Below are positions 1-64,000 of a stretch of 64,000 bases of DNA, one piece after another. Made by a program: the position numbers and the translations under genes. Each line of letters opens with the position of its first letter. Within the stretch, counting starts at the first letter, position 1. The stretch is from Verrucomicrobiota bacterium (lineage in GTDB: Bacteria > Verrucomicrobiota > Verrucomicrobiia > CAIQCK01). The notes under the pieces were generated by a model that ran no database searches, was not told where the DNA came from, and saw only the letters and a list, made by a program, of their open reading frames with translations. The DNA lies in NCBI GenBank assembly GCA_026397915.1, contig JAPLTX010000014.1:186001-250000 (forward strand), given 5' to 3'.

Positions 1-770
1 AAACCGAAGCACGGCTGTTTCACTTGGCGGACCACCTGCGTCATCGCCTTCGGGTCGTCTTTGAAGAACGGCAAGCCGAAGTCGAGCATGGGAATCTCTG
101 CATCCTTGTGCACCATTTTGCGCGTGAGGAAGTAAAAGCAGGTCATGAAGAAATCCACTTCCCAGCCTTCGTCGGCGACGCGCTTGATGCAGTCCGGGTT
201 GTGCGCCGAGACGCCGGCCAGCACGCCGCAGTCGTGCGCCGCCTTGACGTAATCATGCACCTCGCCCGTCTTGCCGGCGGCGAAGAGCCGGTCGGTCGCG
301 CCGCCGTGATGGACCATCGCGATGGGCTGCGTGCGCTCGACCGCATCCTTGACCTTCTCGCGTTGCGAGTGGAGGCAAATGAACGACATCTTGCTGCCGC
401 GCTCGCGCAGCGGACGAAGGTAGGGCAGCGCACGGTCGGGATCGGCGAACTGGTGGGTCGTGATGCCCGCGCGCTCGCAGTTCTGGAGAAACTCCACGGT
501 CCGCTCCGGCGTGTAGTAATCCTTCATGTGACGGTCGGCGTGCTGGCCTGCGTAGGAGTAGCCGAGGATCGGATTGGAGCCGGCCACGAGTCGGCTGATG
601 CGATGTTTGCCGATCTGGATCGTGGGCAGCACGGCCGGCACCGGTTCCGCCGCCTCGATGGCCCATTTCGGTCCCAACGTCGTGGCCGCGGCCATTCCCA
701 TTAGCTGTGCCAGAAAGCTGCGGCGTCCGGTCATTGCGGTTCTCTCGTCAGACATTTTGTCGGTTTGCAT
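1..770 (-). CDS. Tat-exported aldo/keto-reductase-like TIM-barrel protein, 3' end beyond window
   Basis: This gene is absent from the ORF track because it runs off the left edge; I read it directly. The start at 770 follows a clear AAGGAG site (CTTCGAAAGGAGCAACAAAC). The protein begins MQTDKMSDERTAMTGRRSFL, giving a twin-arginine export signal (GRRSFLAQLMGMAAATTLG), then LPTIQIGKHRISRLVAGSNP, which resembles the first strand of aldo/keto reductases. About 256 residues are visible, without a stop. Later stretches (MVHHGGATDRLF, AGVSAHNPDCIK) fit a family common in planctomycetes and verrucomicrobia that is usually annotated only as a Tat-signal protein. The classical AKR Tyr/Lys/His catalytic set is not evident, so a redox role is a guess. 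It probably acts in the periplasm. Confidence 0.75.
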   Translation of the reverse strand, partial: MQTDKMSDERTAMTGRRSFLAQLMGMAAATTLGPKWAIEAAEPVPAVLPTIQIGKHRISRLVAGSNPILGYSYAGQHADRHMKDYYTPERTVEFLQNCERAGITTHQFADPDRALPYLRPLRERGSKMSFICLHSQREKVKDAVERTQPIAMVHHGGATDRLFAAGKTGEVHDYVKAAHDCGVLAGVSAHNPDCIKRVADEGWEVDFFMTCFYFLTRKMVHKDAEIPMLDFGLPFFKDDPKAMTQVVRQVKQPCFG

Positions 771-883
771 TGTTTGTTGCTCCTTTCGAAGTGGTCGTCT
801 CCGGGACGGCACCACAGTGATGATTGGCTTTTGAATTTTTATGGTGAGTTGGTTCCAATTTGCTTGGGCTTGCGGCTCACGTC

Positions 884-1753
884 TCACGCACTGGCCGCAG
901 CAGATCGGCCACGTGCGCTGCGGCGAAGTTGCCGCCGACAGGTGGCGAGCATCGCGCGCCAGTGGGCGCGCAGGAACGCTGGTTGTTGCAAAGCCTCGCA
1001 GGCGTATTTGCGGCCGGCTTGCGCCAGGTCGAGCTTTGCCTCGATGCGCATCTCGTCGCGGTTGTTCGCCAGCGCCAGCATGCGCATGTCGGGCGCAATG
1101 ATCTTTGAATCGCCCGCGGACCAGAAGCCGCCGCCTTGCGGGCCGACGGTGTTGGCGAAGACGTAGAAGACCTGGTTCTCGAACGCCCGCGCGACGATGC
1201 CATCTTTGCCGCCGCGCTTCGCCTTCGACACGGCGAGCGCGTCCAGCCCGGCGTTCGGATGAAACAGGATTTGCGCGCCCATCATCACCGGCAGGCGAAC
1301 CAGTTCGGGATAGCGCCGCTCGTGGCAGATGATCGCGGTGCACGGGATGCCGTCGAGCCGGAAGAAGGCCAGCACGTTGCCCGGCGCGAAGAACTTCGCG
1401 TCGCCGGGCGTGAGCTGAATCTTGTGGTAGCGGAACACCTCGCGCCCGCGCCGGTCGAAGACGACCAGCGAATTGAGCCATCGGCCACGGGCGCGCGTTG
1501 GCGAGCCGACCAGCACGTTGCAGCGATGCTCGCGCGCCGCGCCGGCGACCGCCCGCAGCCCCGCCTCGACCGCCGCGGGGTCGAGTTCACGGAAGTTGAT
1601 GTTGTAGCCCGTGACGGCGGTTTCCGGAAACAAGATGGCATCGCCGCCCGCGCGCGCGAACTTGTGGATACGGCGCTCAATGAACGCGACGTTCTCCGGG
1701 ATCGTGCGCCGGAACTTCATCTGCACGGCAGCGACTTTCATCTGTGTCTTCAT
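884..1753 (-). CDS. Carbon-nitrogen hydrolase (nitrilase/amidase superfamily)
   Basis: The 289-residue protein has the nitrilase-superfamily catalytic triad in order: Glu44 in LFPETAVTGY, Lys111 in RYHKIQLTPGD, and Cys143 in AIICHERRYPE. The family hydrolyses amide or nitrile C-N bonds through a cysteine thioester; the substrate cannot be read from sequence. No signal peptide is seen, so it is probably cytoplasmic. It starts one base after the stop of the DUF1284 gene, so the two are almost certainly translationally coupled. Met5 (position 1741) is an alternative start. The last 20 or so residues are Arg/Ala-rich and may be a poorly conserved tail. Confidence 0.85.
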   Translation of the reverse strand: MKTQMKVAAVQMKFRRTIPENVAFIERRIHKFARAGGDAILFPETAVTGYNINFRELDPAAVEAGLRAVAGAAREHRCNVLVGSPTRARGRWLNSLVVFDRRGREVFRYHKIQLTPGDAKFFAPGNVLAFFRLDGIPCTAIICHERRYPELVRLPVMMGAQILFHPNAGLDALAVSKAKRGGKDGIVARAFENQVFYVFANTVGPQGGGFWSAGDSKIIAPDMRMLALANNRDEMRIEAKLDLAQAGRKYACEALQQPAFLRAHWRAMLATCRRQLRRSARGRSAAASA

Positions 1754-1754
1754 G

Positions 1755-2345
1755 TCACGAACGCGGCCCGGAAAGCGCCTTGACTGCCGCCTCGATCCTC
1801 GACTCGTAGGTTTCCTTGCACTTGTTCACCAGCCGGCAGGCGACGCAGACCTCCTCGGCGAAGACCTTTTTGGTGACCTTCGTCTTGATCAGGCGATAGA
1901 GGTCAGCGGCACTCATCGTGTCGCCGGGCTTCAAGCCCAGCACACGGATGGCGTTCTTGTCGGAGGCCATCGAGTTCTCATTGTCCTGCGGATGCGTTGT
2001 CAGACTTCTCTTGCAATGCGCTTTCGCACGATCCCACCACTCGCACGGCGCACAGATGTCGTCCACGCCGATGACGACCTTGATTGGCACCTCGGGGTTG
2101 GCCCGAGTCTTTTGAGCCACCGGTCCGAGCGTCTTGTGGCTGGACTTGCCGGTGCCTAAAGCTTCGAGCATATCGAAAAGGTGATGACCACGGATGATGA
2201 TTGCCTCCGGTTGGCCGGCAGCACGTGCGACACAGCAGAAATCCAGCGGGCAGAGCACTGCTGCTCCGGTCAGAGCGGAGGCTGTCTTGATGAAATCACG
2301 CCGGGTGGTGGAAAGTTTCGCGGGCCGGTCATCTGCGATTTTCAT
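1755..2345 (-). CDS. Tat-signal DUF1284 (COG3543-like) cysteine-rich protein
   Basis: I start the gene at 2345 (MKIADDRPAKLSTTRRDFIK), giving 196 residues, rather than the 367-residue ORF whose upstream part overlaps lpxA in another frame. The N-terminus is a twin-arginine signal (TTRRDFIKTASALTGAAV). The body matches DUF1284: RGHHLFDMLEAL near the start, then VDDICAPCEWW..HC and, near the C-terminus, CVACRLVNKC. The cysteine pairs suggest metal or Fe-S binding. DUF1284 proteins are usually cytoplasmic, so the export signal is unusual. Its function is unknown. It is one base from the nitrilase-family gene, suggesting a shared task. Confidence 0.75.
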   Translation of the reverse strand: MKIADDRPAKLSTTRRDFIKTASALTGAAVLCPLDFCCVARAAGQPEAIIIRGHHLFDMLEALGTGKSSHKTLGPVAQKTRANPEVPIKVVIGVDDICAPCEWWDRAKAHCKRSLTTHPQDNENSMASDKNAIRVLGLKPGDTMSAADLYRLIKTKVTKKVFAEEVCVACRLVNKCKETYESRIEAAVKALSGPRS

Positions 2346-2398
2346 GGCTGTTCTTCTTTTGCTGGGCCAAGCTCCATCATGGCGTCGCCGCTCGCGCC

Positions 2399-3196
2399 TT
2401 ACTCCAACTCTTCCGACGCTTTTCCGCTGAACGCGCAGATGCCGCGCTTGCTGGCGGCGATGAACTCGATGAAATGTTTCAGCTCCGGTGACTCCGGCAT
2501 CTGGCGAAGCTGGACGAGCGCATCGCTGACGTTGAGGCCGCCGAGATAGAGCGTGCGGAACGCCTGTTTGAGCGCAGTGCGGGTCACGAGGCTCACGCCG
2601 GCACGGCGCAGGCCGATGATGTTCATGCCGCTGACATCGTTGGTGTGGTTGGTAATGCAATAGGGCGGCACGTCCTTCGAGACGCGCGAGCCGCCGCGCA
2701 TCAAGCAGAGTGTGCCGAGCCGGACGAACTGGTGCACCAGGCAACTGCCGCTGATATTGGCGCGGTCTTCGATGATGACGTGGCCGCCCAGCGTCGCGCA
2801 ATTGGCCATCATCACGTTGTTGCCGATCTGGCTGTTGTGGCCGACGTGGCTGGTGCACATGAAATAACAGCCGTTGCCGATGCGCGTGGTGCGGTCGTCC
2901 TTGAGCGCGCCGCGGTGGACGGTGACGTGTTCGCGGAAGACGTTCTTCGCGCCGATTTTCAAAAACGCCTCGCTGCCGTCGTAGCCGAGATCCTGCGGGT
3001 AGTCGCCGATGACCGCGCCGAAATGGATGACGTTGTCGGGGCCGATGTCGGTCCAGCCGGTGATGTAGGCGTGCGGGCCGACTTTCGTGCGCGGGCCGAT
3101 GCGGACGTGCTCCTCGATGACGGCGCAGGGGCCGACCTCGACGGTGGAGTCGAGTTCGGCCTTCGGCGAAACGATGGCGGTCGGATGAATGCTCAT
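2399..3196 (-). CDS. lpxA: Acyl-ACP--UDP-N-acetylglucosamine O-acyltransferase
   Basis: This enzyme catalyses the first step of lipid A synthesis, moving a 3-hydroxyacyl chain from ACP to O-3 of UDP-GlcNAc in the cytoplasm. The 265-residue length matches the family (about 262). The N-terminal two thirds are hexapeptide repeats forming a left-handed beta-helix (IHPTAIVSPKAEL, VGPCAVIEEHVRIGP). The segment HVGHNSQIGNNVMMANCATL aligns with the E. coli active-site region and puts the catalytic histidine at His120; HRGALKDDRTTRIG and the helical C-terminus also fit. Its ATG overlaps the radC stop by four bases. It implies a lipopolysaccharide-bearing outer membrane. Confidence 0.93.
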   Translation of the reverse strand: MSIHPTAIVSPKAELDSTVEVGPCAVIEEHVRIGPRTKVGPHAYITGWTDIGPDNVIHFGAVIGDYPQDLGYDGSEAFLKIGAKNVFREHVTVHRGALKDDRTTRIGNGCYFMCTSHVGHNSQIGNNVMMANCATLGGHVIIEDRANISGSCLVHQFVRLGTLCLMRGGSRVSKDVPPYCITNHTNDVSGMNIIGLRRAGVSLVTRTALKQAFRTLYLGGLNVSDALVQLRQMPESPELKHFIEFIAASKRGICAFSGKASEELE

Positions 3197-3891
3197 TGGA
3201 TCAAACCCATTTCTTTCAAGCTGACAAAATCTTCCGTGCGACCGGAGTCGCGTTTGCCGACGATAATGTGGTCAAGCACCTCGATTTTCAACAACCGACC
3301 GGCCTCGACCAGCTCGCGCGTGATCTTGATGTCGTCGCTCGACGGCGTCGGGTCGCCGCTGGGGTGGTTGTGGACAAGGATGACGCTGGCAGCGCCGGCG
3401 CGGACGGCTTCGCGGAAAACCTCGCGCGGATGGACAAGGCTGGCGTTGAGCGTGCCTTTGCTGACCTTCATGTCGCGGACGAGGCGGTTCTTGGTGTCCA
3501 GCAACAGGACATGGAACTCTTCCACCTCGAAGTGTTGCATTTCCTCGCGGAGGCGGTCGGCCACGTCGCGCGGAGTGCGGAGCAGCGGTCGGGCGGCGCG
3601 CGACTTGGGCAGCCGCGCCGCCAGTTCGAACGCGGCCTTGAGCTGCACGGCTTTCGCGAGGCCAACACCCTTGACGGCGCTGAGTTCCTCGACCGACGCG
3701 GCGGCGAGCTGTTCGATGGTTTGGAAGCGCGCGAGAAGGTCGCGGCCAATCTCAATGGCGGAGCGTCCGCCGGTGCCGGTGCGCAGCAGGATGGCGATCA
3801 GCTCGGCGGTGTCGAGCCGTTCGGCGCCGAGCGCGTGCAGTTTCTCGCGCGGGCGCTCGGACAACGGCAAATCGGTGATGCGGTAAGCCAC
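3193..3891 (-). CDS. radC: RadC family JAMM/MPN+ protein
   Basis: The 232-residue protein has the RadC layout: an N-terminal helix-hairpin-helix (SAVKGVGLAKAVQLKA, residues 71-86) and a C-terminal JAMM metalloprotease-like domain with HNHPSGDPTPSSDD at 174-187. Despite its name, a direct DNA-repair function is not established; the gene is often found near mobile DNA but is also a common chromosomal gene. The start is a GTG (3889-3891): an in-frame TAG lies four codons upstream and an AGGA sits seven bases before it. Its stop overlaps the lpxA start (ATGA). Confidence 0.92.
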   Translation of the reverse strand: MAYRITDLPLSERPREKLHALGAERLDTAELIAILLRTGTGGRSAIEIGRDLLARFQTIEQLAAASVEELSAVKGVGLAKAVQLKAAFELAARLPKSRAARPLLRTPRDVADRLREEMQHFEVEEFHVLLLDTKNRLVRDMKVSKGTLNASLVHPREVFREAVRAGAASVILVHNHPSGDPTPSSDDIKITRELVEAGRLLKIEVLDHIIVGKRDSGRTEDFVSLKEMGLIQ

Positions 3892-3935
3892 AGCTGCATC
3901 CTACCGCCACCGTCGCCTGGTGAAAAGCGAATGAT

Positions 3936-3965
3936 TTGAACCCGACCGCGCCGGCCTGCTACGCT
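3936..3965 (+). promoter_or_regulatory. Possible sigma70-type promoter of the TatD gene, apparently leaderless
   Basis: TTGAAC (3936-3941), an 18-base spacer and TACGCT (3960-3965) lie directly before the ATG at 3972. Transcription would begin within a base or two of the start codon, which fits the lack of any Shine-Dalgarno sequence there. The match is modest. Confidence 0.3.
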
Positions 3966-3971
3966 GGTGGC

Positions 3972-4775
3972 ATGAAGCTGGTGGACACACACGCGCATCT
4001 GACTGACAAGAGGTTCCACGACGATCTCAACGCGGTCGTGCAGCGCGCTGCTGAGGCGGGGGTCGGGACAATCATCACACTGGCCACCGAACTCGACGAG
4101 TGCGAGGCGGTGTTGAAACTGGCGGAGCGATTTCCGGCGGTGTTCGCGGCAGTTGGCGTGCATCCTCACCACGCCGCCACTTCGCCGGACGACGTGACGG
4201 ACGCGCTGGCGGAGTTTGCGAAGCATCCGAAAGTTGTCGCCATCGGCGAGGCGGGGATGGATTACCATTACCTACCCAGCCGGATGCAGCAGCGGCCTGA
4301 CCTCGACGCGCCTACCAAGGCCAGACAGCGCAGCGTGTTCGCGCAGCAACTCGAGCTGGCGGCGCGGCTCGACAAGCCCATCGTCATCCATCTACGCGAG
4401 TGCACCGACGATTTGCTGGAACTGATGACACCGTATCGCGGCCGGCTGCGCGGCGTGTTCCACTGCTTCAGTGAAGACGCTGATGTAGCGCGTCGCGTCG
4501 TGGAACTGGGGTTTCACATTTCGTTCAGCGGGATGCTGACCTTCAAGAAGAACGCGGCCTTGCGCGAGGTGGCAGCGCAATTGCCGCAGGAGCGGGTGAT
4601 GGTGGAAACGGACTGCCCCTACATGTCGCCGGAACCGCATCGCAGCAAGCGTTGCGAGCCGGCGTTTGTCGTCCACACAGCGACGGCGCTGGCGGTGGCG
4701 CGCGGAGCGGCAGTAGAAACAGTGGCGCAGCAGACAACGGAAAACGCGACGAGGTTGTTTGGATTGCCCTGCTGA
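3972..4775 (+). CDS. TatD family metal-dependent deoxyribonuclease
   Basis: The 267-residue protein starts MKLVDTHAHLTD; I reject the longer ORF start at 3936 because family members begin exactly at this strand. It has the TatD metal ligands in order: DTHAHL (His7, His9), IGEAGMDYHY (Glu), VIHLRE (His), FHCFS (His) and ETDCPYMSP (Asp). TatD/YcfH proteins are TIM-barrel amidohydrolase-superfamily nucleases that trim DNA or RNA with divalent metal in the cytoplasm. It is the only plus-strand gene in the first 38 kb, divergent from radC and convergent with pdxA. Confidence 0.92.
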   Translation: MKLVDTHAHLTDKRFHDDLNAVVQRAAEAGVGTIITLATELDECEAVLKLAERFPAVFAAVGVHPHHAATSPDDVTDALAEFAKHPKVVAIGEAGMDYHYLPSRMQQRPDLDAPTKARQRSVFAQQLELAARLDKPIVIHLRECTDDLLELMTPYRGRLRGVFHCFSEDADVARRVVELGFHISFSGMLTFKKNAALREVAAQLPQERVMVETDCPYMSPEPHRSKRCEPAFVVHTATALAVARGAAVETVAQQTTENATRLFGLPC

Positions 4776-4801
4776 GACGGCCGGAGTTCTTCCGCTGCCT
4801 C

Positions 4802-5821
4802 CTACGCCGTCACCGCCGGTTTCGCTTCCGGCGGACGCACGAGCTTGATGGCAAGATGGACGGCGGCAAGGAAGCTGGCCGGGTTGGCGACGTTGCGGCC
4901 GGCGATGTCGTAGGCGGTGCCGTGGTCCGGCGAGGTGCGGACGAACGGCAGACCGAGGGTGATGTTCACGCCGGTGTCGAAGGCCAGCATTTTCAGCGGG
5001 CCCAATCCCTGGTCGTGATACATCGCCACGACGGCGTCGAACTCGCCCTTGTAGGCTTCGTGGAATATCGTGTCGGCTGGGCGCGGGCCGATGGCCGTGA
5101 TGCCTTTTTTGACGGCTGCCTGCACGGCAGGCTCGATGATTCTGCCTTCCTCGTTGCCGAAGGTGCCGTTGTCACCGGCGTGCGGGTTGAGGCCGGCGAT
5201 GCCGATGCGGCGGCGTTGCAAGCCGAAGGTCGCCAGCGCGATGTGGGTCAGTTCGATGACGTCGAATACTTTCTGTTTCGTTAGCGCGCGGGGAACGTCC
5301 TTCAGCGCGAGGTGAGTCGTGGCGAGCGCGACACGCAACCACGCCGTCGGCGCCAGCGTGCCCGGCATGGGGGGCGGTTTCTGGAACTGGCCGACGAGCA
5401 TCATGGCAATGCGCTTGGCGTGAGAGAGCTTGCCGAGCAGTTCGGTCTGACCAGGCACTTTGATGCCAGCCATGTGAAGGCCGGCTTTGTTGAGCGGCGC
5501 GGTGACGAGCGCGGCAATCTTCTTGGCGCGGGCCAGTTTGACGCCGTGTTCGAGCCATTCGGCGGCGGCTTTGGCGGCGCGCTTGTCGGGTTTGCCCGGC
5601 TCGATGTTGGCCAGGTCGTGTTTGCCGACTTCGACGAGGTCGAAGGTCGGCCGCACGCCGAGGTTGCGGCAAGTGCGATCGAGGACGCCCGCGTCGCCGA
5701 TGATGATGTATTGGAAATTGGGCGGCAGCCGTCCGCTGGAGACGGCCTTGACCACGATTTCCGGTCCGATACCTGCCGCATCACCGAGGGTGATGCCGAT
5801 GACGTCATTCGTTGTAGCCAT
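4802..5821 (-). CDS. pdxA: 4-hydroxythreonine-4-phosphate dehydrogenase
   Basis: PdxA oxidises 4-phosphohydroxy-L-threonine with NAD(P)+ in the DXP-dependent route to pyridoxal 5'-phosphate. The 339 residues start GITLGDAAGIGPEIVVKA, the conserved family N-terminus, followed by TAPLNKAGLH, NPHAGDNGTFGNEE and MYHDQGLGPLKMLAFDTGVN, which carry the metal-binding histidines and the substrate loop, and finally RTSPDHGTAYDIAG. The start has a good GAGGT site. It lies seven bases after the peptidyl-prolyl isomerase gene; this mfd-ppiase-pdxA order looks like a housekeeping operon. Confidence 0.94.
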   Translation of the reverse strand: MATTNDVIGITLGDAAGIGPEIVVKAVSSGRLPPNFQYIIIGDAGVLDRTCRNLGVRPTFDLVEVGKHDLANIEPGKPDKRAAKAAAEWLEHGVKLARAKKIAALVTAPLNKAGLHMAGIKVPGQTELLGKLSHAKRIAMMLVGQFQKPPPMPGTLAPTAWLRVALATTHLALKDVPRALTKQKVFDVIELTHIALATFGLQRRRIGIAGLNPHAGDNGTFGNEEGRIIEPAVQAAVKKGITAIGPRPADTIFHEAYKGEFDAVVAMYHDQGLGPLKMLAFDTGVNITLGLPFVRTSPDHGTAYDIAGRNVANPASFLAAVHLAIKLVRPPEAKPAVTA

Positions 5822-5828
5822 GGTGACC

Positions 5829-6794
5829 TCAGAAATACCGGATGAACGCCTTTTGCTTCAGTCGTTCCATCCACTTTCGCTGGCGGGCGGCACGCATCTC
5901 TTGCGCCAGCGTTCTTTCCACTTCGCCCCGCACTTCAGCCAGGGTGCGTGTGCGCTCCGGGCGCACTTCATCCACCTGGACGATGTAAAATCCGTCTTCG
6001 GTTTCGATGACCTTGCTGTGCTGACCGGCCTTCAACGCGAACGCCAAGTCAGCCAGTTCCTTGCGAAGTCCCGATTCCTTGTCCACCCAGCCCCAGTCGC
6101 CGCCGGGGGTTTTCTGGCCGCCACCGGAGTAGATGTTCGCCAAGCCGGCGAAATCAGCGCCGCCTTCGAGTTTCTGCCAGATGTTGTTGGTCAGGTCGCG
6201 CGCTTCGGTATTGCTGGAGCCGGGTTCCTTCCGAACGACGATCATGCGAAGTCGGACCTGGTAGGGAAGCGTAAACTTCGCCTTGTTCTGGCTGTAATAC
6301 TGCTCGATCGCCGCGGGTGATACCACCACGTCGGAGGAGACTTCTTTCTGCCGCAACGCCTGCACAATGAACGGCTCGCGCACGAATTTTTGCTTCCATT
6401 GTTCCATCGTCAGCCCGCGCGCCTGGATGGTCCGGATCAACGCGTTCTTGTCGCCGCCGTATTGTTCCTCGATGATCTCGCGCATGCGGCTGTCGAAAAC
6501 GTGCTCCGGTAGCTTGTAACCTTTTTCGGTGAACTCTTGGAGGATCAGTGCGCGCTCGACCAGCGTGTTGAGCGCGTCCACGCCGGCCTGCTGGACTTTC
6601 CGGTCGCGTTCCTCACCGGAGTAGAGCCGGTAGGTGTTTTGGATTGCGGGCGTCGCCACCTCGCGCACGTCGGAAAAAGTAATCAGCCGGTCGTTGACGA
6701 TGGCCGCAATTCCATCAACCGTGTCAGCGACCGTTCGAGTGCTGAGAACAACCAGCAGCGCCACAAGCGGGGCACAATAAAACCACTTCCCCAT
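5829..6794 (-). CDS. SurA-like peptidyl-prolyl cis-trans isomerase
   Basis: The 321-residue exported protein has an N-terminal hydrophobic signal (FYCAPLVALLVVLSTRTVA), then a SurA-type chaperone segment (VDGIAAIVNDRLITFSDV) and one parvulin domain at roughly residues 165-280 (LPYQVRLRMIVVRK, GGDWGWVDKESGLRKELADLAF, DGFYIVQVDEVRPE). SurA proteins help fold outer-membrane proteins in the periplasm. E. coli SurA has two parvulin domains; here there is one. It sits between mfd and pdxA; surA and pdxA are also neighbours in E. coli. Confidence 0.88.
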   Translation of the reverse strand: MGKWFYCAPLVALLVVLSTRTVADTVDGIAAIVNDRLITFSDVREVATPAIQNTYRLYSGEERDRKVQQAGVDALNTLVERALILQEFTEKGYKLPEHVFDSRMREIIEEQYGGDKNALIRTIQARGLTMEQWKQKFVREPFIVQALRQKEVSSDVVVSPAAIEQYYSQNKAKFTLPYQVRLRMIVVRKEPGSSNTEARDLTNNIWQKLEGGADFAGLANIYSGGGQKTPGGDWGWVDKESGLRKELADLAFALKAGQHSKVIETEDGFYIVQVDEVRPERTRTLAEVRGEVERTLAQEMRAARQRKWMERLKQKAFIRYF

Positions 6795-6895
6795 AAGTTT
6801 GGAGGATAATGGCAGGATTTGGTGCCATCTTCAAGCTTGAAATGCCCGAACACGTAACCATTTGAATATGCAGGTCTTGCGATCAGAATCAGCCC

Positions 6896-10200
<3,305 letters not shown>

Positions 10201-10201
<1 letters not shown>

Positions 10202-10228
10202 TTCGGATTTCGGATTGTGGATTGCGGA
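10201..10228. repeat. Four heptamers (TTTCGGA-type) at the mfd start
   Basis: Units TTTCGGA, TTTCGGA, TTGTGGA and TTGCGGA abut the proposed mfd start codon. On the mfd strand they read AATCCGA-like and, if translated, give HNPKSE-type peptide. They resemble the TTTGGAT heptamers in a sulfatase gene at 42585. Confidence 0.7.
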
Positions 10229-10274
10229 CCGACTGCTTCCGCCTTCCACATTCCGCAACCCGAAACTCCGCCGC

Positions 10275-11264
10275 CTACTTCGGCAGCAATTCGGCGACGA
10301 GCGACTTCTCTTCCTTCAGCTCGTTCTCTGTCGCCGTGATCTTCGCGCGGCTGAAATCGTTGAGCGGCACGCCCTGGATGATCTCGCGGTTCCTGCCGTC
10401 GCTGCGAATCGGATAGCTGAAGATGAGGCCCTTTTCAATCCCGTAGCTGCCGTCGGAACAGATCGCGACGCTGAACCAATCGCCCGGCGCGGTCGGCGTC
10501 GTCAGCGCGCGCACGGTGTCCACGACAGCATTGGCAGCGCTGGCGGCGCTGCTGAGGCCGCGCGCCTCGATGATCGCCGCGCCACGTTTCTGGACGGTGG
10601 CGATGAAGTCCTTCTCCAGCCACTCGCGGTGGCCGATGACGTCGGTGACGGGCCGGCCGCCGATCTTCGCGTTGAAGAAGTCGGGATACATCGTGGAGCT
10701 GTGGTTGCCCCAGATGGCGAGGTTGCTGACGGCGGTGACATCCACGCTGGCCTTCTTGGCGAGCTGGGTCTTGGCGCGGTTCTCGTCGAGCTTGGTCATC
10801 GCGTGCCAACGATCACGCGGGACGCCGGGCGCGTTGTTCATGGCGATGAAACAGTTGGTGTTGCACGGATTACCGACGACGAGAACGCGCACGTCGCTCG
10901 CAGCGTTCTTCTGGATGGCCTGGCCCTGGCCGATGAAAATCTTGCCGTTGATGCCGAGCAACTCCTTGCGCTCCATTCCCGCCTTGCGCGGCACGCTGCC
11001 GACCAGCAGCGCCCAGTTCACGTCCTTGAAGCCTTCGTTGAGATCGGCGGTGGGGACGACGCCTTTCAATAGCGGGAACGCGCAGTCTTCGAGTTCCATC
11101 ACGACGCCGTTGAGCGCCTTCAGCGCCGGCGCGATTTCGATGAGGTGAAGGATTACCGGCTGCTCCGGTCCGAACATCGCGCCGGAGGCGATGCGGAAGA
11201 GAAGCGAGTAACCGATTTGGCCGGCAGCGCCGGTGACAGCGACACGGATGGGTGTTTTGTTCAT
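10275..11264 (-). CDS. mdh: Malate dehydrogenase (NAD-dependent)
   Basis: It interconverts malate and oxaloacetate in the TCA cycle. The 329 residues begin [20 protein letters not shown], with the Rossmann glycine motif at 12-18; I choose 11264 because GGAG lies nine bases upstream, whereas the ORF start at 11279 has nothing. [17 protein letters not shown] provides substrate-binding arginines, [15 protein letters not shown] the cofactor/substrate Asn, and [13 protein letters not shown] the catalytic histidine. The sequence is of the cytosolic-type MDH that keeps GAMFGP after the first helix. A candidate promoter lies directly upstream, so it need not depend on the sulfatase directon. Confidence 0.94.
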
Positions 11265-11287
11265 GTGTTTTGGCTCCAAGTGCGCGG

Positions 11288-11316
11288 AATATAGGTGGCC
11301 ATGTCGGTTCCCGCAA
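11288..11316 (-). promoter_or_regulatory. Candidate sigma70 promoter of mdh
   Basis: Read on the minus strand: TTGCGG (11316-11311), a 17-base spacer, then TATATT (11293-11288), 24 bases before the mdh ATG. It lies in the 101-base gap after the last sulfatase and would separate mdh from that operon. Confidence 0.4.
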
Positions 11317-11365
11317 ATGTTTTAACGAGAACAAAAAATGTGGGGCGGAATCCACCGCTTCGTAT

Positions 11366-13264
11366 TCAGAAGGCCCACTCACGCGAGAGCTTCTTCGATT
11401 CGTTGCCACCGGTTCCGCTGAAGATCTGAACGCGCTCCACTTGCACCGGCCCCACTGCGGCGGGCAGGTAAATCCGCAGATGAATCAGCTTCTCGTCCGC
11501 AGCCATCGGCAGCGTCACCCTCACGTCCTGCCAGTCGCCGCTTGCGATGGCGAAGCTCACGATGTGCTTGCCGTCGAAATCCTTTGCGCCGGCGGGACGC
11601 CACTCGATCTTGCCGTGGCCACCTTTCTCGCTGCGGACGCGCAGGCGCACCTCAATGGGGCATGGCTCGTCCAGTCCCGCGCGTGCGATGAACGACGTTC
11701 CGCCCTGACCTTCGACCCTCAGCACCCCGTCGCGAACCGACAGCTTGCAGTTGCGACCCAACCAGCTTTGCGTCGAGCCGGGCGGCGAGGCGTGCTTCGT
11801 GCCTAGATGGGTTGCGAACCACTTGATTTCCGCCGGCGAGAGCGGGTCGGCGGGCAAACCGGATGGGTTCAGTGTCGCGGTCCACTTTGTCAGCTTCTCG
11901 CGCAGTTGAGCGGCGATATCAGCGTGGGCGGTGATGATGTTCTTCTTCTCGTGCTCGCTGCTGGCAAGGTCAAAAAGCAACTCGGTGCCATCGGAGAGTC
12001 TTAGGAGTTTCCACTGGCCGCAGCGGACCGCAGCCTGACGCCAGAACCGCCAGTAAAGCGCCTCGTGCGGCGCGCCGTCACATTCGCCCGCAAGGAAGGG
12101 CACGAGGTTCACGCCGTCGAGCGCGCTATCGTGTTTCAGCCCAGCGGCAGCGACAGCGCTGGCGGCGAAGTCGAGCGAGCTGACCGGCTGGTCATAGACC
12201 TTGCCGGCAGGCAGGCGGCCTTTCCATCGCAACAGGAACGGCTCGCGGATGCCGCCTTCGCTGAGCATGCCTTTCTCGCCGAGCCACGGGTCGTTGAGCG
12301 AGCCGTCCCAGCCGGCGTCCATGCCTTTCGGCAGAGGCTCGTCCGGCTTGTTCACACGCAACGGCGCGCCGTTGTCGCCAGTGAACATGACCAGCGTCTT
12401 CTCGTCGAGCTTCAGCGCCGCGAGCGCGTCAAGGACACGCCCGACGCCGTCGTCAACCGCCGAGAGCATCGCCAGCGCGAGCCGTCGGCGCTCGGGCATC
12501 GGGCCAGGGAACCGGCTGAGATATTTCTCCGGCGCTTCGAGCGGCGTGTGCGGCGCGAAGTAGGCGAGGTAAAGGAAGAACGGCTGCTCGTGCCGTTTCC
12601 GGATGAATGCAAGCGCCGCCTCGGTCTGCGCGTCGAGCCGATACAAGCCGGTCTGGACCATCTCGCCTTCCGGCTTCAGCGGCTCGCCCTTGAGATTGAA
12701 GTTTGCATGCGCGTTGCCGAAGTAACCGTGAAAGAAATAGTCGAACCCGCGCGCGCCCGGCAGATATGGTGTGTTCTTCTCGTGCGGCACGCTCGCGGGT
12801 TTGCCTGCCTTCGTCGGCTTGAAATCCGGGAGGTTCTTGCGGAGCCACGCCGAGTCTTCGCGCGTTGCTTCGAGATGCCATTTACCGACCATGCCGGTGG
12901 CGTAACCGGCCGCCTTGAGCCGCTCGGCCAGCGTCTTCTCGCTGAGCGGCAGCGGCCCGTGTCCGTTCTGGTCCATACCGAAGCGCTGTTGGTAGCGTCC
13001 TGTCAGCAACCCCGCGCGCGACGGCACGCACTGCGGCGCGGTGACGTAACCGGCCGTGCAGCGCACGCCCTCGCGCGCGAACCGGTCGAGGTTGGGCGTG
13101 CGGATGTCCTTGAGCACGCCCTGCGCGCCGAGATCGGCCCAACCGTGATCGTCGGTAAGGATGACGATGATGTTGGGTTTCGCCGGCTCGGCGGCCACAC
13201 ACGTCCGACCACAAAGAAGTCCGCCGAGAAACACGAGTGACAAACCGATCCGGAACTTGCTCAT
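11366..13264 (-). CDS. Sulfatase 1 with C-terminal accessory domain
   Basis: This is the last gene of the sulfatase directon, 632 residues. I start at MSKFRIGLSLVFLGG (13264), which overlaps the upstream stop by ATGA; the ORF start at 13657 is spurious. A signal peptide is followed by NIIVILTDDHGWADLG (metal ligands Asp38/Asp39) and CVPSRAGLLTGRY, with Cys79 the predicted formylglycine. Further motifs are GKWHLE (128-133) and FTGDNGAP. The sulfatase domain ends near residue 475; the remaining 150 residues (IEVRLRVRSEKGGHGKIEWR, LIHLRIYLPAA) look like an all-beta, carbohydrate-binding-type domain homologous to the tail of sulfatase 2. Substrate unknown; predicted periplasmic or secreted. Confidence 0.93.
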   Translation of the reverse strand: MSKFRIGLSLVFLGGLLCGRTCVAAEPAKPNIIVILTDDHGWADLGAQGVLKDIRTPNLDRFAREGVRCTAGYVTAPQCVPSRAGLLTGRYQQRFGMDQNGHGPLPLSEKTLAERLKAAGYATGMVGKWHLEATREDSAWLRKNLPDFKPTKAGKPASVPHEKNTPYLPGARGFDYFFHGYFGNAHANFNLKGEPLKPEGEMVQTGLYRLDAQTEAALAFIRKRHEQPFFLYLAYFAPHTPLEAPEKYLSRFPGPMPERRRLALAMLSAVDDGVGRVLDALAALKLDEKTLVMFTGDNGAPLRVNKPDEPLPKGMDAGWDGSLNDPWLGEKGMLSEGGIREPFLLRWKGRLPAGKVYDQPVSSLDFAASAVAAAGLKHDSALDGVNLVPFLAGECDGAPHEALYWRFWRQAAVRCGQWKLLRLSDGTELLFDLASSEHEKKNIITAHADIAAQLREKLTKWTATLNPSGLPADPLSPAEIKWFATHLGTKHASPPGSTQSWLGRNCKLSVRDGVLRVEGQGGTSFIARAGLDEPCPIEVRLRVRSEKGGHGKIEWRPAGAKDFDGKHIVSFAIASGDWQDVRVTLPMAADEKLIHLRIYLPAAVGPVQVERVQIFSGTGGNESKKLSREWAF

Positions 13265-15237
13265 TTGGAATTGAACTCCCATCGCTGAGGTTTTCCACCG
13301 GCGGACTTGGCGCGCAGCTCGATCCAGTCGAGTTCGAGCGGCTTGTCGCTGGCGGGCAAGTAGAGGCGGATGATGCCGAGCGGGCCGGTTGCAGGAATGT
13401 CCACCGAAAGCTCGCGCCAGTCGCCGGTGGGAACGTCGAAGGCGACGGACTTCGCGCCACTCGGTTCGCCTGCACCGCCGGGCACCCATTCGAGCTTGGC
13501 GGTGCCGCCGGTGCTGCTGCGAACGCGGAGTTTCAAGATAGCGGGGCCGGTGACGTTGCCCGCACCGTGACCGAGGAACGCGGTGCCAGCTTTCCCTTTT
13601 GGTGTCGCGGTCAACACGCCATCCTTGGCGACAGCTTCGCACTGCCGCGCCTTCCAAGCTTCGAGCGGGTCGGCAGGCTTGGCAGGAGCTTTGGCGACGG
13701 CAGGCTGGTAAGCTGGATTCGGCCGCGGATACGTCGCGCCGGTGTCGGCGAGGAAACCGTCAATGAGCACGTCGAGTTCCTTCACGCGCGCGGGCTTGGC
13801 GGCGGCGAGGTCTTTCGTTTCACCAATGTCGTCGCGCAGGTTGTAAAGCTCGTGGGTCGGCGGCACGCCAAACCAGCGGAAAAGCTTCCAGTCGCCGGAG
13901 CGCACCCACACGCCGCCACAGCGACCTGCGCTGCGACCGTGCGGAAAGTAGTTGAAGAACGCCTTGCGTTCAAGCGGGCCGGTTTGTTTCAGCACGCAGG
14001 CGTAGCTCACGCCGTCGAGTTTCTGCTGCGCCGGTCGCGGCAGGCCGAGCAAGTCGAGCAACGTCGGATAAAGGTCAATGTGGCCGACCACGGCGTCGCT
14101 GGTGGTGCCGCCCTTGATGCGGCCGAGCCACGACCACATCAGTGGGACGCGCGTGCCGCCTTCGTAGAGCGTGCCTTTGCCGTCGCGCAACGGCGTATTG
14201 ACGGTAGGCGGCTGATTGCCGGCCCACTTGCGCCAGTCGGCGAGAAACTCGCTCTTGTTCTTCGCCGCCTTGGCCGTTTTCGCGGTGTCGGGCACGTTGC
14301 TGTGCGTGTTGCCGCCGTTGTCGGAGTTGAAGACGATGATGGTGTTCTCCGCGAGACCGAGCCGGTCGAGCGTGTCGAGGACGCGGCCGAAACACTCATC
14401 CACGCTCCGAAGCATCGAAGCCATGATGGGGTTGCCTTGCACGCCACGCGGGTCCTTCTTCGATGCGAACAGTTTCGTGTATTCAACCTTGTGGCCCCAT
14501 GGACCGTGGACGCCATAGTTCCAGAGGTTGAGGAAGAACGGCCGGTCGCGGTTGGCCTCGATGAACTTCACGGCCTCGGCGGCGAGACGGTCCACGATGT
14601 ATTCGCCGGCCGGGCCGTCGGTGATGGTGCCGACTTTGTTCTTGCCGCCTGGCTCGCCGTCGGGCTTCACGTCGTAGGGCGAGAAGTAACCACCCGGCGG
14701 CCCCGGATCAGGATGACAGTGGAAGGCCACGTCGAATCCTTGCTGCTCCGGCCAGTGCGACCGCGTGAGGCCAAGGTGCCACTTGCCGATGTGCGCGGTG
14801 CGATAGCCCGCGTCGCGCAACGCCTCGGCCAGCGTGTATTCGGACGGCTCCATGTAATTCTTGCTTTGCGGCATGAGCATCTGCTGGTTGGGCGGCGCTG
14901 CGTCGGGCAGAAACTTGTGTCCCGGCGGCTGCGGAGGCAGATGGCCGGAGGGTGTGGTGATGCCGTGGCGGGCAGAGTATTTGCCGGTGAGCAGGCTCGC
15001 GCGCGTCGGCGAACAGATCGGCTGCGCGTAAGCATCGGTAAAGCGCATCGCGCGCATGGCGAAGCGGTCCATGTTCGGCGTCTCGTAATACTTCGAGCCA
15101 TACACGCCGCAGTCCATCCAGCCCATGTCATCCACGAGAAAGACAATGACGTTGGGCTTCTTCGGTGCGGGCGCGCTGGAGGCGACGAATGTGCCCGCAG
15201 CGGCGAGCAAGGCGATGGCGGCAGTCAGTGTTTTCAT
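13261..15237 (-). CDS. Sulfatase 2 with C-terminal accessory domain
   Basis: The 658-residue exported sulfatase starts MKTLTAAIALLAAAGTFVAS at 15237; the extra 28 residues of the ORF lack signal character and overlap the neighbouring gene. It shows NVIVFLVDDMGWMDCG (Asp36/37), CSPTRASLLTGKYSARHG with Cys75 as formylglycine, GKWHLGLTRSHWPEQQGFD, and VFNSDNGGNTHSN. The C-terminal 150 residues (PAILKLRVRSSTGGTAKLEW, GIIRLYLPASD) match the tail of sulfatase 1, so the pair probably share a binding function or arose by duplication. It is followed by sulfatase 1 with an ATGA overlap and preceded by sulfatase 3 after 40 bases. Confidence 0.93.
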   Translation of the reverse strand: MKTLTAAIALLAAAGTFVASSAPAPKKPNVIVFLVDDMGWMDCGVYGSKYYETPNMDRFAMRAMRFTDAYAQPICSPTRASLLTGKYSARHGITTPSGHLPPQPPGHKFLPDAAPPNQQMLMPQSKNYMEPSEYTLAEALRDAGYRTAHIGKWHLGLTRSHWPEQQGFDVAFHCHPDPGPPGGYFSPYDVKPDGEPGGKNKVGTITDGPAGEYIVDRLAAEAVKFIEANRDRPFFLNLWNYGVHGPWGHKVEYTKLFASKKDPRGVQGNPIMASMLRSVDECFGRVLDTLDRLGLAENTIIVFNSDNGGNTHSNVPDTAKTAKAAKNKSEFLADWRKWAGNQPPTVNTPLRDGKGTLYEGGTRVPLMWSWLGRIKGGTTSDAVVGHIDLYPTLLDLLGLPRPAQQKLDGVSYACVLKQTGPLERKAFFNYFPHGRSAGRCGGVWVRSGDWKLFRWFGVPPTHELYNLRDDIGETKDLAAAKPARVKELDVLIDGFLADTGATYPRPNPAYQPAVAKAPAKPADPLEAWKARQCEAVAKDGVLTATPKGKAGTAFLGHGAGNVTGPAILKLRVRSSTGGTAKLEWVPGGAGEPSGAKSVAFDVPTGDWRELSVDIPATGPLGIIRLYLPASDKPLELDWIELRAKSAGGKPQRWEFNSK

Positions 15238-15277
15238 GCATAATCTTTCAACAACCGTGACGACGGTTGGTTTTTCG

Positions 15278-16675
15278 TTATTTCGACTGATTCTTCCTGC
15301 GTTTGCCTTTCGTAGGCGCACCAGGTTCGCGGCCGTCGCTATCGGTTTTGCCGCCGCCCCAGAGCGGCGGAACCAACGTCGCGTTCCAAACGTCCCACTT
15401 CGCTTGCAGTTTCTTCAGTTTGTCGGGCTGCTCGGCGGCAAGGTCCTTGGTCTCGCCGATGTCGGCGGCAAGGTTGTAAAGCTTCGCGGCAGTTACGGGT
15501 TGTTTGCGAGCACCCGTGCGCGTGTCGGCGTTGCTGTCGTAGCGGACGAGCTTGTAATCGCCCGCGCGGATGGCCATCTGTTCGCCGAACCGCCAGTAGA
15601 GGGCGGCGTGCGGTGCACCGGATTTCTCGCCGCTCAGGAATGGCAGCAGGTTCACGCCGTCGAGTTTCCACTCCGGCTTCACGTCCACGCCCGCGGCAGC
15701 CAGCGCGGTGACGTGGAGGTCGAGTTGGATGGCGGGCTGTTGAAACACACCGGGTTTCACGCGGTCAGGCCACGAGACGACGAACGGCACGCGGATGCCG
15801 CCTTCGAGCGTGGTGCGCTTCGAGCCACGGAGTGGGTCGTTGCGCGAACCGTTGACGGTGACACCCGGCATGGTCGGGCCACCGTTGTCGCTAATGAACG
15901 TGACAAGCGTGTTCTGTTCGAGACCAGCGTCGGCGAGTTTCTTGCGCACGCGTCCGATGGCCTCGTCCATCGCGAGCATCATCGCGTTGTAGGTGCGGCG
16001 CTGCTTGTCGGCGACGTTCGGGAACTTCGCGAGCCGATCATCGGTGGCATGCATCGGCGTGTGGACGGCGTTGAAAGCAAGGTAGAGGAACCACGGCCCG
16101 GCCTTGTGCCGCTCGATAAAGCTCACGGCTTCGCGCCCGAACGCATCGGTCGTGTAATCAAGTTCCTTCACCGGCTCCGTGCCACGCAAGATGCCGCCGG
16201 CGTCGAAATAACTGTGCGCGCCACCGAGGAAGCCGAAGAACTCGTCGAAGCCGCGTTTCTGCGGGTGCATCTCCGGCAGCGAGCCGAGGTGCCATTTGCC
16301 GACGCAGCCGGTGATGTAGCCGGCGGCCTTCAGCCGGTCGGCGATTGTCTTTTCAGTCAACGGCAGCCCCTGGTTGGCGCCCGGATTGAACTCATGGCCG
16401 AAGCGCGTCTGGTAGCGGCCCGTCATCAGTCCCGCGCGCGTCGGCGAGCAATACGGCCCCGAAACATAGCCGTTGGTGAACCGCACACCCGAGGCCGCGA
16501 GCGCGTCGAGGTTCGGCGTCGGGATGTCCTTGCAGCCGTGGAAGCCCACGTCCGAATAGCCCATGTCATCGCCGACGATGAGCAGGATGTTGGGCTTGGC
16601 TGCATGCACGGATGCAGTCAAAGCAAGGCACGCGAAGATGAGCGCGGCCGCAAAGATTCGGAGGCGGGTAGTCAT
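15278..16675 (-). CDS. Sulfatase 3 (arylsulfatase A/GALNS-like)
   Basis: The 465-residue exported sulfatase has a clean signal peptide (ALIFACLALTASVHA), IVGDDMGYSDVGFHGCKD, and CSPTRAGLMTGRYQTRFGH with Cys76 as formylglycine. GKWHLGS, FISDNGGPTMPG and the C-terminal LYNLAADIGETKDLAAEQP complete the family pattern. It is closest in this window to sulfatase 11 (shared YVSG..CSP(T/S)RAG, ALYWRFG and NATLVPP/NAQNIPP ends). The protein ends in a short basic tail (KGKRRKNQSK). The cytochrome gene ends upstream 24 bases away on the same strand, so they are probably cotranscribed. Confidence 0.94.
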   Translation of the reverse strand: MTTRLRIFAAALIFACLALTASVHAAKPNILLIVGDDMGYSDVGFHGCKDIPTPNLDALAASGVRFTNGYVSGPYCSPTRAGLMTGRYQTRFGHEFNPGANQGLPLTEKTIADRLKAAGYITGCVGKWHLGSLPEMHPQKRGFDEFFGFLGGAHSYFDAGGILRGTEPVKELDYTTDAFGREAVSFIERHKAGPWFLYLAFNAVHTPMHATDDRLAKFPNVADKQRRTYNAMMLAMDEAIGRVRKKLADAGLEQNTLVTFISDNGGPTMPGVTVNGSRNDPLRGSKRTTLEGGIRVPFVVSWPDRVKPGVFQQPAIQLDLHVTALAAAGVDVKPEWKLDGVNLLPFLSGEKSGAPHAALYWRFGEQMAIRAGDYKLVRYDSNADTRTGARKQPVTAAKLYNLAADIGETKDLAAEQPDKLKKLQAKWDVWNATLVPPLWGGGKTDSDGREPGAPTKGKRRKNQSK

Positions 16676-16699
16676 GGTGAGGTTCCTTTGTTGTCAGAT

Positions 16700-18307
16700 T
16701 CATCTGTCCGGCGAGGTCATCGGCTTGGCGCGCGCATACTCGACCAATCGCAGATAATCCTCCTGGCCGAGTTTCCAGCGCACGGTGCGCTCGGCGCGCG
16801 AGTAGGTGCGGACTTTGCCGGAACCCATCGCGATGACAACGCCCGGCATGCCGTGTTCCGGAACATGGCACGAGATCGAGTTCAGGCTGTGGACGCCCAC
16901 GCGGTCCCGTTCATACATGTGGCAGTGGAGGCACGTCTGCGCCACCGATTGCTGGCGGCCAAACTCGCCCCAGTCCTTCGGTGAGTTCAGCAGCACGCGG
17001 TAGGTGGGCGCGTCGTCGGCTGCCCGTTCGAGACCACCCTGCTTCAAGCCGTCGAACAGCAACCGGCGCCGGGCCACGTATTGCCGGGTGATCAAGCCGC
17101 GCCCGGTGTTGGTCTGCGGATCTGGCGCGCCGTCCACGTTCTTGTAAACGTTCACATGCACCAACTCGACGATGCGCGTGGGGACGGGATTGAGTTCCTC
17201 GTCGAGAACCACCATGAACTCGACGATGGCCGTCTCGGTGCCGACGGGGATTTGCCGCACGTCGCGCTTGAGCCGGATGTAACCCTGCCGCGCGCTCTTC
17301 TCCCAATCCACTCCCTCGCGCTGGAGGTGGCCGAGGTAATCCTCGACCGCACGGCGGCCCTCAGGGAAACGCCAGAAAATGCGATAATACGACCGCCCGC
17401 GGATGCTCCACGACGTGTAGGCCAATTGTCCCTCTGCCTTGTCGCGGTGTTGCGAGCCGGACGCGTTGTCTATCTCGACCCACTCACTGGGCCGGGTCAG
17501 CACGCCGGGCGGGAGATAGTTGCTGCGGCAATCGAAATCGTGCCGCGCCGGAAACTGCCCGGATCGGATCGCCGCCGCGTAGTTGTCCGGCAGAGCTTTG
17601 ATGGCGGCCTTTGGCAACGCGAGCCGCTGGATGGCCGCAGCCAGTTTGCGACAGAGCGTCTCGCGGCGCTGGATGGCCGCCGCGTCGTCGCGTTGGAGTT
17701 CCTCAGGTTCAACCTTGTAATCCGCAGACGCGGCCCGCCGTTTCGCCAGGTCGGCATCGCCGAAGTGGGCGATGTTCTGGCCGACGAGATGGTCGAAGAC
17801 AGCCCACAGGTCACGCTGGAAGAACGCGCGCTTCAGCGGATCAGCGATGAGCCGTTCGCCGCGTGTTCCCAGGAACTCATCCAGCAGCTTGTCCGCGCGC
17901 TGGAAGAACGCCGACTCGGAATAGTGCCGCGTCTTTGGCCACGCCAGGAACCCCAGCACGTCGCCGCCCTCGATGCGTTTGACCACCGGGCCGGGCGGCA
18001 GCTTCCTGACGCGCAACTTGCGGTCCCACTCGTCCAGCTTTGTGGAATCCTGCGGATACTCCGGCCGCGACGGCAACTCGCTCGGCCGGATGTAGAACGC
18101 GGCAAACAAGCGGTTCCAGAGGTGCTCCGGGTTTGCATCGTAGAGCGGCAACGGCGCGTCGCTCTTGAGCGATCCGCGTAACGGACCTTCCGGGTAATAC
18201 CAACTCTGCGGCCCGGCGGCGGCATCGGCGGCAGAAACCGTGTTCACCAGCAACATCACACCGCCGAGCACGGTGAACAGAATGGATCGGACGAGGATCG
18301 CAGGCAT
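16700..18307 (-). CDS. Exported c-type cytochrome-like protein in the sulfatase operon
   Basis: I start at MPAILVRSILFTVLGG (18307), which follows AAGGAA; this gives 535 residues with a signal peptide ending near SAADA. A single haem-attachment motif, CLHCH (Cys459-Cys462-His463), lies near the C-terminus, followed by a second Cys-His (ISCHVPEHG). The first 450 residues (WYYPEGPLRGSLKSD, FLAWPKTRHYSESAFFQRAD, WSIRGRSYYRIFWRFPEGRR) match no family I can name; similar large single-haem proteins are frequent in planctomycetes and verrucomicrobia. It may pass electrons from an oxidative step or sense redox state. It lies between sulfatases 4 and 3 with short gaps. Confidence 0.72.
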   Translation of the reverse strand: MPAILVRSILFTVLGGVMLLVNTVSAADAAAGPQSWYYPEGPLRGSLKSDAPLPLYDANPEHLWNRLFAAFYIRPSELPSRPEYPQDSTKLDEWDRKLRVRKLPPGPVVKRIEGGDVLGFLAWPKTRHYSESAFFQRADKLLDEFLGTRGERLIADPLKRAFFQRDLWAVFDHLVGQNIAHFGDADLAKRRAASADYKVEPEELQRDDAAAIQRRETLCRKLAAAIQRLALPKAAIKALPDNYAAAIRSGQFPARHDFDCRSNYLPPGVLTRPSEWVEIDNASGSQHRDKAEGQLAYTSWSIRGRSYYRIFWRFPEGRRAVEDYLGHLQREGVDWEKSARQGYIRLKRDVRQIPVGTETAIVEFMVVLDEELNPVPTRIVELVHVNVYKNVDGAPDPQTNTGRGLITRQYVARRRLLFDGLKQGGLERAADDAPTYRVLLNSPKDWGEFGRQQSVAQTCLHCHMYERDRVGVHSLNSISCHVPEHGMPGVVIAMGSGKVRTYSRAERTVRWKLGQEDYLRLVEYARAKPMTSPDR

Positions 18308-18332
18308 GGTTCCTTGGGCCGAGTTGGCTGTG

Positions 18333-19739
18333 TCACTTCTGCTGGCGGCGTTTGGGTTTGGCGGTAGCGGTGGCGGCCTGAACGACGCCACTCGGCACCG
18401 CGTTCTTGAGCAATGCGTCGAGTTTCGCACGAAGCTCCTTTACTTTCTCCGGCTGGGCGTCGGCGAGGTTTTTCTTTTCGCCGATGTCGTCGGCAAGGTT
18501 GTAAAGCTCCACGCCGTGTGTGACGCGGGCCGCTTTGCCGCGCGCCCGCTTGCCAGCGGTCTTGCCTTCGGATTTCTCGGCGTCCACTTCGCTCGCGTTG
18601 GACAATAGTTTCCAATCGCCCATACGGATGGCGGCTTGTTCGGGCCGGCCGCCGCAAAGCAACAGCGCGTCGTGCGGTGACTTCGTGCCTTGTGTGAGCA
18701 CCGGCCAGATGTCGAGGCCGTCGAGCGGCAGCTTTTGCTCCAGCTTGCCGCCGGCGAGTTTCACCAGCGTCGGATACCAGTCCACGGCATGGATCGGCTC
18801 CTTGATCGTGCCGGCGGGGATGCGGCCGGGCCACGACGCAAACGCGCAGACGCGGATGCCACCTTCATAGATGGTGCCTTTGCCGGCGCGGAGTGGACCG
18901 TTGGTGGTGATGCGGCCGGGGCTTGGGCCACCGTTGTCGCTGGAGAAAACGATGAGTGTGTTTTCTTTCAGCTTCTTTTCCTCCAGCGCTGCGACGACCT
19001 GGCCGACCGCCTCGTCCATCGCCAAGACCATCCCGGCGTAGGTGCGGCGCGTGCCGGTGAGTTTGTCGTAGGGCGCAAGGTAGCTGTCGGGAACTTGGAA
19101 CGGCCCGTGGACGGCGTTGAACGGCAGGTAAAGGAAGAGCGGCTTGTCAGGCTGCTTCTCGCGGACGCGGCGGCAAGCTTCCTTGGCGATGAGATGGGTG
19201 GAGTAGCCTTCGTCGTTGCAAGGCTGGTCGTTGCGGTGCCAGTCGAGCGTGGTGTCTCGCGTGTGCTTGAAATAATCAATCATGCCGAACCAGAAGCCGT
19301 ATTGGTGGTCGAAGCCCCGCCGCGTCGGCCGATACGCTTCCTCGAATTCACCGAGGTGCCATTTGCCCGTGATAGCGGTCTCGTAGCCCGCCGCGCGCAA
19401 CGCCTGCGCCAGCGTGCGCTCCTCCAGCGGCAGGCCCCACGGCGCGTGCGGTCGCACGATGGTATAGACGCCGGTGTGCGTGGCGTAACGGCCGGTCATC
19501 AGCGCCGCGCGCGTCGGCGAGCAGACCGGCTGCACATAATGCGCGTCGAGCACCGCACCGGCGGCTGCGAGCTTGTCGAGCTGTGGCGTGCGGATCTCCT
19601 TGCAGCCCATGAAGCCCACGTCGGTGCGGCCGAGGTCGTCGGCCAAGATGAAGACGATGTTGGGTTTCTCGGGTTCGGCGGTGATGGCGTGGCCGGCGAA
19701 CAGACACAGCGACACAAGGAATGATGTGAAGTGTTTCAT
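18333..19739 (-). CDS. Sulfatase 4 (arylsulfatase B-like)
   Basis: The 468-residue exported sulfatase starts [18 protein letters not shown] at 19739, in an ATGA overlap with sulfatase 5. [24 protein letters not shown] (Cys73 as formylglycine) and [24 protein letters not shown] closely recall N-acetylgalactosamine-4-sulfatase (ARSB), whose members carry HYVQPLCTPSR and a PTRRGFD loop. [13 protein letters not shown] and [20 protein letters not shown] also fit. It has a Lys/Arg/Gly-rich segment ([16 protein letters not shown]) and a basic C-terminus (KPKRRQQK). ARSB-like activity on GalNAc sulfate is plausible, not shown. Confidence 0.93.
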
Positions 19740-21202
19740 GGCTGTGGTTCCGGGGGAATTGACGGTGGCTGCACAGCGGGGTCGGCGGTGGTTCGGACCC
19801 ACTGGCGCAGTGCGGCATACAGACGATCGCGCTCAACTTGGTGCGCGGGCTGGGCGGCGAGGTTGCGCAGTTCGTCGGGGTCGGTTTGCAGGTCGTAGAA
19901 TTCGAGCGTCGGGACTTTGCCACCAAGGTTCTGCGGATCCAGCCCGGCGAGGACGCGAAAGGCTTCGGGAAACTGGTCCTTCACGCGCACAGTCTCGGCG
20001 TAAGTGCGGTTGCCCCACTTGGGCCACTCTTTACTATCGGCTTGCACCTGACGCCACGGCGGCTCGGTTTTCTCGCGATAGATCAGCTTCCATCTTCCGT
20101 CGAAGATCGCGCGTTCCTGCATGCCGTTGTTGGGCAGGTTGCCGCGGTGCGAAATCTCCGCGAAAACAAAGTCGCGCCCCTTCGCGCTGGAGCGGCCTTC
20201 CAAGACTCCCCGCAACGAAATGCCGTGCAGGCCGGGCGGCACGGCGATGCCGGCGAAGTCCAACAGCGTGGGCATCAGATCGAGTTCGCTGGCCAGCGCC
20301 TTGGTCGTGCCGGCGTGGATGCCGGGGCCGGCGATGATCATCGGCACGCGCAAGCCGAGGTCGTAGGGCGTCATCTTGCCGTGCTGGAAGGTGGGGCCGT
20401 GGTCGCCCATGAAGACAACGATGGTTCGGTCCTGCTGGCCTGACGCGCGCAGCACCTCCATCGCCTGGCCTACCAGCGCGTCGGCTCGCTCGATGCCGGC
20501 CAGGTATTCTGCCCAATCCTTCCGCACGACCGGCGTGTCGGGCAGAAACGCCGGCAGCTTCACCTCAGCCGGTTGGACGCGAATCTTCACCTTGTCGCTG
20601 TTCGGATACGGCCGATGCGTGTCCGGGATGTTGTAGAGCAGAAACCACGGCCGCCCGGTCGCAGTCGCGCGCTCCAAGAAGCCCTTCATCACTGGCCCCG
20701 TCGGGTTCGGCAGGAATTCGTCGTAGGGGAACTTCTCGACCGGCGCGACGTGGAGCTTGTGCGTGGCACCCTGGTAATAGCCCGCAGCCTTCAACCGCTC
20801 CGTCAGCGTCGGGATGTCCGCGGCGATGCGATTTCGTATGTAGAGTGGGAAGCGGCGCTGCGCAGGCGTCAACTCGGCGACCGGTTTGTGGTAGTTGACG
20901 GTATTATTGAGGATGCCGTTACGGTGATTGTGCAGGCCGGTGTAGATGCAGGCTTTTGAGGCGGAGCAAACCGGGTAAGCGACGAAAGCGTTGCGGAAGA
21001 GCACACCCGACCGCGCGAGCGCATCCATGTGCGGCGTCTGCAATCCCGGCGTGCCGAGCACGCCGAGATGCGCGCCCTGGTCCTCGGTGAGGATGAAGAG
21101 GATGTTTGGATTGCGGATTGGCGGCGCGTCGTTTGCAAAGCAAACCGCTGCGGCACAACTGAGACTGACCGCGATGGCGAACGTGACGAGTTTTGAGTTC
21201 AT
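19736..21202 (-). CDS. Sulfatase 5 (sulfamidase/heparan-N-sulfatase-like) with CSASK motif
   Basis: The 488-residue exported protein starts at 21202 ([18 protein letters not shown]). It resembles sulfamidases: [48 protein letters not shown] and [14 protein letters not shown]. Two departures stand out: the metal motif is TEDQ (Glu40-Asp41) rather than TDD, and the formylglycine motif is CSASK (Cys79), with Pro replaced by Ala and Arg by Lys. Relatives with this pattern occur in planctomycetes, so it may be active, but maturation is less certain. [11 protein letters not shown] is encoded by two TTTGGAT-like heptamers at 21105-21118. The stop overlaps the sulfatase 4 start. Confidence 0.9.
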
Positions 21203-21233
21203 GCCGAATGTTTCCAAGTTGCTAGACGCGAGT

Positions 21234-23168
21234 TTATGGAACACCGGCGGTGACTTTGAGATGCTCGATGACACCCTCAAACTTCGAGGCGCGCCCGTAG
21301 TCGGCCACGGGCACGGCGTCGTCGAAACCAACACAGAACCTTTCCTGTGGTTGGCGATGCAACAAACCTGCGTTCTTGCCGGTCGCGACTTCTTTGCCGT
21401 TGATCGCCAGTCGCATCTGGCCGCCGGCGGCAAGCGCCGCCTCCACCGAGAAGCGGCCGGTGGGAGTCTCGCTCGCCGCAATGCTCGTGGGTTCCTTTCC
21501 GGCGCGCACCGTGAACATCAACCGGCCGCTCTTGAGGTAAAGCGAGTAACCGACCGCTTTGCCGCCATGCGCGACGATGACACCGTCGGGCGATTTCGGT
21601 TCGACTTCGCACGTGATCGTGATCAGCCGGTTGGCCACTTGCGGCGCGGCCTCGCCGTCGAGCGCATCGCCGATCTTCAGTGCGTCATGCGAGACTGGCT
21701 TCGCGTTCTTCGCGGCCGGCGGTGATTTCTTTTTTGCGGCACCTTTGCGTTTCGGCCCATCCTCGGTTGGATAGAGCGTGACGGGATTCTCAACAAGACC
21801 CGCCGGGCGCACGCCGGGGCCGGGCTGGCCGTCGCCGATGTCGGCGGCCATTTTCAGCGCGAGCGCCTTGAGGCGACTGACCACATCGGGATGCGCCGCC
21901 GCCACGTCATTGCGCTCGCCGATGTCGGCGTCAAGGTTGTAGAGACGCGGCTTGTCCAGCGAGGCCGGGACCATCTCGTCGCCTTTCTTACGGCCTTCGG
22001 ACTGCGGCGCGATGGCGAGTTTCCAAGGACCGACGCGCACGGCTTGGAGTTTATAGCCGTGGTAGTAGTAACGCGCTTCGTGAGGCGACTCTTTCGTCTG
22101 GCCGAACAGCAGCGGCGAGATGTCCTTGCCGTCAATCTTCTTGTCCGTGGGCACCGTGCCGCCCGCAAGTTTCACGAACGTCGGCAGAAAATCAATGTTG
22201 CCTGCGACGGCGGCGCACACGCTGCCGGACGCGACCTTGCCCGGCCACCACGCCAGCGTCGGCTCGCGCACGCCGCCTTCCCACGTCGTGCCTTTGCCGC
22301 CGCGCAACGGCCCGGCGCTGCCGCCGTCGGCGCCTTTGATGAGCCACGGGCCGTTGTCGCTGCTGAACATCACCAACGTGTTTCGGTCGAGCTTCAGTTC
22401 ACGCAACGTGTTCAGCACGCGCCCGACGCTCCAGTCCACCTCCTCGACCCAGTCGCCGAAGCGCCCGTTGGCCGACTTCCCCGCGAACGCCGCGCCCGGA
22501 TGCACCGGCGTGTGCACGGCCGTGTGCGGCAGGTAGAGGAAGAACGGCTTGCCCTTGCTTTGTGTGATGAACTTCACCGCCTCCTCTGTGTAGCGCTCAA
22601 CGATGCGGTTCTGCGCGTCGTTGGTGAGCAACTCGATCACCTGCTCGTCGCGCACGAGTGGCACCACGAGCTGGCCGTTGATCTTCGCCTTCTTCATCAT
22701 GTCGTTCGAGTAGGGCAGACCGAAGTAGTGGTCGAACCCGTGCCGCGTCGGCAGGAACGGCGGCTGGTCGCCGAGGTGCCATTTGCCGATGCACATCGTG
22801 GCGTAGCCTTGCGTCTTCATCAGTTCCGCCACGGTGTGCTCGTCTTTGTTGATGCCGTGCGCCGATCCCGGCGGAAATACACCGGGGATCGAGACGCGCG
22901 CGCCGTAGCAACCGGTCATCACCTGCGCGCGCGACACCGAACAGACCGGCGCGGCGTAAAAGCTGGTGAACTTCATCCCTTCCCTCGCCATGCGGTCGAG
23001 TTGCGGCGTGCGGTTCTTCGTCGAGCCAAACGGCCCGATGTCGCCGTAGCCCATGTCGTCAATAAAGATGAGGACGATGTTGGGCGGCGCGGTTCTTTCG
23101 GCGGCGCGGGCGTAGCCGCAGACAAACGCAAGCAGTGCGGCGACGAGAAGGAAGATGCGTGTTTTCAT
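21234..23168 (-). CDS. Sulfatase 6 with C-terminal lectin-like domain and CSVSR motif
   Basis: I start at [20 protein letters not shown] (23168), giving 644 residues. The N-terminal 490 residues are an arylsulfatase domain: [34 protein letters not shown] with Cys76, [23 protein letters not shown] and [13 protein letters not shown]. The usual Pro of CxPxR is Val here. After a basic linker ([19 protein letters not shown]) comes about 150 residues ([40 protein letters not shown]) that look like a LamG/concanavalin-type jelly roll. Its closest relative in the window is sulfatase 19, which has canonical CSPSR and lacks this tail. Confidence 0.92.
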
Positions 23169-23202
23169 GGTTGCCGTTGGTCTTTCTTTTCCTTCTGGCT
23201 GG

Positions 23203-23406
23203 TCACCATTGCGGTCGGGTGTGATTGTTCTTTCGCGCCTCCGCAAGCAAAGCGGAGAGTCGCTTCGCAACGTCGGGTTTCTCCAACCAGAGGTTTTTCG
23301 TTTCGGCGGGATCATCGGCGAGGTTGTAGAGCTGGTTTTGGTTTTCCACGTCGGAGGTGCGGTTTTCTTCGGGCAAGGGGTCATCGGTCTTCGTCGGCCA
23401 ACGCAC
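23203..23406 (-). pseudogene. 3' relic of a sulfatase gene
   Basis: The 67-codon ORF ends with QLYNLADDPAETKNLWLEKP followed by DVAKRLSALLAEARKN, the hallmark C-terminus of arylsulfatases (compare QLYDLATDPGETRNL in sulfatase 7). No sulfatase catalytic core precedes it: the SGNH-like gene, in a different frame, overlaps its first 26 bases. The recognisable homology begins near 23343. I read it as the tail of a sulfatase whose first 85% was lost, probably when the SGNH-like gene arrived or by deletion. A short expressed protein is possible but unlikely. Confidence 0.7.
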
Positions 23407-24361
23407 GGAATTTCTTCAAGCCTTCCCACGCGATGCGCTGCAGGTCAGCGCGGTCCTTCGCGGAGAACACGCGTGTGATCGGTTGGCCGTCGCGGTCTTG
23501 GTCCCGGTGCTTGTTGTCGAGGTTGCGGGTGTCGGTGACCTTGTCCAAGGCCAATCCTTCGGGGCTGCGGTCGAACAACGCGCCGTAAAACGTGCAGGCG
23601 GTCAGATAGGCCATCGTCTGGTTCAGATGCGCGTCGTTGACGAACCGCAGCGTCAGGTCGGGCCGGATCGTCTGGCAATGCAGCGCCACCATCGCCATCG
23701 GCACGACCGTCGCGCCGATGCGCTTCGCCATCGCGGCGATAATCTTCTCCTTCGCGAGCACCGGCGCGGCGTCCGGCGGGGCGGTCAGCGCCTTCTCGTT
23801 CTGCGTCTGGGGCGAGGTCTCGTAGAGCACCACGCGGCCGCCTTGCGCGCGGATGAGTTCGGCGAACTTCGGCGCATACTCGACGTAGCGCGGATCGTCG
23901 GGCATGTCGTCACGGTAGGACTGCAACACCACGATGTCCCACTTGCGGTGCGGCTGGCCCAGCGTCTTGAGCAGTTCCTCATGCCGCTTCAACGCCCCTG
24001 TGGCGTATTTGTCCTTGCGATCCTTCGCGGCCTCACGCAACGACTGGATCGTGGCCTGTTCCTCGTCGCGGGTCAGGCTCGCCAGCTTCACGAAGCTCTG
24101 CGTGCCGAGCCGCCAATGATCCTTGAGCGTGCGTCCGCCGTAAATGACGGTGGTCACCTCGAACTTCAGACTCGGCTGGCCGGCCTCTGCCATCGTCTTG
24201 ACGACCTGCGAGAGGGTGTGCCGGCCCGTGAAACTGTTTCCGATGAACAGCACGTTGAGCGACTTGTCCTCGGCCTGCGACACGCAAGACGCGCACAGCC
24301 AGAGAGCGAGGGCGAGTGCAGCGGTTGGGATTCGGCAGTGGTGTTTGATGGTTGTGTTCAT
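23381..24361 (-). CDS. Exported SGNH/GDSL-like hydrolase (DUF4886-like)
   Basis: The 326-residue protein has a signal peptide (IPTAALALALWLCASCVSQA) and then VLFIGNSFTGRHTLSQVV, the block-I pattern of SGNH hydrolases with the usual GDS replaced by GNS. DIVVLQSYRDD supplies a Gly/Asn-like block, and FVNDAHLNQTMAYLTACTFYG near residue 240 gives the DxxH pair of block V. Such proteins remove acyl, commonly acetyl, groups from polysaccharides; the substrate here is unknown. It begins three bases after sulfatase 7 and ends inside the sulfatase relic. It is the only non-sulfatase hydrolase in the first sulfatase block. Confidence 0.78.
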   Translation of the reverse strand: MNTTIKHHCRIPTAALALALWLCASCVSQAEDKSLNVLFIGNSFTGRHTLSQVVKTMAEAGQPSLKFEVTTVIYGGRTLKDHWRLGTQSFVKLASLTRDEEQATIQSLREAAKDRKDKYATGALKRHEELLKTLGQPHRKWDIVVLQSYRDDMPDDPRYVEYAPKFAELIRAQGGRVVLYETSPQTQNEKALTAPPDAAPVLAKEKIIAAMAKRIGATVVPMAMVALHCQTIRPDLTLRFVNDAHLNQTMAYLTACTFYGALFDRSPEGLALDKVTDTRNLDNKHRDQDRDGQPITRVFSAKDRADLQRIAWEGLKKFRALADEDR

Positions 24362-24364
24362 GTT

Positions 24365-25852
24365 TTATCGGCTGCGTTTGGCGTCGCGGAGTTGCTCGAA
24401 GAGCTTGGTCAGCCGGGAGACGGTTTCCGGATGCTCACGATAGAGATTGCGTGTTTCGCCGGGATCAGTGGCGAGGTCGTAGAGCTGCATCGGCGGCGCG
24501 TCGGGTTTGAGCTGGCCGTCGGGCGTGAAGTCACTGTTGACCATGCCGACCTGCGCAAACTTGAGATAAGGCGCGCGGTCGGTTTTCTCCGTCGAGTAGC
24601 CAGATCCTTGTCCCATCACCAGTTTCCAGTTTTCATCGCGCACGGCCCAGATGTCCTCCTGCTTCCTGTGCCGGAACGCGGACGAGGAGCGCGCCTGCAT
24701 GACGAGACTCGTTCGCGCACTGTCGCTGGGGATCTTGCCGAGCAGCACCGGAAGCGCGTTGAAACTATCGGGGCCGGCATCGGTCAGCAGCGTTTGGTCC
24801 GTGATCGCCGCGAATGTCGCCAGCATGTCCGTGAGGCACAGCAGCCGCGACGAGACCGTCCCCGCCGCGATGCGGCCCGGCCAGCGCGCCAGGAACGGCA
24901 CGCGATTGCCGCCTTCCCACACATCGCCTTTCTGGCCGTTGAACGGCGCGCACGGGCGATGGCCGCCCCCAAAGCCTTCTTTCTCATACACTCCGCCGTT
25001 GTCGCTCGTGAAGATGACCAGCGTGTTGTCGCGAAGCTCCAGCCGGTCGAGTGTGGCGAGCAGTTCGCCGACCGACCAGTCGAGTTCATGCACGAAGTCG
25101 CCGTATTTGCCGGCTTGGCTGGTGCCGGCGAATTTCGCGTTCGGCGTCAACGGCGTGTGAATGTTGTTCGGCACGTAGTGGAGGTAGAACGGCTTGTCCT
25201 TGCTACGCTCGATGAACGCGACCGCCTTCTCATGCAGCACGCGGGCGTTCTTCTCGTTCTTCATCGTGAACGCTGAGTTGCCGCCGTTGCGTTTCTCGCC
25301 TTTCGCGGGGCGGATCGGGTCGTTGGGATCGAGTCCGAGGATCCGATGGTTCTCGACATAACAGCCCCAGCGATTGCTGACATCGCCGAAGAAGTAATCG
25401 AAGCCAATCTCCAGCGGCCCGGGCTTGAGTTCGCCGTTCCAGTCCACGCGTTTTTCGGGAGTGCCAAAACCGAGATGCCACTTGCCGATGATGCCGGTGG
25501 TGTAGCCGGCTTGTTTCAACAGCGACGCCGTCGTCATGCGCTCTTCCTCGATCAACAGCGGCGCGCCGGGCGACGCCCACGTGACGGCGCTCCGCCGCCA
25601 CGGGTAACGCCCAGTCAACACGCCATAGCGCAACGGGCAGCACACGCCGGCCGGTGTATGCGCATCGGTGAGCCGGACGCCTTCCTTGGCGAGCCGGTCA
25701 ATGTTGGGCGTCTTGAGCTTCGTCGCACCCTGACACGAGAGGTCGTTGTAGCCGAGGTCGTCAGCGAGGATCAGGACGATGTTGGGCTTGTCAGCAGCGT
25801 GGAGCGCCAGCGGAGCCAGCAGCAGGGCAGTGAGGACATGTGTGGGGTTCAT
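24365..25852 (-). CDS. Sulfatase 7 (CCPLR motif)
   Basis: The 495-residue exported sulfatase begins MNPTHVLTALLLAPLALHAA. It has NIVLILADDLGYNDLSCQG (Asp31/32), then CCPLRYGVLTGRYPWRRSAV, where the first cysteine (Cys71) fits CxPxR as formylglycine. GKWHLGFG, DYFFGDVSNRWG and FTSDNGGVYEKEGFGGGHRP follow. The TGRYPWRR/TGNHPWRG element groups it with sulfatase 15. The C-terminus QLYDLATDPGETRNLYREHP is intact. It is 11 bases after sulfatase 8 and three bases before the SGNH-like gene. Confidence 0.93.
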   Translation of the reverse strand: MNPTHVLTALLLAPLALHAADKPNIVLILADDLGYNDLSCQGATKLKTPNIDRLAKEGVRLTDAHTPAGVCCPLRYGVLTGRYPWRRSAVTWASPGAPLLIEEERMTTASLLKQAGYTTGIIGKWHLGFGTPEKRVDWNGELKPGPLEIGFDYFFGDVSNRWGCYVENHRILGLDPNDPIRPAKGEKRNGGNSAFTMKNEKNARVLHEKAVAFIERSKDKPFYLHYVPNNIHTPLTPNAKFAGTSQAGKYGDFVHELDWSVGELLATLDRLELRDNTLVIFTSDNGGVYEKEGFGGGHRPCAPFNGQKGDVWEGGNRVPFLARWPGRIAAGTVSSRLLCLTDMLATFAAITDQTLLTDAGPDSFNALPVLLGKIPSDSARTSLVMQARSSSAFRHRKQEDIWAVRDENWKLVMGQGSGYSTEKTDRAPYLKFAQVGMVNSDFTPDGQLKPDAPPMQLYDLATDPGETRNLYREHPETVSRLTKLFEQLRDAKRSR

Positions 25853-25863
25853 CGGATGCGTTC

Positions 25864-27693
25864 TTATTTCACCGTCAGTGGCGCGCTTTGGATATGCAGC
25901 GGGGTCTTCTTGAAATCCTCGCCGACAAAGGCGGCGAACTTGATGGCTTTGCCGGACTGCTCCGCCGGCACGGAGAAGGTCACTTCAATCTCGCCGTCTC
26001 CTTTGGCCTTCACCACCTTGCGTTCCAGCCGCGCTTTTCCGGCGCCGGCGAGCATCGTGACGGTGATGGCCTGTTCGCGGTTCTTGTCTGCGAAATGGTG
26101 TGCAATCCTCAGCGTGACGGGTTCTGTCGCCACGATGGCTTTGGGCAGAATGAACGCGATGAGTTTCTTCTCATCCTCGGCAGCCGATGAAGTTTTGCCT
26201 GCCTTGGCCGCCGCTTTCTTTGCCTTGTTCTTGCCTTTCGGGGGACGCTCGTATTCCTCCATCAGTTTCTGTTTGGCGGCGGCGAGAAACTCCGGCTTGT
26301 CGCGGTGGGCGAACGCTTCCGCGAGCGGGTCGCCGGTGCGCTGCATCAACGTGCGCAGTTCCTTGCGGAACGATTCTATCTCGGCTTGGCGGGACGGGTC
26401 TTTGATGAGGTTGTGCCGCTCGAACCGATCCTGCGTCATATCGTAGAACTCCTCCGGCACGCGATAGAGGTAGAAGTCGGCACGCGCTTTGATGGCCGGA
26501 TGAGTCTCGGCGGCGGCGAGCATTGCCTTCCAGGTCAGGCCACCCATGTTCTCGGCGCGATACTGCATTTTGCCGTCGCTCCAAGCGTTCCAGATGTAGG
26601 AGCGGTCCTTGGTGCGAATGCAGCGCATGAGCAGCCAGAGCCGGCCTGATGTTTGGTTGTAGAAGGTGAAGACGCGGTCCCAGCCGCGCATTTTCCCGCC
26701 GTTCATCGCCGGCAGGAACGAGCGGCCGTCAATGTCGGGGATCGCGGGCAGGCCAGTGGCATCGAGCAACGTGGGTGTGAAGTCAAGCGTCGAGACCAGA
26801 TGATCGCGGTCCACGCCGCCGGGCTTGATGACGCCGGGCCAGCGCAGAATGAGCGCGCCGCGCGAACTGTTCTCGTAGTCGTTCGACTTCGCGAACGGGA
26901 ATGACATGCCGTGGTCGCCGCCGTAGAACATAACGAGGGTGTTCTCGTTGGCACCTTCGTCCTTCAGCGCCTTCAACACCGCGCCGACGCAGTCATCAAG
27001 CCGGCGGACGTTGGTGAAATATTGCGCCAGTTCGCGGCGCACCAGTGGCAGGTTTTCGAGAAAGCCGGGCACGCCGACGACCTCCTCGGGCTTGATCCAA
27101 CGGCTGGGCGGATCGCCGCCGGCCAGATCGTCGGGGCCGTTGGCGCCAATGAACGGGCGATGCGGGTCGGTGCAGTTGACGTGATGAAAGAACGGCCGTT
27201 TCTTGTCGCGAGCCATCGTGAGGAACTTTTTCGTGGCCGCCGCCAGTTGGGATGGCGAGCGGCTGATTCGCGTCTCGGCGTAATCCACACAGAAATTTTC
27301 CGCCGGCTGATAATGCGGGTTCTTGCCGAACATCGAGATGAGATAACCGGCGTCGTGCAGTTGCTGATTCAGCGTGCGGACTTCCGGTTTCAACGGGAAG
27401 AAGCCCATCGCACCGTTGCGGTGCGGATAAAGGCCGGTGTGCATGATCTCGCGCACCGGCTGGCACACCGCGACGGTCGAGTAGGCGTAATGAAACCGCA
27501 TCCCGTCCGCGGCAAGCCGGTCGAGGTTGGGCGTGAGGTTCTTGATCGGCCCGCCATAGACATCGGAGGAATCGAAGTTCATGTCGTCGGCCGTGATGAA
27601 GACGATGTTGGGCCTGCGTGCCGTGTCGGCGGCCCGTCCGGAGCCGAACATCAGCAGCAAGATCATGATGAGCAAACCGATGGTTCGTTTCAT
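25864..27693 (-). CDS. Sulfatase 8 (sulfamidase-like, CQPVR motif) with C-terminal extension
   Basis: The 609-residue exported protein starts MKRTIGLLIMILLLMFGSGR. The sulfatase core shows NIVFITADDMNFDSSDVYGG and VCQPVREIMHTGLYPHRNGA, with Cys77 in a CQPVR variant of the formylglycine motif. FGKNPHYQPAENF replaces the common GKWHLG, and MFYGGDHGMSFPFAK carries the later metal ligands; this pattern is sulfamidase-like. After residue 490 come a Lys/Ala-rich linker (PPKGKNKAKKAAAKAGKTSS) and a 100-residue all-beta-looking tail (REQAITVTMLAGAGKARLER). Flanked closely by sulfatases 9 (14-base gap) and 7 (11-base gap). Confidence 0.9.
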   Translation of the reverse strand: MKRTIGLLIMILLLMFGSGRAADTARRPNIVFITADDMNFDSSDVYGGPIKNLTPNLDRLAADGMRFHYAYSTVAVCQPVREIMHTGLYPHRNGAMGFFPLKPEVRTLNQQLHDAGYLISMFGKNPHYQPAENFCVDYAETRISRSPSQLAAATKKFLTMARDKKRPFFHHVNCTDPHRPFIGANGPDDLAGGDPPSRWIKPEEVVGVPGFLENLPLVRRELAQYFTNVRRLDDCVGAVLKALKDEGANENTLVMFYGGDHGMSFPFAKSNDYENSSRGALILRWPGVIKPGGVDRDHLVSTLDFTPTLLDATGLPAIPDIDGRSFLPAMNGGKMRGWDRVFTFYNQTSGRLWLLMRCIRTKDRSYIWNAWSDGKMQYRAENMGGLTWKAMLAAAETHPAIKARADFYLYRVPEEFYDMTQDRFERHNLIKDPSRQAEIESFRKELRTLMQRTGDPLAEAFAHRDKPEFLAAAKQKLMEEYERPPKGKNKAKKAAAKAGKTSSAAEDEKKLIAFILPKAIVATEPVTLRIAHHFADKNREQAITVTMLAGAGKARLERKVVKAKGDGEIEVTFSVPAEQSGKAIKFAAFVGEDFKKTPLHIQSAPLTVK

Positions 27694-27707
27694 GGCTATG
27701 TCACAGA

Positions 27708-29120
27708 CTATTTCCGAACAGACGCACCCGAAGCCTCGCCGCGCAGTTCGTCACTGCGATGGCGCAAGTTGGCCAATGTCGCGGCGCGGTCCTTCGCGCT
27801 AGCGAGGTCGTTCACTTCGTTCGCATCCTTGTCGAGATCGAAGAGCTGTTCGCACGCCGGCTGCACGTCAGTGTAACGGATGTATTTCCAACGGGCGGTG
27901 CGGACGCCCTCGATCATCGGATAATACTGCGTGGGCACACAAAAGTTGTTTTCGCAGAAGAAGTCCTTGCGCCAAGCGACACGCTCACCGCGCACGAGCG
28001 GCGCGAGGCTGCGGCCCTGAATCGCGGCGGGCAAGGGTGCGCCGGCGAGGTCGAGCGCAGTCGGCGCGATGTCAATGTTGAGCGCCAGTTCCGGGCGACG
28101 CCGTCCGCGCGCCGACGCCGGCGCGCGCGGGTCATGGACGATCAACGGCACGCGGATGGACACATCGTGGAGCAGTTCCTTGCCGCCGAGCATGTAGTCA
28201 CCCATCATGTCGCCGTTGTCGCTGAGGAAGAGGATGACCGTGTTGTCAGCCAAACCGCGCCGGGCCAGCTCCGAGCGGATGCGACCGATGGCACGGTCTG
28301 CGCCGGTAATGAGCCGGTAGTAATCCTTCATCACCGACTGATACTGTTCCGGCGTGCTGAACCGCTGTTCCCAATAACTCGTGCGGGCGTTGCAGCGACG
28401 GAGAAACTCCGGCAGCACGTCGAAGTATTTCTGCTTCGCCGTCGGCGGCGCGGCAATGGTCACGTCGGCGTAGAGTTGTTTCAGGTCCGGCTCGGCCTCG
28501 TAGCTGAGGTAGCCCTTGCCGGAGTGAGGCGCCTTGAAGCTGATGGAGAGGCACCACGGTTTGTTGGCAGGAACGCCGTCGAGAAAGTCGCGCGCTTGCT
28601 CGACCATCACTTGGTTGAGGTGTTTGCCCGGATGCGTGTTGGGGAAGTAGAAGCCCTGCCCGTAGAAACCGAACCACCGGTCAAACACCTCCGTCCCCTC
28701 GATCTCGCGCTTGCCGTCGCCGACGCCATACTTGCCGATGAAGCCGGTGTGGTAGCCGGCCCGGCGCAGCAGCATCGGGTAGCTCTGCTCCAGTTGCGCG
28801 CGGCGCAGGATGCCGGTGTTGAAGTTACAGTGGTGTGAACGCTCGTATTGGCCCGTGAAAATCGAGGCGCGGCTCGCGGCGCAAATCGAGCTGGTGGCGA
28901 AGGCGTTCGCAAACATCGTGCCCTCGCGCGCCAGCCGGTCCATCTCCGGCGTGTGCACGATGCGGTTGCCCGCGCAGCCCATCGCATCCCAACGCTGGTC
29001 GTCGGTGAGCAGGATGAGGATGTTGGGGTGTTGGTCTGGCAACGCGTCGGCAGCGGCACTCAGCAGGCCTGCGATGACGTTGGCAAGGAGAACGATGATA
29101 TGGTGGCGTGGGATTCTCAT
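27708..29120 (-). CDS. Sulfatase 9 (N-acetylglucosamine-6-sulfatase-like, CAASR motif)
   Basis: The 470-residue exported sulfatase has NILILLTDDQRWDAMGCAG (Asp40/41) and ICAASRASIFTGQYERSHHC, with Cys80 as formylglycine in a CAASR variant. The TGQYERSHHCNFNTG segment and FIGKYGVGDGKREIEG recall glucosamine-6-sulfatases and related S1 enzymes; FLSDNGDMMGDYMLGGK completes the active site. The C-terminal KYIRYTDVQPACEQLFDLDK is also typical of that branch. The signal peptide is longer than in its neighbours (about 27 residues). It follows sulfatase 10 after 55 bases, one of the larger gaps in the run. Confidence 0.92.
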   Translation of the reverse strand: MRIPRHHIIVLLANVIAGLLSAAADALPDQHPNILILLTDDQRWDAMGCAGNRIVHTPEMDRLAREGTMFANAFATSSICAASRASIFTGQYERSHHCNFNTGILRRAQLEQSYPMLLRRAGYHTGFIGKYGVGDGKREIEGTEVFDRWFGFYGQGFYFPNTHPGKHLNQVMVEQARDFLDGVPANKPWCLSISFKAPHSGKGYLSYEAEPDLKQLYADVTIAAPPTAKQKYFDVLPEFLRRCNARTSYWEQRFSTPEQYQSVMKDYYRLITGADRAIGRIRSELARRGLADNTVILFLSDNGDMMGDYMLGGKELLHDVSIRVPLIVHDPRAPASARGRRRPELALNIDIAPTALDLAGAPLPAAIQGRSLAPLVRGERVAWRKDFFCENNFCVPTQYYPMIEGVRTARWKYIRYTDVQPACEQLFDLDKDANEVNDLASAKDRAATLANLRHRSDELRGEASGASVRK

Positions 29121-29175
29121 GATTCGATCCGTGAACGTGTTTCAGTCCGGCGTCGGATCAAGTGTTGTTGACGAT

Positions 29176-30561
29176 TCATTTATCAGCCTTGTCCACCACG
29201 CCGTCGCCGGCGTCTTTCGGCATTTCCTTCAGGTCGCCAGCACGGAGGCCGGCGAGAATGGCCTGCAATGCCTTCACCCGTTCCGGCTCGGCCTGCGCAA
29301 GCTCCTTTTCCTCGAACGGATCGGCGGTGACATTGAACAGCTCAATGCCCGCTTGGTTCTTCTTCGTCTTCTTGCGGGCGATGAGCTTCCAGCCGTCGCG
29401 TAACACAATCGCACCCGATGGATGTGGGATGTAGATGGTGCGCGGTGCCGGCTTCTCAACCGCGCCCGTCAACACCGGCCACGCGTCACTGCCGTCGAAC
29501 TTCAGGTCCGCGGACGGCTGCCAGCCGGCGAGCTTCGTCAGCGTCGGCATCCAGTCAGCGGCGTGAAGCGGCGCGGCGAGCTTGCGCGGCGCGAGCTTGC
29601 CGGGCCAGTTGGCGAACGCGCAGACGCGCACGCCGCCCTCGTAGAGGGTATTCTTGTGGCCGCGCAACGGCAGGTTGCTGCTCAGCGCAGGCGAATCAGC
29701 GACCTTGCCGACATAGGGATTCTTGCCGCCGGGCAGGCCGCCGTTGTCGGAGGTGAACACGATGAACGTATCGCGGCGCTGGCCGGTCTCCTCCAGCGCG
29801 GCGACGAACTCGCCGACTTTCGTGTCGAGCTGCGTGACGAACGCCGCCAGCCGCAGCAGCGAGTCGTTCTTCGCCGGGTCGTCGTCGAATTTCACGCCGG
29901 CGTAGAGGCGCTTGTATTCCTCCGGCGCGTCCACCGGGATGTGGATGGCGAAAAACGGCACGTAAATGAACCACGGCGTCTTCTTCTGGCGGATCCACTT
30001 CAACGCCTCGCGCGCGACCAACTCGGTGGCGTTGCCTTCCTCGTCGAGGCGCTTGAGGTCGCGGTGCCACGTGTCCTCGAACGGGCCTTTGCGATACTTG
30101 TGCGTCCACGGGTCCACCGCGCCGCAGAACGCGCCGTAGCTGTGGTCGAAGCCGTAATGGTTCGGACCCCATTCAGCCTTGCCGCCGAGGTGCCACTTGC
30201 CGGAGATGTGCGTGGTGTAGCCGCATTGTTTGAGCGCGGAGGCGATCGTCGGCGTGCCGGGTGGAAACGCGCGCGAGTTCGACGGCGCGAGCACGTGCGG
30301 CCCGAACCGGCTCGTCCAGCGCCCGCTCATCAGCGCCGTGCGGGTTGGCGTGCAGACCGGCTGGACGTAATGGCGGTCGAGTTCCACACCCTCATGGACA
30401 AGCCGGTCCAGTGTGGGCGTCTTGAACTTCCCGCCATGCCAGCCGACGTCGGCCCATCCGAGATCGTCGGCAACGAGCAGAAGGATGTTGGGTTTCTCAG
30501 CGGCGAAGGATGCGCCAACGAGACTGCACAACGCACACAGGAGGATGAGTAATCGTTTCAT
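29176..30561 (-). CDS. Sulfatase 10 (arylsulfatase B-like)
   Basis: I start at MKRLLILLCALCSLVGASFA (30561), in an ATGA overlap with the sulfatase 11 stop; the 43 residues added by the ORF are not signal-like. The 461-residue enzyme shows LLLVADDLGWADVGWHGG and HYVQPVCTPTRTALMSGRWT with Cys70 as formylglycine, which resembles ARSB, as does SGKWHLGGKAEWGPNHYGFD. VFTSDNGGLPGGKNPY and GIELFNVTADPFEEKELAQA follow. It is related to sulfatase 4. The ARSB link supports a GalNAc-sulfate substrate only weakly. Confidence 0.93.
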   Translation of the reverse strand: MKRLLILLCALCSLVGASFAAEKPNILLLVADDLGWADVGWHGGKFKTPTLDRLVHEGVELDRHYVQPVCTPTRTALMSGRWTSRFGPHVLAPSNSRAFPPGTPTIASALKQCGYTTHISGKWHLGGKAEWGPNHYGFDHSYGAFCGAVDPWTHKYRKGPFEDTWHRDLKRLDEEGNATELVAREALKWIRQKKTPWFIYVPFFAIHIPVDAPEEYKRLYAGVKFDDDPAKNDSLLRLAAFVTQLDTKVGEFVAALEETGQRRDTFIVFTSDNGGLPGGKNPYVGKVADSPALSSNLPLRGHKNTLYEGGVRVCAFANWPGKLAPRKLAAPLHAADWMPTLTKLAGWQPSADLKFDGSDAWPVLTGAVEKPAPRTIYIPHPSGAIVLRDGWKLIARKKTKKNQAGIELFNVTADPFEEKELAQAEPERVKALQAILAGLRAGDLKEMPKDAGDGVVDKADK

Positions 30562-31937
30562 GGTGAAGTCGGGGTTTGTTGCTTCTTGCCCTTCTTGCCT
30601 TTGCCTTTTTTCGCCTTGTTCGCCGCCTTTTCTTCCTGGCCGTTCCAGCGCTGGTCTTCCCAACGCGGCGGGATGTTCTGCGCGTTCCACGATTCCCAGA
30701 GCGCGGTGAGCTGTTTCACCTTGTCGGGTTGCTGCGCGGCGAGGTCGTTCTTCTCGCTGATGTCGGTGGCGAGGTTGAACAGCGCCGGCTGCATGTCCTT
30801 GGAAGCTTTCGTCAGTTTCCAGTCGCCCTGACGCACCGCGGACTGCACGCCAAACCGCCAGTAGAGCGCCTCGCGCGCGAGCTTGTCAGTTTTACCTTCG
30901 AGCAACGGCAGCAGGTTGACGCCGTCGAGTTTCCAGTCCGGCTTCACGTCCGCTTTGGCGGCGGCGAGCGCTGTGGGCAGGAAGTCGAGCGCGATGACCG
31001 GCGTGTCAAGCACGCGGCCGGGCGCGATGCGGCCTTTCCATTGCACCATGAACGGCACGCGAATGCCGCCTTCCCACACTGTCCACTTGCCGCCGCGCAA
31101 CGGACCGTTGTGGACCGTCCGCGATTGCGGCCCGCCGTTGTCGCTGACGAAGAAGATGAGCGTGTTCTCCTCCAGCTTCAGTTCGCGCAGCTTCGCCAGC
31201 ACCGCGCCGATCTGGTCGTCCATCACGGAGATCATCGCACAAAGCTGGCGGCGGCCTTTCTCCTCGATGTGCGCGAACTTCTTCACGTAACTCTCCGGCG
31301 CGACGTGCGGCGCGTGGACCGCCGTGAACGGCAGGTAGAGGAACCACGGCTCGCCCTTGTGCCGCTCGATGAACGCCGCCGCTTCCTCGCCGAATTTCAC
31401 CGTATGATCTGGCGGCGTCTCCACCTTCTCCCAGCCGCGATAGACCGCCACGCCGCTGCCTTTCTTTTCCGCACCGATGCCGTGCGGCAGGATGCCATAA
31501 AACTCATCGAACCCGCGCGCAAGCGGCATCTGTTCTTTCAACTCGCCGAGATGCCACTTGCCCGTGATGCCCGTGATGTAGCCCGCCTCCTTCATTCGCT
31601 GCGCCATTGTTGTTTCCTTCAGGTCGAGTCCGAACTGGCCCTTGGGATTCGCGTCGTGCCCGCAGCGTTGCTGGTAACGGCCCGTGATGAGCCCCGCGCG
31701 GCTCGGGCTGCACACGCAGCCGCTGACATAACCGCTGGTGAACCGCACGCCGTTCTTCGCGAGCGAATCAATGGCCGGCGTCGCCACGTCTTTGCAGCCC
31801 TGCACGCCGCTGTCGGCGTAGCCCATGTCATCGGCGACGATGAAGAGGATGTTGGGTTTGGAATCGGCAGCGGCGACAACCGGCAACGCGGTAGCGACGA
31901 GCGCGCCGCAAAGGGCAGCGATGATCTTTGCTTTCAT
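30558..31937 (-). CDS. Sulfatase 11 with lysine-rich C-terminal tail
   Basis: The start at 31937 (MKAKIIAALCGALVATALPV) follows GGAGCAGG. The 459-residue protein has FIVADDMGYADSGVQGCKD and VCSPSRAGLITGRYQQRCGH, with Cys76 as formylglycine, then GKWHLGELKEQMPLARGFDE and FVSDNGGPQSRTVHNGPL. It pairs with sulfatase 3. The last 30 residues are strikingly basic (KAANKAKKGKGKKGKKQQ), which could hold the enzyme on an anionic polymer or cell surface. Upstream lies a 117-base gap with an 11-bp inverted repeat, so it may start its own transcript. Confidence 0.94.
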   Translation of the reverse strand: MKAKIIAALCGALVATALPVVAAADSKPNILFIVADDMGYADSGVQGCKDVATPAIDSLAKNGVRFTSGYVSGCVCSPSRAGLITGRYQQRCGHDANPKGQFGLDLKETTMAQRMKEAGYITGITGKWHLGELKEQMPLARGFDEFYGILPHGIGAEKKGSGVAVYRGWEKVETPPDHTVKFGEEAAAFIERHKGEPWFLYLPFTAVHAPHVAPESYVKKFAHIEEKGRRQLCAMISVMDDQIGAVLAKLRELKLEENTLIFFVSDNGGPQSRTVHNGPLRGGKWTVWEGGIRVPFMVQWKGRIAPGRVLDTPVIALDFLPTALAAAKADVKPDWKLDGVNLLPLLEGKTDKLAREALYWRFGVQSAVRQGDWKLTKASKDMQPALFNLATDISEKNDLAAQQPDKVKQLTALWESWNAQNIPPRWEDQRWNGQEEKAANKAKKGKGKKGKKQQTPTSP

Positions 31938-31953
31938 AAACCTGCTCCAGTGT

Positions 31954-32031
31954 TGAATCACCGGCTCCTTGTTGCTGCCCTCGCGATGGGCGGAGCGGCC
32001 GTTCCAGTTCTGGCGTTCGACCGGTGATTCA
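31954..32031. repeat. 78-bp segment bounded by perfect 11-bp inverted repeats
   Basis: TGAATCACCGG (31954-31964) and CCGGTGATTCA (32021-32031) are exact inverted copies separated by 56 bases, filling most of the gap between sulfatases 12 and 11. It could be a long-range stem in the sulfatase 11 leader, a miniature element with short terminal repeats, or a regulator site pair. Confidence 0.6.
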
Positions 32032-32054
32032 GGCTCAGTTAAACACGCCGACGG

Positions 32055-33554
32055 TTATTTCGTTGCGGAGTTATTCCCGCCCCGCTTCTTCGCAGGTGGC
32101 GGCTCGCGCAACGGCCAGTTGGGCGAATCTTCATGCGCGGTTTTCAGACAAGCCTTCGCTTTCGCAACGATGTCAGGATGCGCGGCGGCGACATCATGTT
32201 CCTCCGCAACGTCGGCGCGCAGGTCGTAGAGTTCAAGCGGCGCGGAGCGGCGGACGTCGCGGAGGGCTTTCCAACGGCCATCAAGAAGAGCGGCCTGCGA
32301 GGAAGCGTTGCCGCCGTGATATTCCCAGTAGAGGAAGTCGTGGCGCTTTTGCTCGCCGGCGCGGCCCAGCAGCGTCGGTGCGAGGCTGATGCTGTCGAGT
32401 CCGGCGGGCGGTGTTACATCAGCAAGTTCCGCCACTGTGGCCATGAAGTCGCCGAAGTAGCCGACATGGCCGCTCACGCTGCCCGGTTTGGTTTTGCCCA
32501 GCCAGCGCGCGATGAACGGCACGTGGATGCCGCCGTCGGTGTGATCGCGCTTGAAACCGCGATATGGGCCGGAAGACTTGAAGAATGTCGTGTCGTAGCC
32601 GGCGGTTTCTTTGAATTCCGGCCCGTTGTCGGAAGTGAAGATAACCAGCGTGTTGTCATCGAGGCCGAGTTGCTTGAGCCGCTTCAGAATCACGCCGACC
32701 TGCGCATCGAGATAGCTGATCATCGCCGCGTAACCTTTTTCCGGCGCGGGCCACGGTTTGTCTTTGTAGATGCCGAGATCAGGCACCTCGGCGCCGTTGC
32801 CGAGTTCCTTCGCGGCCTCGTTGTTCGCGTGGGGGATTGTCGTGGCGAAGTAGAGGAAGAACGGCTGCGACTTGCTGCGCTCGATGAACGCGAGCGCCTC
32901 GTCGAGCATCAGCTTGGGGCTATAGACGACCTTCTTCGTCGCGATGCCGCTCGTGCCCCATGCGCCGTCCTTGCCAACGGGAATGGGCCGCACTTCGTTC
33001 GGCAGCTTTACCTTCTCGCGGTTGCGCCACAACCACTCCGGGTAATAGACGTGCGCATCAACCTGATCGAGGTAGCCAAAGAAAAAGTCGAAGCCCTGCG
33101 CCAGCGGATGGCCGGGCGTGTCGGCGTCGCCGAGACCCCATTTGCCGACGAGCGCCGTCGCGTAGCCGGCTTTCTTCAACAACGCGGCTACGGTCACGTC
33201 ATCGCGCGTGAGCGACTGTTTCAGCCGCTGCGTTGTCGGTGCGTTGCCTCGCACGCGGCAGCGTCCGCCGTGCTTGCCGGTCATCAGCACGCAGCGCGAC
33301 GGCGCGCAGACGCTCGCGCCGGAGTAGAAGTGCGTGAACTTCATCCCCTCGCTGGCAAGCCGGTCAATGTTTGGCGTTTGGATCTCCTTCTGCCCGAAGC
33401 AGCCGACATCGCCATAACCGAGGTCGTCGGCGAGAATGAAGACGATGTTGGGCCGTGGCGCAGACACTCCTGTCTGCGCTGCGGAAGCGGGGCCAGACAA
33501 GAGTGTCTGGCCTACGACTGCGCACAGCAACGCGATAAACAACTGAAGTCTCAT
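32055..33554 (-). CDS. Sulfatase 12 with palindromic repeat in its signal-peptide region
   Basis: The 499-residue exported sulfatase shows [20 protein letters not shown] and VCAPSRCVLMTGKHGGRCRV with Cys83 as formylglycine, WGLGDADTPGHPLAQGFDFF in place of GKWHLG, and IFTSDNGPEFKETAGYD. These features match a common planctomycete/verrucomicrobial arylsulfatase A-like group. Its N-terminus is odd: VVGQTLLSG then AAQTGVSAPRPN, encoded by two palindromes shared almost word for word with sulfatase 13. The C-terminus is basic (PPPAKKRGGNNSATK). Start overlaps the sulfatase 13 stop (ATGA). Confidence 0.93.
   Translation of the reverse strand: MRLQLFIALLCAVVGQTLLSGPASAAQTGVSAPRPNIVFILADDLGYGDVGCFGQKEIQTPNIDRLASEGMKFTHFYSGASVCAPSRCVLMTGKHGGRCRVRGNAPTTQRLKQSLTRDDVTVAALLKKAGYATALVGKWGLGDADTPGHPLAQGFDFFFGYLDQVDAHVYYPEWLWRNREKVKLPNEVRPIPVGKDGAWGTSGIATKKVVYSPKLMLDEALAFIERSKSQPFFLYFATTIPHANNEAAKELGNGAEVPDLGIYKDKPWPAPEKGYAAMISYLDAQVGVILKRLKQLGLDDNTLVIFTSDNGPEFKETAGYDTTFFKSSGPYRGFKRDHTDGGIHVPFIARWLGKTKPGSVSGHVGYFGDFMATVAELADVTPPAGLDSISLAPTLLGRAGEQKRHDFLYWEYHGGNASSQAALLDGRWKALRDVRRSAPLELYDLRADVAEEHDVAAAHPDIVAKAKACLKTAHEDSPNWPLREPPPAKKRGGNNSATK
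33459..33512. repeat. Twin REP-like palindromes inside sulfatase 12 signal-peptide region
   Basis: Palindrome A has perfect 8-bp arms CGCAGACA/TGTCTGCG around CTCC (33459-33478). Palindrome B has perfect 9-bp arms GGCCAGACA/TGTCTGGCC around AGAG (33491-33512). Both share the core CAGACA-N4-TGTCTG. They are translated in frame as QTGVSA and GQTLLSG. Confidence 0.8.
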
Positions 33555-35020
33555 CTCTTCGCCTTCGTCTTCGCGGCCTTGCCTTTCAGTTCGGCTGGTG
33601 GCGGCGGGGGAACGTCCTTATTCATCCGGTCGTAGAGGGCCTTCAGCCGCGCGACGATCTCGGAATGTTCGGCGGCCACGTCCTTCTGCTCGCCGGGGTC
33701 GGACTGGAGATCGAAGAGCATCGTCGCTTTCGGCGTGTCGCCGCTGCGCAGGCCGGGAAAATCGGTCGGTTGATACTGTTCGTAAGGCGCGAGAATTGTC
33801 ACGCCATCGGGGCCGCGCGGGTCAATCCACCGCTCGCCGGGCTTGCCGATTTTCCAATCGTGCGGCGGTAACACATGCAGCTTCCATCGCTCGTCGCGCA
33901 CGGTGTCCAGCCGCGGACCAACCATGCCGAAGACCGCCTCGTGCGGACTCTTCGCGTCGCTGGTGAACAGCGGCATGATGTCCCGGCCGTCAATGACGCG
34001 GTCGCGCGGCGGCTCGATGCCCGCCGCCTTCAACGTCGTCGCGAACAGATCCATCATCACCGCCGGCGCGTGGCTGACGTGGCCGGCGGGAATCCGGCCG
34101 GGCCAGCGCGCAAGGCACGGCACGCGGTAACCACCTTCCCACGGCACGCCCTTCATCCCGCGCAAGCCGCCGGTGCTGCCGCCGAACCACGGGCCGTTGT
34201 CGCTGCTGAAGATCACCAGTGTCCGCTCGTCGAGGCCGAGCCGCTTGAGCGCGGCAGCCAGCTCGCCGATCTGGTTATCGAGTTCGGCGATCACGTCGGC
34301 ATAGAGACCATCGCCGGATTTTTTGTAGAACTCCTCCGAGCACGCGAGCGGCTTGTGCGGCATGGCGTGCGGCAGGTAGAGGAAGAACGGCCCGTCCTTG
34401 TGGCGCTCGACGAACTCGATGGCGCGCCGCGTATAGCGCTTCGTCAGCGTCGCCTGCACCACCGGATACTCGACGACGCGCTCGCCATCGAGCAGATGCA
34501 CGGGCCGCATGTCGTTGCTGTAGGGAATGCCGAGGTATTCGTCGAAGCCGCGCCGCGTCGGCAGAAATTGCGGCAGGTGACCGAGATGCCACTTACCAAT
34601 GCAACAGGTTGCGTAGCCGGCTTTCTTGAAAAGTTGCGCGAGCGTGATCTCCGACTGAGGCAGACCGATCTTGTCGAACTCCGGCGCGGCGTCCGGCGTC
34701 GGATTGTTCGTCATGCCGCAGCGGAACGGATAGCGGCCGGTCATGAGCGACGCGCGGCTCGGCGCGCAATACGGCATGGCGACGTTGAATTGCGTCAGCC
34801 GCGCGCCCTCGGTGGCCATGCGGTCGAGGCACGGCGTCTTGAACTTCGGGTGGCCGTAGCAACCGAGGTCGCCGTAGCCGAGGTCGTCGGCAAGGATGAC
34901 GATGACGTTGGGTCGTGGCGCGGACACTCCTGTCTGCGCCGCGCAGGAGAGGCCAGACAAGAGTGTCTGGCCTACGACGGCGGCGGCGAGCAGGCGTTTG
35001 ATGATGGGAAGCGGTCTCAT
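33551..35020 (-). CDS. Sulfatase 13 with palindromic repeat in its signal-peptide region
   Basis: I start at MRPLPIIKRLLAAAVVGQTL (35020), an ATGA overlap with the sulfatase 14 stop, giving 489 residues. It has VILADDLGYGDLGCYGHPKF and YCAPSRASLMTGRYPFRCGM, with Cys85 as formylglycine, [20 protein letters not shown] and [36 protein letters not shown] is shared with sulfatases 6 and 19. The signal region carries the same VVGQTLLSG and AAQTGVSAPRPN repeat-encoded peptide as sulfatase 12. The end is basic (GKAAKTKAKR). Its stop overlaps the sulfatase 12 start. Confidence 0.93.
   Translation of the reverse strand: MRPLPIIKRLLAAAVVGQTLLSGLSCAAQTGVSAPRPNVIVILADDLGYGDLGCYGHPKFKTPCLDRMATEGARLTQFNVAMPYCAPSRASLMTGRYPFRCGMTNNPTPDAAPEFDKIGLPQSEITLAQLFKKAGYATCCIGKWHLGHLPQFLPTRRGFDEYLGIPYSNDMRPVHLLDGERVVEYPVVQATLTKRYTRRAIEFVERHKDGPFFLYLPHAMPHKPLACSEEFYKKSGDGLYADVIAELDNQIGELAAALKRLGLDERTLVIFSSDNGPWFGGSTGGLRGMKGVPWEGGYRVPCLARWPGRIPAGHVSHAPAVMMDLFATTLKAAGIEPPRDRVIDGRDIMPLFTSDAKSPHEAVFGMVGPRLDTVRDERWKLHVLPPHDWKIGKPGERWIDPRGPDGVTILAPYEQYQPTDFPGLRSGDTPKATMLFDLQSDPGEQKDVAAEHSEIVARLKALYDRMNKDVPPPPPAELKGKAAKTKAKR
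34918..34972. repeat. Twin REP-like palindromes inside sulfatase 13 signal-peptide region
   Basis: Palindrome A (34918-34939) has arms GCGCGGACA/TGTCTGCGC with one mismatch around CTCC; palindrome B (34951-34972) has perfect 9-bp arms around AGAG and is identical to copy B in sulfatase 12, including the following TACGAC. The spacing between A and B is also similar. Confidence 0.8.
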
Positions 35021-36474
35021 GGTGTGTTCCTGGGCTGCGGCTGCGTCTTCGACTTGCCGGGCTTGAAGTTCGGATTGGGTTTCGGCAACGCGGCACCGAC
35101 GGATTCGCGCCACGCGTGGAGGCGCTGGCGCAACGAGGTGGCCCGGTCAGGCATCTGCTGCGCGAGGTCATGTTGCTCGGCGGGATCGTTGCGGAGGTCG
35201 AAAAGCTCGGCGCGGTTGCCCTCGAAATACTCCAGCAGTTTCCAATCGCGTGTGCGGATGGCGCTGACGGGCGTCGTCGTGTGGTAGTAGTGCGGGTAAT
35301 GAAAGAAGAGCGCATCGCGGCCGAGCTTCGCGGCGGGGTTCTTCAGCAACGGCGCGATATCCACGCCGTCGGTGGCGTTGGCGTCGGGCGGCAGTCCGGC
35401 GGCGCCCAGCAAGGTCTGGAAAAGGTCCGTCAGGATGACCGGTTCGCCGCAGGTCGCGCCCGCGGGCGTCAAGCCCGGCCAGCGCACCATGAGCGGGACG
35501 CGGATGCCGCCTTCATACAGCGAGCCTTTGCCGGAGCGCAACGGAGCGTTGCTCGTGACCGGGATGCGCCGGTCGCCGACCTTGTCGAGGCCGACGTAGC
35601 CGCCGTTGTCGCTGGCGAACACGACCACGGTGTTGCGGTCAAGGCCGCGCTGTTTCAGGCAGGCGAGCACACGGCCGACGTTGTCGTCGAGGTTCTTGAC
35701 CATCGCGGCGTAGATGGCGTGCTGATGGTTGAGTCCTTCGCGCAGCTTCGCCTCGAAATGTTTCACGTCGTCCGGCTTCGCCTCGATCGGCGTGTGCGGC
35801 GCATGGTGGGCCAGGTAGAGGAAGAACGGTTTTTCACCGGCGCGAGCGATGATGCGCAGCGCCTCGTCGGTAAGCCGGTCGGTGAGGTATTCGCCGGGTT
35901 GGCCAAACTCCAGATGCGGCACGTAGCGGAACTGCGCGCCGAACCGCCCTGCGCCGCTGTAGGGCCAGAAGAACGTTTGCGGCGCGCCCCAATGCGTGCC
36001 GCCGATATTCACGTCGAAGCCGTGCGTCTCCGGGTAATGGTCCGCGTCGCCGAGGTGCCATTTGCCGACGAGCGCGGTGAAGTAGCCGGCGGACTGGAGA
36101 TGTTTCGCCAGCGTGGTCTCCGTGTGGGCGAGGTTGGGGAACGATTCGCCGGCGAGAAGCTTGCGGTTCTTCGGGCCGCCGTCAATCGCGCCTTCCGACC
36201 AGATGGTCATGCGCAGCCGCGCCGCATGTTTGCCGGTCATCAACGTTGCGCGCGTCGGCGAGCAGACCGGCATCGCGCAGGCCGCGGTGAAGCGCACGCC
36301 GTCGCTGGCGAACCGGTCGAGGTGCGGCGTCTCGTGTAAATCCGCGCCATAGCATCCGAGGTCGGACCAGCCGAGATCGTCGGCGAGGATGAGGACGATG
36401 TTGGGTTTATCAGCCGCAGAGGCGACACACGAAAAACACAAAAGCCAACGGAGAGAGCGGCAGAGGATGTTCAT
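35017..36474 (-). CDS. Sulfatase 14 (arylsulfatase A-like)
   Basis: The 485-residue exported sulfatase begins MNILCRSLRWLLCFSCVASA and shows NIVLILADDLGWSDLGCYGA and VCSPTRATLMTGKHAARLRM with Cys71 as formylglycine. GKWHLGDADHYPETHGFDVN, a Gly/Trp-rich loop (GGTHWGAPQTFFWPYSGAG) and VFASDNGGYVGLDKVGDRRI follow. The CSPTR..TGKHAARLRMTIW form groups it with sulfatases 2 and 17. Overlaps of four bases join it to sulfatase 15 upstream and sulfatase 13 downstream, so three genes are tightly coupled. The last 15 residues are Lys/Gln/Pro-rich. Confidence 0.94.
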   Translation of the reverse strand: MNILCRSLRWLLCFSCVASAADKPNIVLILADDLGWSDLGCYGADLHETPHLDRFASDGVRFTAACAMPVCSPTRATLMTGKHAARLRMTIWSEGAIDGGPKNRKLLAGESFPNLAHTETTLAKHLQSAGYFTALVGKWHLGDADHYPETHGFDVNIGGTHWGAPQTFFWPYSGAGRFGAQFRYVPHLEFGQPGEYLTDRLTDEALRIIARAGEKPFFLYLAHHAPHTPIEAKPDDVKHFEAKLREGLNHQHAIYAAMVKNLDDNVGRVLACLKQRGLDRNTVVVFASDNGGYVGLDKVGDRRIPVTSNAPLRSGKGSLYEGGIRVPLMVRWPGLTPAGATCGEPVILTDLFQTLLGAAGLPPDANATDGVDIAPLLKNPAAKLGRDALFFHYPHYYHTTTPVSAIRTRDWKLLEYFEGNRAELFDLRNDPAEQHDLAQQMPDRATSLRQRLHAWRESVGAALPKPNPNFKPGKSKTQPQPRNTP

Positions 36475-38105
36475 GGCTGGGTCGGTGGCGCGGCGATGAT
36501 GTCCACGCTGCGCTTTGAGGCGCGGATGGCGCGATAGGTGGCTTCCATGCGCTTCACGCGTTCGGCGTGGGAAGGTTCGGCGATCAGGTTTTTCTGCTCG
36601 GCGAGATCGTTCTTCAAATCATAGAGCGCTGCGGGAGCGTCGTTTTTCACGTCGAGCATCAGCTTGAAGTCGCCTTCGTAGATCGCGTGGGCGATGCCTT
36701 GGCTGGGCATCTTGGCCGCATCATCGGGCCGAATCTTGCCAGCGCCTTTGCCTTTGCGAGCCGCTTTGCCTTTCGCTCCAGCCTTGGCGGCGGGGGTTTG
36801 TTTCTTCGCGGCGGCGACCGTGCCTTCGCGAGTGAGCACCACGCTCGCGTCAACAAAGCCGCCGTCTTGGTTCACATCGCGGCCGGGCGAGGATTCGATG
36901 AGCATGGCGCGGCGCACGGGCCGGGTGTCATCGCGCTGGCCGAGCAACACGGGCGCGATGCTCACGGAGTCGAGACATTGGTCGCTGGGAACCTTCGCGC
37001 CGGCCAATTCGACCAGCGTGGGCGCGATGTCGTTGATACAGACGAACTGGTCTCGCACGCTGCCGGCGGCGACCTTGCCGGGCCAGCGCACGATGAACGG
37101 CACGCGATGGCCGCCCTCGAAGATGAAACTCTTCTTCCCGCGCAAACCGCCGACCGCGTCGTGGCCGAAGTTGCGCTCGTAGGGCAGGCCGCCGTTGTCG
37201 CTGGTGAAATAGATGACGGTGTTGGCCAGCGAGCCGCGCTGCTCCAGCATCGCCATGAGTTTGCCGAGCAGGATGTCCGGCTCCATCACCATGTCGGTGT
37301 GCTCGGTCATCTTGGTCTGACCTTTCAACGCGGTGCCGCGAATACTCTCGGCTGGCACATAGGGCGCGTGGCCACCATCGGTGCAGAAGTGCATGAAGAA
37401 CGGCGCGTCCTTGCGCTCGCGCTGGTGGAGGTCGAGGAACTTCTCCGCGTGATCCAGCAGCCGCCCGCCGACTTTGCTGTGGTCCCAGCCCGGCTCGGTG
37501 TAATCAATGCACACGCCGCGCTGGACGGTCTTGCCCTGGATGAGCTTGTCTGCGCCGACTTCCGGCAGTTCGTTGACGAGGAACAGCAGCGGCAGCGCCT
37601 GATGCCCGCGCGGAATGATCGCGCTGTAATCGAAGCCCCACGCGCGCAGTCCCTCGATCATCGGCTTGGTGAAGTCGGGATTGCCGTCGGCCAGCTTCGC
37701 GTGTTCGCCGCCAAAGCCCTGTTTGCCGAACATCGCGGTGTGATAACCCGCGTCCTTGAGCAGGTTCGCCACCGTCTTCTGCCCCGGCAGGATTTGCGAG
37801 GGCACGTGAAACCCCCAGGTGCTGCCGGGCGCGCGACCGCGCCAGGGATGATTGCCGGTGAGGAGCGAGTATCGCGTTGGCGAGCAGAGCGCGGCGGGCG
37901 TGTGCGCGTGGGTGAACCGCATGCCTTCGCGCGCGAGCCGGTCCACGCTTGGCGCGGTGATTTTGCTCTTCGGGTTGTAGCAAGCGTAATCGCCCCAGCC
38001 GACGTCGTCGGTGAGAACGACGAGAAAGTTGGGCCTGTCAGCCGCGCGGAGCGCCAGCGGCGCCAACAGCAGCGACATCAGTAGTCTAAGTGCGTGTTTC
38101 ATCAT
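36471..38105 (-). CDS. Sulfatase 15, first gene of the 27-kb directon
   Basis: I start at 38105 (MMKHALRLLMSLLLAPLALR) because AGGAAG lies six bases upstream; the ORF start at 38201 is not signal-like. The 544-residue protein has FLVVLTDDVGWGDYACYNPK and LCSPTRYSLLTGNHPWRGRA with Cys74 as formylglycine, FGKQGFGGEHAKLADGNPDF where others have GKWHLG, and YFTSDNGGLPYERNFG. The TGNHPWRG element groups it with sulfatase 7. A Lys/Ala/Gly-rich insert (KAGAKGKAARKGKGAGKIRP) lies near residue 465. As the most upstream gene of the run its 5' region probably holds the main promoter. Confidence 0.93.
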   Translation of the reverse strand: MMKHALRLLMSLLLAPLALRAADRPNFLVVLTDDVGWGDYACYNPKSKITAPSVDRLAREGMRFTHAHTPAALCSPTRYSLLTGNHPWRGRAPGSTWGFHVPSQILPGQKTVANLLKDAGYHTAMFGKQGFGGEHAKLADGNPDFTKPMIEGLRAWGFDYSAIIPRGHQALPLLFLVNELPEVGADKLIQGKTVQRGVCIDYTEPGWDHSKVGGRLLDHAEKFLDLHQRERKDAPFFMHFCTDGGHAPYVPAESIRGTALKGQTKMTEHTDMVMEPDILLGKLMAMLEQRGSLANTVIYFTSDNGGLPYERNFGHDAVGGLRGKKSFIFEGGHRVPFIVRWPGKVAAGSVRDQFVCINDIAPTLVELAGAKVPSDQCLDSVSIAPVLLGQRDDTRPVRRAMLIESSPGRDVNQDGGFVDASVVLTREGTVAAAKKQTPAAKAGAKGKAARKGKGAGKIRPDDAAKMPSQGIAHAIYEGDFKLMLDVKNDAPAALYDLKNDLAEQKNLIAEPSHAERVKRMEATYRAIRASKRSVDIIAAPPTQP

Positions 38106-38361
38106 TGTTCGCTTCCTGTGCTCCTTGCTCTGTCGGTCTTTTTCCAACACCGAAATTGGCGAATCGTTTCGGCTCCAATGATACTGCGCGCCGTCCATCA
38201 CGATTGCGAAGCAATCCTTGCCGCGCTCTCGCCGTCTGCGCTACACTCCGCGCCAGAATGTTCGCGGATTCCCCAGACTCTTTCCAGCGAAATGGCCACA
38301 GCAGACTCGGCCCCGACGCGACGGAAGTTCGGCTGCAACAATCTCCAAAGGAGATATCTAA
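38106..38361. other. Divergent intergenic region between sulfatase 15 and the helicase gene
   Basis: These 256 bases must hold the promoters of both the 27-kb sulfatase directon and the helicase. I see small inverted repeats, CCGAAA(38150-38155)/TTTCGG(38167-38172), ATTGG/CCAAT nested with it, and GATTGC-GAA-GCAATC (38202-38216), but no convincing -35/-10 pair. AAAGGAG at 38346-38352 is the helicase ribosome-binding site. Confidence 0.5.
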
Positions 38362-39978
38362 ATGCCGGAAGAACTCGAACTGACCGAGGAAATTCGTCGG
38401 GTAGAAAACATTTTCCACAACACCAACCGGAATTTTCTCGTTCTTGGAAGTGCAGGAACGGGAAAGAGTTTTCTGCTAAAACGTTTGGTCGAGAACTCCC
38501 GCAAAAGACTTCAGGTTTTGTCGTTCACGGGCTTGGCAGCTCTCCAAGTTGGCGGGCGCACCATCCACAGCTTCTTTGGATTCGACCTCGGCCTCCAGAA
38601 GCGGTCGCACTTACTGCTGACGGGGACTGCTGAACAACAAGAGAATCGCCGGCGCGCATTTCAAAGTCTCGAAGCAATTCTGATAGATGAGGTTTCAATG
38701 CTTCGCGCAGACCTGCTTGATGCTGTTGATGGCGTTTTACGGGAACACGGTCCGCGACCGGGCGAACCGTTTGGAGGTGTTCAGGTCGGGCTATTCGGTG
38801 ACGTTTTGCAGTTGCCGCCAATTGTCGACGACGACGTCGACCAAGCGTTTCGCGCACAAGCCAACAACCTGTCAATGCCGGTTTGGGATGAGGGATGGAT
38901 TTCACCTTGGTTCTTCGATTCGTTCGCATATAGGACGGGCGGATTTATGCGGCTGACCTTGAATCATGTTTTTCGCCAGCAAAACGAGGCGGTGGAAGGA
39001 GTGGAGTTCATTCGGTCCCTCCAGCGATTACGAGAAGGCCGGATGCAGCCAGAGGATTATGATCTCATCAATTCGAGAGTCCACAACGACCGGCCCCAAA
39101 AAGCTCTCTCGCTCGTGACCACGAACAAGGAAGCTGATAGGGAGAATGACGCGAGGTTCAATGCGCTGCCAGGCCTTCCTAAAACCTATCGGGCATTTCG
39201 AGCAGAGAACTGGCCGAAACATTGGAAGGGGAAATCATACGAGCCAGTTCCTGAAACGGTTGAAATCAAGAAGGACGCTTGGGTGTTGGTTTGCGCGAAC
39301 ATCGCCGATTCCGGTTTGGTGAACGGCAGCTTGGGCACTGTGCTTCACTGCGATGACGAAGAAGTGGTCCTACAGGTCGGCAACCGAGAAGCTTCTGTCC
39401 CGAGATACGTTTGGAAGTTCCCAATCTGGCGGTGGGACGGCGAAAACAAGAGAATGGTCAAGGACGGCGAGACAATCTACTCGCAAATGCCGCTGAAACT
39501 TGCATGGGCCATGACCATTCACAAGGCACAAGGTCAAACTGTTGACGGCCCGATGTGCGTTGACCTCGGACAGCGGATGTGGTCCGGAGGCCAAGCATAC
39601 GTCGCGTTGTCTCGCGTCAGGCGTCTCGATCAACTCCACCTCCGAAGACCCGTGACAAACGAGGATGTTCTGGTCGAGAGGAAAGCGCGGCAGTTTCTCT
39701 GCGAGGGAGACTCGGCCACTTCTTTTGACGAAACTCGTGCACTAGCCGCCACGGTGTATCGAAAAACCAAGAAAATGAAGGACAAGACCGTCGAGGAGAG
39801 AGAGCGTGCAGAACACGCTCAAAAACGCATTGAGACGCTCTTGACCGATGCCGCTGCCACACTTCAAGAATGGAAGCAAGTGGTGACAAGAATCGCCGCC
39901 TCTGAAAAGAAGATTCTGTCAGCATTGGAGCAAGCGAAGAAAGCTGGTTGGTTGGAACGTTTGCTTGGCAGATTCTGA
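38362..39978 (+). CDS. Pif1/RecD-like superfamily 1 DNA helicase
   Basis: The 538-residue protein has a strong AAAGGAGATAT site before its ATG. Helicase motifs appear in order: Walker A GSAGTGKS (29-36), SFTGLAALQVGGRTIHSFFG (motif Ia, typical of Pif1), LIDEVSML (Walker B, Asp109-Glu110), GDVLQLPP (motif III), LAWAMTIHKAQGQT (motif V) and AYVALSRVR (motif VI). The C-terminal 100 residues look like a charged coiled coil (KKMKDKTVEERERAEHAQKR). Pif1-type enzymes unwind DNA 5'-3'. It interrupts the sulfatase cluster and its composition is visibly less G+C-rich, suggesting recent acquisition. No partner nuclease or transposase is adjacent. Confidence 0.88.
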   Translation: MPEELELTEEIRRVENIFHNTNRNFLVLGSAGTGKSFLLKRLVENSRKRLQVLSFTGLAALQVGGRTIHSFFGFDLGLQKRSHLLLTGTAEQQENRRRAFQSLEAILIDEVSMLRADLLDAVDGVLREHGPRPGEPFGGVQVGLFGDVLQLPPIVDDDVDQAFRAQANNLSMPVWDEGWISPWFFDSFAYRTGGFMRLTLNHVFRQQNEAVEGVEFIRSLQRLREGRMQPEDYDLINSRVHNDRPQKALSLVTTNKEADRENDARFNALPGLPKTYRAFRAENWPKHWKGKSYEPVPETVEIKKDAWVLVCANIADSGLVNGSLGTVLHCDDEEVVLQVGNREASVPRYVWKFPIWRWDGENKRMVKDGETIYSQMPLKLAWAMTIHKAQGQTVDGPMCVDLGQRMWSGGQAYVALSRVRRLDQLHLRRPVTNEDVLVERKARQFLCEGDSATSFDETRALAATVYRKTKKMKDKTVEERERAEHAQKRIETLLTDAAATLQEWKQVVTRIAASEKKILSALEQAKKAGWLERLLGRF

Positions 39979-40097
39979 ATTCATTTCCCCAAGGTAATTC
40001 ATTGCAACTCCGGGTTGATTGCCGCAGCCATGTTAGGGCAAAGGCCAATTCATGGAGGATCGCAGGTTGTTTGGGAGGTCATGGTGGTATTGGAACG

Positions 40098-40151
40098 CAA
40101 CCGGGCACACGCACTAGAATCGCCAACTCTTGTAGTGCATGTGCCCGGTTG
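40098..40151. repeat. 54-bp hairpin with 19-bp arms
   Basis: CAACCGGGCACACGCACTA (40098-40116) and TAGTGCATGTGCCCGGTTG (40133-40151) are inverted copies with one mismatch, around a 16-base loop. In minus-strand RNA the mismatch becomes a G-U pair, so all 19 positions would pair. No run of T follows on the plus strand, so it is not a standard terminator. It lies 119 bases after the helicase stop. Confidence 0.85.
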
Positions 40152-40200
40152 CTCTCTCAGCATTGTATGACTGGCAGACGGGAAGATGTTACGAGCCTTT

Positions 40201-40206
40201 AGGAGG
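40201..40206 (+). promoter_or_regulatory. Perfect AGGAGG ribosome-binding site
   Basis: AGGAGG lies nine bases before an ATG at 40216. It is the best Shine-Dalgarno match I noticed in the window, yet leads only into a 47-codon ORF that ends inside the 21-bp repeats. Confidence 0.6.
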
Positions 40207-40215
40207 ATTTTTTCT

Positions 40216-40359
40216 ATGTTTTCCACACGTTTTCGCATGTTTCCGACGTGGCGCGGCTGTTTTGGAGCCGTCGCGGGGATATGTGCCGCCGTCTGGTGGG
40301 GCTGTAACTCCGCCGGGGGGTTCTTTGCCGCCGCTGTGGAGATATGTTTCGCCGCTTGA
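40216..40359 (+). CDS. Possible 47-residue hydrophobic peptide running into the 21-bp repeats
   Basis: This ORF is too short for the track. It starts MFSTRFRMFPTWRGCFGAVA and continues with a hydrophobic, Cys/Ala/Gly-rich stretch (GICAAVWWGCN, GGFFAAAVEICFAA) before a TGA. The first 18 residues come from unique sequence; the rest comes from repeat units 1-5. After the TGA, and a TAG eight codons later, the same frame stays open and keeps a seven-residue periodicity (SAGRFLA, SAVWFFI, AAAGLFR, TAAAFLA). It may be a small membrane peptide, a leader peptide, or the broken start of a longer repeat protein. The perfect ribosome-binding site is the main support. Confidence 0.4.
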   Translation: MFSTRFRMFPTWRGCFGAVAGICAAVWWGCNSAGGFFAAAVEICFAA

Positions 40360-40521
40360 GCATTCTTTACCGCCGCTTGGTAGTTCCTTACAGCCGCTGT
40401 GGCGTTATTTCAATCCGCTGGAAGGTTCCTTGCCTCCGCTGTGTGGTTCTTTATCGCCGCTGCGGGATTATTCCGCACCGCTGCGGCATTCCTCGCGGAC
40501 GCTGGAAGGTTCCGTCCCGCC
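40270..40521. repeat. Twelve contiguous 21-bp tandem repeats
   Basis: Twelve units of exactly 21 bp fill 40270-40521 with no insertions. The consensus is roughly GCTGNGGNGTTCTTTNCCGC followed by C: the junction CCGCTG and the central TT are strongly kept, while bases 5-9 and 16-19 vary. Because 21 is a multiple of three, each plus-strand frame reads a seven-residue periodic peptide (PLEGSLP-, YRRxxVP- or SAGRFLA-like). Units 1-3 are the most diverged. A further weak unit may precede 40270. Confidence 0.9.
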
Positions 40522-40612
40522 GCCTTGCCGGGCTGCGGGCGGCGGGTGGGAAAAACGCTTGCCTTGTCGCGAGGGGCGGAGTTACAAGGGCGCGAACCAC
40601 TCCTTACATATT

Positions 40613-40933
40613 ATGAGCACGACGAACAGTTCCACGGGAAAGCCGCTGTTGTCGCTGGCGCAGGTCAGCAAGTTGTTGAGCGATGAGACGCGGTGGCGGT
40701 TGTTGCGGGAGATGAGCAAGGGAGAGATGCTGCCGACCGCCGATCTGGCCAAGCGCGCGGGGACGACTCCCGACTCGGCATACAAGCACCTGATCGTCTT
40801 GAACCGGATGGGTGTCGCGGTGCAGCGCTATCGCGGGTTCTTCGCGATGACGCCCGCGTTCCTGCCGCCCGCCGGCTCGACGACGCTGGACCTCGGCCAC
40901 TGCGTGGTCAAACTCGACACGCCGCTGGAGTAG
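40613..40933 (+). CDS. Small winged-helix (ArsR-like) transcription regulator
   Basis: The 106-residue protein starts MSTTNSSTGKPLLSLAQVSK and has an ArsR-type winged helix: VSKLLSDETRWRLLREMSKG, then the helix-turn-helix TADLAKRAGTTPDSAYKHLI and the wing VAVQRYRGFFAMTPAF. The tail GSTTLDLGHCVVKLDTPLE resembles many small HTH proteins I associate with verrucomicrobia. There is no metal-binding cysteine cluster. The frame stays open upstream to 40139 through the 21-bp repeats, so a longer form is possible, but nothing in that extension looks like folded protein. It is the only recognisable regulator in the window and converges on the second sulfatase block. Confidence 0.78.
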   Translation: MSTTNSSTGKPLLSLAQVSKLLSDETRWRLLREMSKGEMLPTADLAKRAGTTPDSAYKHLIVLNRMGVAVQRYRGFFAMTPAFLPPAGSTTLDLGHCVVKLDTPLE

Positions 40934-40934
40934 G

Positions 40935-40954
40935 CGGGCGGGCAGAACCGCCCG
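40935..40954. terminator. Possible bidirectional terminator between the regulator and sulfatase 16
   Basis: CGGGCGG-GCAGAA-CCGCCCG forms a 7-bp G+C-rich hairpin in the 30-base gap between two convergent genes. The position suits a shared terminator; there is no clear T-run on either side. Confidence 0.45.
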
Positions 40955-40963
40955 GCAGCTTCA

Positions 40964-42694
40964 TCACTTGTTCTTTCCGCCGGTGATGAACTCATCGCGG
41001 CTGAGGACGCCGTCCTTGTTCTTGTCGAACTGGATGAAACGCTTCGGCGCTTCGTCGGGATCGGGCTGGCCGGTGAGGAACTCCTCGCGCGTGAGCTTGC
41101 CGTCGCCGTCCTTGTCGCGCTTGTCGAACATCGCGCCCCGGTCTTGCTTTGGCTTTTTCGATGCGGGCTTGGCGCCGGCTTTCTTGGCGCTGCCAATCTG
41201 CGGCTTCGCTTCCGGCTGCTTAGCGAGGATGGCGCGGAGCTGCGCGACGACCTCCGGCTTGTCGGCGGCGAGGTTTTTCGTTTCGTCGGGGTCGGCTTCG
41301 TAATCGTAAAGCTCCAGCACGGCGGTGTCGGCCGGTTCGCCGATCTTCTTCCACTCGACGAGCCGGTAGCGCGCGGTGCGGACGGCGCGGCCCATGCCCT
41401 GGCTGCGCGGATAGACGTGGAGGACGGCTTCCTTCGTCTTGGCGGCGGGATTTTTCAACGCGGCGGCGAAACTCGCGCCGTCGAGGCCTTGCGGCGCGGG
41501 CAGGCCGGCGAGTTCGCAGAGCGTCGGGTAGATGTCCACCGACTCGGCGAGTGCACCGGTCTTCGCGCCGGCCCTGGCAACACCGGGCGCGACGACGATG
41601 AGCGGGATGCGCGCGGCCTGTTCGTAGTTGGTGTGCTTGCACCACATGCCGTGGTCGCCGAGATGCCAGCCGTGGTCGCCCCAGAGGACGATGAGGGTGT
41701 TCTTCGCGAGGCCGTTGCGGTCGAGCGCGTCGAGCACGCGGCCAAGCTGCGCGTCCATGTAGCTCGTCGCGGCGTGGTAGCCGTGGATGAGCAGGCGCGT
41801 CTTCGCGTCGTCGGGCGGGCCGACCTCCGGGATGTCGCTGTATTGGCGCAGCTCGCCCCACGTCGTCGGCGCGAACTCCGGCGCGCCGATGGGCGGCACG
41901 CGCAGCTTCGGCAACGGAAACGCCGCGCGGTCGTAGAGGTCCCAGTATTTCTTCGGCGCGATGAACGGCAGGTGCGGCTTGAGGAAGCCGACGGCGATGA
42001 ACCACGGCTCGCCGGGTTTGGCTTTGGCGGCGTCGAGACGGCGGACGGCCTCGTCGGCGATCATGCCGTCGCCGTAGGTGGTGTCCGGCACGTCAGCGCA
42101 TTCGGTCGCCGCGCCGCGCGGCAGCTTCCACGGGTCCACCTTCGCGTTGGAGAAGCGCGCTTCCTCGCGGGTCATCTCCTTGGGGCGGTTCTCCTTGAGC
42201 ACATAGCCGCCGCCCTGGACGCCCATCGGCCGCCAATGCTCGACGCTCCACGACGCGGGGTCCTCGGTGTTGCCGTGGCCGACGTGGAATATCTTCCCCA
42301 TCGCCTCGGTGCGATAGCCGTGCTGCTTGAAATACTGCGCCAGTGTCACGGCGTCGGGCACGCTCTTGCGGAAGTTGGTGGCGAGGTCGTAGATGCCGAG
42401 TGTCTGCGACCGCAGGCCGGTCATGAGCGCGTTGCGCGACGGCGAGCAGACGGCTTGGTTGCAGAACGCGCGCTCGAACAGCACCCCGCGCGTCGCGAGC
42501 CGGTCAATGTTCGGCGACTTCACGATCGGCGTGCCGTAACAACCGAGCAGCGGCTTGAGGTCGTCCACGCAGATGAGCAGGACGTTTGGATTTTGGATTT
42601 TGGATTCTGGATTTTGGATTGGTGCTTCAGCCGCGTGCAACGTGGCCGGAACAGTTAGCAACAAAGCAGTGAAGATGGTGAGGATATGTCTCAT
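40964..42694 (-). CDS. Sulfatase 16 (iduronate-2-sulfatase-like) with C-terminal EF-hands
   Basis: I start at MRHILTIFTALLLTVPATLH (42694), giving 576 residues. LLICVDDLKPLLGCYGTPIV and VCSPSRNALMTGLRSQTLGI (Cys83 as formylglycine) closely recall iduronate-2-sulfatase, as does GKIFHVGHGNTEDPASW; LWGDHGWHLGDHGMWCKHTN completes the site. The C-terminus has two EF-hand loops, DKRDKDGDGKLTREEF and DKNKDGVLSRDEF, after a basic linker (KKAGAKPASKKPK). The mature N-terminus contains APIQNPESKIQNPN, encoded by five heptamers and not expected in the family. Iduronate 2-sulfate is a plausible substrate. Confidence 0.94.
   Translation of the reverse strand: MRHILTIFTALLLTVPATLHAAEAPIQNPESKIQNPNVLLICVDDLKPLLGCYGTPIVKSPNIDRLATRGVLFERAFCNQAVCSPSRNALMTGLRSQTLGIYDLATNFRKSVPDAVTLAQYFKQHGYRTEAMGKIFHVGHGNTEDPASWSVEHWRPMGVQGGGYVLKENRPKEMTREEARFSNAKVDPWKLPRGAATECADVPDTTYGDGMIADEAVRRLDAAKAKPGEPWFIAVGFLKPHLPFIAPKKYWDLYDRAAFPLPKLRVPPIGAPEFAPTTWGELRQYSDIPEVGPPDDAKTRLLIHGYHAATSYMDAQLGRVLDALDRNGLAKNTLIVLWGDHGWHLGDHGMWCKHTNYEQAARIPLIVVAPGVARAGAKTGALAESVDIYPTLCELAGLPAPQGLDGASFAAALKNPAAKTKEAVLHVYPRSQGMGRAVRTARYRLVEWKKIGEPADTAVLELYDYEADPDETKNLAADKPEVVAQLRAILAKQPEAKPQIGSAKKAGAKPASKKPKQDRGAMFDKRDKDGDGKLTREEFLTGQPDPDEAPKRFIQFDKNKDGVLSRDEFITGGKNK
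42585..42619. repeat. Five heptamers (TTTGGAT) inside sulfatase 16
   Basis: TTTGGAT, TTTGGAT, TTTGGAT, TCTGGAT, TTTGGAT occupy 42585-42619 within the coding sequence and are translated as IQNPESKIQNP just before the first metal-binding strand. Thirty-five bases is not a multiple of three, yet the frame is open. Confidence 0.85.
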
Positions 42695-42718
42695 GGGCGC
42701 GGTCCTGAATAACTGCAA

Positions 42719-44278
42719 TCACGGCAACTGCGGTTTCAGTGGCGTGGTGCCGTCCTTGTCCACGGGGTAAAGGGCGTTGTGTTTCTCCAAGCTCGCGATC
42801 AACCCACGCATCATGCGGCGGAGTTCGTCGGGTTTGGAGGCGGCGAGGTCGTTTTGCTCGAAGGGGTCGTCCTTGAGGTTGAAAAGCTGGTAATGCGCGC
42901 CACCGGACTGGATGGAGCCGCCATGTGTGGGAACATCGGGCAGGGCGTGGTAGATGACTTTCCAGTCGCCATCCCGCCAGACGGTGAAGTAGTTGCTGCG
43001 ATGCGGCGCGTGCGGATAATTCATGAGGAATTGTTCCGGGCGGCGGCTGTCGCGTTTGCCGGTGAGCAGCGTGTCGAGGCGCGCGCCGTCCACGATGTGC
43101 TTCCCGGGCGATTTGACGCCAGTGAGCGCGAGGATGGTGGGGAACATATCGTAGATAGCCGCTTGCTGACTTTGGATGGCGCCAACGGCGATAGGCAGTC
43201 GCTTCTGATACGCGTTGCCGGCGGCCTTCGCCCACGCGGCGATGAACGGCACTCTCATGCCGCCTTCGTAGTGCGCGCCTTTCTTGCCGCGCAGCGGCGC
43301 GGCGCAGGCGACCTCATGCTGGTGGCCCAGCGGTGCGTCCGAGCCGTTGTCGCCGAGGAAGAAGATGAGCGTGTTGTCGGCCACGCCGAGTTTGTCGAGG
43401 TGATCGAGCACGTCGCCGAGCGATTTGTCCATGCCCTCGATAAGCGTCGCGAAGGCTTGCGCGTCCTTTGGCTTGCCGGAGTTCTCGTAATGCGCGGCGA
43501 ATCGCGGGTCGGAGTTGAACGGCGCGTGGACGGCGTAGTGCGCGAAGTAGAGGAAGAACGGTTTGCCGGACTTTACCGCATCGCCAACGCGCGCGTTGGC
43601 CTCCAGCGTGAGGGCCTCGCTTAGGAAGATGTCTTGGCCGTGGTATTTCTCCAGGCCGGGGACGGCGTTGCCTGGCCCCGCCTTGCCCTTCTTGCCTTTG
43701 GGGTTCGTCGGACGACCGAAGTTCTGCGTGCCGTAGTAACTGCCCGGCGCGCCGATGGAACAGCCGGCAACGTTGATGTCGAAGCCGAGGTTCTTCGGCT
43801 CGGCGCCCTCGAATGCACGCGCCCCGAAGTGGCCTTTGCCGACGTGGATGGTGCGGTAGCCCGCCGCTTGGAGCAACCGTGGCAGCGTCACGTCGCCCTT
43901 CTTCAAACCTTTCCAGTTCCAGTGGGGTGGGCCTTGGGGGCCGGCGTTGTCCTTGTCGGGATTGATCCAGTTCGTCGTGTGATGCCGCGCTGCGTTCTGG
44001 CCGGTCAGGATGGAGATGCGCGTGGGCGAACAAACGCTCATAGCGCAGAAGTTGTTGAAGCGGACGCCGCGCGCTGCCAGCCGTTCCATGTTCGGCGTGC
44101 GGTAGTAGTCGTTGAGCGGATACCGCTTCGGCGTGCCCGCCGCATCGGTGAGGAACGGCACCGAGGTGTCCATCACGCCCATGTCATCCACGAGGAAGAT
44201 GATGATGTTGGGTTTGGTTTCGGCCGCGAAAACCGTCGCGGCCAGCAACGGCAGAAGCAGTTGGATCAGTTTTCTCAT
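42719..44278 (-). CDS. Sulfatase 17 (arylsulfatase A-like, long loops)
   Basis: The 519-residue exported sulfatase follows GAGGAAAG and begins MRKLIQLLLPLLAATVFAAE. NIIIFLVDDMGVMDTSVPFL is followed by an unusual insert (TDAAGTPKRYPLNDYYRTPN) before VCSPTRISILTGQNAARHHT, with Cys83 as formylglycine. VGKGHFGARAFEGAEPKNLG has Gly-His where most have Trp-His, and FLGDNGSDAPLGHQHE completes the site. It groups with sulfatases 2 and 14. A basic loop (NPKGKKGKAGPGN) sits near residue 205. Ten bases separate it from sulfatase 18 and 24 from sulfatase 16. Confidence 0.93.
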   Translation of the reverse strand: MRKLIQLLLPLLAATVFAAETKPNIIIFLVDDMGVMDTSVPFLTDAAGTPKRYPLNDYYRTPNMERLAARGVRFNNFCAMSVCSPTRISILTGQNAARHHTTNWINPDKDNAGPQGPPHWNWKGLKKGDVTLPRLLQAAGYRTIHVGKGHFGARAFEGAEPKNLGFDINVAGCSIGAPGSYYGTQNFGRPTNPKGKKGKAGPGNAVPGLEKYHGQDIFLSEALTLEANARVGDAVKSGKPFFLYFAHYAVHAPFNSDPRFAAHYENSGKPKDAQAFATLIEGMDKSLGDVLDHLDKLGVADNTLIFFLGDNGSDAPLGHQHEVACAAPLRGKKGAHYEGGMRVPFIAAWAKAAGNAYQKRLPIAVGAIQSQQAAIYDMFPTILALTGVKSPGKHIVDGARLDTLLTGKRDSRRPEQFLMNYPHAPHRSNYFTVWRDGDWKVIYHALPDVPTHGGSIQSGGAHYQLFNLKDDPFEQNDLAASKPDELRRMMRGLIASLEKHNALYPVDKDGTTPLKPQLP

Positions 44279-44288
44279 GGCTTTCCTC

Positions 44289-45989
44289 TCACGGTTTCAA
44301 TTTGCCGCCCATCGTCACGAACTCTTCCTCGCTGAGCACGCCGTCCTTGTTCGTGTCGAACGTCGGGAAGCGGCGGCGGCCCTCGGCCTCATCGGGGAAC
44401 TTGTGGAGGTATTCCTCCAGCGTGAGCTTGCCGTCCTTGTTCGTGTCCTTGGCTTTGAACATCGTCGGGCGGTCGGGCGCGGCTTTGCCCTGCGATTTAC
44501 CCTTGGCCTTGCCGGGTTGGCGCGGCGTATCCACCGGTTTGCCGGTGGCGGCGGCTGTCTCTCGCGCTTTGCTCGGCGGCAACGTTTTCTGCCATGCCAG
44601 CGACTTCGCCGTGAGTTCCTTCACCACGTCCGGATGCCCGGCGGCGACATCATGCTCCTCGCCGATGTCTTTCGGGATGTTGTAGAGCTGCGCGCCGCTG
44701 CCGCTGTGGTTCACAAAGAGTTTCCACGGGCCATCGCGGACGGCGAGCATCGGCGGCATGTAGTCGTCACCCCAGACGCGGAAAAGCCATTCCCAGTGCA
44801 GCGGCTTCGAGCGCGGGCGCGACTTGCCGAGCCAGATGTCGCTCACGTCTTCGCCGTCCGGCTGCACTTCCGCAGGCACTGTCACGCCGGTGAGTTTGCA
44901 AACCGTCGGCAGCCAGTCCACCGCGCCGACCACACTTGTGTCGTCCACGCGGCCGGCGGCGACGCGGCCGGGCCAGCGCAACAGGCCGAACGTGCGGACG
45001 CCGCCCTCATACATGCTGCGTTTGCGCGCGCGCAGCGGGCCGGTGTTGCCGACGCCGGCGTTCGCGGCATTGCTGATGTTGTAGTCCTCGGGACCATTGT
45101 CGCTGGAGAGAAAGACGATCGTGTTGTCCGTCAGACCGAGTTCGTCCAGCGTGCGCAACAGCCGGCCAACCTGCGTGTCGAGGTCGGTCAGCGACGCGCA
45201 GAAGATGCGCATCTGGCTCTTCAGGTCTTTCGCCGAGCCGAGATACTTCTGCATCCACGGCCCGAACGCCGGGTCGGCGGCACGCGGTTCGAGGTCGTCA
45301 TAGACGGCAAGTTGTTCCGGCGTGGGGTCGAGTTTGGCGTGCGGCAATAGCGTCCAGACGTTGAGGTAGAACGGCTTCTCCTTGTTCTCGCGCAAGAACG
45401 CGATGGCGTGGTCCATGATGATGCCGGTGGACTTGCCCCACCAGTGCGGCTCCGGCTTGGCGTCCTTCTCGCGCAACTGCGGGCCGTTGGAAACGATGGT
45501 GACGTGTTTGTTGATGCCGTAAGCGCCCGGTTCCGGCGCGCCGTCGCCGCTGCCGAGATGCCATTTGCCAAAGTGGCCGGTCGTATAGCCGGCTTGCTGG
45601 AGTAGCCGCGTGATCGTTGGCACCTTCGGGTCAAGCCAGTCGGGCATGGAACGGGACGCGTTCTGCTCGTGCGTCGCGAAGTGGCCGTGGACGAGATGCC
45701 GCGCCGGGTAGTGCGAGGTCATGAACGCGCACCGGCTCGGCGAGCAGACCGTCGCGGCGACATAGAACTGCTTGAACCACGTGCTCTGGCTGGCGAACCG
45801 GTCGAGATTTGGCGTCTTCACGTAAGGATGCCCGGCGAACCGCGCGTCGTTCCAGCCCTGGTCGTCGGTGAGGATGAAGATGACGTTGGGCTTCTTCTCC
45901 GCCGCGATGGCAGAGGCGAGACAGACCGTTGCGACAAGCGCCGCCGCCAGCCACCAACGCCGGCGAGGCCATGATGTTGATGCTGTCAT
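44289..45989 (-). CDS. Sulfatase 18 with C-terminal EF-hands
   Basis: The 566-residue exported enzyme has a Trp-rich signal peptide (RRRWWLAAALVATVCLASAI), FILTDDQGWNDARFAGHPYV, and VCSPSRCAFMTSHYPARHLV with Cys82 as formylglycine. FGKWHLGSGDGAPEPGAYGI and LSSDNGPEDYNISN follow. After a basic linker (RQPGKAKGKSQGKAAPD) it ends with two EF-hand loops, DTNKDGKLTLEEY and DTNKDGVLSEEEF, homologous to the tail of sulfatase 16 although the catalytic domains are of different types. The EF-hands probably bind calcium and may stabilise the enzyme or tether it. Confidence 0.93.
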   Translation of the reverse strand: MTASTSWPRRRWWLAAALVATVCLASAIAAEKKPNVIFILTDDQGWNDARFAGHPYVKTPNLDRFASQSTWFKQFYVAATVCSPSRCAFMTSHYPARHLVHGHFATHEQNASRSMPDWLDPKVPTITRLLQQAGYTTGHFGKWHLGSGDGAPEPGAYGINKHVTIVSNGPQLREKDAKPEPHWWGKSTGIIMDHAIAFLRENKEKPFYLNVWTLLPHAKLDPTPEQLAVYDDLEPRAADPAFGPWMQKYLGSAKDLKSQMRIFCASLTDLDTQVGRLLRTLDELGLTDNTIVFLSSDNGPEDYNISNAANAGVGNTGPLRARKRSMYEGGVRTFGLLRWPGRVAAGRVDDTSVVGAVDWLPTVCKLTGVTVPAEVQPDGEDVSDIWLGKSRPRSKPLHWEWLFRVWGDDYMPPMLAVRDGPWKLFVNHSGSGAQLYNIPKDIGEEHDVAAGHPDVVKELTAKSLAWQKTLPPSKARETAAATGKPVDTPRQPGKAKGKSQGKAAPDRPTMFKAKDTNKDGKLTLEEYLHKFPDEAEGRRRFPTFDTNKDGVLSEEEFVTMGGKLKP

Positions 45990-46013
45990 GTTCGTCTCAG
46001 GATTGCGGGCGTG

Positions 46014-46985
46014 TCACTTGCCGCCCTTGAGTTTGGCGATGAGAAACTCCAAGGCGGAAAGATGCTTCACGTCGGGTGCGCCGGGATAGACCAACTCGCA
46101 CTCGACGCCAACATTCTTGCACTTCTCCTGCAACTTCACGCCGTAGTTCGCCGTGTGCGTCGGGTCCTTCTGCGGCTGGCCGAGCGCGGGCACGGCGCTG
46201 TAGATGAGATAGACCGGCGGATCGCCCGCGGTGACATGCTCGATGGGCGAGTATTCCTTGATCCACGGCAGGACCGATTCGCGCGCGGCGAGGAACTCCG
46301 CGAAGCGCGTGTCGCGCGACTTGATATTGTTCGGGTCCATAAAACCAAACGCGTGCCCGCCATAGCGGCTGTTCGGCGTCCACTCCTTCAACTCCCGCGG
46401 ATCGAGCGAGGTCTGCGCGCCCGTCACCGCGGCGCACCAGAGCCGCGTGGACTCGCGCGCCACAAGGTCGCCGCTTTTCGGATCGGCCATGTCCTTGTGG
46501 AACGCCAACCACAACGACGAGCAAGCGCCCGCCGAACCGCCCGACGCGCCGATGCGCTGCTTGTCGAGGTTCCACTCGCCGGCCTTGCTGCGGACGAATT
46601 GCAGCGCGCGCGCCGCGTCATGGAGCGGCCACTCCACCGGCGGCTTCACGCCCGCGAGCTGCGCCTGCCACGAGTAGCGGTAGTTGATAGAGACGATGGA
46701 GATGCCGGCGTCGAGGAGTTTGATCATGCCGCCCACGCCGTTTTTGTCGCCCGCCACCCATCCGCCGCCGTGGATGAAGAACAGCAGCGGCGTCGGCTTG
46801 TCCGACTTGGCTTTGTAGAAGTCCAGCACCTGCCGCTCGTGCGCGCCGTAGGCGACGCCACCGAGCGTTGGTGCCGGCAGCACAACTTTGGGTTTGGCAT
46901 CGGACTTTGGTTTTGTCGGCCCGTCCGCAGCGAAGGATGAAGGAACGCAGAGGGACGCGAGGAGAAGGATGAATAGTTTCTTCAT
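46014..46985 (-). CDS. Exported alpha/beta-hydrolase (HSL-type esterase), copy 1
   Basis: The 323-residue protein has a signal peptide (MKKLFILLLASLCVPSSFAA), the oxyanion-hole motif HGGGW (72-76) and the nucleophile elbow GASGGSAGA with Ser151, as in hormone-sensitive-lipase-type esterases. The Asp and His of the triad probably lie near DPPVYLIYSA and DPTHTANYG. Such enzymes hydrolyse carboxyl esters; in this context deacetylation of a polysaccharide is plausible. Its ATG shares one base with the stop of copy 2 (TAATG), so the two are coupled. Over the mature region it is closely similar to copy 2. Confidence 0.88.
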   Translation of the reverse strand: MKKLFILLLASLCVPSSFAADGPTKPKSDAKPKVVLPAPTLGGVAYGAHERQVLDFYKAKSDKPTPLLFFIHGGGWVAGDKNGVGGMIKLLDAGISIVSINYRYSWQAQLAGVKPPVEWPLHDAARALQFVRSKAGEWNLDKQRIGASGGSAGACSSLWLAFHKDMADPKSGDLVARESTRLWCAAVTGAQTSLDPRELKEWTPNSRYGGHAFGFMDPNNIKSRDTRFAEFLAARESVLPWIKEYSPIEHVTAGDPPVYLIYSAVPALGQPQKDPTHTANYGVKLQEKCKNVGVECELVYPGAPDVKHLSALEFLIAKLKGGK

Positions 46986-47980
46986 TACTTGGCCTCCGCC
47001 TTGAGTTTCTTGATGAGGTAATCCTGTGCCGTCGGATGTTTCACGTCAGGCGCGCCGGGATAGACCAACTCACACTCGACACCGACGCTCTTGCATTTCT
47101 CCTGGAGCTTCACGCCGAAGTTCGATGTGTGCGTTGGGTCCTTCTGGTCCTGGCCGAGCGCGGGCGGGGCGGAGAAAATCAGATAGACGGGCGGGTCATC
47201 GGAGGTGACGAGCGCGTAGGGCGAATACTCCGCGATCCACGGCAGGATGGTGTCGCGCTTGGCAAGGAACTCATCGAACTGCGAAAGTTTCTTCGCCGGG
47301 TCACCCTTGAAGCCAAACGCGTGGCCGCCGTATTTGCTGTTCGGCGTCCACTCCTTCATCTGCTTTGGGTCGAGCGTCGTCTGCGCGCCGATCACCGCGG
47401 CGCACCAGAGGCGTGTGGATTCGCGCGCCACGGGGTCATTGCTCTTCGGGTCGGCGAGGTTGGGATGAAACGCCAGCCACAACGACGAGCAAGCGCCCGC
47501 CGAGCCGCCCGATGCGCCGATGCGCTTCTTGTCAATGTTCCACTCCGCAGCCTTGCTGCGGACGAACTGAAGCGCCCGCGCCGCATCGTGGAGCGGTCCC
47601 TTCACCGGCGGCACCACGTTGTCGGCGGTCGCCTCCGGGATGAAGCGATACTCAATCGAGACGACGGAGATGCCGGCCTTCAAACATTCGGTCAGGCCGC
47701 TGACCCTGTCTTTGGTGCCGGCCATCCAGCCGCCGCCGTGGATGAAGAACAACAACGGTGTCGGCTTCGACGACTCCGCCTTCCAAAAATCGAGCACCTG
47801 CTTCGGATGCGAGCCGTAAGCGACGTTGGCCAGCGTCGGCTTGGGGCCGGGCGGTGCCTTGGCGGCCACCGCTTTGGCCTGTTTTTTGGCTTTGGGCGCG
47901 TCGGCTGCCGAAGCAATCCCGTGCGCCCACACGAGCGCCGCGCTGATCAATACACACGAAACGAATGCTCTCTTGTTCAT
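46985..47980 (-). CDS. Exported alpha/beta-hydrolase (HSL-type esterase), copy 2
   Basis: I start at 47980 (MNKRAFVSCVLISAALVWAH) because GAGGAG then lies at proper spacing; the ATG at 47986 abuts it. The protein has 331 residues with HGGGW, GASGGSAGA and DPPVYLIFSA as in copy 1. A Lys/Ala-rich stretch (KAKKQAKAVAAKAPPGPKP) follows the signal peptide. Signal peptide and 5' region are not those of copy 1 but nearly those of sulfatase 19 (75 of 92 bases identical by hand count). It is thus a tandem duplicate with a swapped leader. Confidence 0.88.
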   Translation of the reverse strand: MNKRAFVSCVLISAALVWAHGIASAADAPKAKKQAKAVAAKAPPGPKPTLANVAYGSHPKQVLDFWKAESSKPTPLLFFIHGGGWMAGTKDRVSGLTECLKAGISVVSIEYRFIPEATADNVVPPVKGPLHDAARALQFVRSKAAEWNIDKKRIGASGGSAGACSSLWLAFHPNLADPKSNDPVARESTRLWCAAVIGAQTTLDPKQMKEWTPNSKYGGHAFGFKGDPAKKLSQFDEFLAKRDTILPWIAEYSPYALVTSDDPPVYLIFSAPPALGQDQKDPTHTSNFGVKLQEKCKSVGVECELVYPGAPDVKHPTAQDYLIKKLKAEAK

Positions 47981-47986
47981 CTTCAT
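47895..47986 (-). repeat. Leader/signal-peptide segment shared with sulfatase 19 (copy at 49487-49578)
   Basis: These 92 bases align without gaps to 49487-49578, with 17 differences by hand count. They cover ATGAAGATG and the whole signal peptide. The proteins downstream are unrelated. Confidence 0.8.
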
Positions 47987-48057
47987 CTCCTCGTTTGAGT
48001 TTCAGTTTCTAACACCAACGTCATCCATTCGACGCACAGATTTTACGCGCCGCCCTT

Positions 48058-49572
48058 TCATTTCGGTGCGAATCCTTCGCGAATCTCTCCGTCATGGCCG
48101 ATGAGCGGCTTCGGCTCCGGCACGCGGCCCAGCGCGCGGCAACCGGGGCCGACGCCATCAAGACCGAGATCGTCTTTTATCCGCTCTGCCAACGATTGGA
48201 GCTTCTTCACCATGTCGGGGTTCTCCTTGGCGACGTTAGCGGATTCGCCGATATCGGTGTCGAGGTTGTAAAGCTGCGGCTCGCTCGGTTGAGCTTGTGC
48301 CTTGGCCTTTGCCTTGGCTTTAGGCGCGGCGACACCGAGGTGCAGCTTCCACGGCCCGCTGCGGACGGCTTCCAGTTTGAAACCGCGGAAATAATAGAAC
48401 ACGTCATGTGGTGTCTGTTTGCTCTCGCCGGAAAGCAGCGGCCAGATGTCGCAACCGTCGAGTTTGCGGTCCGCAGGCAGTCGGCCGCCGGCGAGACGCA
48501 CGAAGGTGGGGAGCACGTCCATCATGCCGGTGATCGCGTCGCAACTCGTGCCGGCGGGAATATGGCCAGGCCACCACGCAATGGTCGGCTCGCGCATCCC
48601 GCCTTCCCACGTCGAGCCTTTGAAGCCGCGCAATGGCGCGTTCACGGCGCGCGGCGTGCCGCCGTTGTCGGAGGTGAAGATGACCAGCGTCTTCGAATCG
48701 AGCTTCAGTTCGCGCAACGTATCAAGCACCCTGCCGACGCTCCAGTCCACCTCCTCGACCCAGTCGCTGTAAATCCCGCTCGGCGACTTGCCCGCCCAGC
48801 TCTTGCCCGGATAGATCGGGAAGTGGACGGCGTTGTGCGGCAGGTAGAGGAAGAACGACTTGGCGCGGTTCGTCTGGATGAACTTCACCGCTGCTGTGGT
48901 ATAGCGCTCGACTATGCCCTGCTGCTCGTCCTGCTTCACGCGCGCGATGACCTTCTCGTTCTCCAGCAATGGCAGCGGCGGCTGGCCGTAGCCATACAGG
49001 CCGAACTCATCACCCGCTTTGTTGCGCTGCTTCGCGTTGGGCTTGGGGATGGGATCGCCGAGGCTGCTCTTGGAACCTTCCTCCGCCATACCCATGTCGT
49101 TCGAGTAGGGAATGCCGAGGTAGTAATCGAACCCGCGCCGCGTCGGCAGGAACGGCGGCTGGTCGCCAAGATGCCACTTGCCGATGCAGCCGGTCGCGTA
49201 GCCGGATTCCTTGAGCAACTCCGCCACCGTGCGCCGCTCGGTGGTCAGGCCGACGGCGCTGGCAGGAAAAAGCACGCCAGGAATCGGCAGCACGCGCTTC
49301 GGATAACAGCCGGTCATCAGCGCCGCACGCGACGGCGAACAGACCGGCGCGGCGTAAAAGCAGGCGAGCTTGCATCCTTCCTTCGCCATGCGGTCGAGAT
49401 GCGGGGTGCGGTTGAGCTTCGAGCCGAACGGCCCGATGTCTGCGTAACCCATGTCGTCAATGTTGATGACGATGAAGTTCGGCCTCGGCGCGTCGGCTGA
49501 CGAAGCGGTCCCCAACCCCCACGTGAGAACCGCGCTGATCCACACACACGAAACGAATACTCGCCTGTCCAT
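48058..49572 (-). CDS. Sulfatase 19
   Basis: I start at MDRRVFVSCVWISAVLTWGL (49572), nine bases from AGGAG; 49578 is an alternative. The 504-residue enzyme has VINIDDMGYADIGPFGSKLN and VCSPSRAALMTGCYPKRVLP with Cys78 as formylglycine, [20 protein letters not shown] and IFTSDNGGTPRAVN. It is the closest relative of sulfatase 6 but keeps a canonical motif and lacks the lectin-like tail. A repetitive basic stretch (APKAKAKAKAQAQPSEP) lies near residue 420. It is the first gene of the second sulfatase block. Confidence 0.93.
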   Translation of the reverse strand: MDRRVFVSCVWISAVLTWGLGTASSADAPRPNFIVINIDDMGYADIGPFGSKLNRTPHLDRMAKEGCKLACFYAAPVCSPSRAALMTGCYPKRVLPIPGVLFPASAVGLTTERRTVAELLKESGYATGCIGKWHLGDQPPFLPTRRGFDYYLGIPYSNDMGMAEEGSKSSLGDPIPKPNAKQRNKAGDEFGLYGYGQPPLPLLENEKVIARVKQDEQQGIVERYTTAAVKFIQTNRAKSFFLYLPHNAVHFPIYPGKSWAGKSPSGIYSDWVEEVDWSVGRVLDTLRELKLDSKTLVIFTSDNGGTPRAVNAPLRGFKGSTWEGGMREPTIAWWPGHIPAGTSCDAITGMMDVLPTFVRLAGGRLPADRKLDGCDIWPLLSGESKQTPHDVFYYFRGFKLEAVRSGPWKLHLGVAAPKAKAKAKAQAQPSEPQLYNLDTDIGESANVAKENPDMVKKLQSLAERIKDDLGLDGVGPGCRALGRVPEPKPLIGHDGEIREGFAPK

Positions 49573-49578
49573 CTTCAT
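49487..49578 (-). repeat. Leader/signal-peptide segment shared with esterase copy 2 (copy at 47895-47986)
   Basis: Second copy of the 92-base leader; weaker similarity (TAACACCGTCA versus TAACACCAACGTCA) may continue into the untranslated region upstream. Confidence 0.8.
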
Positions 49579-49675
49579 TAACTCCTTTCGATTCGACCTC
49601 TTTAACACCGTCACGCTGCGCTTGGATACAGGAATTTTCCAACCGCCCTCTGCACCGGGGCGTGTGTCCCAACAG

Positions 49676-49691
49676 ACAAGACGGGTCTTGT
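49676..49691. promoter_or_regulatory. Operator-like palindrome between the two divergent operons
   Basis: ACAAGAC-GG-GTCTTGT is a perfect 7-bp inverted repeat with a two-base centre, in the 188-base region between sulfatase 19 (minus) and the lipoprotein gene (plus). The short spacing fits a dimeric repressor or activator site serving both operons. I see no clear -35/-10 pairs nearby. Confidence 0.45.
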
Positions 49692-49760
49692 TACAACTTT
49701 CTTGCAGAAGCTCTTTTCTTGGCTTCGACAGTCCGCTAGTATTCCGCAGTGTCAGATGCG

Positions 49761-49949
49761 ATGAACATGAGACTCGTTACCGCGAAACGTCATCTTTTGC
49801 TTTTCGTTCTGCCCCTCCTGCTTTTGTCGGGATGCGCCATGGAGCCGGCTGACAAGGAGTTTTTCTACCGGAGCTGGACGCGCCCCAGCGGGGCTACAGC
49901 GCCCCTCCGCGAGATGCCACCTTCTCAGCCGCCTCCTCCGCCGCCATGA
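49761..49949 (+). CDS. Small proline-tailed lipoprotein
   Basis: The ORF track starts this at a GTG (49749); the ATG at 49761 gives 62 residues, MNMRLVTAKRHLLLFVLPLL, with a lipobox LLSGC and mature protein starting CAMEPADKEFFYRSWTRP. It ends in a poly-proline tail (PPSQPPPPPP). No Shine-Dalgarno is evident. Tiny lipoproteins with a DxEFFYRxW-like core seem to recur in verrucomicrobia, but I cannot assign a function. It would be the first gene of the plus-strand operon. Confidence 0.55.
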   Translation: MNMRLVTAKRHLLLFVLPLLLLSGCAMEPADKEFFYRSWTRPSGATAPLREMPPSQPPPPPP

Positions 49950-50048
49950 TCGCCGACCGCCCCGTGTGCCGCTGACGCGCGGTTTCGGCGTTGCTCTCCA
50001 ACGGTCACGGGCCTACGCTCGCGGGCAAACTTCAATGGAGTTGCCGAC

Positions 50049-51965
50049 ATGGAACTGGTTCTGATCACGCTCTTCGCGCTCAGCCCGCTGGAAAAGGTTT
50101 TCCCTGACACGCCTGTGCCGCCACAGCCGGCGCAGGGCGTCGTCCTCTGGTGCGCGCGCAATGAAGCCGAGTGCGCGCAGATCGCTGTCCGCAGCACTCA
50201 GGCGCTCACGGGCGCAACGGTGCGCGTCGGGCCGTTGAAGCACGTCGGCGGCTACACGCTGCCGACCGAGGCGGTCCAGTGGAACTTCGTCGGCTCAATC
50301 CCGCTGAAGAAGAATACGCCGTGTGAGAACGCAACCACCTTGGCCCGCAAGGCGCCGTGCGACATGCCCGACGTGTTGCTGGCGGAGCGTGCGCGAGATA
50401 TCCCGGCCAACAGCACGCAGGCGATCTACCTTACCGTCACCGTGCCGAAGGACGCGCCCGATGGCCGCTACACCGGCACCGTCACGCTCGTCGCCGACGG
50501 GAAGGAAACCTCGCTGCCGGTGGAGTTGAACGTCTGGCCGTTCACGGTGCCAGATGAGCGCCATCTCTTCGTGACCAACTGGATCAATCACGGCACCATC
50601 GCCAAGGCGCACAAGGTCGAGCTGTGGTCGGACGCGTTCTTCGCCATCTACGGCAAGTATCTCGACAACATGCACGCGCACCGTCAGAACATCGCCTGGG
50701 TGCCGTGGTCGCTCATCAAAGTGACGGAGAAGAACGGCGGGCGGCTGAGCTTCGACTATGTGTTGTTCGACCGCTACGTCGAGGAATTGCACAAGCACGG
50801 CGTCGCCGACCGCATCGAGATCATGTTTGTCGGCCACTTTAAAGACGGCTGGAGTGGCAGGGAGATCGCGCTGACGCGGCTCGAAGTGAAGGACGCGAAG
50901 ACGGGCCAGCGCAAGAAACTCGAATTTGATCAAGGCCTCGCGCTGCTGCTGCACGATCTAGAGCAGCATCTGGAGCAAAAAGGCTGGCTCGACAAAGCCG
51001 TCATCCACATCGCGGACGAATCGTCGCAATACACCGTCCTCTCATGGCGCGAGCAATCCCGCCGCGTCCACCAAGCCGCGCCGCGGCTCAAGCGCATTGA
51101 CGCCATTGAAGCGTCCGACTTCGGCGACGACCTCGAGGTCTGGGTGCCGAAGCTCTCGCACCTGAAGAACTGGCTGCCGCAATACCAAGCCCAGCAACGC
51201 GCCGGCAAGGAACTGTGGTTCTATATCTGCTGCCATCCGACCGGCGGCTACTATCCGAACCGCTTCCTCGACTACCGGCTCGGCATGGTGCGGCTTATCC
51301 ACTGGCTCAACGCCGCCTACGACCTCGCGGGCTACTTGCATTGGGGCTGGTGCGCGTGGAAGAGCGACGATCCCTTTGGCGCGCCGCCGGACACATTGCC
51401 GCCGGGCGACACGCACACGGTCTATCCCGGCCCCGACGGCCCGCTGAACTCGCTTCGCTGGGAAGCGCAACGCGACAGCCTCGAAGACTTCGAGTATCTC
51501 TGGCTCCTCACGCAGCGGATGAAGGACGTGAAGCAAAAGCTCGGCAAGGTTGCTGCGGAGTTCGATCCCGCCGAGCGCGGCAAGGACTTCTGCCGGCGGC
51601 TGGTCCGCGACTTCGCCGACGTGACGAGCGATCCGCGCGAGATCGAGGAAACCCGTCGCGCGCTCGCCGCCGAGATCATCGCCGCGCCGCAGGAACCGCT
51701 TGTGATGTGGACGACGCGCCCGGCGGAATGGAGCGAGTTGGTGCCCGGCCCAATCGCCGTCGAAGTCCACGGTGCCGTCCAGCCCGGCACGACAATCAAG
51801 GGTTTGAACGTGGTCATCGAGCCAAGCGGACGTTTTCGAGGTGTCACGCATCTGTCGGCCAAGCACTCGAAGATTGAGTTGACCTTCACGCGCGACGGCG
51901 CGACCAAGACGCTCGTGCGGCAGTTCCGCGTGCGCACCGCACCGGCAACTGCGGCGGCGAAGTGA
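50049..51965 (+). CDS. GH123-like / DUF4091 glycoside hydrolase
   Basis: The 638-residue protein starts after GGAG at nine bases. The N-terminal 165 residues look like a beta-sandwich (YLTVTVPKDAPDGRYTGTVT); the middle is a TIM barrel of DUF4091/GH123 type with IHIADESSQ (Asp323-Glu324). In characterised GH123 enzymes an Asp-Glu pair acts in substrate-assisted cleavage of beta-GalNAc. GYLHWGWCAWKSDDPF and LRWEAQRDSLEDFEYLWLL are classic for the family. The N-terminus (MELVLITLFALSPLEKVFPD) is a poor signal peptide. It suggests GalNAc-containing substrate, though many DUF4091 proteins are uncharacterised. Confidence 0.82.
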   Translation: MELVLITLFALSPLEKVFPDTPVPPQPAQGVVLWCARNEAECAQIAVRSTQALTGATVRVGPLKHVGGYTLPTEAVQWNFVGSIPLKKNTPCENATTLARKAPCDMPDVLLAERARDIPANSTQAIYLTVTVPKDAPDGRYTGTVTLVADGKETSLPVELNVWPFTVPDERHLFVTNWINHGTIAKAHKVELWSDAFFAIYGKYLDNMHAHRQNIAWVPWSLIKVTEKNGGRLSFDYVLFDRYVEELHKHGVADRIEIMFVGHFKDGWSGREIALTRLEVKDAKTGQRKKLEFDQGLALLLHDLEQHLEQKGWLDKAVIHIADESSQYTVLSWREQSRRVHQAAPRLKRIDAIEASDFGDDLEVWVPKLSHLKNWLPQYQAQQRAGKELWFYICCHPTGGYYPNRFLDYRLGMVRLIHWLNAAYDLAGYLHWGWCAWKSDDPFGAPPDTLPPGDTHTVYPGPDGPLNSLRWEAQRDSLEDFEYLWLLTQRMKDVKQKLGKVAAEFDPAERGKDFCRRLVRDFADVTSDPREIEETRRALAAEIIAAPQEPLVMWTTRPAEWSELVPGPIAVEVHGAVQPGTTIKGLNVVIEPSGRFRGVTHLSAKHSKIELTFTRDGATKTLVRQFRVRTAPATAAAK

Positions 51966-51999
51966 CGAACCGTAAACTTGCACTAATAACATTGAGCCG

Positions 52000-54885
52000 A
52001 TGAAAACATTCGCGACGATTCTGTTGGCGCTCGCTTCATGCGTCGTCGCCGCTTCAGCGGCGGACCACGGAGGCGCGGTGTTCAACTACGACTTTGAGAA
52101 CGGGGCTGAGCTTGGCAAATATCCGGAGCTATCGTTCAAGGATATCGAAGCCGCCGTCGTCGCGCCGGGAGCGAGCGGGAGCGGCCATGCGTTGCGCTTT
52201 CGCAACCTCACGCCCGGCCGCTACGCGCAGGTCACCATCAAGCGGTCGTTCCCGTTGCAGAAGAACCTCGTGCTGTCGTTCGACCACCGCGAGGAGATCG
52301 AAGCGGGCGGCGAGGCGAGCTACCTCGGCGTGCTCTTCTACGACATCGCCGGCAAGTCGTGGTTCAGCAGCGACGATTTCGGGCCGAAGTGGCGGCACAC
52401 CGAGATCGTGCTCGGCGAGATGCGCAGCTCCAACGGTGGCGTGCTTGCGCTCGGCAAGGTGATGGAACGCATCAACCTCTACGGCCGCGCCAAGGGCGAC
52501 ACGAAGACCGTGATGACCGTCTGGCTCGACAACATCACACTCCGCGCGCAGGCGCCGTCCGCACGCCAGAGCGACGAGGTGCGCACATCCACGTCGAATC
52601 CACCGTTCTTCAACTGGCCGCGCGCCAAGGGTGAGACGAAACTTCAGCATTCGACCGACCCCGCCTTCCCCGACGCGAAGACCACGACCGTCACCGTGTC
52701 GCAGAACTTCCACACGCCGCCCCAACCGCTCGCGCCGGAGCTGTGGTATTGGCGCGTTTGGACTTCGTCGGAACTGACCGAAGGTTGGTCAGAGGTTCGC
52801 CGAGCCAACATCGTGCCGGAGGCGCACCGGTTCATCACCGAGCCAGTGCCGATGGCGAAGATCACCGCAGCGCCGCGCCCGCGCGTGATTGACCTCGACG
52901 CGGCCCGCAAGGAACACGCCGGCAAAAACGCCACCGCGCTGGTGAAGTCGGCGGAGAAGATTCATCGTAGCGGCGTGCCGGCCGACCCGCCGCGCTACGC
53001 GCCGGGCAATCCCGACTGGCCGACGTGGATTGACTGGTATGGGAAGGTCCACGGCGGCATCACCAGCCGGACCGGCAGGAAACTCCAGCAAATCGCACAG
53101 CTCGCCGCGCTCACGCGTGACCCGCAGGTCGTCACGTGGACCAAGGAAATGGCGTTTGCCGCCGCCGCGTGGAATCCGAAAGGCGGCAGCGCGATGGAGG
53201 TCGGTGACATCGGCGCGCAGCATCTCATCCGCGGCCTGAGTTGGTGCTACGACGCGCTTCATGACGACCTTTCCGCCGACGAGCGCGTGAAGTTGCGGGC
53301 CGTCATCGTCGAGCGCGCGGAGCAGTTCTGGACACGGCTGAATCCTTTCCGCAGCAACGAATTCAACAACCACGCATGGCTCCAGACGCTCGCGATGGCC
53401 GAAGCCGGCTTCGTGCTCATCGGCGAACACGACGAAGCCGCTGTGTGGGCGGAGTATTCGCGGCAACTTTACCTCGGCCGGTTCCTCTGCTGCCTCGGTT
53501 ACCAGGGCGACAACAACGAAGGCATCGGCTACTGGGGTTACGGTCTCCTGTTCGTGATTGATTACGGCGACCTGATGCGGCACGTCTGCGGCATTGATCT
53601 CTTCCAACATCCGTGGCTGAACCAGACGGCGCGGTTTCCGATGTATTGCGCGCCTCCGGGCGCGTGGGCCGTCAGTTTCGCCGACACCGCCAAGCCCAAC
53701 CACAGCGTCCGCGGCCCCGCCGAGCAACGACAGGTGCGCGACCTCGCCGTCCGCACGCGTGATCCCTACGCCCTCTGGTATGCCGGCGCGACCAACGCCG
53801 TGGACGGCCTCGCGCCGAAGCCGCCGACCGACCTGCCACAGTCCATCCACTACCGCCACATCGGTTGGGTTATCTTCAACACCTCGCTCGCGGACGGTTT
53901 GGAGAACTCCACCTTCGCGATGCGCAGCGGGCCGTTCTACGCCGGCCACCAGCATGACGACCAGAACGGTTTCGTCATCCATGCCTACGGTGAGAAGCTC
54001 GCGATAGATTCCGGTTACTACGACTGGTATGGCAGCCCGCACTTCAAGGGCTACTCCACGCTCACCCGCGCCCACAACGCCATCCTCGTCAATGGCAAGA
54101 ACCAGGCGCACATGGAGAAGGGTGCCGACGGTCGCATCGCTGCCTACTTCGATTCGCCTGCCTACGGCTACACCGTCGGCGACGCGTCGAATCCCGCCGT
54201 CTATCTCGGACATCTCAAACGCTTCGACCGCCGCGCGCTGTTCATCAAACCCGGCTTCGTTGTCATTCACGACGTGCTGCAATCGAGCGCCGCGCCCGCC
54301 CGCTACGACTGGCTGCTCCACGCCGTCGCGCCCATCGAAACCGACGCCGCCTCTCAGTCATTCGCACTCACTTCCGGCAACGCCGCGCTGCGCGGACGAT
54401 TCCTTTCCCCGTCGAAGCTCGCGATGACGGTGACGAAAGGCTACCCCGTCGAACCGGTGGACGGCTATAGCACTCGGCCCGTGCCGCCGGAGAAATACGC
54501 CCACGAGTGGACGCTAACGACCACGCGCACCGCGCCGACCGCAAACGAGGACTTCATCACCGTCATGCAAATCCGCCGCCTCGCGCCCGTCGCCGAGCCG
54601 GAGGCGCGCATCGAGTCACTGAAAGCTGCCAACGCATTCGGCGTTCGCATCGTCGCCGACAAAGACACGCACATCGTCCTCTTCCGCCAGCGCGATGCGA
54701 AAGACGCGATGAACGGTGGTGCTTTGGAAAGCGACGGCGACGTGGCGGCTGTCCACTACGACTCGCAGAGCGGCGAAGTGCGGAGCGCATTTGCCTGCGG
54801 AGCCACGCGCCTGTGTTTCCGCGGAAAAGAACTGTTCCGCAACGCAACACCAACCGACTGGTCACTGCCCGCTCAAAGGAACTGA
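52000..54885 (+). CDS. Heparinase II/III-like polysaccharide lyase
   Basis: The 961-residue exported protein (MKTFATILLALASCVVAASA) begins with a jelly-roll-like region (residues 25-185), a fibronectin-like segment (PPFFNWPRAKGETKLQHSTD), then an alpha/alpha toroid with NNHAWLQTLAMAEAGF near 456 and a C-terminal beta-sandwich with GHQHDDQNGFVIHAYGEKLA near 648 and THAHN-like LTRAHNAILVNGKNQ. These are hallmarks of DUF4962/Hepar_II_III proteins, which cleave uronic-acid-containing glycans by beta-elimination. The likely catalytic Asn/His/Tyr are in the NNHAW and later segments. It follows the GH123-like gene after 34 bases. Confidence 0.87.
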   Translation: MKTFATILLALASCVVAASAADHGGAVFNYDFENGAELGKYPELSFKDIEAAVVAPGASGSGHALRFRNLTPGRYAQVTIKRSFPLQKNLVLSFDHREEIEAGGEASYLGVLFYDIAGKSWFSSDDFGPKWRHTEIVLGEMRSSNGGVLALGKVMERINLYGRAKGDTKTVMTVWLDNITLRAQAPSARQSDEVRTSTSNPPFFNWPRAKGETKLQHSTDPAFPDAKTTTVTVSQNFHTPPQPLAPELWYWRVWTSSELTEGWSEVRRANIVPEAHRFITEPVPMAKITAAPRPRVIDLDAARKEHAGKNATALVKSAEKIHRSGVPADPPRYAPGNPDWPTWIDWYGKVHGGITSRTGRKLQQIAQLAALTRDPQVVTWTKEMAFAAAAWNPKGGSAMEVGDIGAQHLIRGLSWCYDALHDDLSADERVKLRAVIVERAEQFWTRLNPFRSNEFNNHAWLQTLAMAEAGFVLIGEHDEAAVWAEYSRQLYLGRFLCCLGYQGDNNEGIGYWGYGLLFVIDYGDLMRHVCGIDLFQHPWLNQTARFPMYCAPPGAWAVSFADTAKPNHSVRGPAEQRQVRDLAVRTRDPYALWYAGATNAVDGLAPKPPTDLPQSIHYRHIGWVIFNTSLADGLENSTFAMRSGPFYAGHQHDDQNGFVIHAYGEKLAIDSGYYDWYGSPHFKGYSTLTRAHNAILVNGKNQAHMEKGADGRIAAYFDSPAYGYTVGDASNPAVYLGHLKRFDRRALFIKPGFVVIHDVLQSSAAPARYDWLLHAVAPIETDAASQSFALTSGNAALRGRFLSPSKLAMTVTKGYPVEPVDGYSTRPVPPEKYAHEWTLTTTRTAPTANEDFITVMQIRRLAPVAEPEARIESLKAANAFGVRIVADKDTHIVLFRQRDAKDAMNGGALESDGDVAAVHYDSQSGEVRSAFACGATRLCFRGKELFRNATPTDWSLPAQRN

Positions 54886-54889
54886 ACCC

Positions 54890-57800
54890 ATGAAGATACT
54901 CGCAACAGGTTTGCTGGCGCTCGGCCTCGCCGCGCCTTGTTTCGCAGACGTTACCCTCAAGCTCACCGACGCCACCGTCACGTTGAACGAGCGCGGCTGT
55001 GTCACCTCGCTACTCGCCGCTGATAAACACGAATACGCTCCGCCCGGCGCGCCGCCGGCATTCGAGGCGACCGTGGACGGCAGCGTGCTCCAGCCAAGCC
55101 GCGTCTCGCGCAAAGGAAACAAACTCGTGGTGGAGTTCGGGGAGCGAGGTCGGCTCCAGTTCACCGTCTCCGAAGGTCGCGGCTTCGCGTTCTTGAAACT
55201 GACGGAGATGGCGATCAGCGGGAACGTCGAGCGGCTTCAGTTGTTCTGCCTGCCCGTCAACGGCCCGAAGAAGGTCGGCAGCACCATCAACGCCTGTTAC
55301 GACGAGCGGTTTGCGACGGCGGTCATGGGAACCGAGATCAACGTCCGACCTCGTCTGCTCGGCGCGCGCGGCGCTGGCTCTGATAATAAGGGCTGCACGC
55401 ACTTGTTCGAGCAGGTGGCGGACGCCAAACACGGCAGCCGCGCCGCGCGGTTCACCGCCACCAGCGACCGCATCGACAACGCCGGCTGGAGCGTCGTCGG
55501 CCGGAGGTTCGTGCAGCCGCTCGACTTGAGCGGCTGCACGACGCTGCGCGCGTGGGTCCACGGCGACGGCAGCGGCCAGTCGTTGAAGATCCAACTGACC
55601 GACGGCAAGGGCGGCTATCGCGACGACTATGTGAAGATTGATTTCACCGGATGGCGGCAGGTAACGATGGCCAAGCCAGCGCTCAACACGCTGCGCTCCG
55701 AGCGCGTGGTGGCGGGGAACTTCTATTTCAACTCGCTGCCGGCGAAGAAAAAGGTCGTCTGCCTGCTCGATCAGGTCGAAGCCATTCTCGGCGAGAACAA
55801 GACGGTGCTGCTGGAGGATTTCGAGGACGCCTCGTCGGAATTCTGGCCGATGGTCGGCATGAGGCTCTACGCCGAGACGACGAAACAGTTCGGAATCGAA
55901 CCAGCCGGCGTCGGTGTCATCGCCTGCCCGCGCGCGCAGTTCGAGAAGACGATCGAGCGGTTCGAGCGCGCGTCGGGTCTGCCGAGTCCGCGTGTGGACG
56001 GTGTCTGGGCCAAGACTTCGCCGGCGGCGAAACGCTCCTACCTCTTCATCACCAACTTCGCCGAGAAGGACACCGACGAAGTCATTGCTTTCGCCAAGCG
56101 CGGCCACTTCGACGCCATCCTGATCGTGCAGAGTTCGTGGTGCTCCTCGACCGGCCACTATCCGATCAACACGAAAAACTTCCCGCGCGGCCTCGACAGC
56201 CTCAAGGCGACGTTCGCGCGGCTGAAGCGGGCCGGCTTCAAGGTCGGCCTGCATTACCTCGCGCCCTCCATCTATCCGCCCGACCCGTATCTCACGCCCG
56301 TGCCCGACCCGCGGCTGTTCCGCGACGCGTCGGCGGAACTGGCGGCGGACGTGGACGCGAAGGCGACGTTCATCCCGACGATCACTGCACCGGAGAAGTT
56401 CCCTGCCGAGGACGGCGGCTACGACGGCGATGGCGCGGTCATCCAGATCGGCAACGAGTTGATCCGCTACACCGAGCGTTCGATGAAGCCGCCGTTTGGT
56501 TTCACCGGCTGCGCCCGCGGCCTGCATGGCACCGCGGTAGCGGCGCACACACGCGGCGAGAAGTTGGCGCATCTGCGAAAGAGCTACGGCTACTTTCTGT
56601 TCGACATGGACACGACCCTCATCAACGAGGTCGCCGACAACCTCGCGCGCGTCGTCAACGCGCTCAACGCCGACATGGTTTACTGGGACGGCTCCGAGCG
56701 GCTGCAAGGCGACCACGCCTACTACAACGCCAAGCTCCAGAAGGCGTTCTACGACCGGTTCAAGAACAAGAATATGCTGATCCAGGGCAGCAGCCACAGT
56801 CATTATTCGTGGCACATCCACGCGCGCTGCGCTTCCGCCGACGGCCACGGCGACCTCAAGGGCTACCTCGACGAGCGCACGCCGTCATTCACGAGTTACT
56901 ACTTCCCAAACCTCATGCCGCTCGATATCGGCTGGTATTACGTCTATGACGTGCAGGCGACCGTGGACCAGTTCGAGTATGTGCTGAACAAATCCGTCGG
57001 CTTCGATTCCTCCGTCTCACTGCAAACCTCGCCGAAACACATCCGCGAGCATCCTTACGTTGACGTGATTGTGGATCTCATCGGCGCTTACGAGCGGCTG
57101 CGGCTCGGCGGCAAAGTGCCGGAGGAAACTCGCGCCAAGCTGCGCGTGCCGCAGCGCGACTACCGGCTCGTGCGCGACGGCCGCGGGCAGGCGCTTCAGC
57201 GCGTCATCTACGAGCCGTGGCGCAGCATCACCGCGCTCGACGGCAAGACCAACGTCTGGGAAACCGTCGTGACCGATGGCCCGTGCCGCGTTGGCGTGGA
57301 CATCCAGTTGCCGTCCGGCCAGTGGGCCGCGTCGGGGCCGTCGTATCGCTCGGAGAAATCGCTCGCGCTGGAGGACTTCAGCGACGCGCGCGCCTACGAC
57401 AAGATTCGCAACACCTTCCCGGGCGTGACGCAGCAGTTCGAGATCACGACCACCGGCGGCATTGAGGGCAAACCATGCGCGGTCTATTCCGCCACCAGCC
57501 CGTTCCGCAGCGGCTGGTCGGTCGTCGGGCGCAGCATCAGCCCGCCGCTCGACATCTCGTGGCACAAAGGCATCGGCTTCTGGCTGCGCGGCGACGGCAA
57601 CGGCGCGCAGTTCAAGCTCCAGCTTCGCGACGGCAAGGGCGCTGCCGATTTCTACATCCCCAACAGCTACACCGGCTGGCGCTACCACCAGATCACGCGG
57701 CCGGCGAAGGACGCGATAGACTACAGCCGCCTCTCCCAGCTTTACCTTTATTATAATGGCCTGCCCGCCAAGACGAACGTGACCTGCGCCATCGCCGGCG

Positions 57801-58120
57801 TGCGCGCGCTGCCGGCGCTCGACGAGCCGGCGGTCATTGATCCCGTCTTCGAGATCGCCGGCCAGAAGCTCACGTGGCCCGTGACGCTCCTGACCGGCCA
57901 GACGTTCACCTACTGGCCAGACGAAGACGTGCGCATCAGCATCGGCGAGAAACACGGCCCGGTCGTGCGCTTCGAGTTGCCGACGACGATCACGCTCCCG
58001 CCGGGCCGGCACGCTGTGCGGTTCACGACGCCGACACCGCTGACCGCCGCGCCGAGCGTGCGCCTGACGTTGCAGCCAGCGGAGCGGTTGCCAGTAACGA
58101 AGATGGGAAAGACAAAATGA
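54890..58120 (+). CDS. Large exported putative glycan-active enzyme with two carbohydrate-binding-like domains
   Basis: I start at MKILATGLLALGLAAPCFAD (54890, AAAGGA upstream), 1076 residues. Two homologous jelly-roll segments flank a central domain: residues about 180-300 (NAGWSVVGRRFVQPLDLSGC) and 833-980 (SGWSVVGRSISPPLDISWHK), both ending YFNSLPAKKKV/YYNGLPAKTNV; they resemble CBM11-type domains. The centre (370-760) looks like a TIM barrel: FDAILIVQSSWCSSTGHYPI, GLHYLAPSIYPPDPYLTPVP, NADMVYWDGSERLQGD. I recognise no glycoside-hydrolase family; Asp in YWDGSE is a candidate catalytic residue. It starts four bases after the lyase gene and overlaps the next gene by ATGA. Confidence 0.72.
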   Translation: MKILATGLLALGLAAPCFADVTLKLTDATVTLNERGCVTSLLAADKHEYAPPGAPPAFEATVDGSVLQPSRVSRKGNKLVVEFGERGRLQFTVSEGRGFAFLKLTEMAISGNVERLQLFCLPVNGPKKVGSTINACYDERFATAVMGTEINVRPRLLGARGAGSDNKGCTHLFEQVADAKHGSRAARFTATSDRIDNAGWSVVGRRFVQPLDLSGCTTLRAWVHGDGSGQSLKIQLTDGKGGYRDDYVKIDFTGWRQVTMAKPALNTLRSERVVAGNFYFNSLPAKKKVVCLLDQVEAILGENKTVLLEDFEDASSEFWPMVGMRLYAETTKQFGIEPAGVGVIACPRAQFEKTIERFERASGLPSPRVDGVWAKTSPAAKRSYLFITNFAEKDTDEVIAFAKRGHFDAILIVQSSWCSSTGHYPINTKNFPRGLDSLKATFARLKRAGFKVGLHYLAPSIYPPDPYLTPVPDPRLFRDASAELAADVDAKATFIPTITAPEKFPAEDGGYDGDGAVIQIGNELIRYTERSMKPPFGFTGCARGLHGTAVAAHTRGEKLAHLRKSYGYFLFDMDTTLINEVADNLARVVNALNADMVYWDGSERLQGDHAYYNAKLQKAFYDRFKNKNMLIQGSSHSHYSWHIHARCASADGHGDLKGYLDERTPSFTSYYFPNLMPLDIGWYYVYDVQATVDQFEYVLNKSVGFDSSVSLQTSPKHIREHPYVDVIVDLIGAYERLRLGGKVPEETRAKLRVPQRDYRLVRDGRGQALQRVIYEPWRSITALDGKTNVWETVVTDGPCRVGVDIQLPSGQWAASGPSYRSEKSLALEDFSDARAYDKIRNTFPGVTQQFEITTTGGIEGKPCAVYSATSPFRSGWSVVGRSISPPLDISWHKGIGFWLRGDGNGAQFKLQLRDGKGAADFYIPNSYTGWRYHQITRPAKDAIDYSRLSQLYLYYNGLPAKTNVTCAIAGVRALPALDEPAVIDPVFEIAGQKLTWPVTLLTGQTFTYWPDEDVRISIGEKHGPVVRFELPTTITLPPGRHAVRFTTPTPLTAAPSVRLTLQPAERLPVTKMGKTK

Positions 58121-61100
58121 ACCGATTCGCATTCCTCTTGTTGGCGGCAACCACGGCATTTGCCGACCGCGCGGCGGACGATGCCGCATGGGAAGCCATC
58201 CGCGTCAAACAGGAACGACCGCTGTTGATGGAGACGCCTCTGGTGAGCAATGGCGTGGCTGCCGCGGCCATCGTTCCGGCTGAGGATGAGCCATGGAAAA
58301 GCGCAGCGGCGAAGTTGCAGGCGGCCGTCGCAGCAAAGACCGGCGTCACGCTGCCCATCGTCGCGCCGGCGAAAATCACCGACGCCGATTGGGCGGGGCG
58401 CCACCTTATCGTCATCGGCAATCTGCTGAACAATCCCGTCTTCGCGCGGCTCTACTTCAACTACTTCGCTTGCGCCGACGCCGCATACACCGGCGCGGGT
58501 GGCTACGAGTTGCGTTCGATCCACGATCCGTGGGGCAACGGCCACAACGTCATCGCACTCGGCGCGCAGGACGTGGCGGGGCTTGAAGCGGGCGTGTCGC
58601 GGTTCATCACGCTCGTCAACGAGCGCACGAAGGACGGCGAGCTGAAACTCAGCCGGTTGATGGAGTTGAAGCTGACGAAAAAAGGCCGACGCGCGCCGTT
58701 GGAGCCAAAGCTGTCCGTGAAGGAGATTGCCGACCGCAAGGAAACCATCGCGAACATCTACGCGCGGCCCGGCACCGAACGCGGCGCGGCGCACCAGATG
58801 ATCAAGTTCGCCATGCAGTATCACCGCACCGGCGACCCCGGCTGGCTGGAGTTGTATCGCGACGCGATGCGCCAGCACATGAACTACTACGCGACCAACG
58901 AATACATCCTGCAAGAAGGCCCGCGTCGCTACGACCGCGATTTCCGCGACAGTTGGGCCTACGCGATGGTCATCGCGTGGGACCTCGTCGAGGAAGCGCC
59001 AGGCTGGAGCAACGAGGAACGGCTAAAACTCACCAACCATGTTTTGAGGATGGTCTGGGAGTCGAACCTTTATCAAGGATGGGACCGGCCCGCCTCCGTC
59101 GCGGCTTGGCGCAAGTTCGACAGCGTCACTCACAATCATCACACATGGCCGGGACTAGCCGATCTCTTTGGCGGATGGTATTTCTCGCGGCATTACAAGC
59201 TGCCAGTGGCGAAGGATTGGCTCGACATCGGGCTGGGCATGTTCCGCTCGTGCTCGCGGAGTTGCAAACCGTGGGAGGACAGCGCGGGCTACCAGTGGAT
59301 TCCGCAACGGCACGTGCTGATGTATGCGCTCGCGTCTGGCGACCGCACGTTCATCGAGCAGGGCCACGCCGCGCAGACCGGCAAGGCCGCGCTCCAAGCT
59401 CTCGACAGCCTCGGCCGTCAGCCCGCATGGGGCGATTGCGGCGGGTTTACGTCGGTGTCGGGGATGCCGGAGTTGATGTGCGCGCTGGAATACGCCACCG
59501 GCGACGGACGCTATCGCTGGGCCATCGAGTGGCTCGGCGTGGACGCGCGCGACGAGATGGAAGCACCGTATTGGACGAACATCGCGCCGAAGCGGCCCGA
59601 CGATCTCACCGGCGTCGCGGTCACTTACCTGCCGAAGATGCACTACGATCTCTTCGGACTCTCAAAGCGCGACGACATCTGGCAAAAGGCGAACCTGCCG
59701 TTTGCCGACACGTTCGACAAACTCACGCTCCGCAGCGGTTGGGCCGAGGACGACGACTACCTGTTGCTCGACGGCACCGCCGCCGGCTCGCACGGCCATC
59801 TCGACGGCAACTGCATCATCGCGTTCACCGCGGCGGGCGCGCAGTGGCTCGTGGACGCCGAATACATCCGCCGCATCACGAAGTATCATTGCGCGGTCAC
59901 CGTGCTCCGCAACGGCGTCGGCTCGATCATGCCGCCCAGCGCGCGGCTTGACCACGCCGTCTGGTTCGGCAACGGCGCGCTCACCCGCACCACGATGCCG
60001 CATTACAACGGCATGACCTGGACGCGCAACATTGTCTTCGTCCCGAAACGCTACGTCGCGGTGATTGACGAGTTGACCGCCGAGCAAGCGGGCGATTACA
60101 GCCTGCGTTGCTGTTGGCGCGTGGCTGGCGAGAGCACGCTCGATGGCGACACGTTGCGCGCACAGCAACGCGAGAGAGGTTTCGTCCTACGGAACCTCAG
60201 CGGCCAGCGCCAGGAACTCGTCTATATCAAGGATTTCGACGGCCTGCCAATTCACCAGCTTTACCAGCGTGCGTCCCGGTCATTTCAGAAGGGCGAAACC
60301 GTTCGCTTCGTGAACGTGTTTGCGGCTGGCAAGAACGGCGTGCCTACCATAGAGGCGTCATGGAAACCTGTAGCGGCAGTCTCTGGCCGCCGAGACGCCG
60401 ATGGCAAAATCCGCGAACGGCGGTCAGATACCATCCCTACAGTTTCTGGTGTTGATTACGGGACTATCATAATCAACGGCAACACGGAGATGTTCGGCAT
60501 CGCCGACGCGATGTTTTATCGTCTCGCCGACAATGAAGAGTGGCTCGTTGGCGCGACGAAGTTCGTCGCAGGTGGAAAAGTCCTGTTGGATTCCAAGTCG
60601 CCGATTGCAGCAAAGCTTGACGGGGACAGTATTGCGTTCGGCAAACCACAGTCAGTGCCGGCGCACGGCCTGCGACCGTCGCAAGTCATCGGCGAGCCGC
60701 AATCACTCACTCGCCCGCTGGAGGCTTCCTCCACCGTCGCCGAGCCAGCAAAACCGAAACCGGTTGCTGCGCCGAAGTCCACGGCGGCACTCGCTGGTGC
60801 GAAGCCGTTGCAAACGCTCTGGCGCTTCGCTGATTTCCCGGTGACACCGCGTCCGCTGAAGATTGCCGCAATTCGCTCCGAGCCACCGCCACGCGAGGCT
60901 TACAGCCCACTGGAGCGGCTGGTTGACGGCGCGTCGAACGGCTCAACAACCTCCTGCATGTTCATGCCCGGCAAGACCGCGACCATCACGCTCGACCTTG
61001 GTGCTCCACAACGCGTGCGCGAAGTCCATGTCAAAGCTTGGGAGAAGCACGATGGCTGGAAGACGAAACGCCTCGCGCTGAGCCTGAGCAACGACGATTT

Positions 61101-62310
61101 CAAGCAAGACATTCGGCCAACGGGCGAGTTGAAGGAAACCGGCTCGCTGTCGTTCGGCAGCAACGTCAACACCATCCGCACAGCATCGCCCGACCAAACC
61201 GCACGCTACGTCCGCATCACCGGCGAACCGGCGACCCCGAAGGCGACGGTCTATCTCGCCGAGATCGAAGTTGTTGGCGAGACGCCCGGCGAGAAGGCGA
61301 AACTGGTCGCGCTCGCGTCGGCCGACCTCGACGGCGACGAAAAAGCTGACACAGTCATCGGCACGGGGGGCGGCGACATTGTTGCGTTGAACGCGTCGGG
61401 CAAGAAGCTCTGGCAGACGAAAGTGGGCGGCGCGGTCACGGCGCTGGCCGCTGGCTCGCTCGACAAGAGCGGCAAGCCGTCGGTGATCTACGGCACCGAT
61501 GATGCCATCCTTGGCATGCTGGCGGCCGACGGCAGCAAAGTGGCCGACGTGAAGCCGCCGATGTATCGCGGCGTGCCGAGCCGCGTGCGGAACATCACGC
61601 TCGCCGACCTCGACGGCGACGGCAAACAGGAGATCGTCATCGGCTGCGACAGTTGGCAATACATGGCCTACTCGCCAGCGTTGAAGCTCGTCGGGCAGAC
61701 GGTCTATTACGCCCACGGCGCGACGGTCGGTCACGTCGCAGACCTCGACGGCGACGGCAAACCGGAGATCATCGCCGGCAACGCCTACTACAGCCTGCAG
61801 ATCCTCAACCATCGCGGCAAAATCGTCAGCCGTGGCTCAGGGTCTTTCGGGCCGGAACAGACAGCCGTGACCTCCGGCGACCTGCGCGGCGACGGCAAAC
61901 GCGCGGCGATTCTCGGCACAGACGGCGGCTCCGTGCTCGCCTTTGACGCGAAAGGCGGCAAGCTCTGGGAAGCCAACGTCGGCGACCGCGTCACGACGCT
62001 CCGCTGCGACGTGGTCGGCGGCAAACCACGCGTCATCGCGGCGTCCGAGAGCGGTTACGTTTGGGCGCTCGACGCGACGGGCAAGCCAATCTGGAAACGC
62101 GACCTCGGCGAGCCGGTGAAGCGCCTCGCGCGCAATGGCGACGCGTATATCGCCGCCGCGTCGGCCAATGGCATCGTGCGCTTGTCGTTGGAAGGAAAGA
62201 TCGAAGCCGCCGCGGCCACAACCGCACCGGTGACCGATTTGGTCGTCAGTGACGATCAAGCCATCGCGTTAATCGAGGATGGCTCAATGTGTGGCATCAT
62301 AGCTCGATAA
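58117..62310 (+). CDS. Giant exported lyase-like protein with discoidin and FG-GAP-type repeats
   Basis: The ATG at 58117 overlaps the previous stop; 1397 residues. After a signal peptide come: an N-terminal domain like those preceding alpha-glucuronidase catalytic domains (residues 30-190, LQAAVAAKTGVTLPIV); an alpha/alpha-toroid plus beta-sandwich of heparinase II/III type (220-760; HNHHTWPGLADLFGGWYFSR, AGSHGHLDGNCIIAFTAAGA near 558); an F5/8C (discoidin) domain (about 928-1055; TATITLDLGAPQRVREVHVK); and a C-terminal propeller (1066-1397) with calcium-loop repeats DLDGDEKAD, DLDGDGKQE, DLDGDGKPE and ALDATGKPIWKRDL. It probably cleaves a uronic-acid polysaccharide while gripping substrate or surface. 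The combination of domains is one I do not know. Confidence 0.8.
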   Translation: MNRFAFLLLAATTAFADRAADDAAWEAIRVKQERPLLMETPLVSNGVAAAAIVPAEDEPWKSAAAKLQAAVAAKTGVTLPIVAPAKITDADWAGRHLIVIGNLLNNPVFARLYFNYFACADAAYTGAGGYELRSIHDPWGNGHNVIALGAQDVAGLEAGVSRFITLVNERTKDGELKLSRLMELKLTKKGRRAPLEPKLSVKEIADRKETIANIYARPGTERGAAHQMIKFAMQYHRTGDPGWLELYRDAMRQHMNYYATNEYILQEGPRRYDRDFRDSWAYAMVIAWDLVEEAPGWSNEERLKLTNHVLRMVWESNLYQGWDRPASVAAWRKFDSVTHNHHTWPGLADLFGGWYFSRHYKLPVAKDWLDIGLGMFRSCSRSCKPWEDSAGYQWIPQRHVLMYALASGDRTFIEQGHAAQTGKAALQALDSLGRQPAWGDCGGFTSVSGMPELMCALEYATGDGRYRWAIEWLGVDARDEMEAPYWTNIAPKRPDDLTGVAVTYLPKMHYDLFGLSKRDDIWQKANLPFADTFDKLTLRSGWAEDDDYLLLDGTAAGSHGHLDGNCIIAFTAAGAQWLVDAEYIRRITKYHCAVTVLRNGVGSIMPPSARLDHAVWFGNGALTRTTMPHYNGMTWTRNIVFVPKRYVAVIDELTAEQAGDYSLRCCWRVAGESTLDGDTLRAQQRERGFVLRNLSGQRQELVYIKDFDGLPIHQLYQRASRSFQKGETVRFVNVFAAGKNGVPTIEASWKPVAAVSGRRDADGKIRERRSDTIPTVSGVDYGTIIINGNTEMFGIADAMFYRLADNEEWLVGATKFVAGGKVLLDSKSPIAAKLDGDSIAFGKPQSVPAHGLRPSQVIGEPQSLTRPLEASSTVAEPAKPKPVAAPKSTAALAGAKPLQTLWRFADFPVTPRPLKIAAIRSEPPPREAYSPLERLVDGASNGSTTSCMFMPGKTATITLDLGAPQRVREVHVKAWEKHDGWKTKRLALSLSNDDFKQDIRPTGELKETGSLSFGSNVNTIRTASPDQTARYVRITGEPATPKATVYLAEIEVVGETPGEKAKLVALASADLDGDEKADTVIGTGGGDIVALNASGKKLWQTKVGGAVTALAAGSLDKSGKPSVIYGTDDAILGMLAADGSKVADVKPPMYRGVPSRVRNITLADLDGDGKQEIVIGCDSWQYMAYSPALKLVGQTVYYAHGATVGHVADLDGDGKPEIIAGNAYYSLQILNHRGKIVSRGSGSFGPEQTAVTSGDLRGDGKRAAILGTDGGSVLAFDAKGGKLWEANVGDRVTTLRCDVVGGKPRVIAASESGYVWALDATGKPIWKRDLGEPVKRLARNGDAYIAAASANGIVRLSLEGKIEAAAATTAPVTDLVVSDDQAIALIEDGSMCGIIAR

Positions 62311-62372
62311 GATCGGCATGTTGTTGCAGGGCTTCCAAGGGTTTTCCGTCCAGCACCGATATCGGCCTCAAA

Positions 62373-64000
62373 TCATCGTATCCAATAACGCCCCGCTGGC
62401 AGACTCAGCGGATCGAGCCATCGTTTCCACCATAGCCAAAGCAAGTCACCCACACCCACACTGAACTGGAGATACCGAGGTTCGAGGTGGAACTGTTGCG
62501 CGCCCGTGTGGTCCTTGGGGCGGTCAAACTCCACCGTGATGGGGTCGTCACCGGCAAGATCCCGACGGAGCACGATGACCATGCCCATGTCAGACGCCGC
62601 CCTGGTGTAATCGAGGGATGATTTCAGCATCCGATCGCCTTGCGAGATCGCGAACGTGTCGTAGCTCTCCACGCTCTCCAGAGGGAGCAACAGTCCGGGG
62701 ATCACGATCTTCGAGACCGGCAGGGAACGATGTTCTTTCAGCACCAGTCGGATTCTTTTCGGAACCGCCGCGGTGCAGCCCTCGCCAACAGCAGAACCCG
62801 AGGGATCTTCGCGCGTGACTGTCTCCAGCGGAACGGCTCGATTCTCGGTTTGTTTGACGAAACCCGCTATCAGCAGACACGGCAGCGTAACCGCCGCGAC
62901 GCCGCGTATGGTAAGCGAGCGCCATGCTTTTACTGCGCCGAGATAAGCCAGAAGTGCCGCAAGAGGAATCCACCACGTCCAATAGCGGACGACGAGGTAT
63001 TTGAAGAGGTTGGCGGCTTCGAAACCGGTATAGCCGAGATAGAAGCCCACACAACACCCCATGGCCCCGATCCAACCGGCGTGCCTGAGGCGTTCTGTCT
63101 TCAACAGGTAAACGACTCCCGGTAACACAAAGAGCAGCCAGGGGAATCGGTGGATCAACATGGGTTCGCGGTTGTTCCACATCGTGTTGGCCGACAAGAA
63201 GATGCTATAGGCCTTGCGGAGCACGCCGTCAAAACTCATCCCCCTCCTCATGGATATTGTCTGGACGTAAGGTGTAATCGCTTGGCCAAACACTGCGTAG
63301 TTGATGGCCACGATTGCCCCGATCGAGATTGCAAACAAACCGGCGGTCAGCATTGCCTTCGCAATGCACTGACGGACCTCTCTCTGACGCAAATCCCTCC
63401 AAAGCTCCACAGCGAAAACCGGAATCATGTAAATCGCATCGGCTGCCCTGAACCACGGGATCAACGCCAACAACAACGATGCCGCGAAGTAGCGGGACCA
63501 TCCCGGCCGGCAAAACACGAGCAGCACGATGATGGCGTAGTTGATCAGGTGTGTCGGAATGGAATTCCAAGGGACGACCAACGAATCCGTCAGGATGCTT
63601 CGCGGCAACAGGATGGCGGCCGCAGCTAGCGCCACGGCCTCCCACGGCGAGACGAATTCACGGCAGATTCGATGGAACAGGACGAGGATTCCCACCACGC
63701 ACAGCAAGTCGGGAACCAGAAACGCGTGGGATGGCATCAGCCGGAAGAACAGCGCGCCCATGGCGGGATAACCCAAAGGATAATAATAGTTGTCCGGCTT
63801 CAGACGGAAATGCGCCAAATCCTGAGCCGACCGCCAATACCAGCCTTGATCCCACCATCCCCACCACCCCACAGACCACGCCGGGTCGGCACCGGGCAAC
63901 ACCGGCTGCAAGAAATAGGCAATCAAATACCAAACTATTCCTGCGACCAACAGGACCGCTAAAGGCCATGAGAACCACACCCCTGCGCTTGCCGCCAAGC
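62373..64000 (-). CDS. Multi-pass membrane protein, start beyond window
   Basis: The ORF track gives an alternative TTG start at 63998, but the frame is open to the window edge, so the true start is probably outside. About 541 residues are visible. Around ten hydrophobic segments occupy the first 390 (SWPLAVLLVAGIVWYLIAYF, AVALAAAAILLPRSIL, AGLFAISIGAIVAINYAVFG, LAALLAYLGAV), followed by a soluble tail (KIVIPGLLLPLESVESYDTF). The layout, with WDQGWYWRSAQDLAHF in the first loop, resembles GT-C-type glycosyltransferases or related polyprenyl-linked sugar transferases, but the diagnostic acidic motif is not certain. It converges on the lyase operon and is probably unrelated to it. Confidence 0.6.
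   Translation of the reverse strand, partial: LAASAGVWFSWPLAVLLVAGIVWYLIAYFLQPVLPGADPAWSVGWWGWWDQGWYWRSAQDLAHFRLKPDNYYYPLGYPAMGALFFRLMPSHAFLVPDLLCVVGILVLFHRICREFVSPWEAVALAAAAILLPRSILTDSLVVPWNSIPTHLINYAIIVLLVFCRPGWSRYFAASLLLALIPWFRAADAIYMIPVFAVELWRDLRQREVRQCIAKAMLTAGLFAISIGAIVAINYAVFGQAITPYVQTISMRRGMSFDGVLRKAYSIFLSANTMWNNREPMLIHRFPWLLFVLPGVVYLLKTERLRHAGWIGAMGCCVGFYLGYTGFEAANLFKYLVVRYWTWWIPLAALLAYLGAVKAWRSLTIRGVAAVTLPCLLIAGFVKQTENRAVPLETVTREDPSGSAVGEGCTAAVPKRIRLVLKEHRSLPVSKIVIPGLLLPLESVESYDTFAISQGDRMLKSSLDYTRAASDMGMVIVLRRDLAGDDPITVEFDRPKDHTGAQQFHLEPRYLQFSVGVGDLLWLWWKRWLDPLSLPAGRYWIR

Follow-up and report, generated by a model that had tools for sequence, protein, structure and literature searches.

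Tandem 21-bp direct repeats and the small winged-helix gene that follows them probably form a stand-alone autoregulatory module, in which an ArsR-like protein would assemble on an array whose motif is private to it. The module was found in a 64,000-nucleotide stretch of a Verrucomicrobiota genome (the window), and its relatives are spread over many loci in other, mostly metagenome-assembled, genomes.

The array and the regulator gene

The forward strand of the window carries 13 consecutive 21-bp units with the consensus CTTTgCCGCCGCTGgGGGGTT at positions 40260-40532, putative sites for the HTH protein, preceded by two weak leading units at 40218-40259 with 9/21 identity to the consensus. Each of the 13 units agrees with the consensus at 11-18 of its 21 positions, and 12 of them reach at least 13 matches, a level attained by only 0.16% of window positions. 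Identity at lag 21 reaches 0.61 over the best 252 bp, which fall in the array, whereas the rest of the window does not exceed 0.41, with a background mean of 0.30 (s.d. 0.037); in the 500 bp upstream of the HTH gene the autocorrelation stands at z of about 10, 8 and 8 for lags 21, 42 and 63. The initial annotation had described twelve repeats followed by an HTH gene, and register, autocorrelation and gene calling confirm that both are real, although the count has to be raised to 13, not including the two weak units. Tandem Repeats Finder detects 21-bp repeats at 40319-40462 together with a 42-bp super-period; such a super-period arises from two alternating unit types in some HTH-linked arrays (e.g. 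L035 in genome G003, and window positions 40351-40462). A similarity search located no second site for the window array in its own genome.

The gene at 40613-40933 (forward strand) encodes a 106-residue winged-helix protein, as the small HTH protein of the initial annotation is identified by Pfam and PDB profile matches. Its scores lie below the curated cut-offs of both Pfam HTH_20 (E=1.5e-4, 22.1 bits against a gathering score of 27) and NCBIfam HTH_metalloreg (32.2 against 55). A profile search of PDB structures retrieves ArsR/SmtB regulators with a best E of 1.8e-8, and the AlphaFold model (pLDDT 83.6) matches CadC, BigR and HlyU. The protein has a single cysteine (C97) and no CxC metal-binding motif in its recognition region, and a C-terminal motif resembling LDFGHCLLRLD is common to its relatives. 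On account of the sub-threshold scores, the lone cysteine and the missing metal motif it is, judged by sequence and modelled fold, a distant ArsR/SmtB relative and not a filed member. Membership in a defence system was considered and rejected, the matches to Csa3/CasR being generic to the HTH fold.

A predicted promoter for the gene, TTGCCT-18-TACAAG, lies downstream of the array at 40559-40588 on the forward strand (p=0.01 against shuffles) and recurs in the orthologues L022 and L023. Across the loci promoter-like sites occur between array and gene, and the confident -35 boxes mostly begin 8-32 bp past the array end; the helical phasing of array and promoter is not significant. The region at 40201-40359 (forward strand), in which the initial annotation saw a ribosome-binding site and a tiny reading frame, does hold an AGGAGG (40201-40206) and an ATG at 40216 that starts a hydrophobic 47-codon ORF. 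They are judged to be no real part of the unit, as L022 and L023 have neither AGGAGG nor ATG at the corresponding place.

The surroundings of the module include a run of sulfatase genes (36471-38201, 40964-42718, 42719-44278 and 44289-45989, together spanning 36471-45989), which encloses both the module and a PIF1-like helicase gene (38362-39978); two of the sulfatases end in C-terminal EF-hand-like repeats. Between the helicase gene and the array there is a strong inverted repeat, 40097-40117 / 40132-40152, with 20 of 21 pairs matched by eye, a 14-base loop and no T-run.

Linkage of arrays to the regulator family

A homologue search with the window protein alone as query, and hence blind to arrays, yielded nine full-length matches at E<=1e-13 including the window protein itself, and all nine have a 21-bp array immediately upstream; the next match, L025 (2e-10), is without one. 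In a single genome (G451) with 16 matched loci, arrays were present at all 15 with readable upstream DNA. Further searches brought the total to 42 array-bearing loci from several families and two or more classes, each array comprising 5-18 units (median 11) and ending about 50-215 bp (median 99) before the matched coding region. The period is mostly 21, and 42 at L048, L058, L107 and L112. Arrays lie directly upstream of nearly every close family member and never downstream.

Periodic stretches at lag 21 number 40 in 635 kb (flanks plus window), against 0-6 at other periods from 17 to 25, and 34 of them sit upstream of a family gene (33 by listing, L159 on reading); the remaining six are one orphan array and five stretches of apparently coding sequence. 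The detector favours well-conserved arrays. A family profile, built from array-bearing members and thus biased towards array carriers, found 42 family loci in the flanks searched, with an array at about 35 and none visible at seven more distant ones. Neither some 30 other winged-helix loci nor the four more distant matches in the window's own genome (G000) have a comparable array. The initial annotation would have called the association accidental had HTH homologues never carried repeats nearby; almost all close homologues carry them, and on this comparative evidence the association is not accidental.

Several loci depart from the common layout. The orphan array (L133:3885-4257, contig C131 of G451) has about 15 units and no visible family HTH gene, with the family locus L079 some 4 kb off. 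Upstream of L043 (G290), a more distant family member, the periodicity is irregular, near 43-45 and 65 bp instead of 21. L265 (G000:C3:206315-206602) is a possible pseudogene of an L107-type regulator with an in-frame TAA and no array, unlike L107 itself, which in G006 has a 42-bp array.

The module appears to consist of array and gene alone, because the orthologues share no flanking genes other than paralogous sulfatases, and no neighbour family apart from sulfatases recurs across the loci. This bears on the question whether the array mainly organises a nucleoprotein structure, a filament serving segregation, recombination or silencing, with effects on the adjacent promoter being secondary. 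There are precedents for such an arrangement. TubR of type III partition systems is a small winged-helix protein that forms filaments on a block of direct repeats (tubC) upstream of its own operon and represses it (PMC5016525), and RdfS is an oligomeric winged-helix protein that makes helical filaments and binds near its own promoter (PMC11963761); moreover, up to 18 units per array exceed the usual need of a promoter. The loci described here resemble TubR-tubC in that a winged-helix protein has direct repeats upstream of its own gene; unlike TubR-tubC they are chromosomal, occur in many copies per genome, have a two-turn spacing of 21 bp and lack an adjacent TubZ-like gene. RdfS, one of the winged-helix recombination directionality factors, acts at sites that lack a clear consensus and belongs to an integrative element, whereas the present loci have strictly repeated motifs and no integrase beside them. 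No TubZ-like GTPase, ParA or integrase recurs beside the modules, of which a single genome may have as many as 16; family loci occur on chromosome-sized contigs of up to 834 kb, and searches for plasmid or viral relatives returned no matches. A primarily architectural role is thus unlikely, though it fares best among the alternatives to autoregulation.

Somewhat less probable still is that these genomes carry 21-bp arrays quite generally, generated by slippage or kept for another protein, with the HTH gene being just one of their many neighbours. Period-21 stretches are indeed plentiful, 13 in 800 kb of G001 and 12 in 861 kb of G000, against 0-5 for any one of the other periods between 17 and 26, and apart from the window array and a few coding false positives they are unlinked to the HTH family; since such arrays share genomes with the regulators, 21-bp arrays are not exclusive to the family. 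They form a second class (in G001, L189, L190, L201, L203, L208, L210, L211, L213 and L218; in G000, L231, L250, L253, L255 and L260) that is mostly palindromic (mean dyad z 2.8) and folds strongly (z -4.1). The HTH-linked arrays are of another kind: they are not palindromic, do not fold and show a 10.5-bp conservation pattern. A background of about one array per 70 kb also stands against their position directly in front of the close family members, and other winged-helix genes are without them.

The second class has features of its own. Each array has its own motif, e.g. AAATCCGTGACGGATTT in L213 and AAGATGCATCTT in L190, with one motif common to L189 and L203. Compensatory changes between units are not general (highest z 2.6). 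The arrays adjoin genes such as PEP carboxykinase and those for fibronectin-like and collagen-like proteins; in several instances a palindromic array stands just upstream of a small fibronectin-like or collagen-like protein (L255:2724-3425, L255:4022-4435, L218:5398-6144, L210:5441-5938, L260:13-909 and L201:13859-14710), several of them homologous between G000 and G001.

Helical pattern and private motifs

Averaged over the 42 HTH-linked arrays, the spectrum of conservation within the unit shows just one peak, at 10.5 bp (z=7.5), in a test that covers the harmonics of 21 only, which corresponds to two equally spaced conserved patches per unit; no signal appears at 3 or 7 bp. The 10.5-bp signal persists when only G451 is analysed (z=3.2), when G451 is left out (z=6.8) and when each motif cluster is represented by one array (z=6.7), and the pattern points to a protein that reads one face of the double helix. 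Some units contain clear dyads with half-sites about 10 bp apart, such as AGAA-N6-TTCT in L041. Dyad half-sites as a general rule were dropped, the symmetry being weak on average (z 0.40 +/- 0.20).

The initial annotation had offered three readings of the repeats, of which the array as binding sites for the HTH protein is the one these comparisons favour. It is very improbable that the array is instead translated into a variable heptad-repeat peptide or functions as a structured leader RNA: the unit length is a multiple of three, in the window one frame runs without a stop from 40139 through the HTH gene, and the 47-codon ORF with its AGGAGG exists, but conservation has no 3-bp periodicity, 16 of the 42 arrays are interrupted in every frame and just three are open in frame with the gene, the start codon and AGGAGG are unconserved, folding is no better than that of shuffled DNA on either strand (z -0.58 +/- 0.26 over 42 arrays), no Rfam family matches over the array, and the predicted promoter comes only after the array. 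Because of the 10.5-bp peaks, the missing 3-bp signal, the shuffle-like folding and the rarity of frames open into the gene, the arrays are most likely DNA-binding sites, with about one dimer per two helical turns.

The motif of an array goes together with the protein encoded behind it. Motifs are common to the orthologues L021, L022 and L023 (r 0.83-0.84), L048 and L058 (0.94) and L077 and L078 (0.85), and paralogues carry differing motifs. A motif comparison aimed at targets in trans found no match between HTH-linked arrays and arrays unlinked to the family in the same genome. A single consensus for all homologues was rejected, motifs being common to orthologues only. The check suggested in the initial annotation, a search for one common consensus ahead of HTH homologues, would have failed, because every paralogue has its own repeat sequence. 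Where the motifs of two loci match (r above 0.75), their recognition helices share 69% identity or more; in pairs whose protein bodies are similar and whose motifs are unrelated, helix identity is 23-69%. With the rest of the protein taken into account, motif similarity tracks the recognition helix (partial association, permutation p=0.009), most of this co-variation resting on a few close orthologue pairs, since motif similarity is at background level for proteins under about 60% identity. Read most simply, the sequences suggest that every protein binds the array in front of its gene.

A candidate self-addressed switch

The ArsR/SmtB regulators (CadC, CmtR, BigR, HlyU and the SdpR autorepressors) resemble the window protein in fold and sequence; they are small solo regulators that frequently control their own promoter, and their operators usually consist of one or two imperfect inverted repeats. 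The module described here differs by its 5-18 tandem direct units, its private motif, the missing CxC metal motif and the sub-cut-off scores. Dimers of the ArsR type typically span some 20 bp. From this geometry we infer that the small winged-helix protein binds its own array with about one dimer per 21-bp unit, or two helical turns, and that each dimer would contact one face of the DNA in two patches separated by a single turn. With one dimer per unit successive dimers would line up on that face, favouring a cooperative filling of the array. Occupancy beside the -35 box would then set the transcription of the regulator's own gene, whether up or down; since confident -35 boxes mostly begin so near the array end, a bound array could contact or exclude RNA polymerase. 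The outcome would be a self-addressed autoregulatory loop, probably switch-like, and since the recognition helix and the array co-vary among paralogues, several such modules could coexist in one genome.

A winged-helix protein with direct repeats upstream is already known from TubR-tubC (PMC5016525). REP elements, short intergenic repeats found in many prokaryotes by searches that include Verrucomicrobia (PMC3733652), are dispersed high-copy palindromes, unlike the local tandem arrays with private motifs tied to one gene family. Among open-access papers no matching description turned up for 21-bp arrays, ArsR arrays or tandem repeats in Verrucomicrobia, and private stand-alone arrays across a phylum were not found described there.

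That nearly all close relatives across the Verrucomicrobiota carry an array of their own, with a different motif, points to a widespread self-addressed genetic switch. A bolder and more tentative proposal, possible though less probable than the single-module reading, is that of a large and fast-evolving switch family with mutually orthogonal paralogues, at least 15 in one genome, alongside a palindromic 21-bp class serving other genes with the same two-turn geometry. If the switch is what it seems, it would represent a phylum-wide regulatory architecture in which many operators keep an exact helical phase, every regulator has a private motif, and regulator and array change together. It would provide dozens of natural protein-array pairs from which the DNA specificity of winged-helix proteins might be learned, a source of regulatory parts that may prove orthogonal, and a direct way to test how very long operator arrays affect a bacterial promoter.

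Follow-up and report, generated by a model that had tools for sequence, protein, structure and literature searches.

The gene at positions 54890–58120 of the window, by which we mean the whole 64,000-nucleotide stretch of Verrucomicrobiota DNA analyzed here, probably encodes a secreted retaining α-glycosidase of the α-galactosidase superfamily that founds a family for which neither Pfam nor NCBIfam holds a model. The protein's family is widespread and unnamed, and its members appear to be functional relatives of the α-galactosidases; we therefore consider a new family of sugar-cleaving enzymes to be the probable explanation. A sequence-only reading had proposed a new glycoside hydrolase (GH) family at this locus, and the comparison with Pfam, NCBIfam and PDB supports the proposal, in that no family match was obtained and a predicted catalytic pair of Asp residues is conserved.

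Gene, domains and internal duplication

The open reading frame is real, as indicated by the spacing of its start and stop codons and by the sequence AAAGGA that precedes it. Its start codon, the ATG at 54890, follows the TGA of the upstream gene by 4 nt, and the stop codon (58118–58120) shares an ATGA overlap with the start of the next gene. The features of the gene are as follows.

54890–58120, + strand: coding sequence of a secreted multidomain putative glycoside hydrolase, 1076 aa
54890–54946, + strand: signal-peptide-like N-terminus, residues 1–19, MKILATGLLALGLAAPCFA (from the sequence; a low-confidence helix in the model)
54950–55369, + strand: N-terminal β-sandwich, residues 21–160 (AF2 whole-protein model, pLDDT mostly 88–97)
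55382–55819, + strand: first CBM11-type jelly roll, residues about 165–310, within the N-terminal β region (Pfam CBM_11, E 4e-9)
56039–57028, + strand: (β/α)8 barrel, residues 384–713 (AF2 models, GH27/GH36 profile matches and fold matches)
56267–56599, + strand: β-subdomain after strand 3, residues 460–570 (alignment, PHROG and Pfam matches)
56687–56689, + strand: codon of Asp600, predicted nucleophile at the C-terminal end of strand 4 (alignment, AF2 model)
56840–56842, + strand: codon of Asp651, predicted acid/base on strand 6 (alignment, AF2 model)
57158–57307, + strand: C-terminal β-sandwich after the barrel, residues about 757–806 (AF2 model)
57422–57823, + strand: second CBM11-type jelly roll, residues about 845–978 (Pfam, duplicate of the first copy, AF2 model)

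The AF2 model of the whole protein had a pLDDT of 86, and that of a barrel construct had a pLDDT of 81 overall, with strands mostly >90. Two motifs that had been singled out as glycosidase-like were placed on the barrel accordingly: WDGSE (residues 599–603) lies at the end of strand 4, and HYLAPSIYPPDPYL (residues 455–468) spans the end of strand 3 and the beginning of the β-insert.

The two jelly rolls share 36% identity across 157 aa (E 2e-26), which bears out the earlier claim that the domains flanking the barrel are internal duplicates. Both are of the CBM11 type; however, the N-terminal one is inserted in the N-terminal β region and does not simply precede the barrel. CBM_11 (PF03425), which matched two stretches of the protein with a score of 37.1 bits (cut-off 27), was the sole family above its curated Pfam cut-off. 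The comparison with the CBM11 folds 6r3m and 1v0a, from Lic26A-Cel5E of Clostridium thermocellum, gave TMt values of 0.65–0.67. Although the Pfam match and the jelly-roll fold are shared with the CBM11 of Lic26A-Cel5E, the two domains are only 14–16% identical to it, and β-glucan binding is not expected given the operon. We built a profile from both copies of this protein together with the copies of the four relatives nearest to it and searched 101 family ORFs with it; the C-terminal copy was found in 44 ORFs and the N-terminal copy solely in this protein and those four relatives. The likeliest history is that the C-terminal jelly roll is the older copy and the N-terminal one its recent duplication into the N-terminal β region. 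The two domains may anchor the enzyme to its polysaccharide.

Placement of the barrel among known families

The barrel had been described as one of no nameable family, and this description held for the models that were searched. The barrel gave no Pfam and no NCBIfam match, and a search of PDB sequences with this protein alone gave nothing but chance actin-like matches. PF02065 (GH36) did not match the protein and was sub-threshold in 2 of 29 family members (best E 0.0018), whereas PF16499 (GH27) matched neither the protein nor, at E 0.1, any of the 29. PF01055 (GH31) gave no match in the protein in the scan with family HMMs. Both PF11308 (GH129) and PF12905 (GH101) were silent at the locus; the single match to the former in the genome lies elsewhere (contig C10, 150419–151315), and the latter had no match anywhere in the genome. 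The genome's only match to PF10566 (GH97), at 58059–58730 of contig C14, is likewise a different locus. A confident assignment to an established GH family, which would have contradicted the proposal, was thus obtained from none of Pfam, NCBIfam and the PDB sequences.

We then compared a barrel profile of 93 rows, with and without the β-insert, with profiles of known families using HHalign, and sulfatases served as the negative control. The closest families were GH27 (E 3e-6, improving to 6e-8 with a probability of 95 when the insert was removed) and GH36 (E 8e-6 and 4e-6, respectively), with the similarity lying mainly within strands 1–3. Weaker values were obtained for GH97 (E 2e-4 to 3e-4), GH31 (E 4e-4 to 5e-4), GH101 (E 0.007–0.016) and GH129 (E 0.4); the sulfatase control gave 0.2. 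A 29-row family profile searched against PDB found GH36 and GH27 chains at E 1e-5 and weaker, in the region of strands 2–3.

In the structure comparison, no close fold was found. The whole-protein model matched GH101, GH31, GH36 and GH129 first (E 1e-14 to 1e-10), with low TM-scores of about 0.25–0.4, and the barrel alone matched GH13, GH36 and GH31. Membership in GH101 or GH129, which was prompted by these best fold matches, was rejected because of the profile E values and the silent family models. The barrel accordingly lies within the α-galactosidase superfamily (GH27/31/36), to which it has detectable profile and fold similarity together with a predicted strand 4/strand 6 catalytic layout; its nearest relatives are GH27 and GH36 by sequence, and GH101, GH31, GH36 and GH129 by fold. 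Since the barrel falls in a known superfamily, it would represent a new family and not a new fold.

Pfam lags behind CAZy, and the family is big enough to have drawn notice, so that an active family that is already in CAZy, or among the hypothetical families of Naumoff, with neither a Pfam model nor a solved structure should also be considered. The Naumoff GHL families that have Pfam models were covered by our Pfam scan and did not match the barrel, but some GHL families may have none. The families GHL1–GHL15 and later hypothetical glycoside hydrolase families have been described (cited in PMC5352709). We nevertheless judge it unlikely that the family has already been named, because neither the family models, the sequences of PDB chains nor the fold comparison gave a close match, and literature searches yielded no matching description.

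Comparison with the individual families showed both shared and distinctive features. The motif W...G.y..n...fP.G after strand 2 is common to this protein and to the GH27/GH36 α-galactosidases and α-N-acetylgalactosaminidases (clan GH-D), which are the nearest by profile and have an Asp nucleophile on strand 4 and an Asp acid/base on strand 6, an arrangement predicted for this protein too; unlike them, the protein has no Pfam-level match and no DDGW motif, and carries a β-insert of about 110 residues and CBM11-type domains. GH101 and GH129 (endo-α-GalNAcase, α-GalNAcase and 3,6-anhydro-D-galactosidase) resemble it in being among the top fold matches and in having β-sandwiches on either side of the barrel, but show no clear profile relation. 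GH31, including the cycloalternan-forming enzyme, is also among the high fold matches, and an insert after strand 3 is typical of that family as well; its profile similarity, however, is just at the level given above.

Predicted active site and the β-insert

All 93 of the aligned barrels share Asp600, which terminates strand 4 (residues 596–600) and was aligned with the nucleophiles of the GH36 KWD and GH27 KYD motifs. Asp651 was conserved in 90 of the 93 and lies on strand 6 of the model, between strands 5 (630–633) and 7 (678–684); it was aligned with the acid/base of the GH36 WTSDN motif, whereas the GH27 alignment was off by 3, and since this is a region of low-confidence alignment the position rests also on the model. 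A layout with the nucleophile on strand 4 and the proton donor on strand 6 has been reported for GH27 and GH31 (PMC1249566). In a retaining mechanism, Asp600 would attack the anomeric carbon and Asp651 would serve as the acid/base. Because both Asp residues expected for catalysis in the α-galactosidase superfamily are conserved, alignment and model together predict a catalytically competent barrel and not a dead one, an outcome that would have spoken against the earlier proposal. Two other candidates for the acid/base were considered. Glu603, which is near Asp600 and is Glu in 69 and Asp in 21 of the 93 barrels, was set aside, and Gln632, which occupies the position of the presumed strand 5 Glu acid/base of GH101, was rejected, as this position is variable in the family.

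The conservation of the two Asp residues also bears on the possibility that the barrel is not a hydrolase but a carbohydrate-binding or isomerase-like TIM barrel with an α-galactosidase-like fold. This possibility is suggested by weak matches to AP_endonuc_2 (xylose isomerase-like) in 5 of 29 members, the best of which (E 0.0016) was under the curated cut-off. In addition to the near-invariance of the catalytic positions, secretion, the CBM11-type domains and an operon of glycan-degrading enzymes argue against it, and we consider a non-hydrolytic barrel very unlikely, more so than a family that has already been named. A hydrolase thus remains our preferred reading.

In GH27 and GH36, the DDGW motif after strand 2 recognizes galactose. 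This motif is replaced by QSSW in our protein, and neither Asp is conserved across the family; therefore, the recognized sugar is probably different.

The β-insert contains the nearly invariant residues L484, E523, R543, G544, T548 and H553. It probably covers the active site and sets specificity, with Glu523, Arg543 and His553 as the candidate residues. Of 29 members, 20 have an insert that matched PHROG 1101, a family of phage tail proteins, the best at E 2.5e-7 and our protein at E 1.7e-4 (residues 481–559); weak matches of the insert to PF23666 (Rcc01698_C) were found in 8 of the 29. In contrast to these phage tail proteins, the insert forms a subdomain within a secreted glycosidase-like barrel and is not part of a virion. 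The likeness may reflect either homology or a common small β fold. Homologous phage-tail-like inserts were also observed in another locus (L017) and in further members of the family.

Operon, relatives and probable substrate

The gene is the third of four closely packed genes on the + strand, next to a divergent sulfatase cluster.

50049–51965, + strand: operon gene 1, GH123-type enzyme (GH123_cat E 4e-56; PDB 8k2j E 2e-83)
52000–54885, + strand: operon gene 2, DUF4962 and heparinase II/III, PL15-type lyase (PDB 3a0o and 6lja matches)
58117–62310, + strand: operon gene 4, weak heparinase II/III-like region, F5/8-type domain and FG-GAP/lambda-carrageenase-type propeller
11366–49614, − strand: divergent cluster of 19 sulfatase genes and two BD-FAE-type esterases

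The operon with three glycan-degrading enzymes that had been noted earlier was thereby confirmed, the partners being the GH123-type gene, the DUF4962/heparinase II/III gene and the gene with the weak heparinase II/III-like region and propeller. Gene 2 matched two PDB entries, the oligoalginate lyase 3a0o (E 5e-52) and, less strongly, the heparinase II/III-like protein 6lja (E 2e-23); its layout is that of the PL15_2 exoheparinases, which combine DUF4962 with heparinase II/III (PMC7904915), and it resembles a PL15 exolyase. Gene 1 resembles an NgaDssm-type β-N-acetylgalactosaminidase. Enzymes of this type (that of 8k2j) free oligo- and monosaccharides at β-GalNAc, and the oligosaccharide-releasing enzymes that were tested had no action on polymeric chondroitin sulfates (PMC11087588). 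Groundwater Verrucomicrobia MAGs are the nearest named relatives of the lineage in which this strong 8k2j match of gene 1 occurs. Gene 4, which encodes a large secreted protein, had no PDB sequence match.

Because gene 1 resembles NgaDssm and gene 2 a PL15 exolyase, a polysaccharide of HexNAc and uronate, probably sulfated, is the likely substrate. The putative glycosidase would share this glycan with the NgaDssm-like β-N-acetylgalactosaminidase, the PL15-type exolyase, the heparinase-like protein and many sulfatases. Carrageenan, which was suggested by the lambda-carrageenase-type propeller next door, was dropped because GalNAc and uronate are the sugars indicated by the enzymes encoded upstream, and because the nearest named relatives are for the most part groundwater and other uncultured MAGs.

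Sulfatase matches are numerous genome-wide (97 in 6.2 Mb, a few being fragments of one gene). The cluster itself (about 38 kb) is broken by two opposite-strand genes, a PIF1-like helicase (38362–39978) and a helix-turn-helix-like gene (40139–40933), and includes a 576-aa ORF on the − strand (16700–18430) with no Pfam match. A 541-aa ORF near the end of the window (62373–63998, − strand), apparently a membrane protein, also had no Pfam match.

About 100 homologous ORFs were found in PVC bacteria, Armatimonadota, Acidobacteria and gut Clostridia, and the genome itself carries two paralogues with 30–31% identity. Relatives were present in 23 of 289 genomes of the phylum at E 1e-10 and, by profile search, in 17 of 188 genomes of the class. 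The collection scan, for which the query was the narrower alignment A3 (A1 and A2 being wider and more divergent), gave 57 named loci. The closest four, with 86–95% identity, belong to uncultured MAGs, mostly of groundwater Verrucomicrobia; those with 28–40% identity belong to Planctomycetota, Lentisphaerae, Kiritimatiellae, Armatimonadota, Zipacnadia, Acidobacteria and others, and the gut Clostridia members show about 20–25% identity. Three of the gut Clostridia loci (L087, L083 and L086) contain tandem arrays of distant members, at least one of which has S-layer homology domains; these domains suggest that the gut Clostridia members may be cell-surface enzymes. In a Pirellulales MAG, two to three members are adjacent at two loci (L072 and L082), and at L082 a GH123-type gene separates them.

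The order of lyase, putative glycosidase and propeller gene was kept in both closest relatives with long flanks, one of which also has the GH123-type gene. Among 85 neighbors of relatives with 28–40% identity, glycosyltransferase group 1 was the commonest (6), and there were 3 matches each to sulfatases, heparinase-like proteins, GH123-type enzymes and alginate lyases. As the neighbors of these distant relatives are mostly other genes, the family shows no general link to sulfatase clusters: the sulfatase setting holds for this gene, with 19 sulfatase genes beside it, but not for most members of the broad family. The glycosyltransferases, together with epimerases and polysaccharide synthesis proteins near the same relatives, could indicate that the enzyme is a depolymerase acting on the exopolysaccharide of its own cell or of neighboring cells, for matrix release or remodeling and not for nutrient scavenging. 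However, this genome and the closest relatives show a lyase, a β-GalNAcase-like enzyme, sulfatases and esterases nearby and no glycosyltransferases; a role in exopolysaccharide turnover therefore seems improbable to us, to the same degree as a family that has been named already.

Returning to a glycosidase that acts on scavenged polysaccharide, we would give roughly even chances to its fullest form: a new GH family of the α-galactosidase superfamily, ranging from PVC bacteria to gut Clostridia and equipped with a phage-tail-like subdomain, that cleaves an α-linked sugar recognized by no known family from a sulfated HexNAc/uronate polysaccharide. Given the change in the sugar-recognition motif, the sugar or linkage that is cleaved may lie outside the range known for the α-galactosidases. 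The predicted catalytic pair and the defined operon make the family directly testable. Because automatic annotation skips unnamed enzyme families, its roughly 100 detectable members would hide glycan-degrading capacity in the bacteria that carry them.
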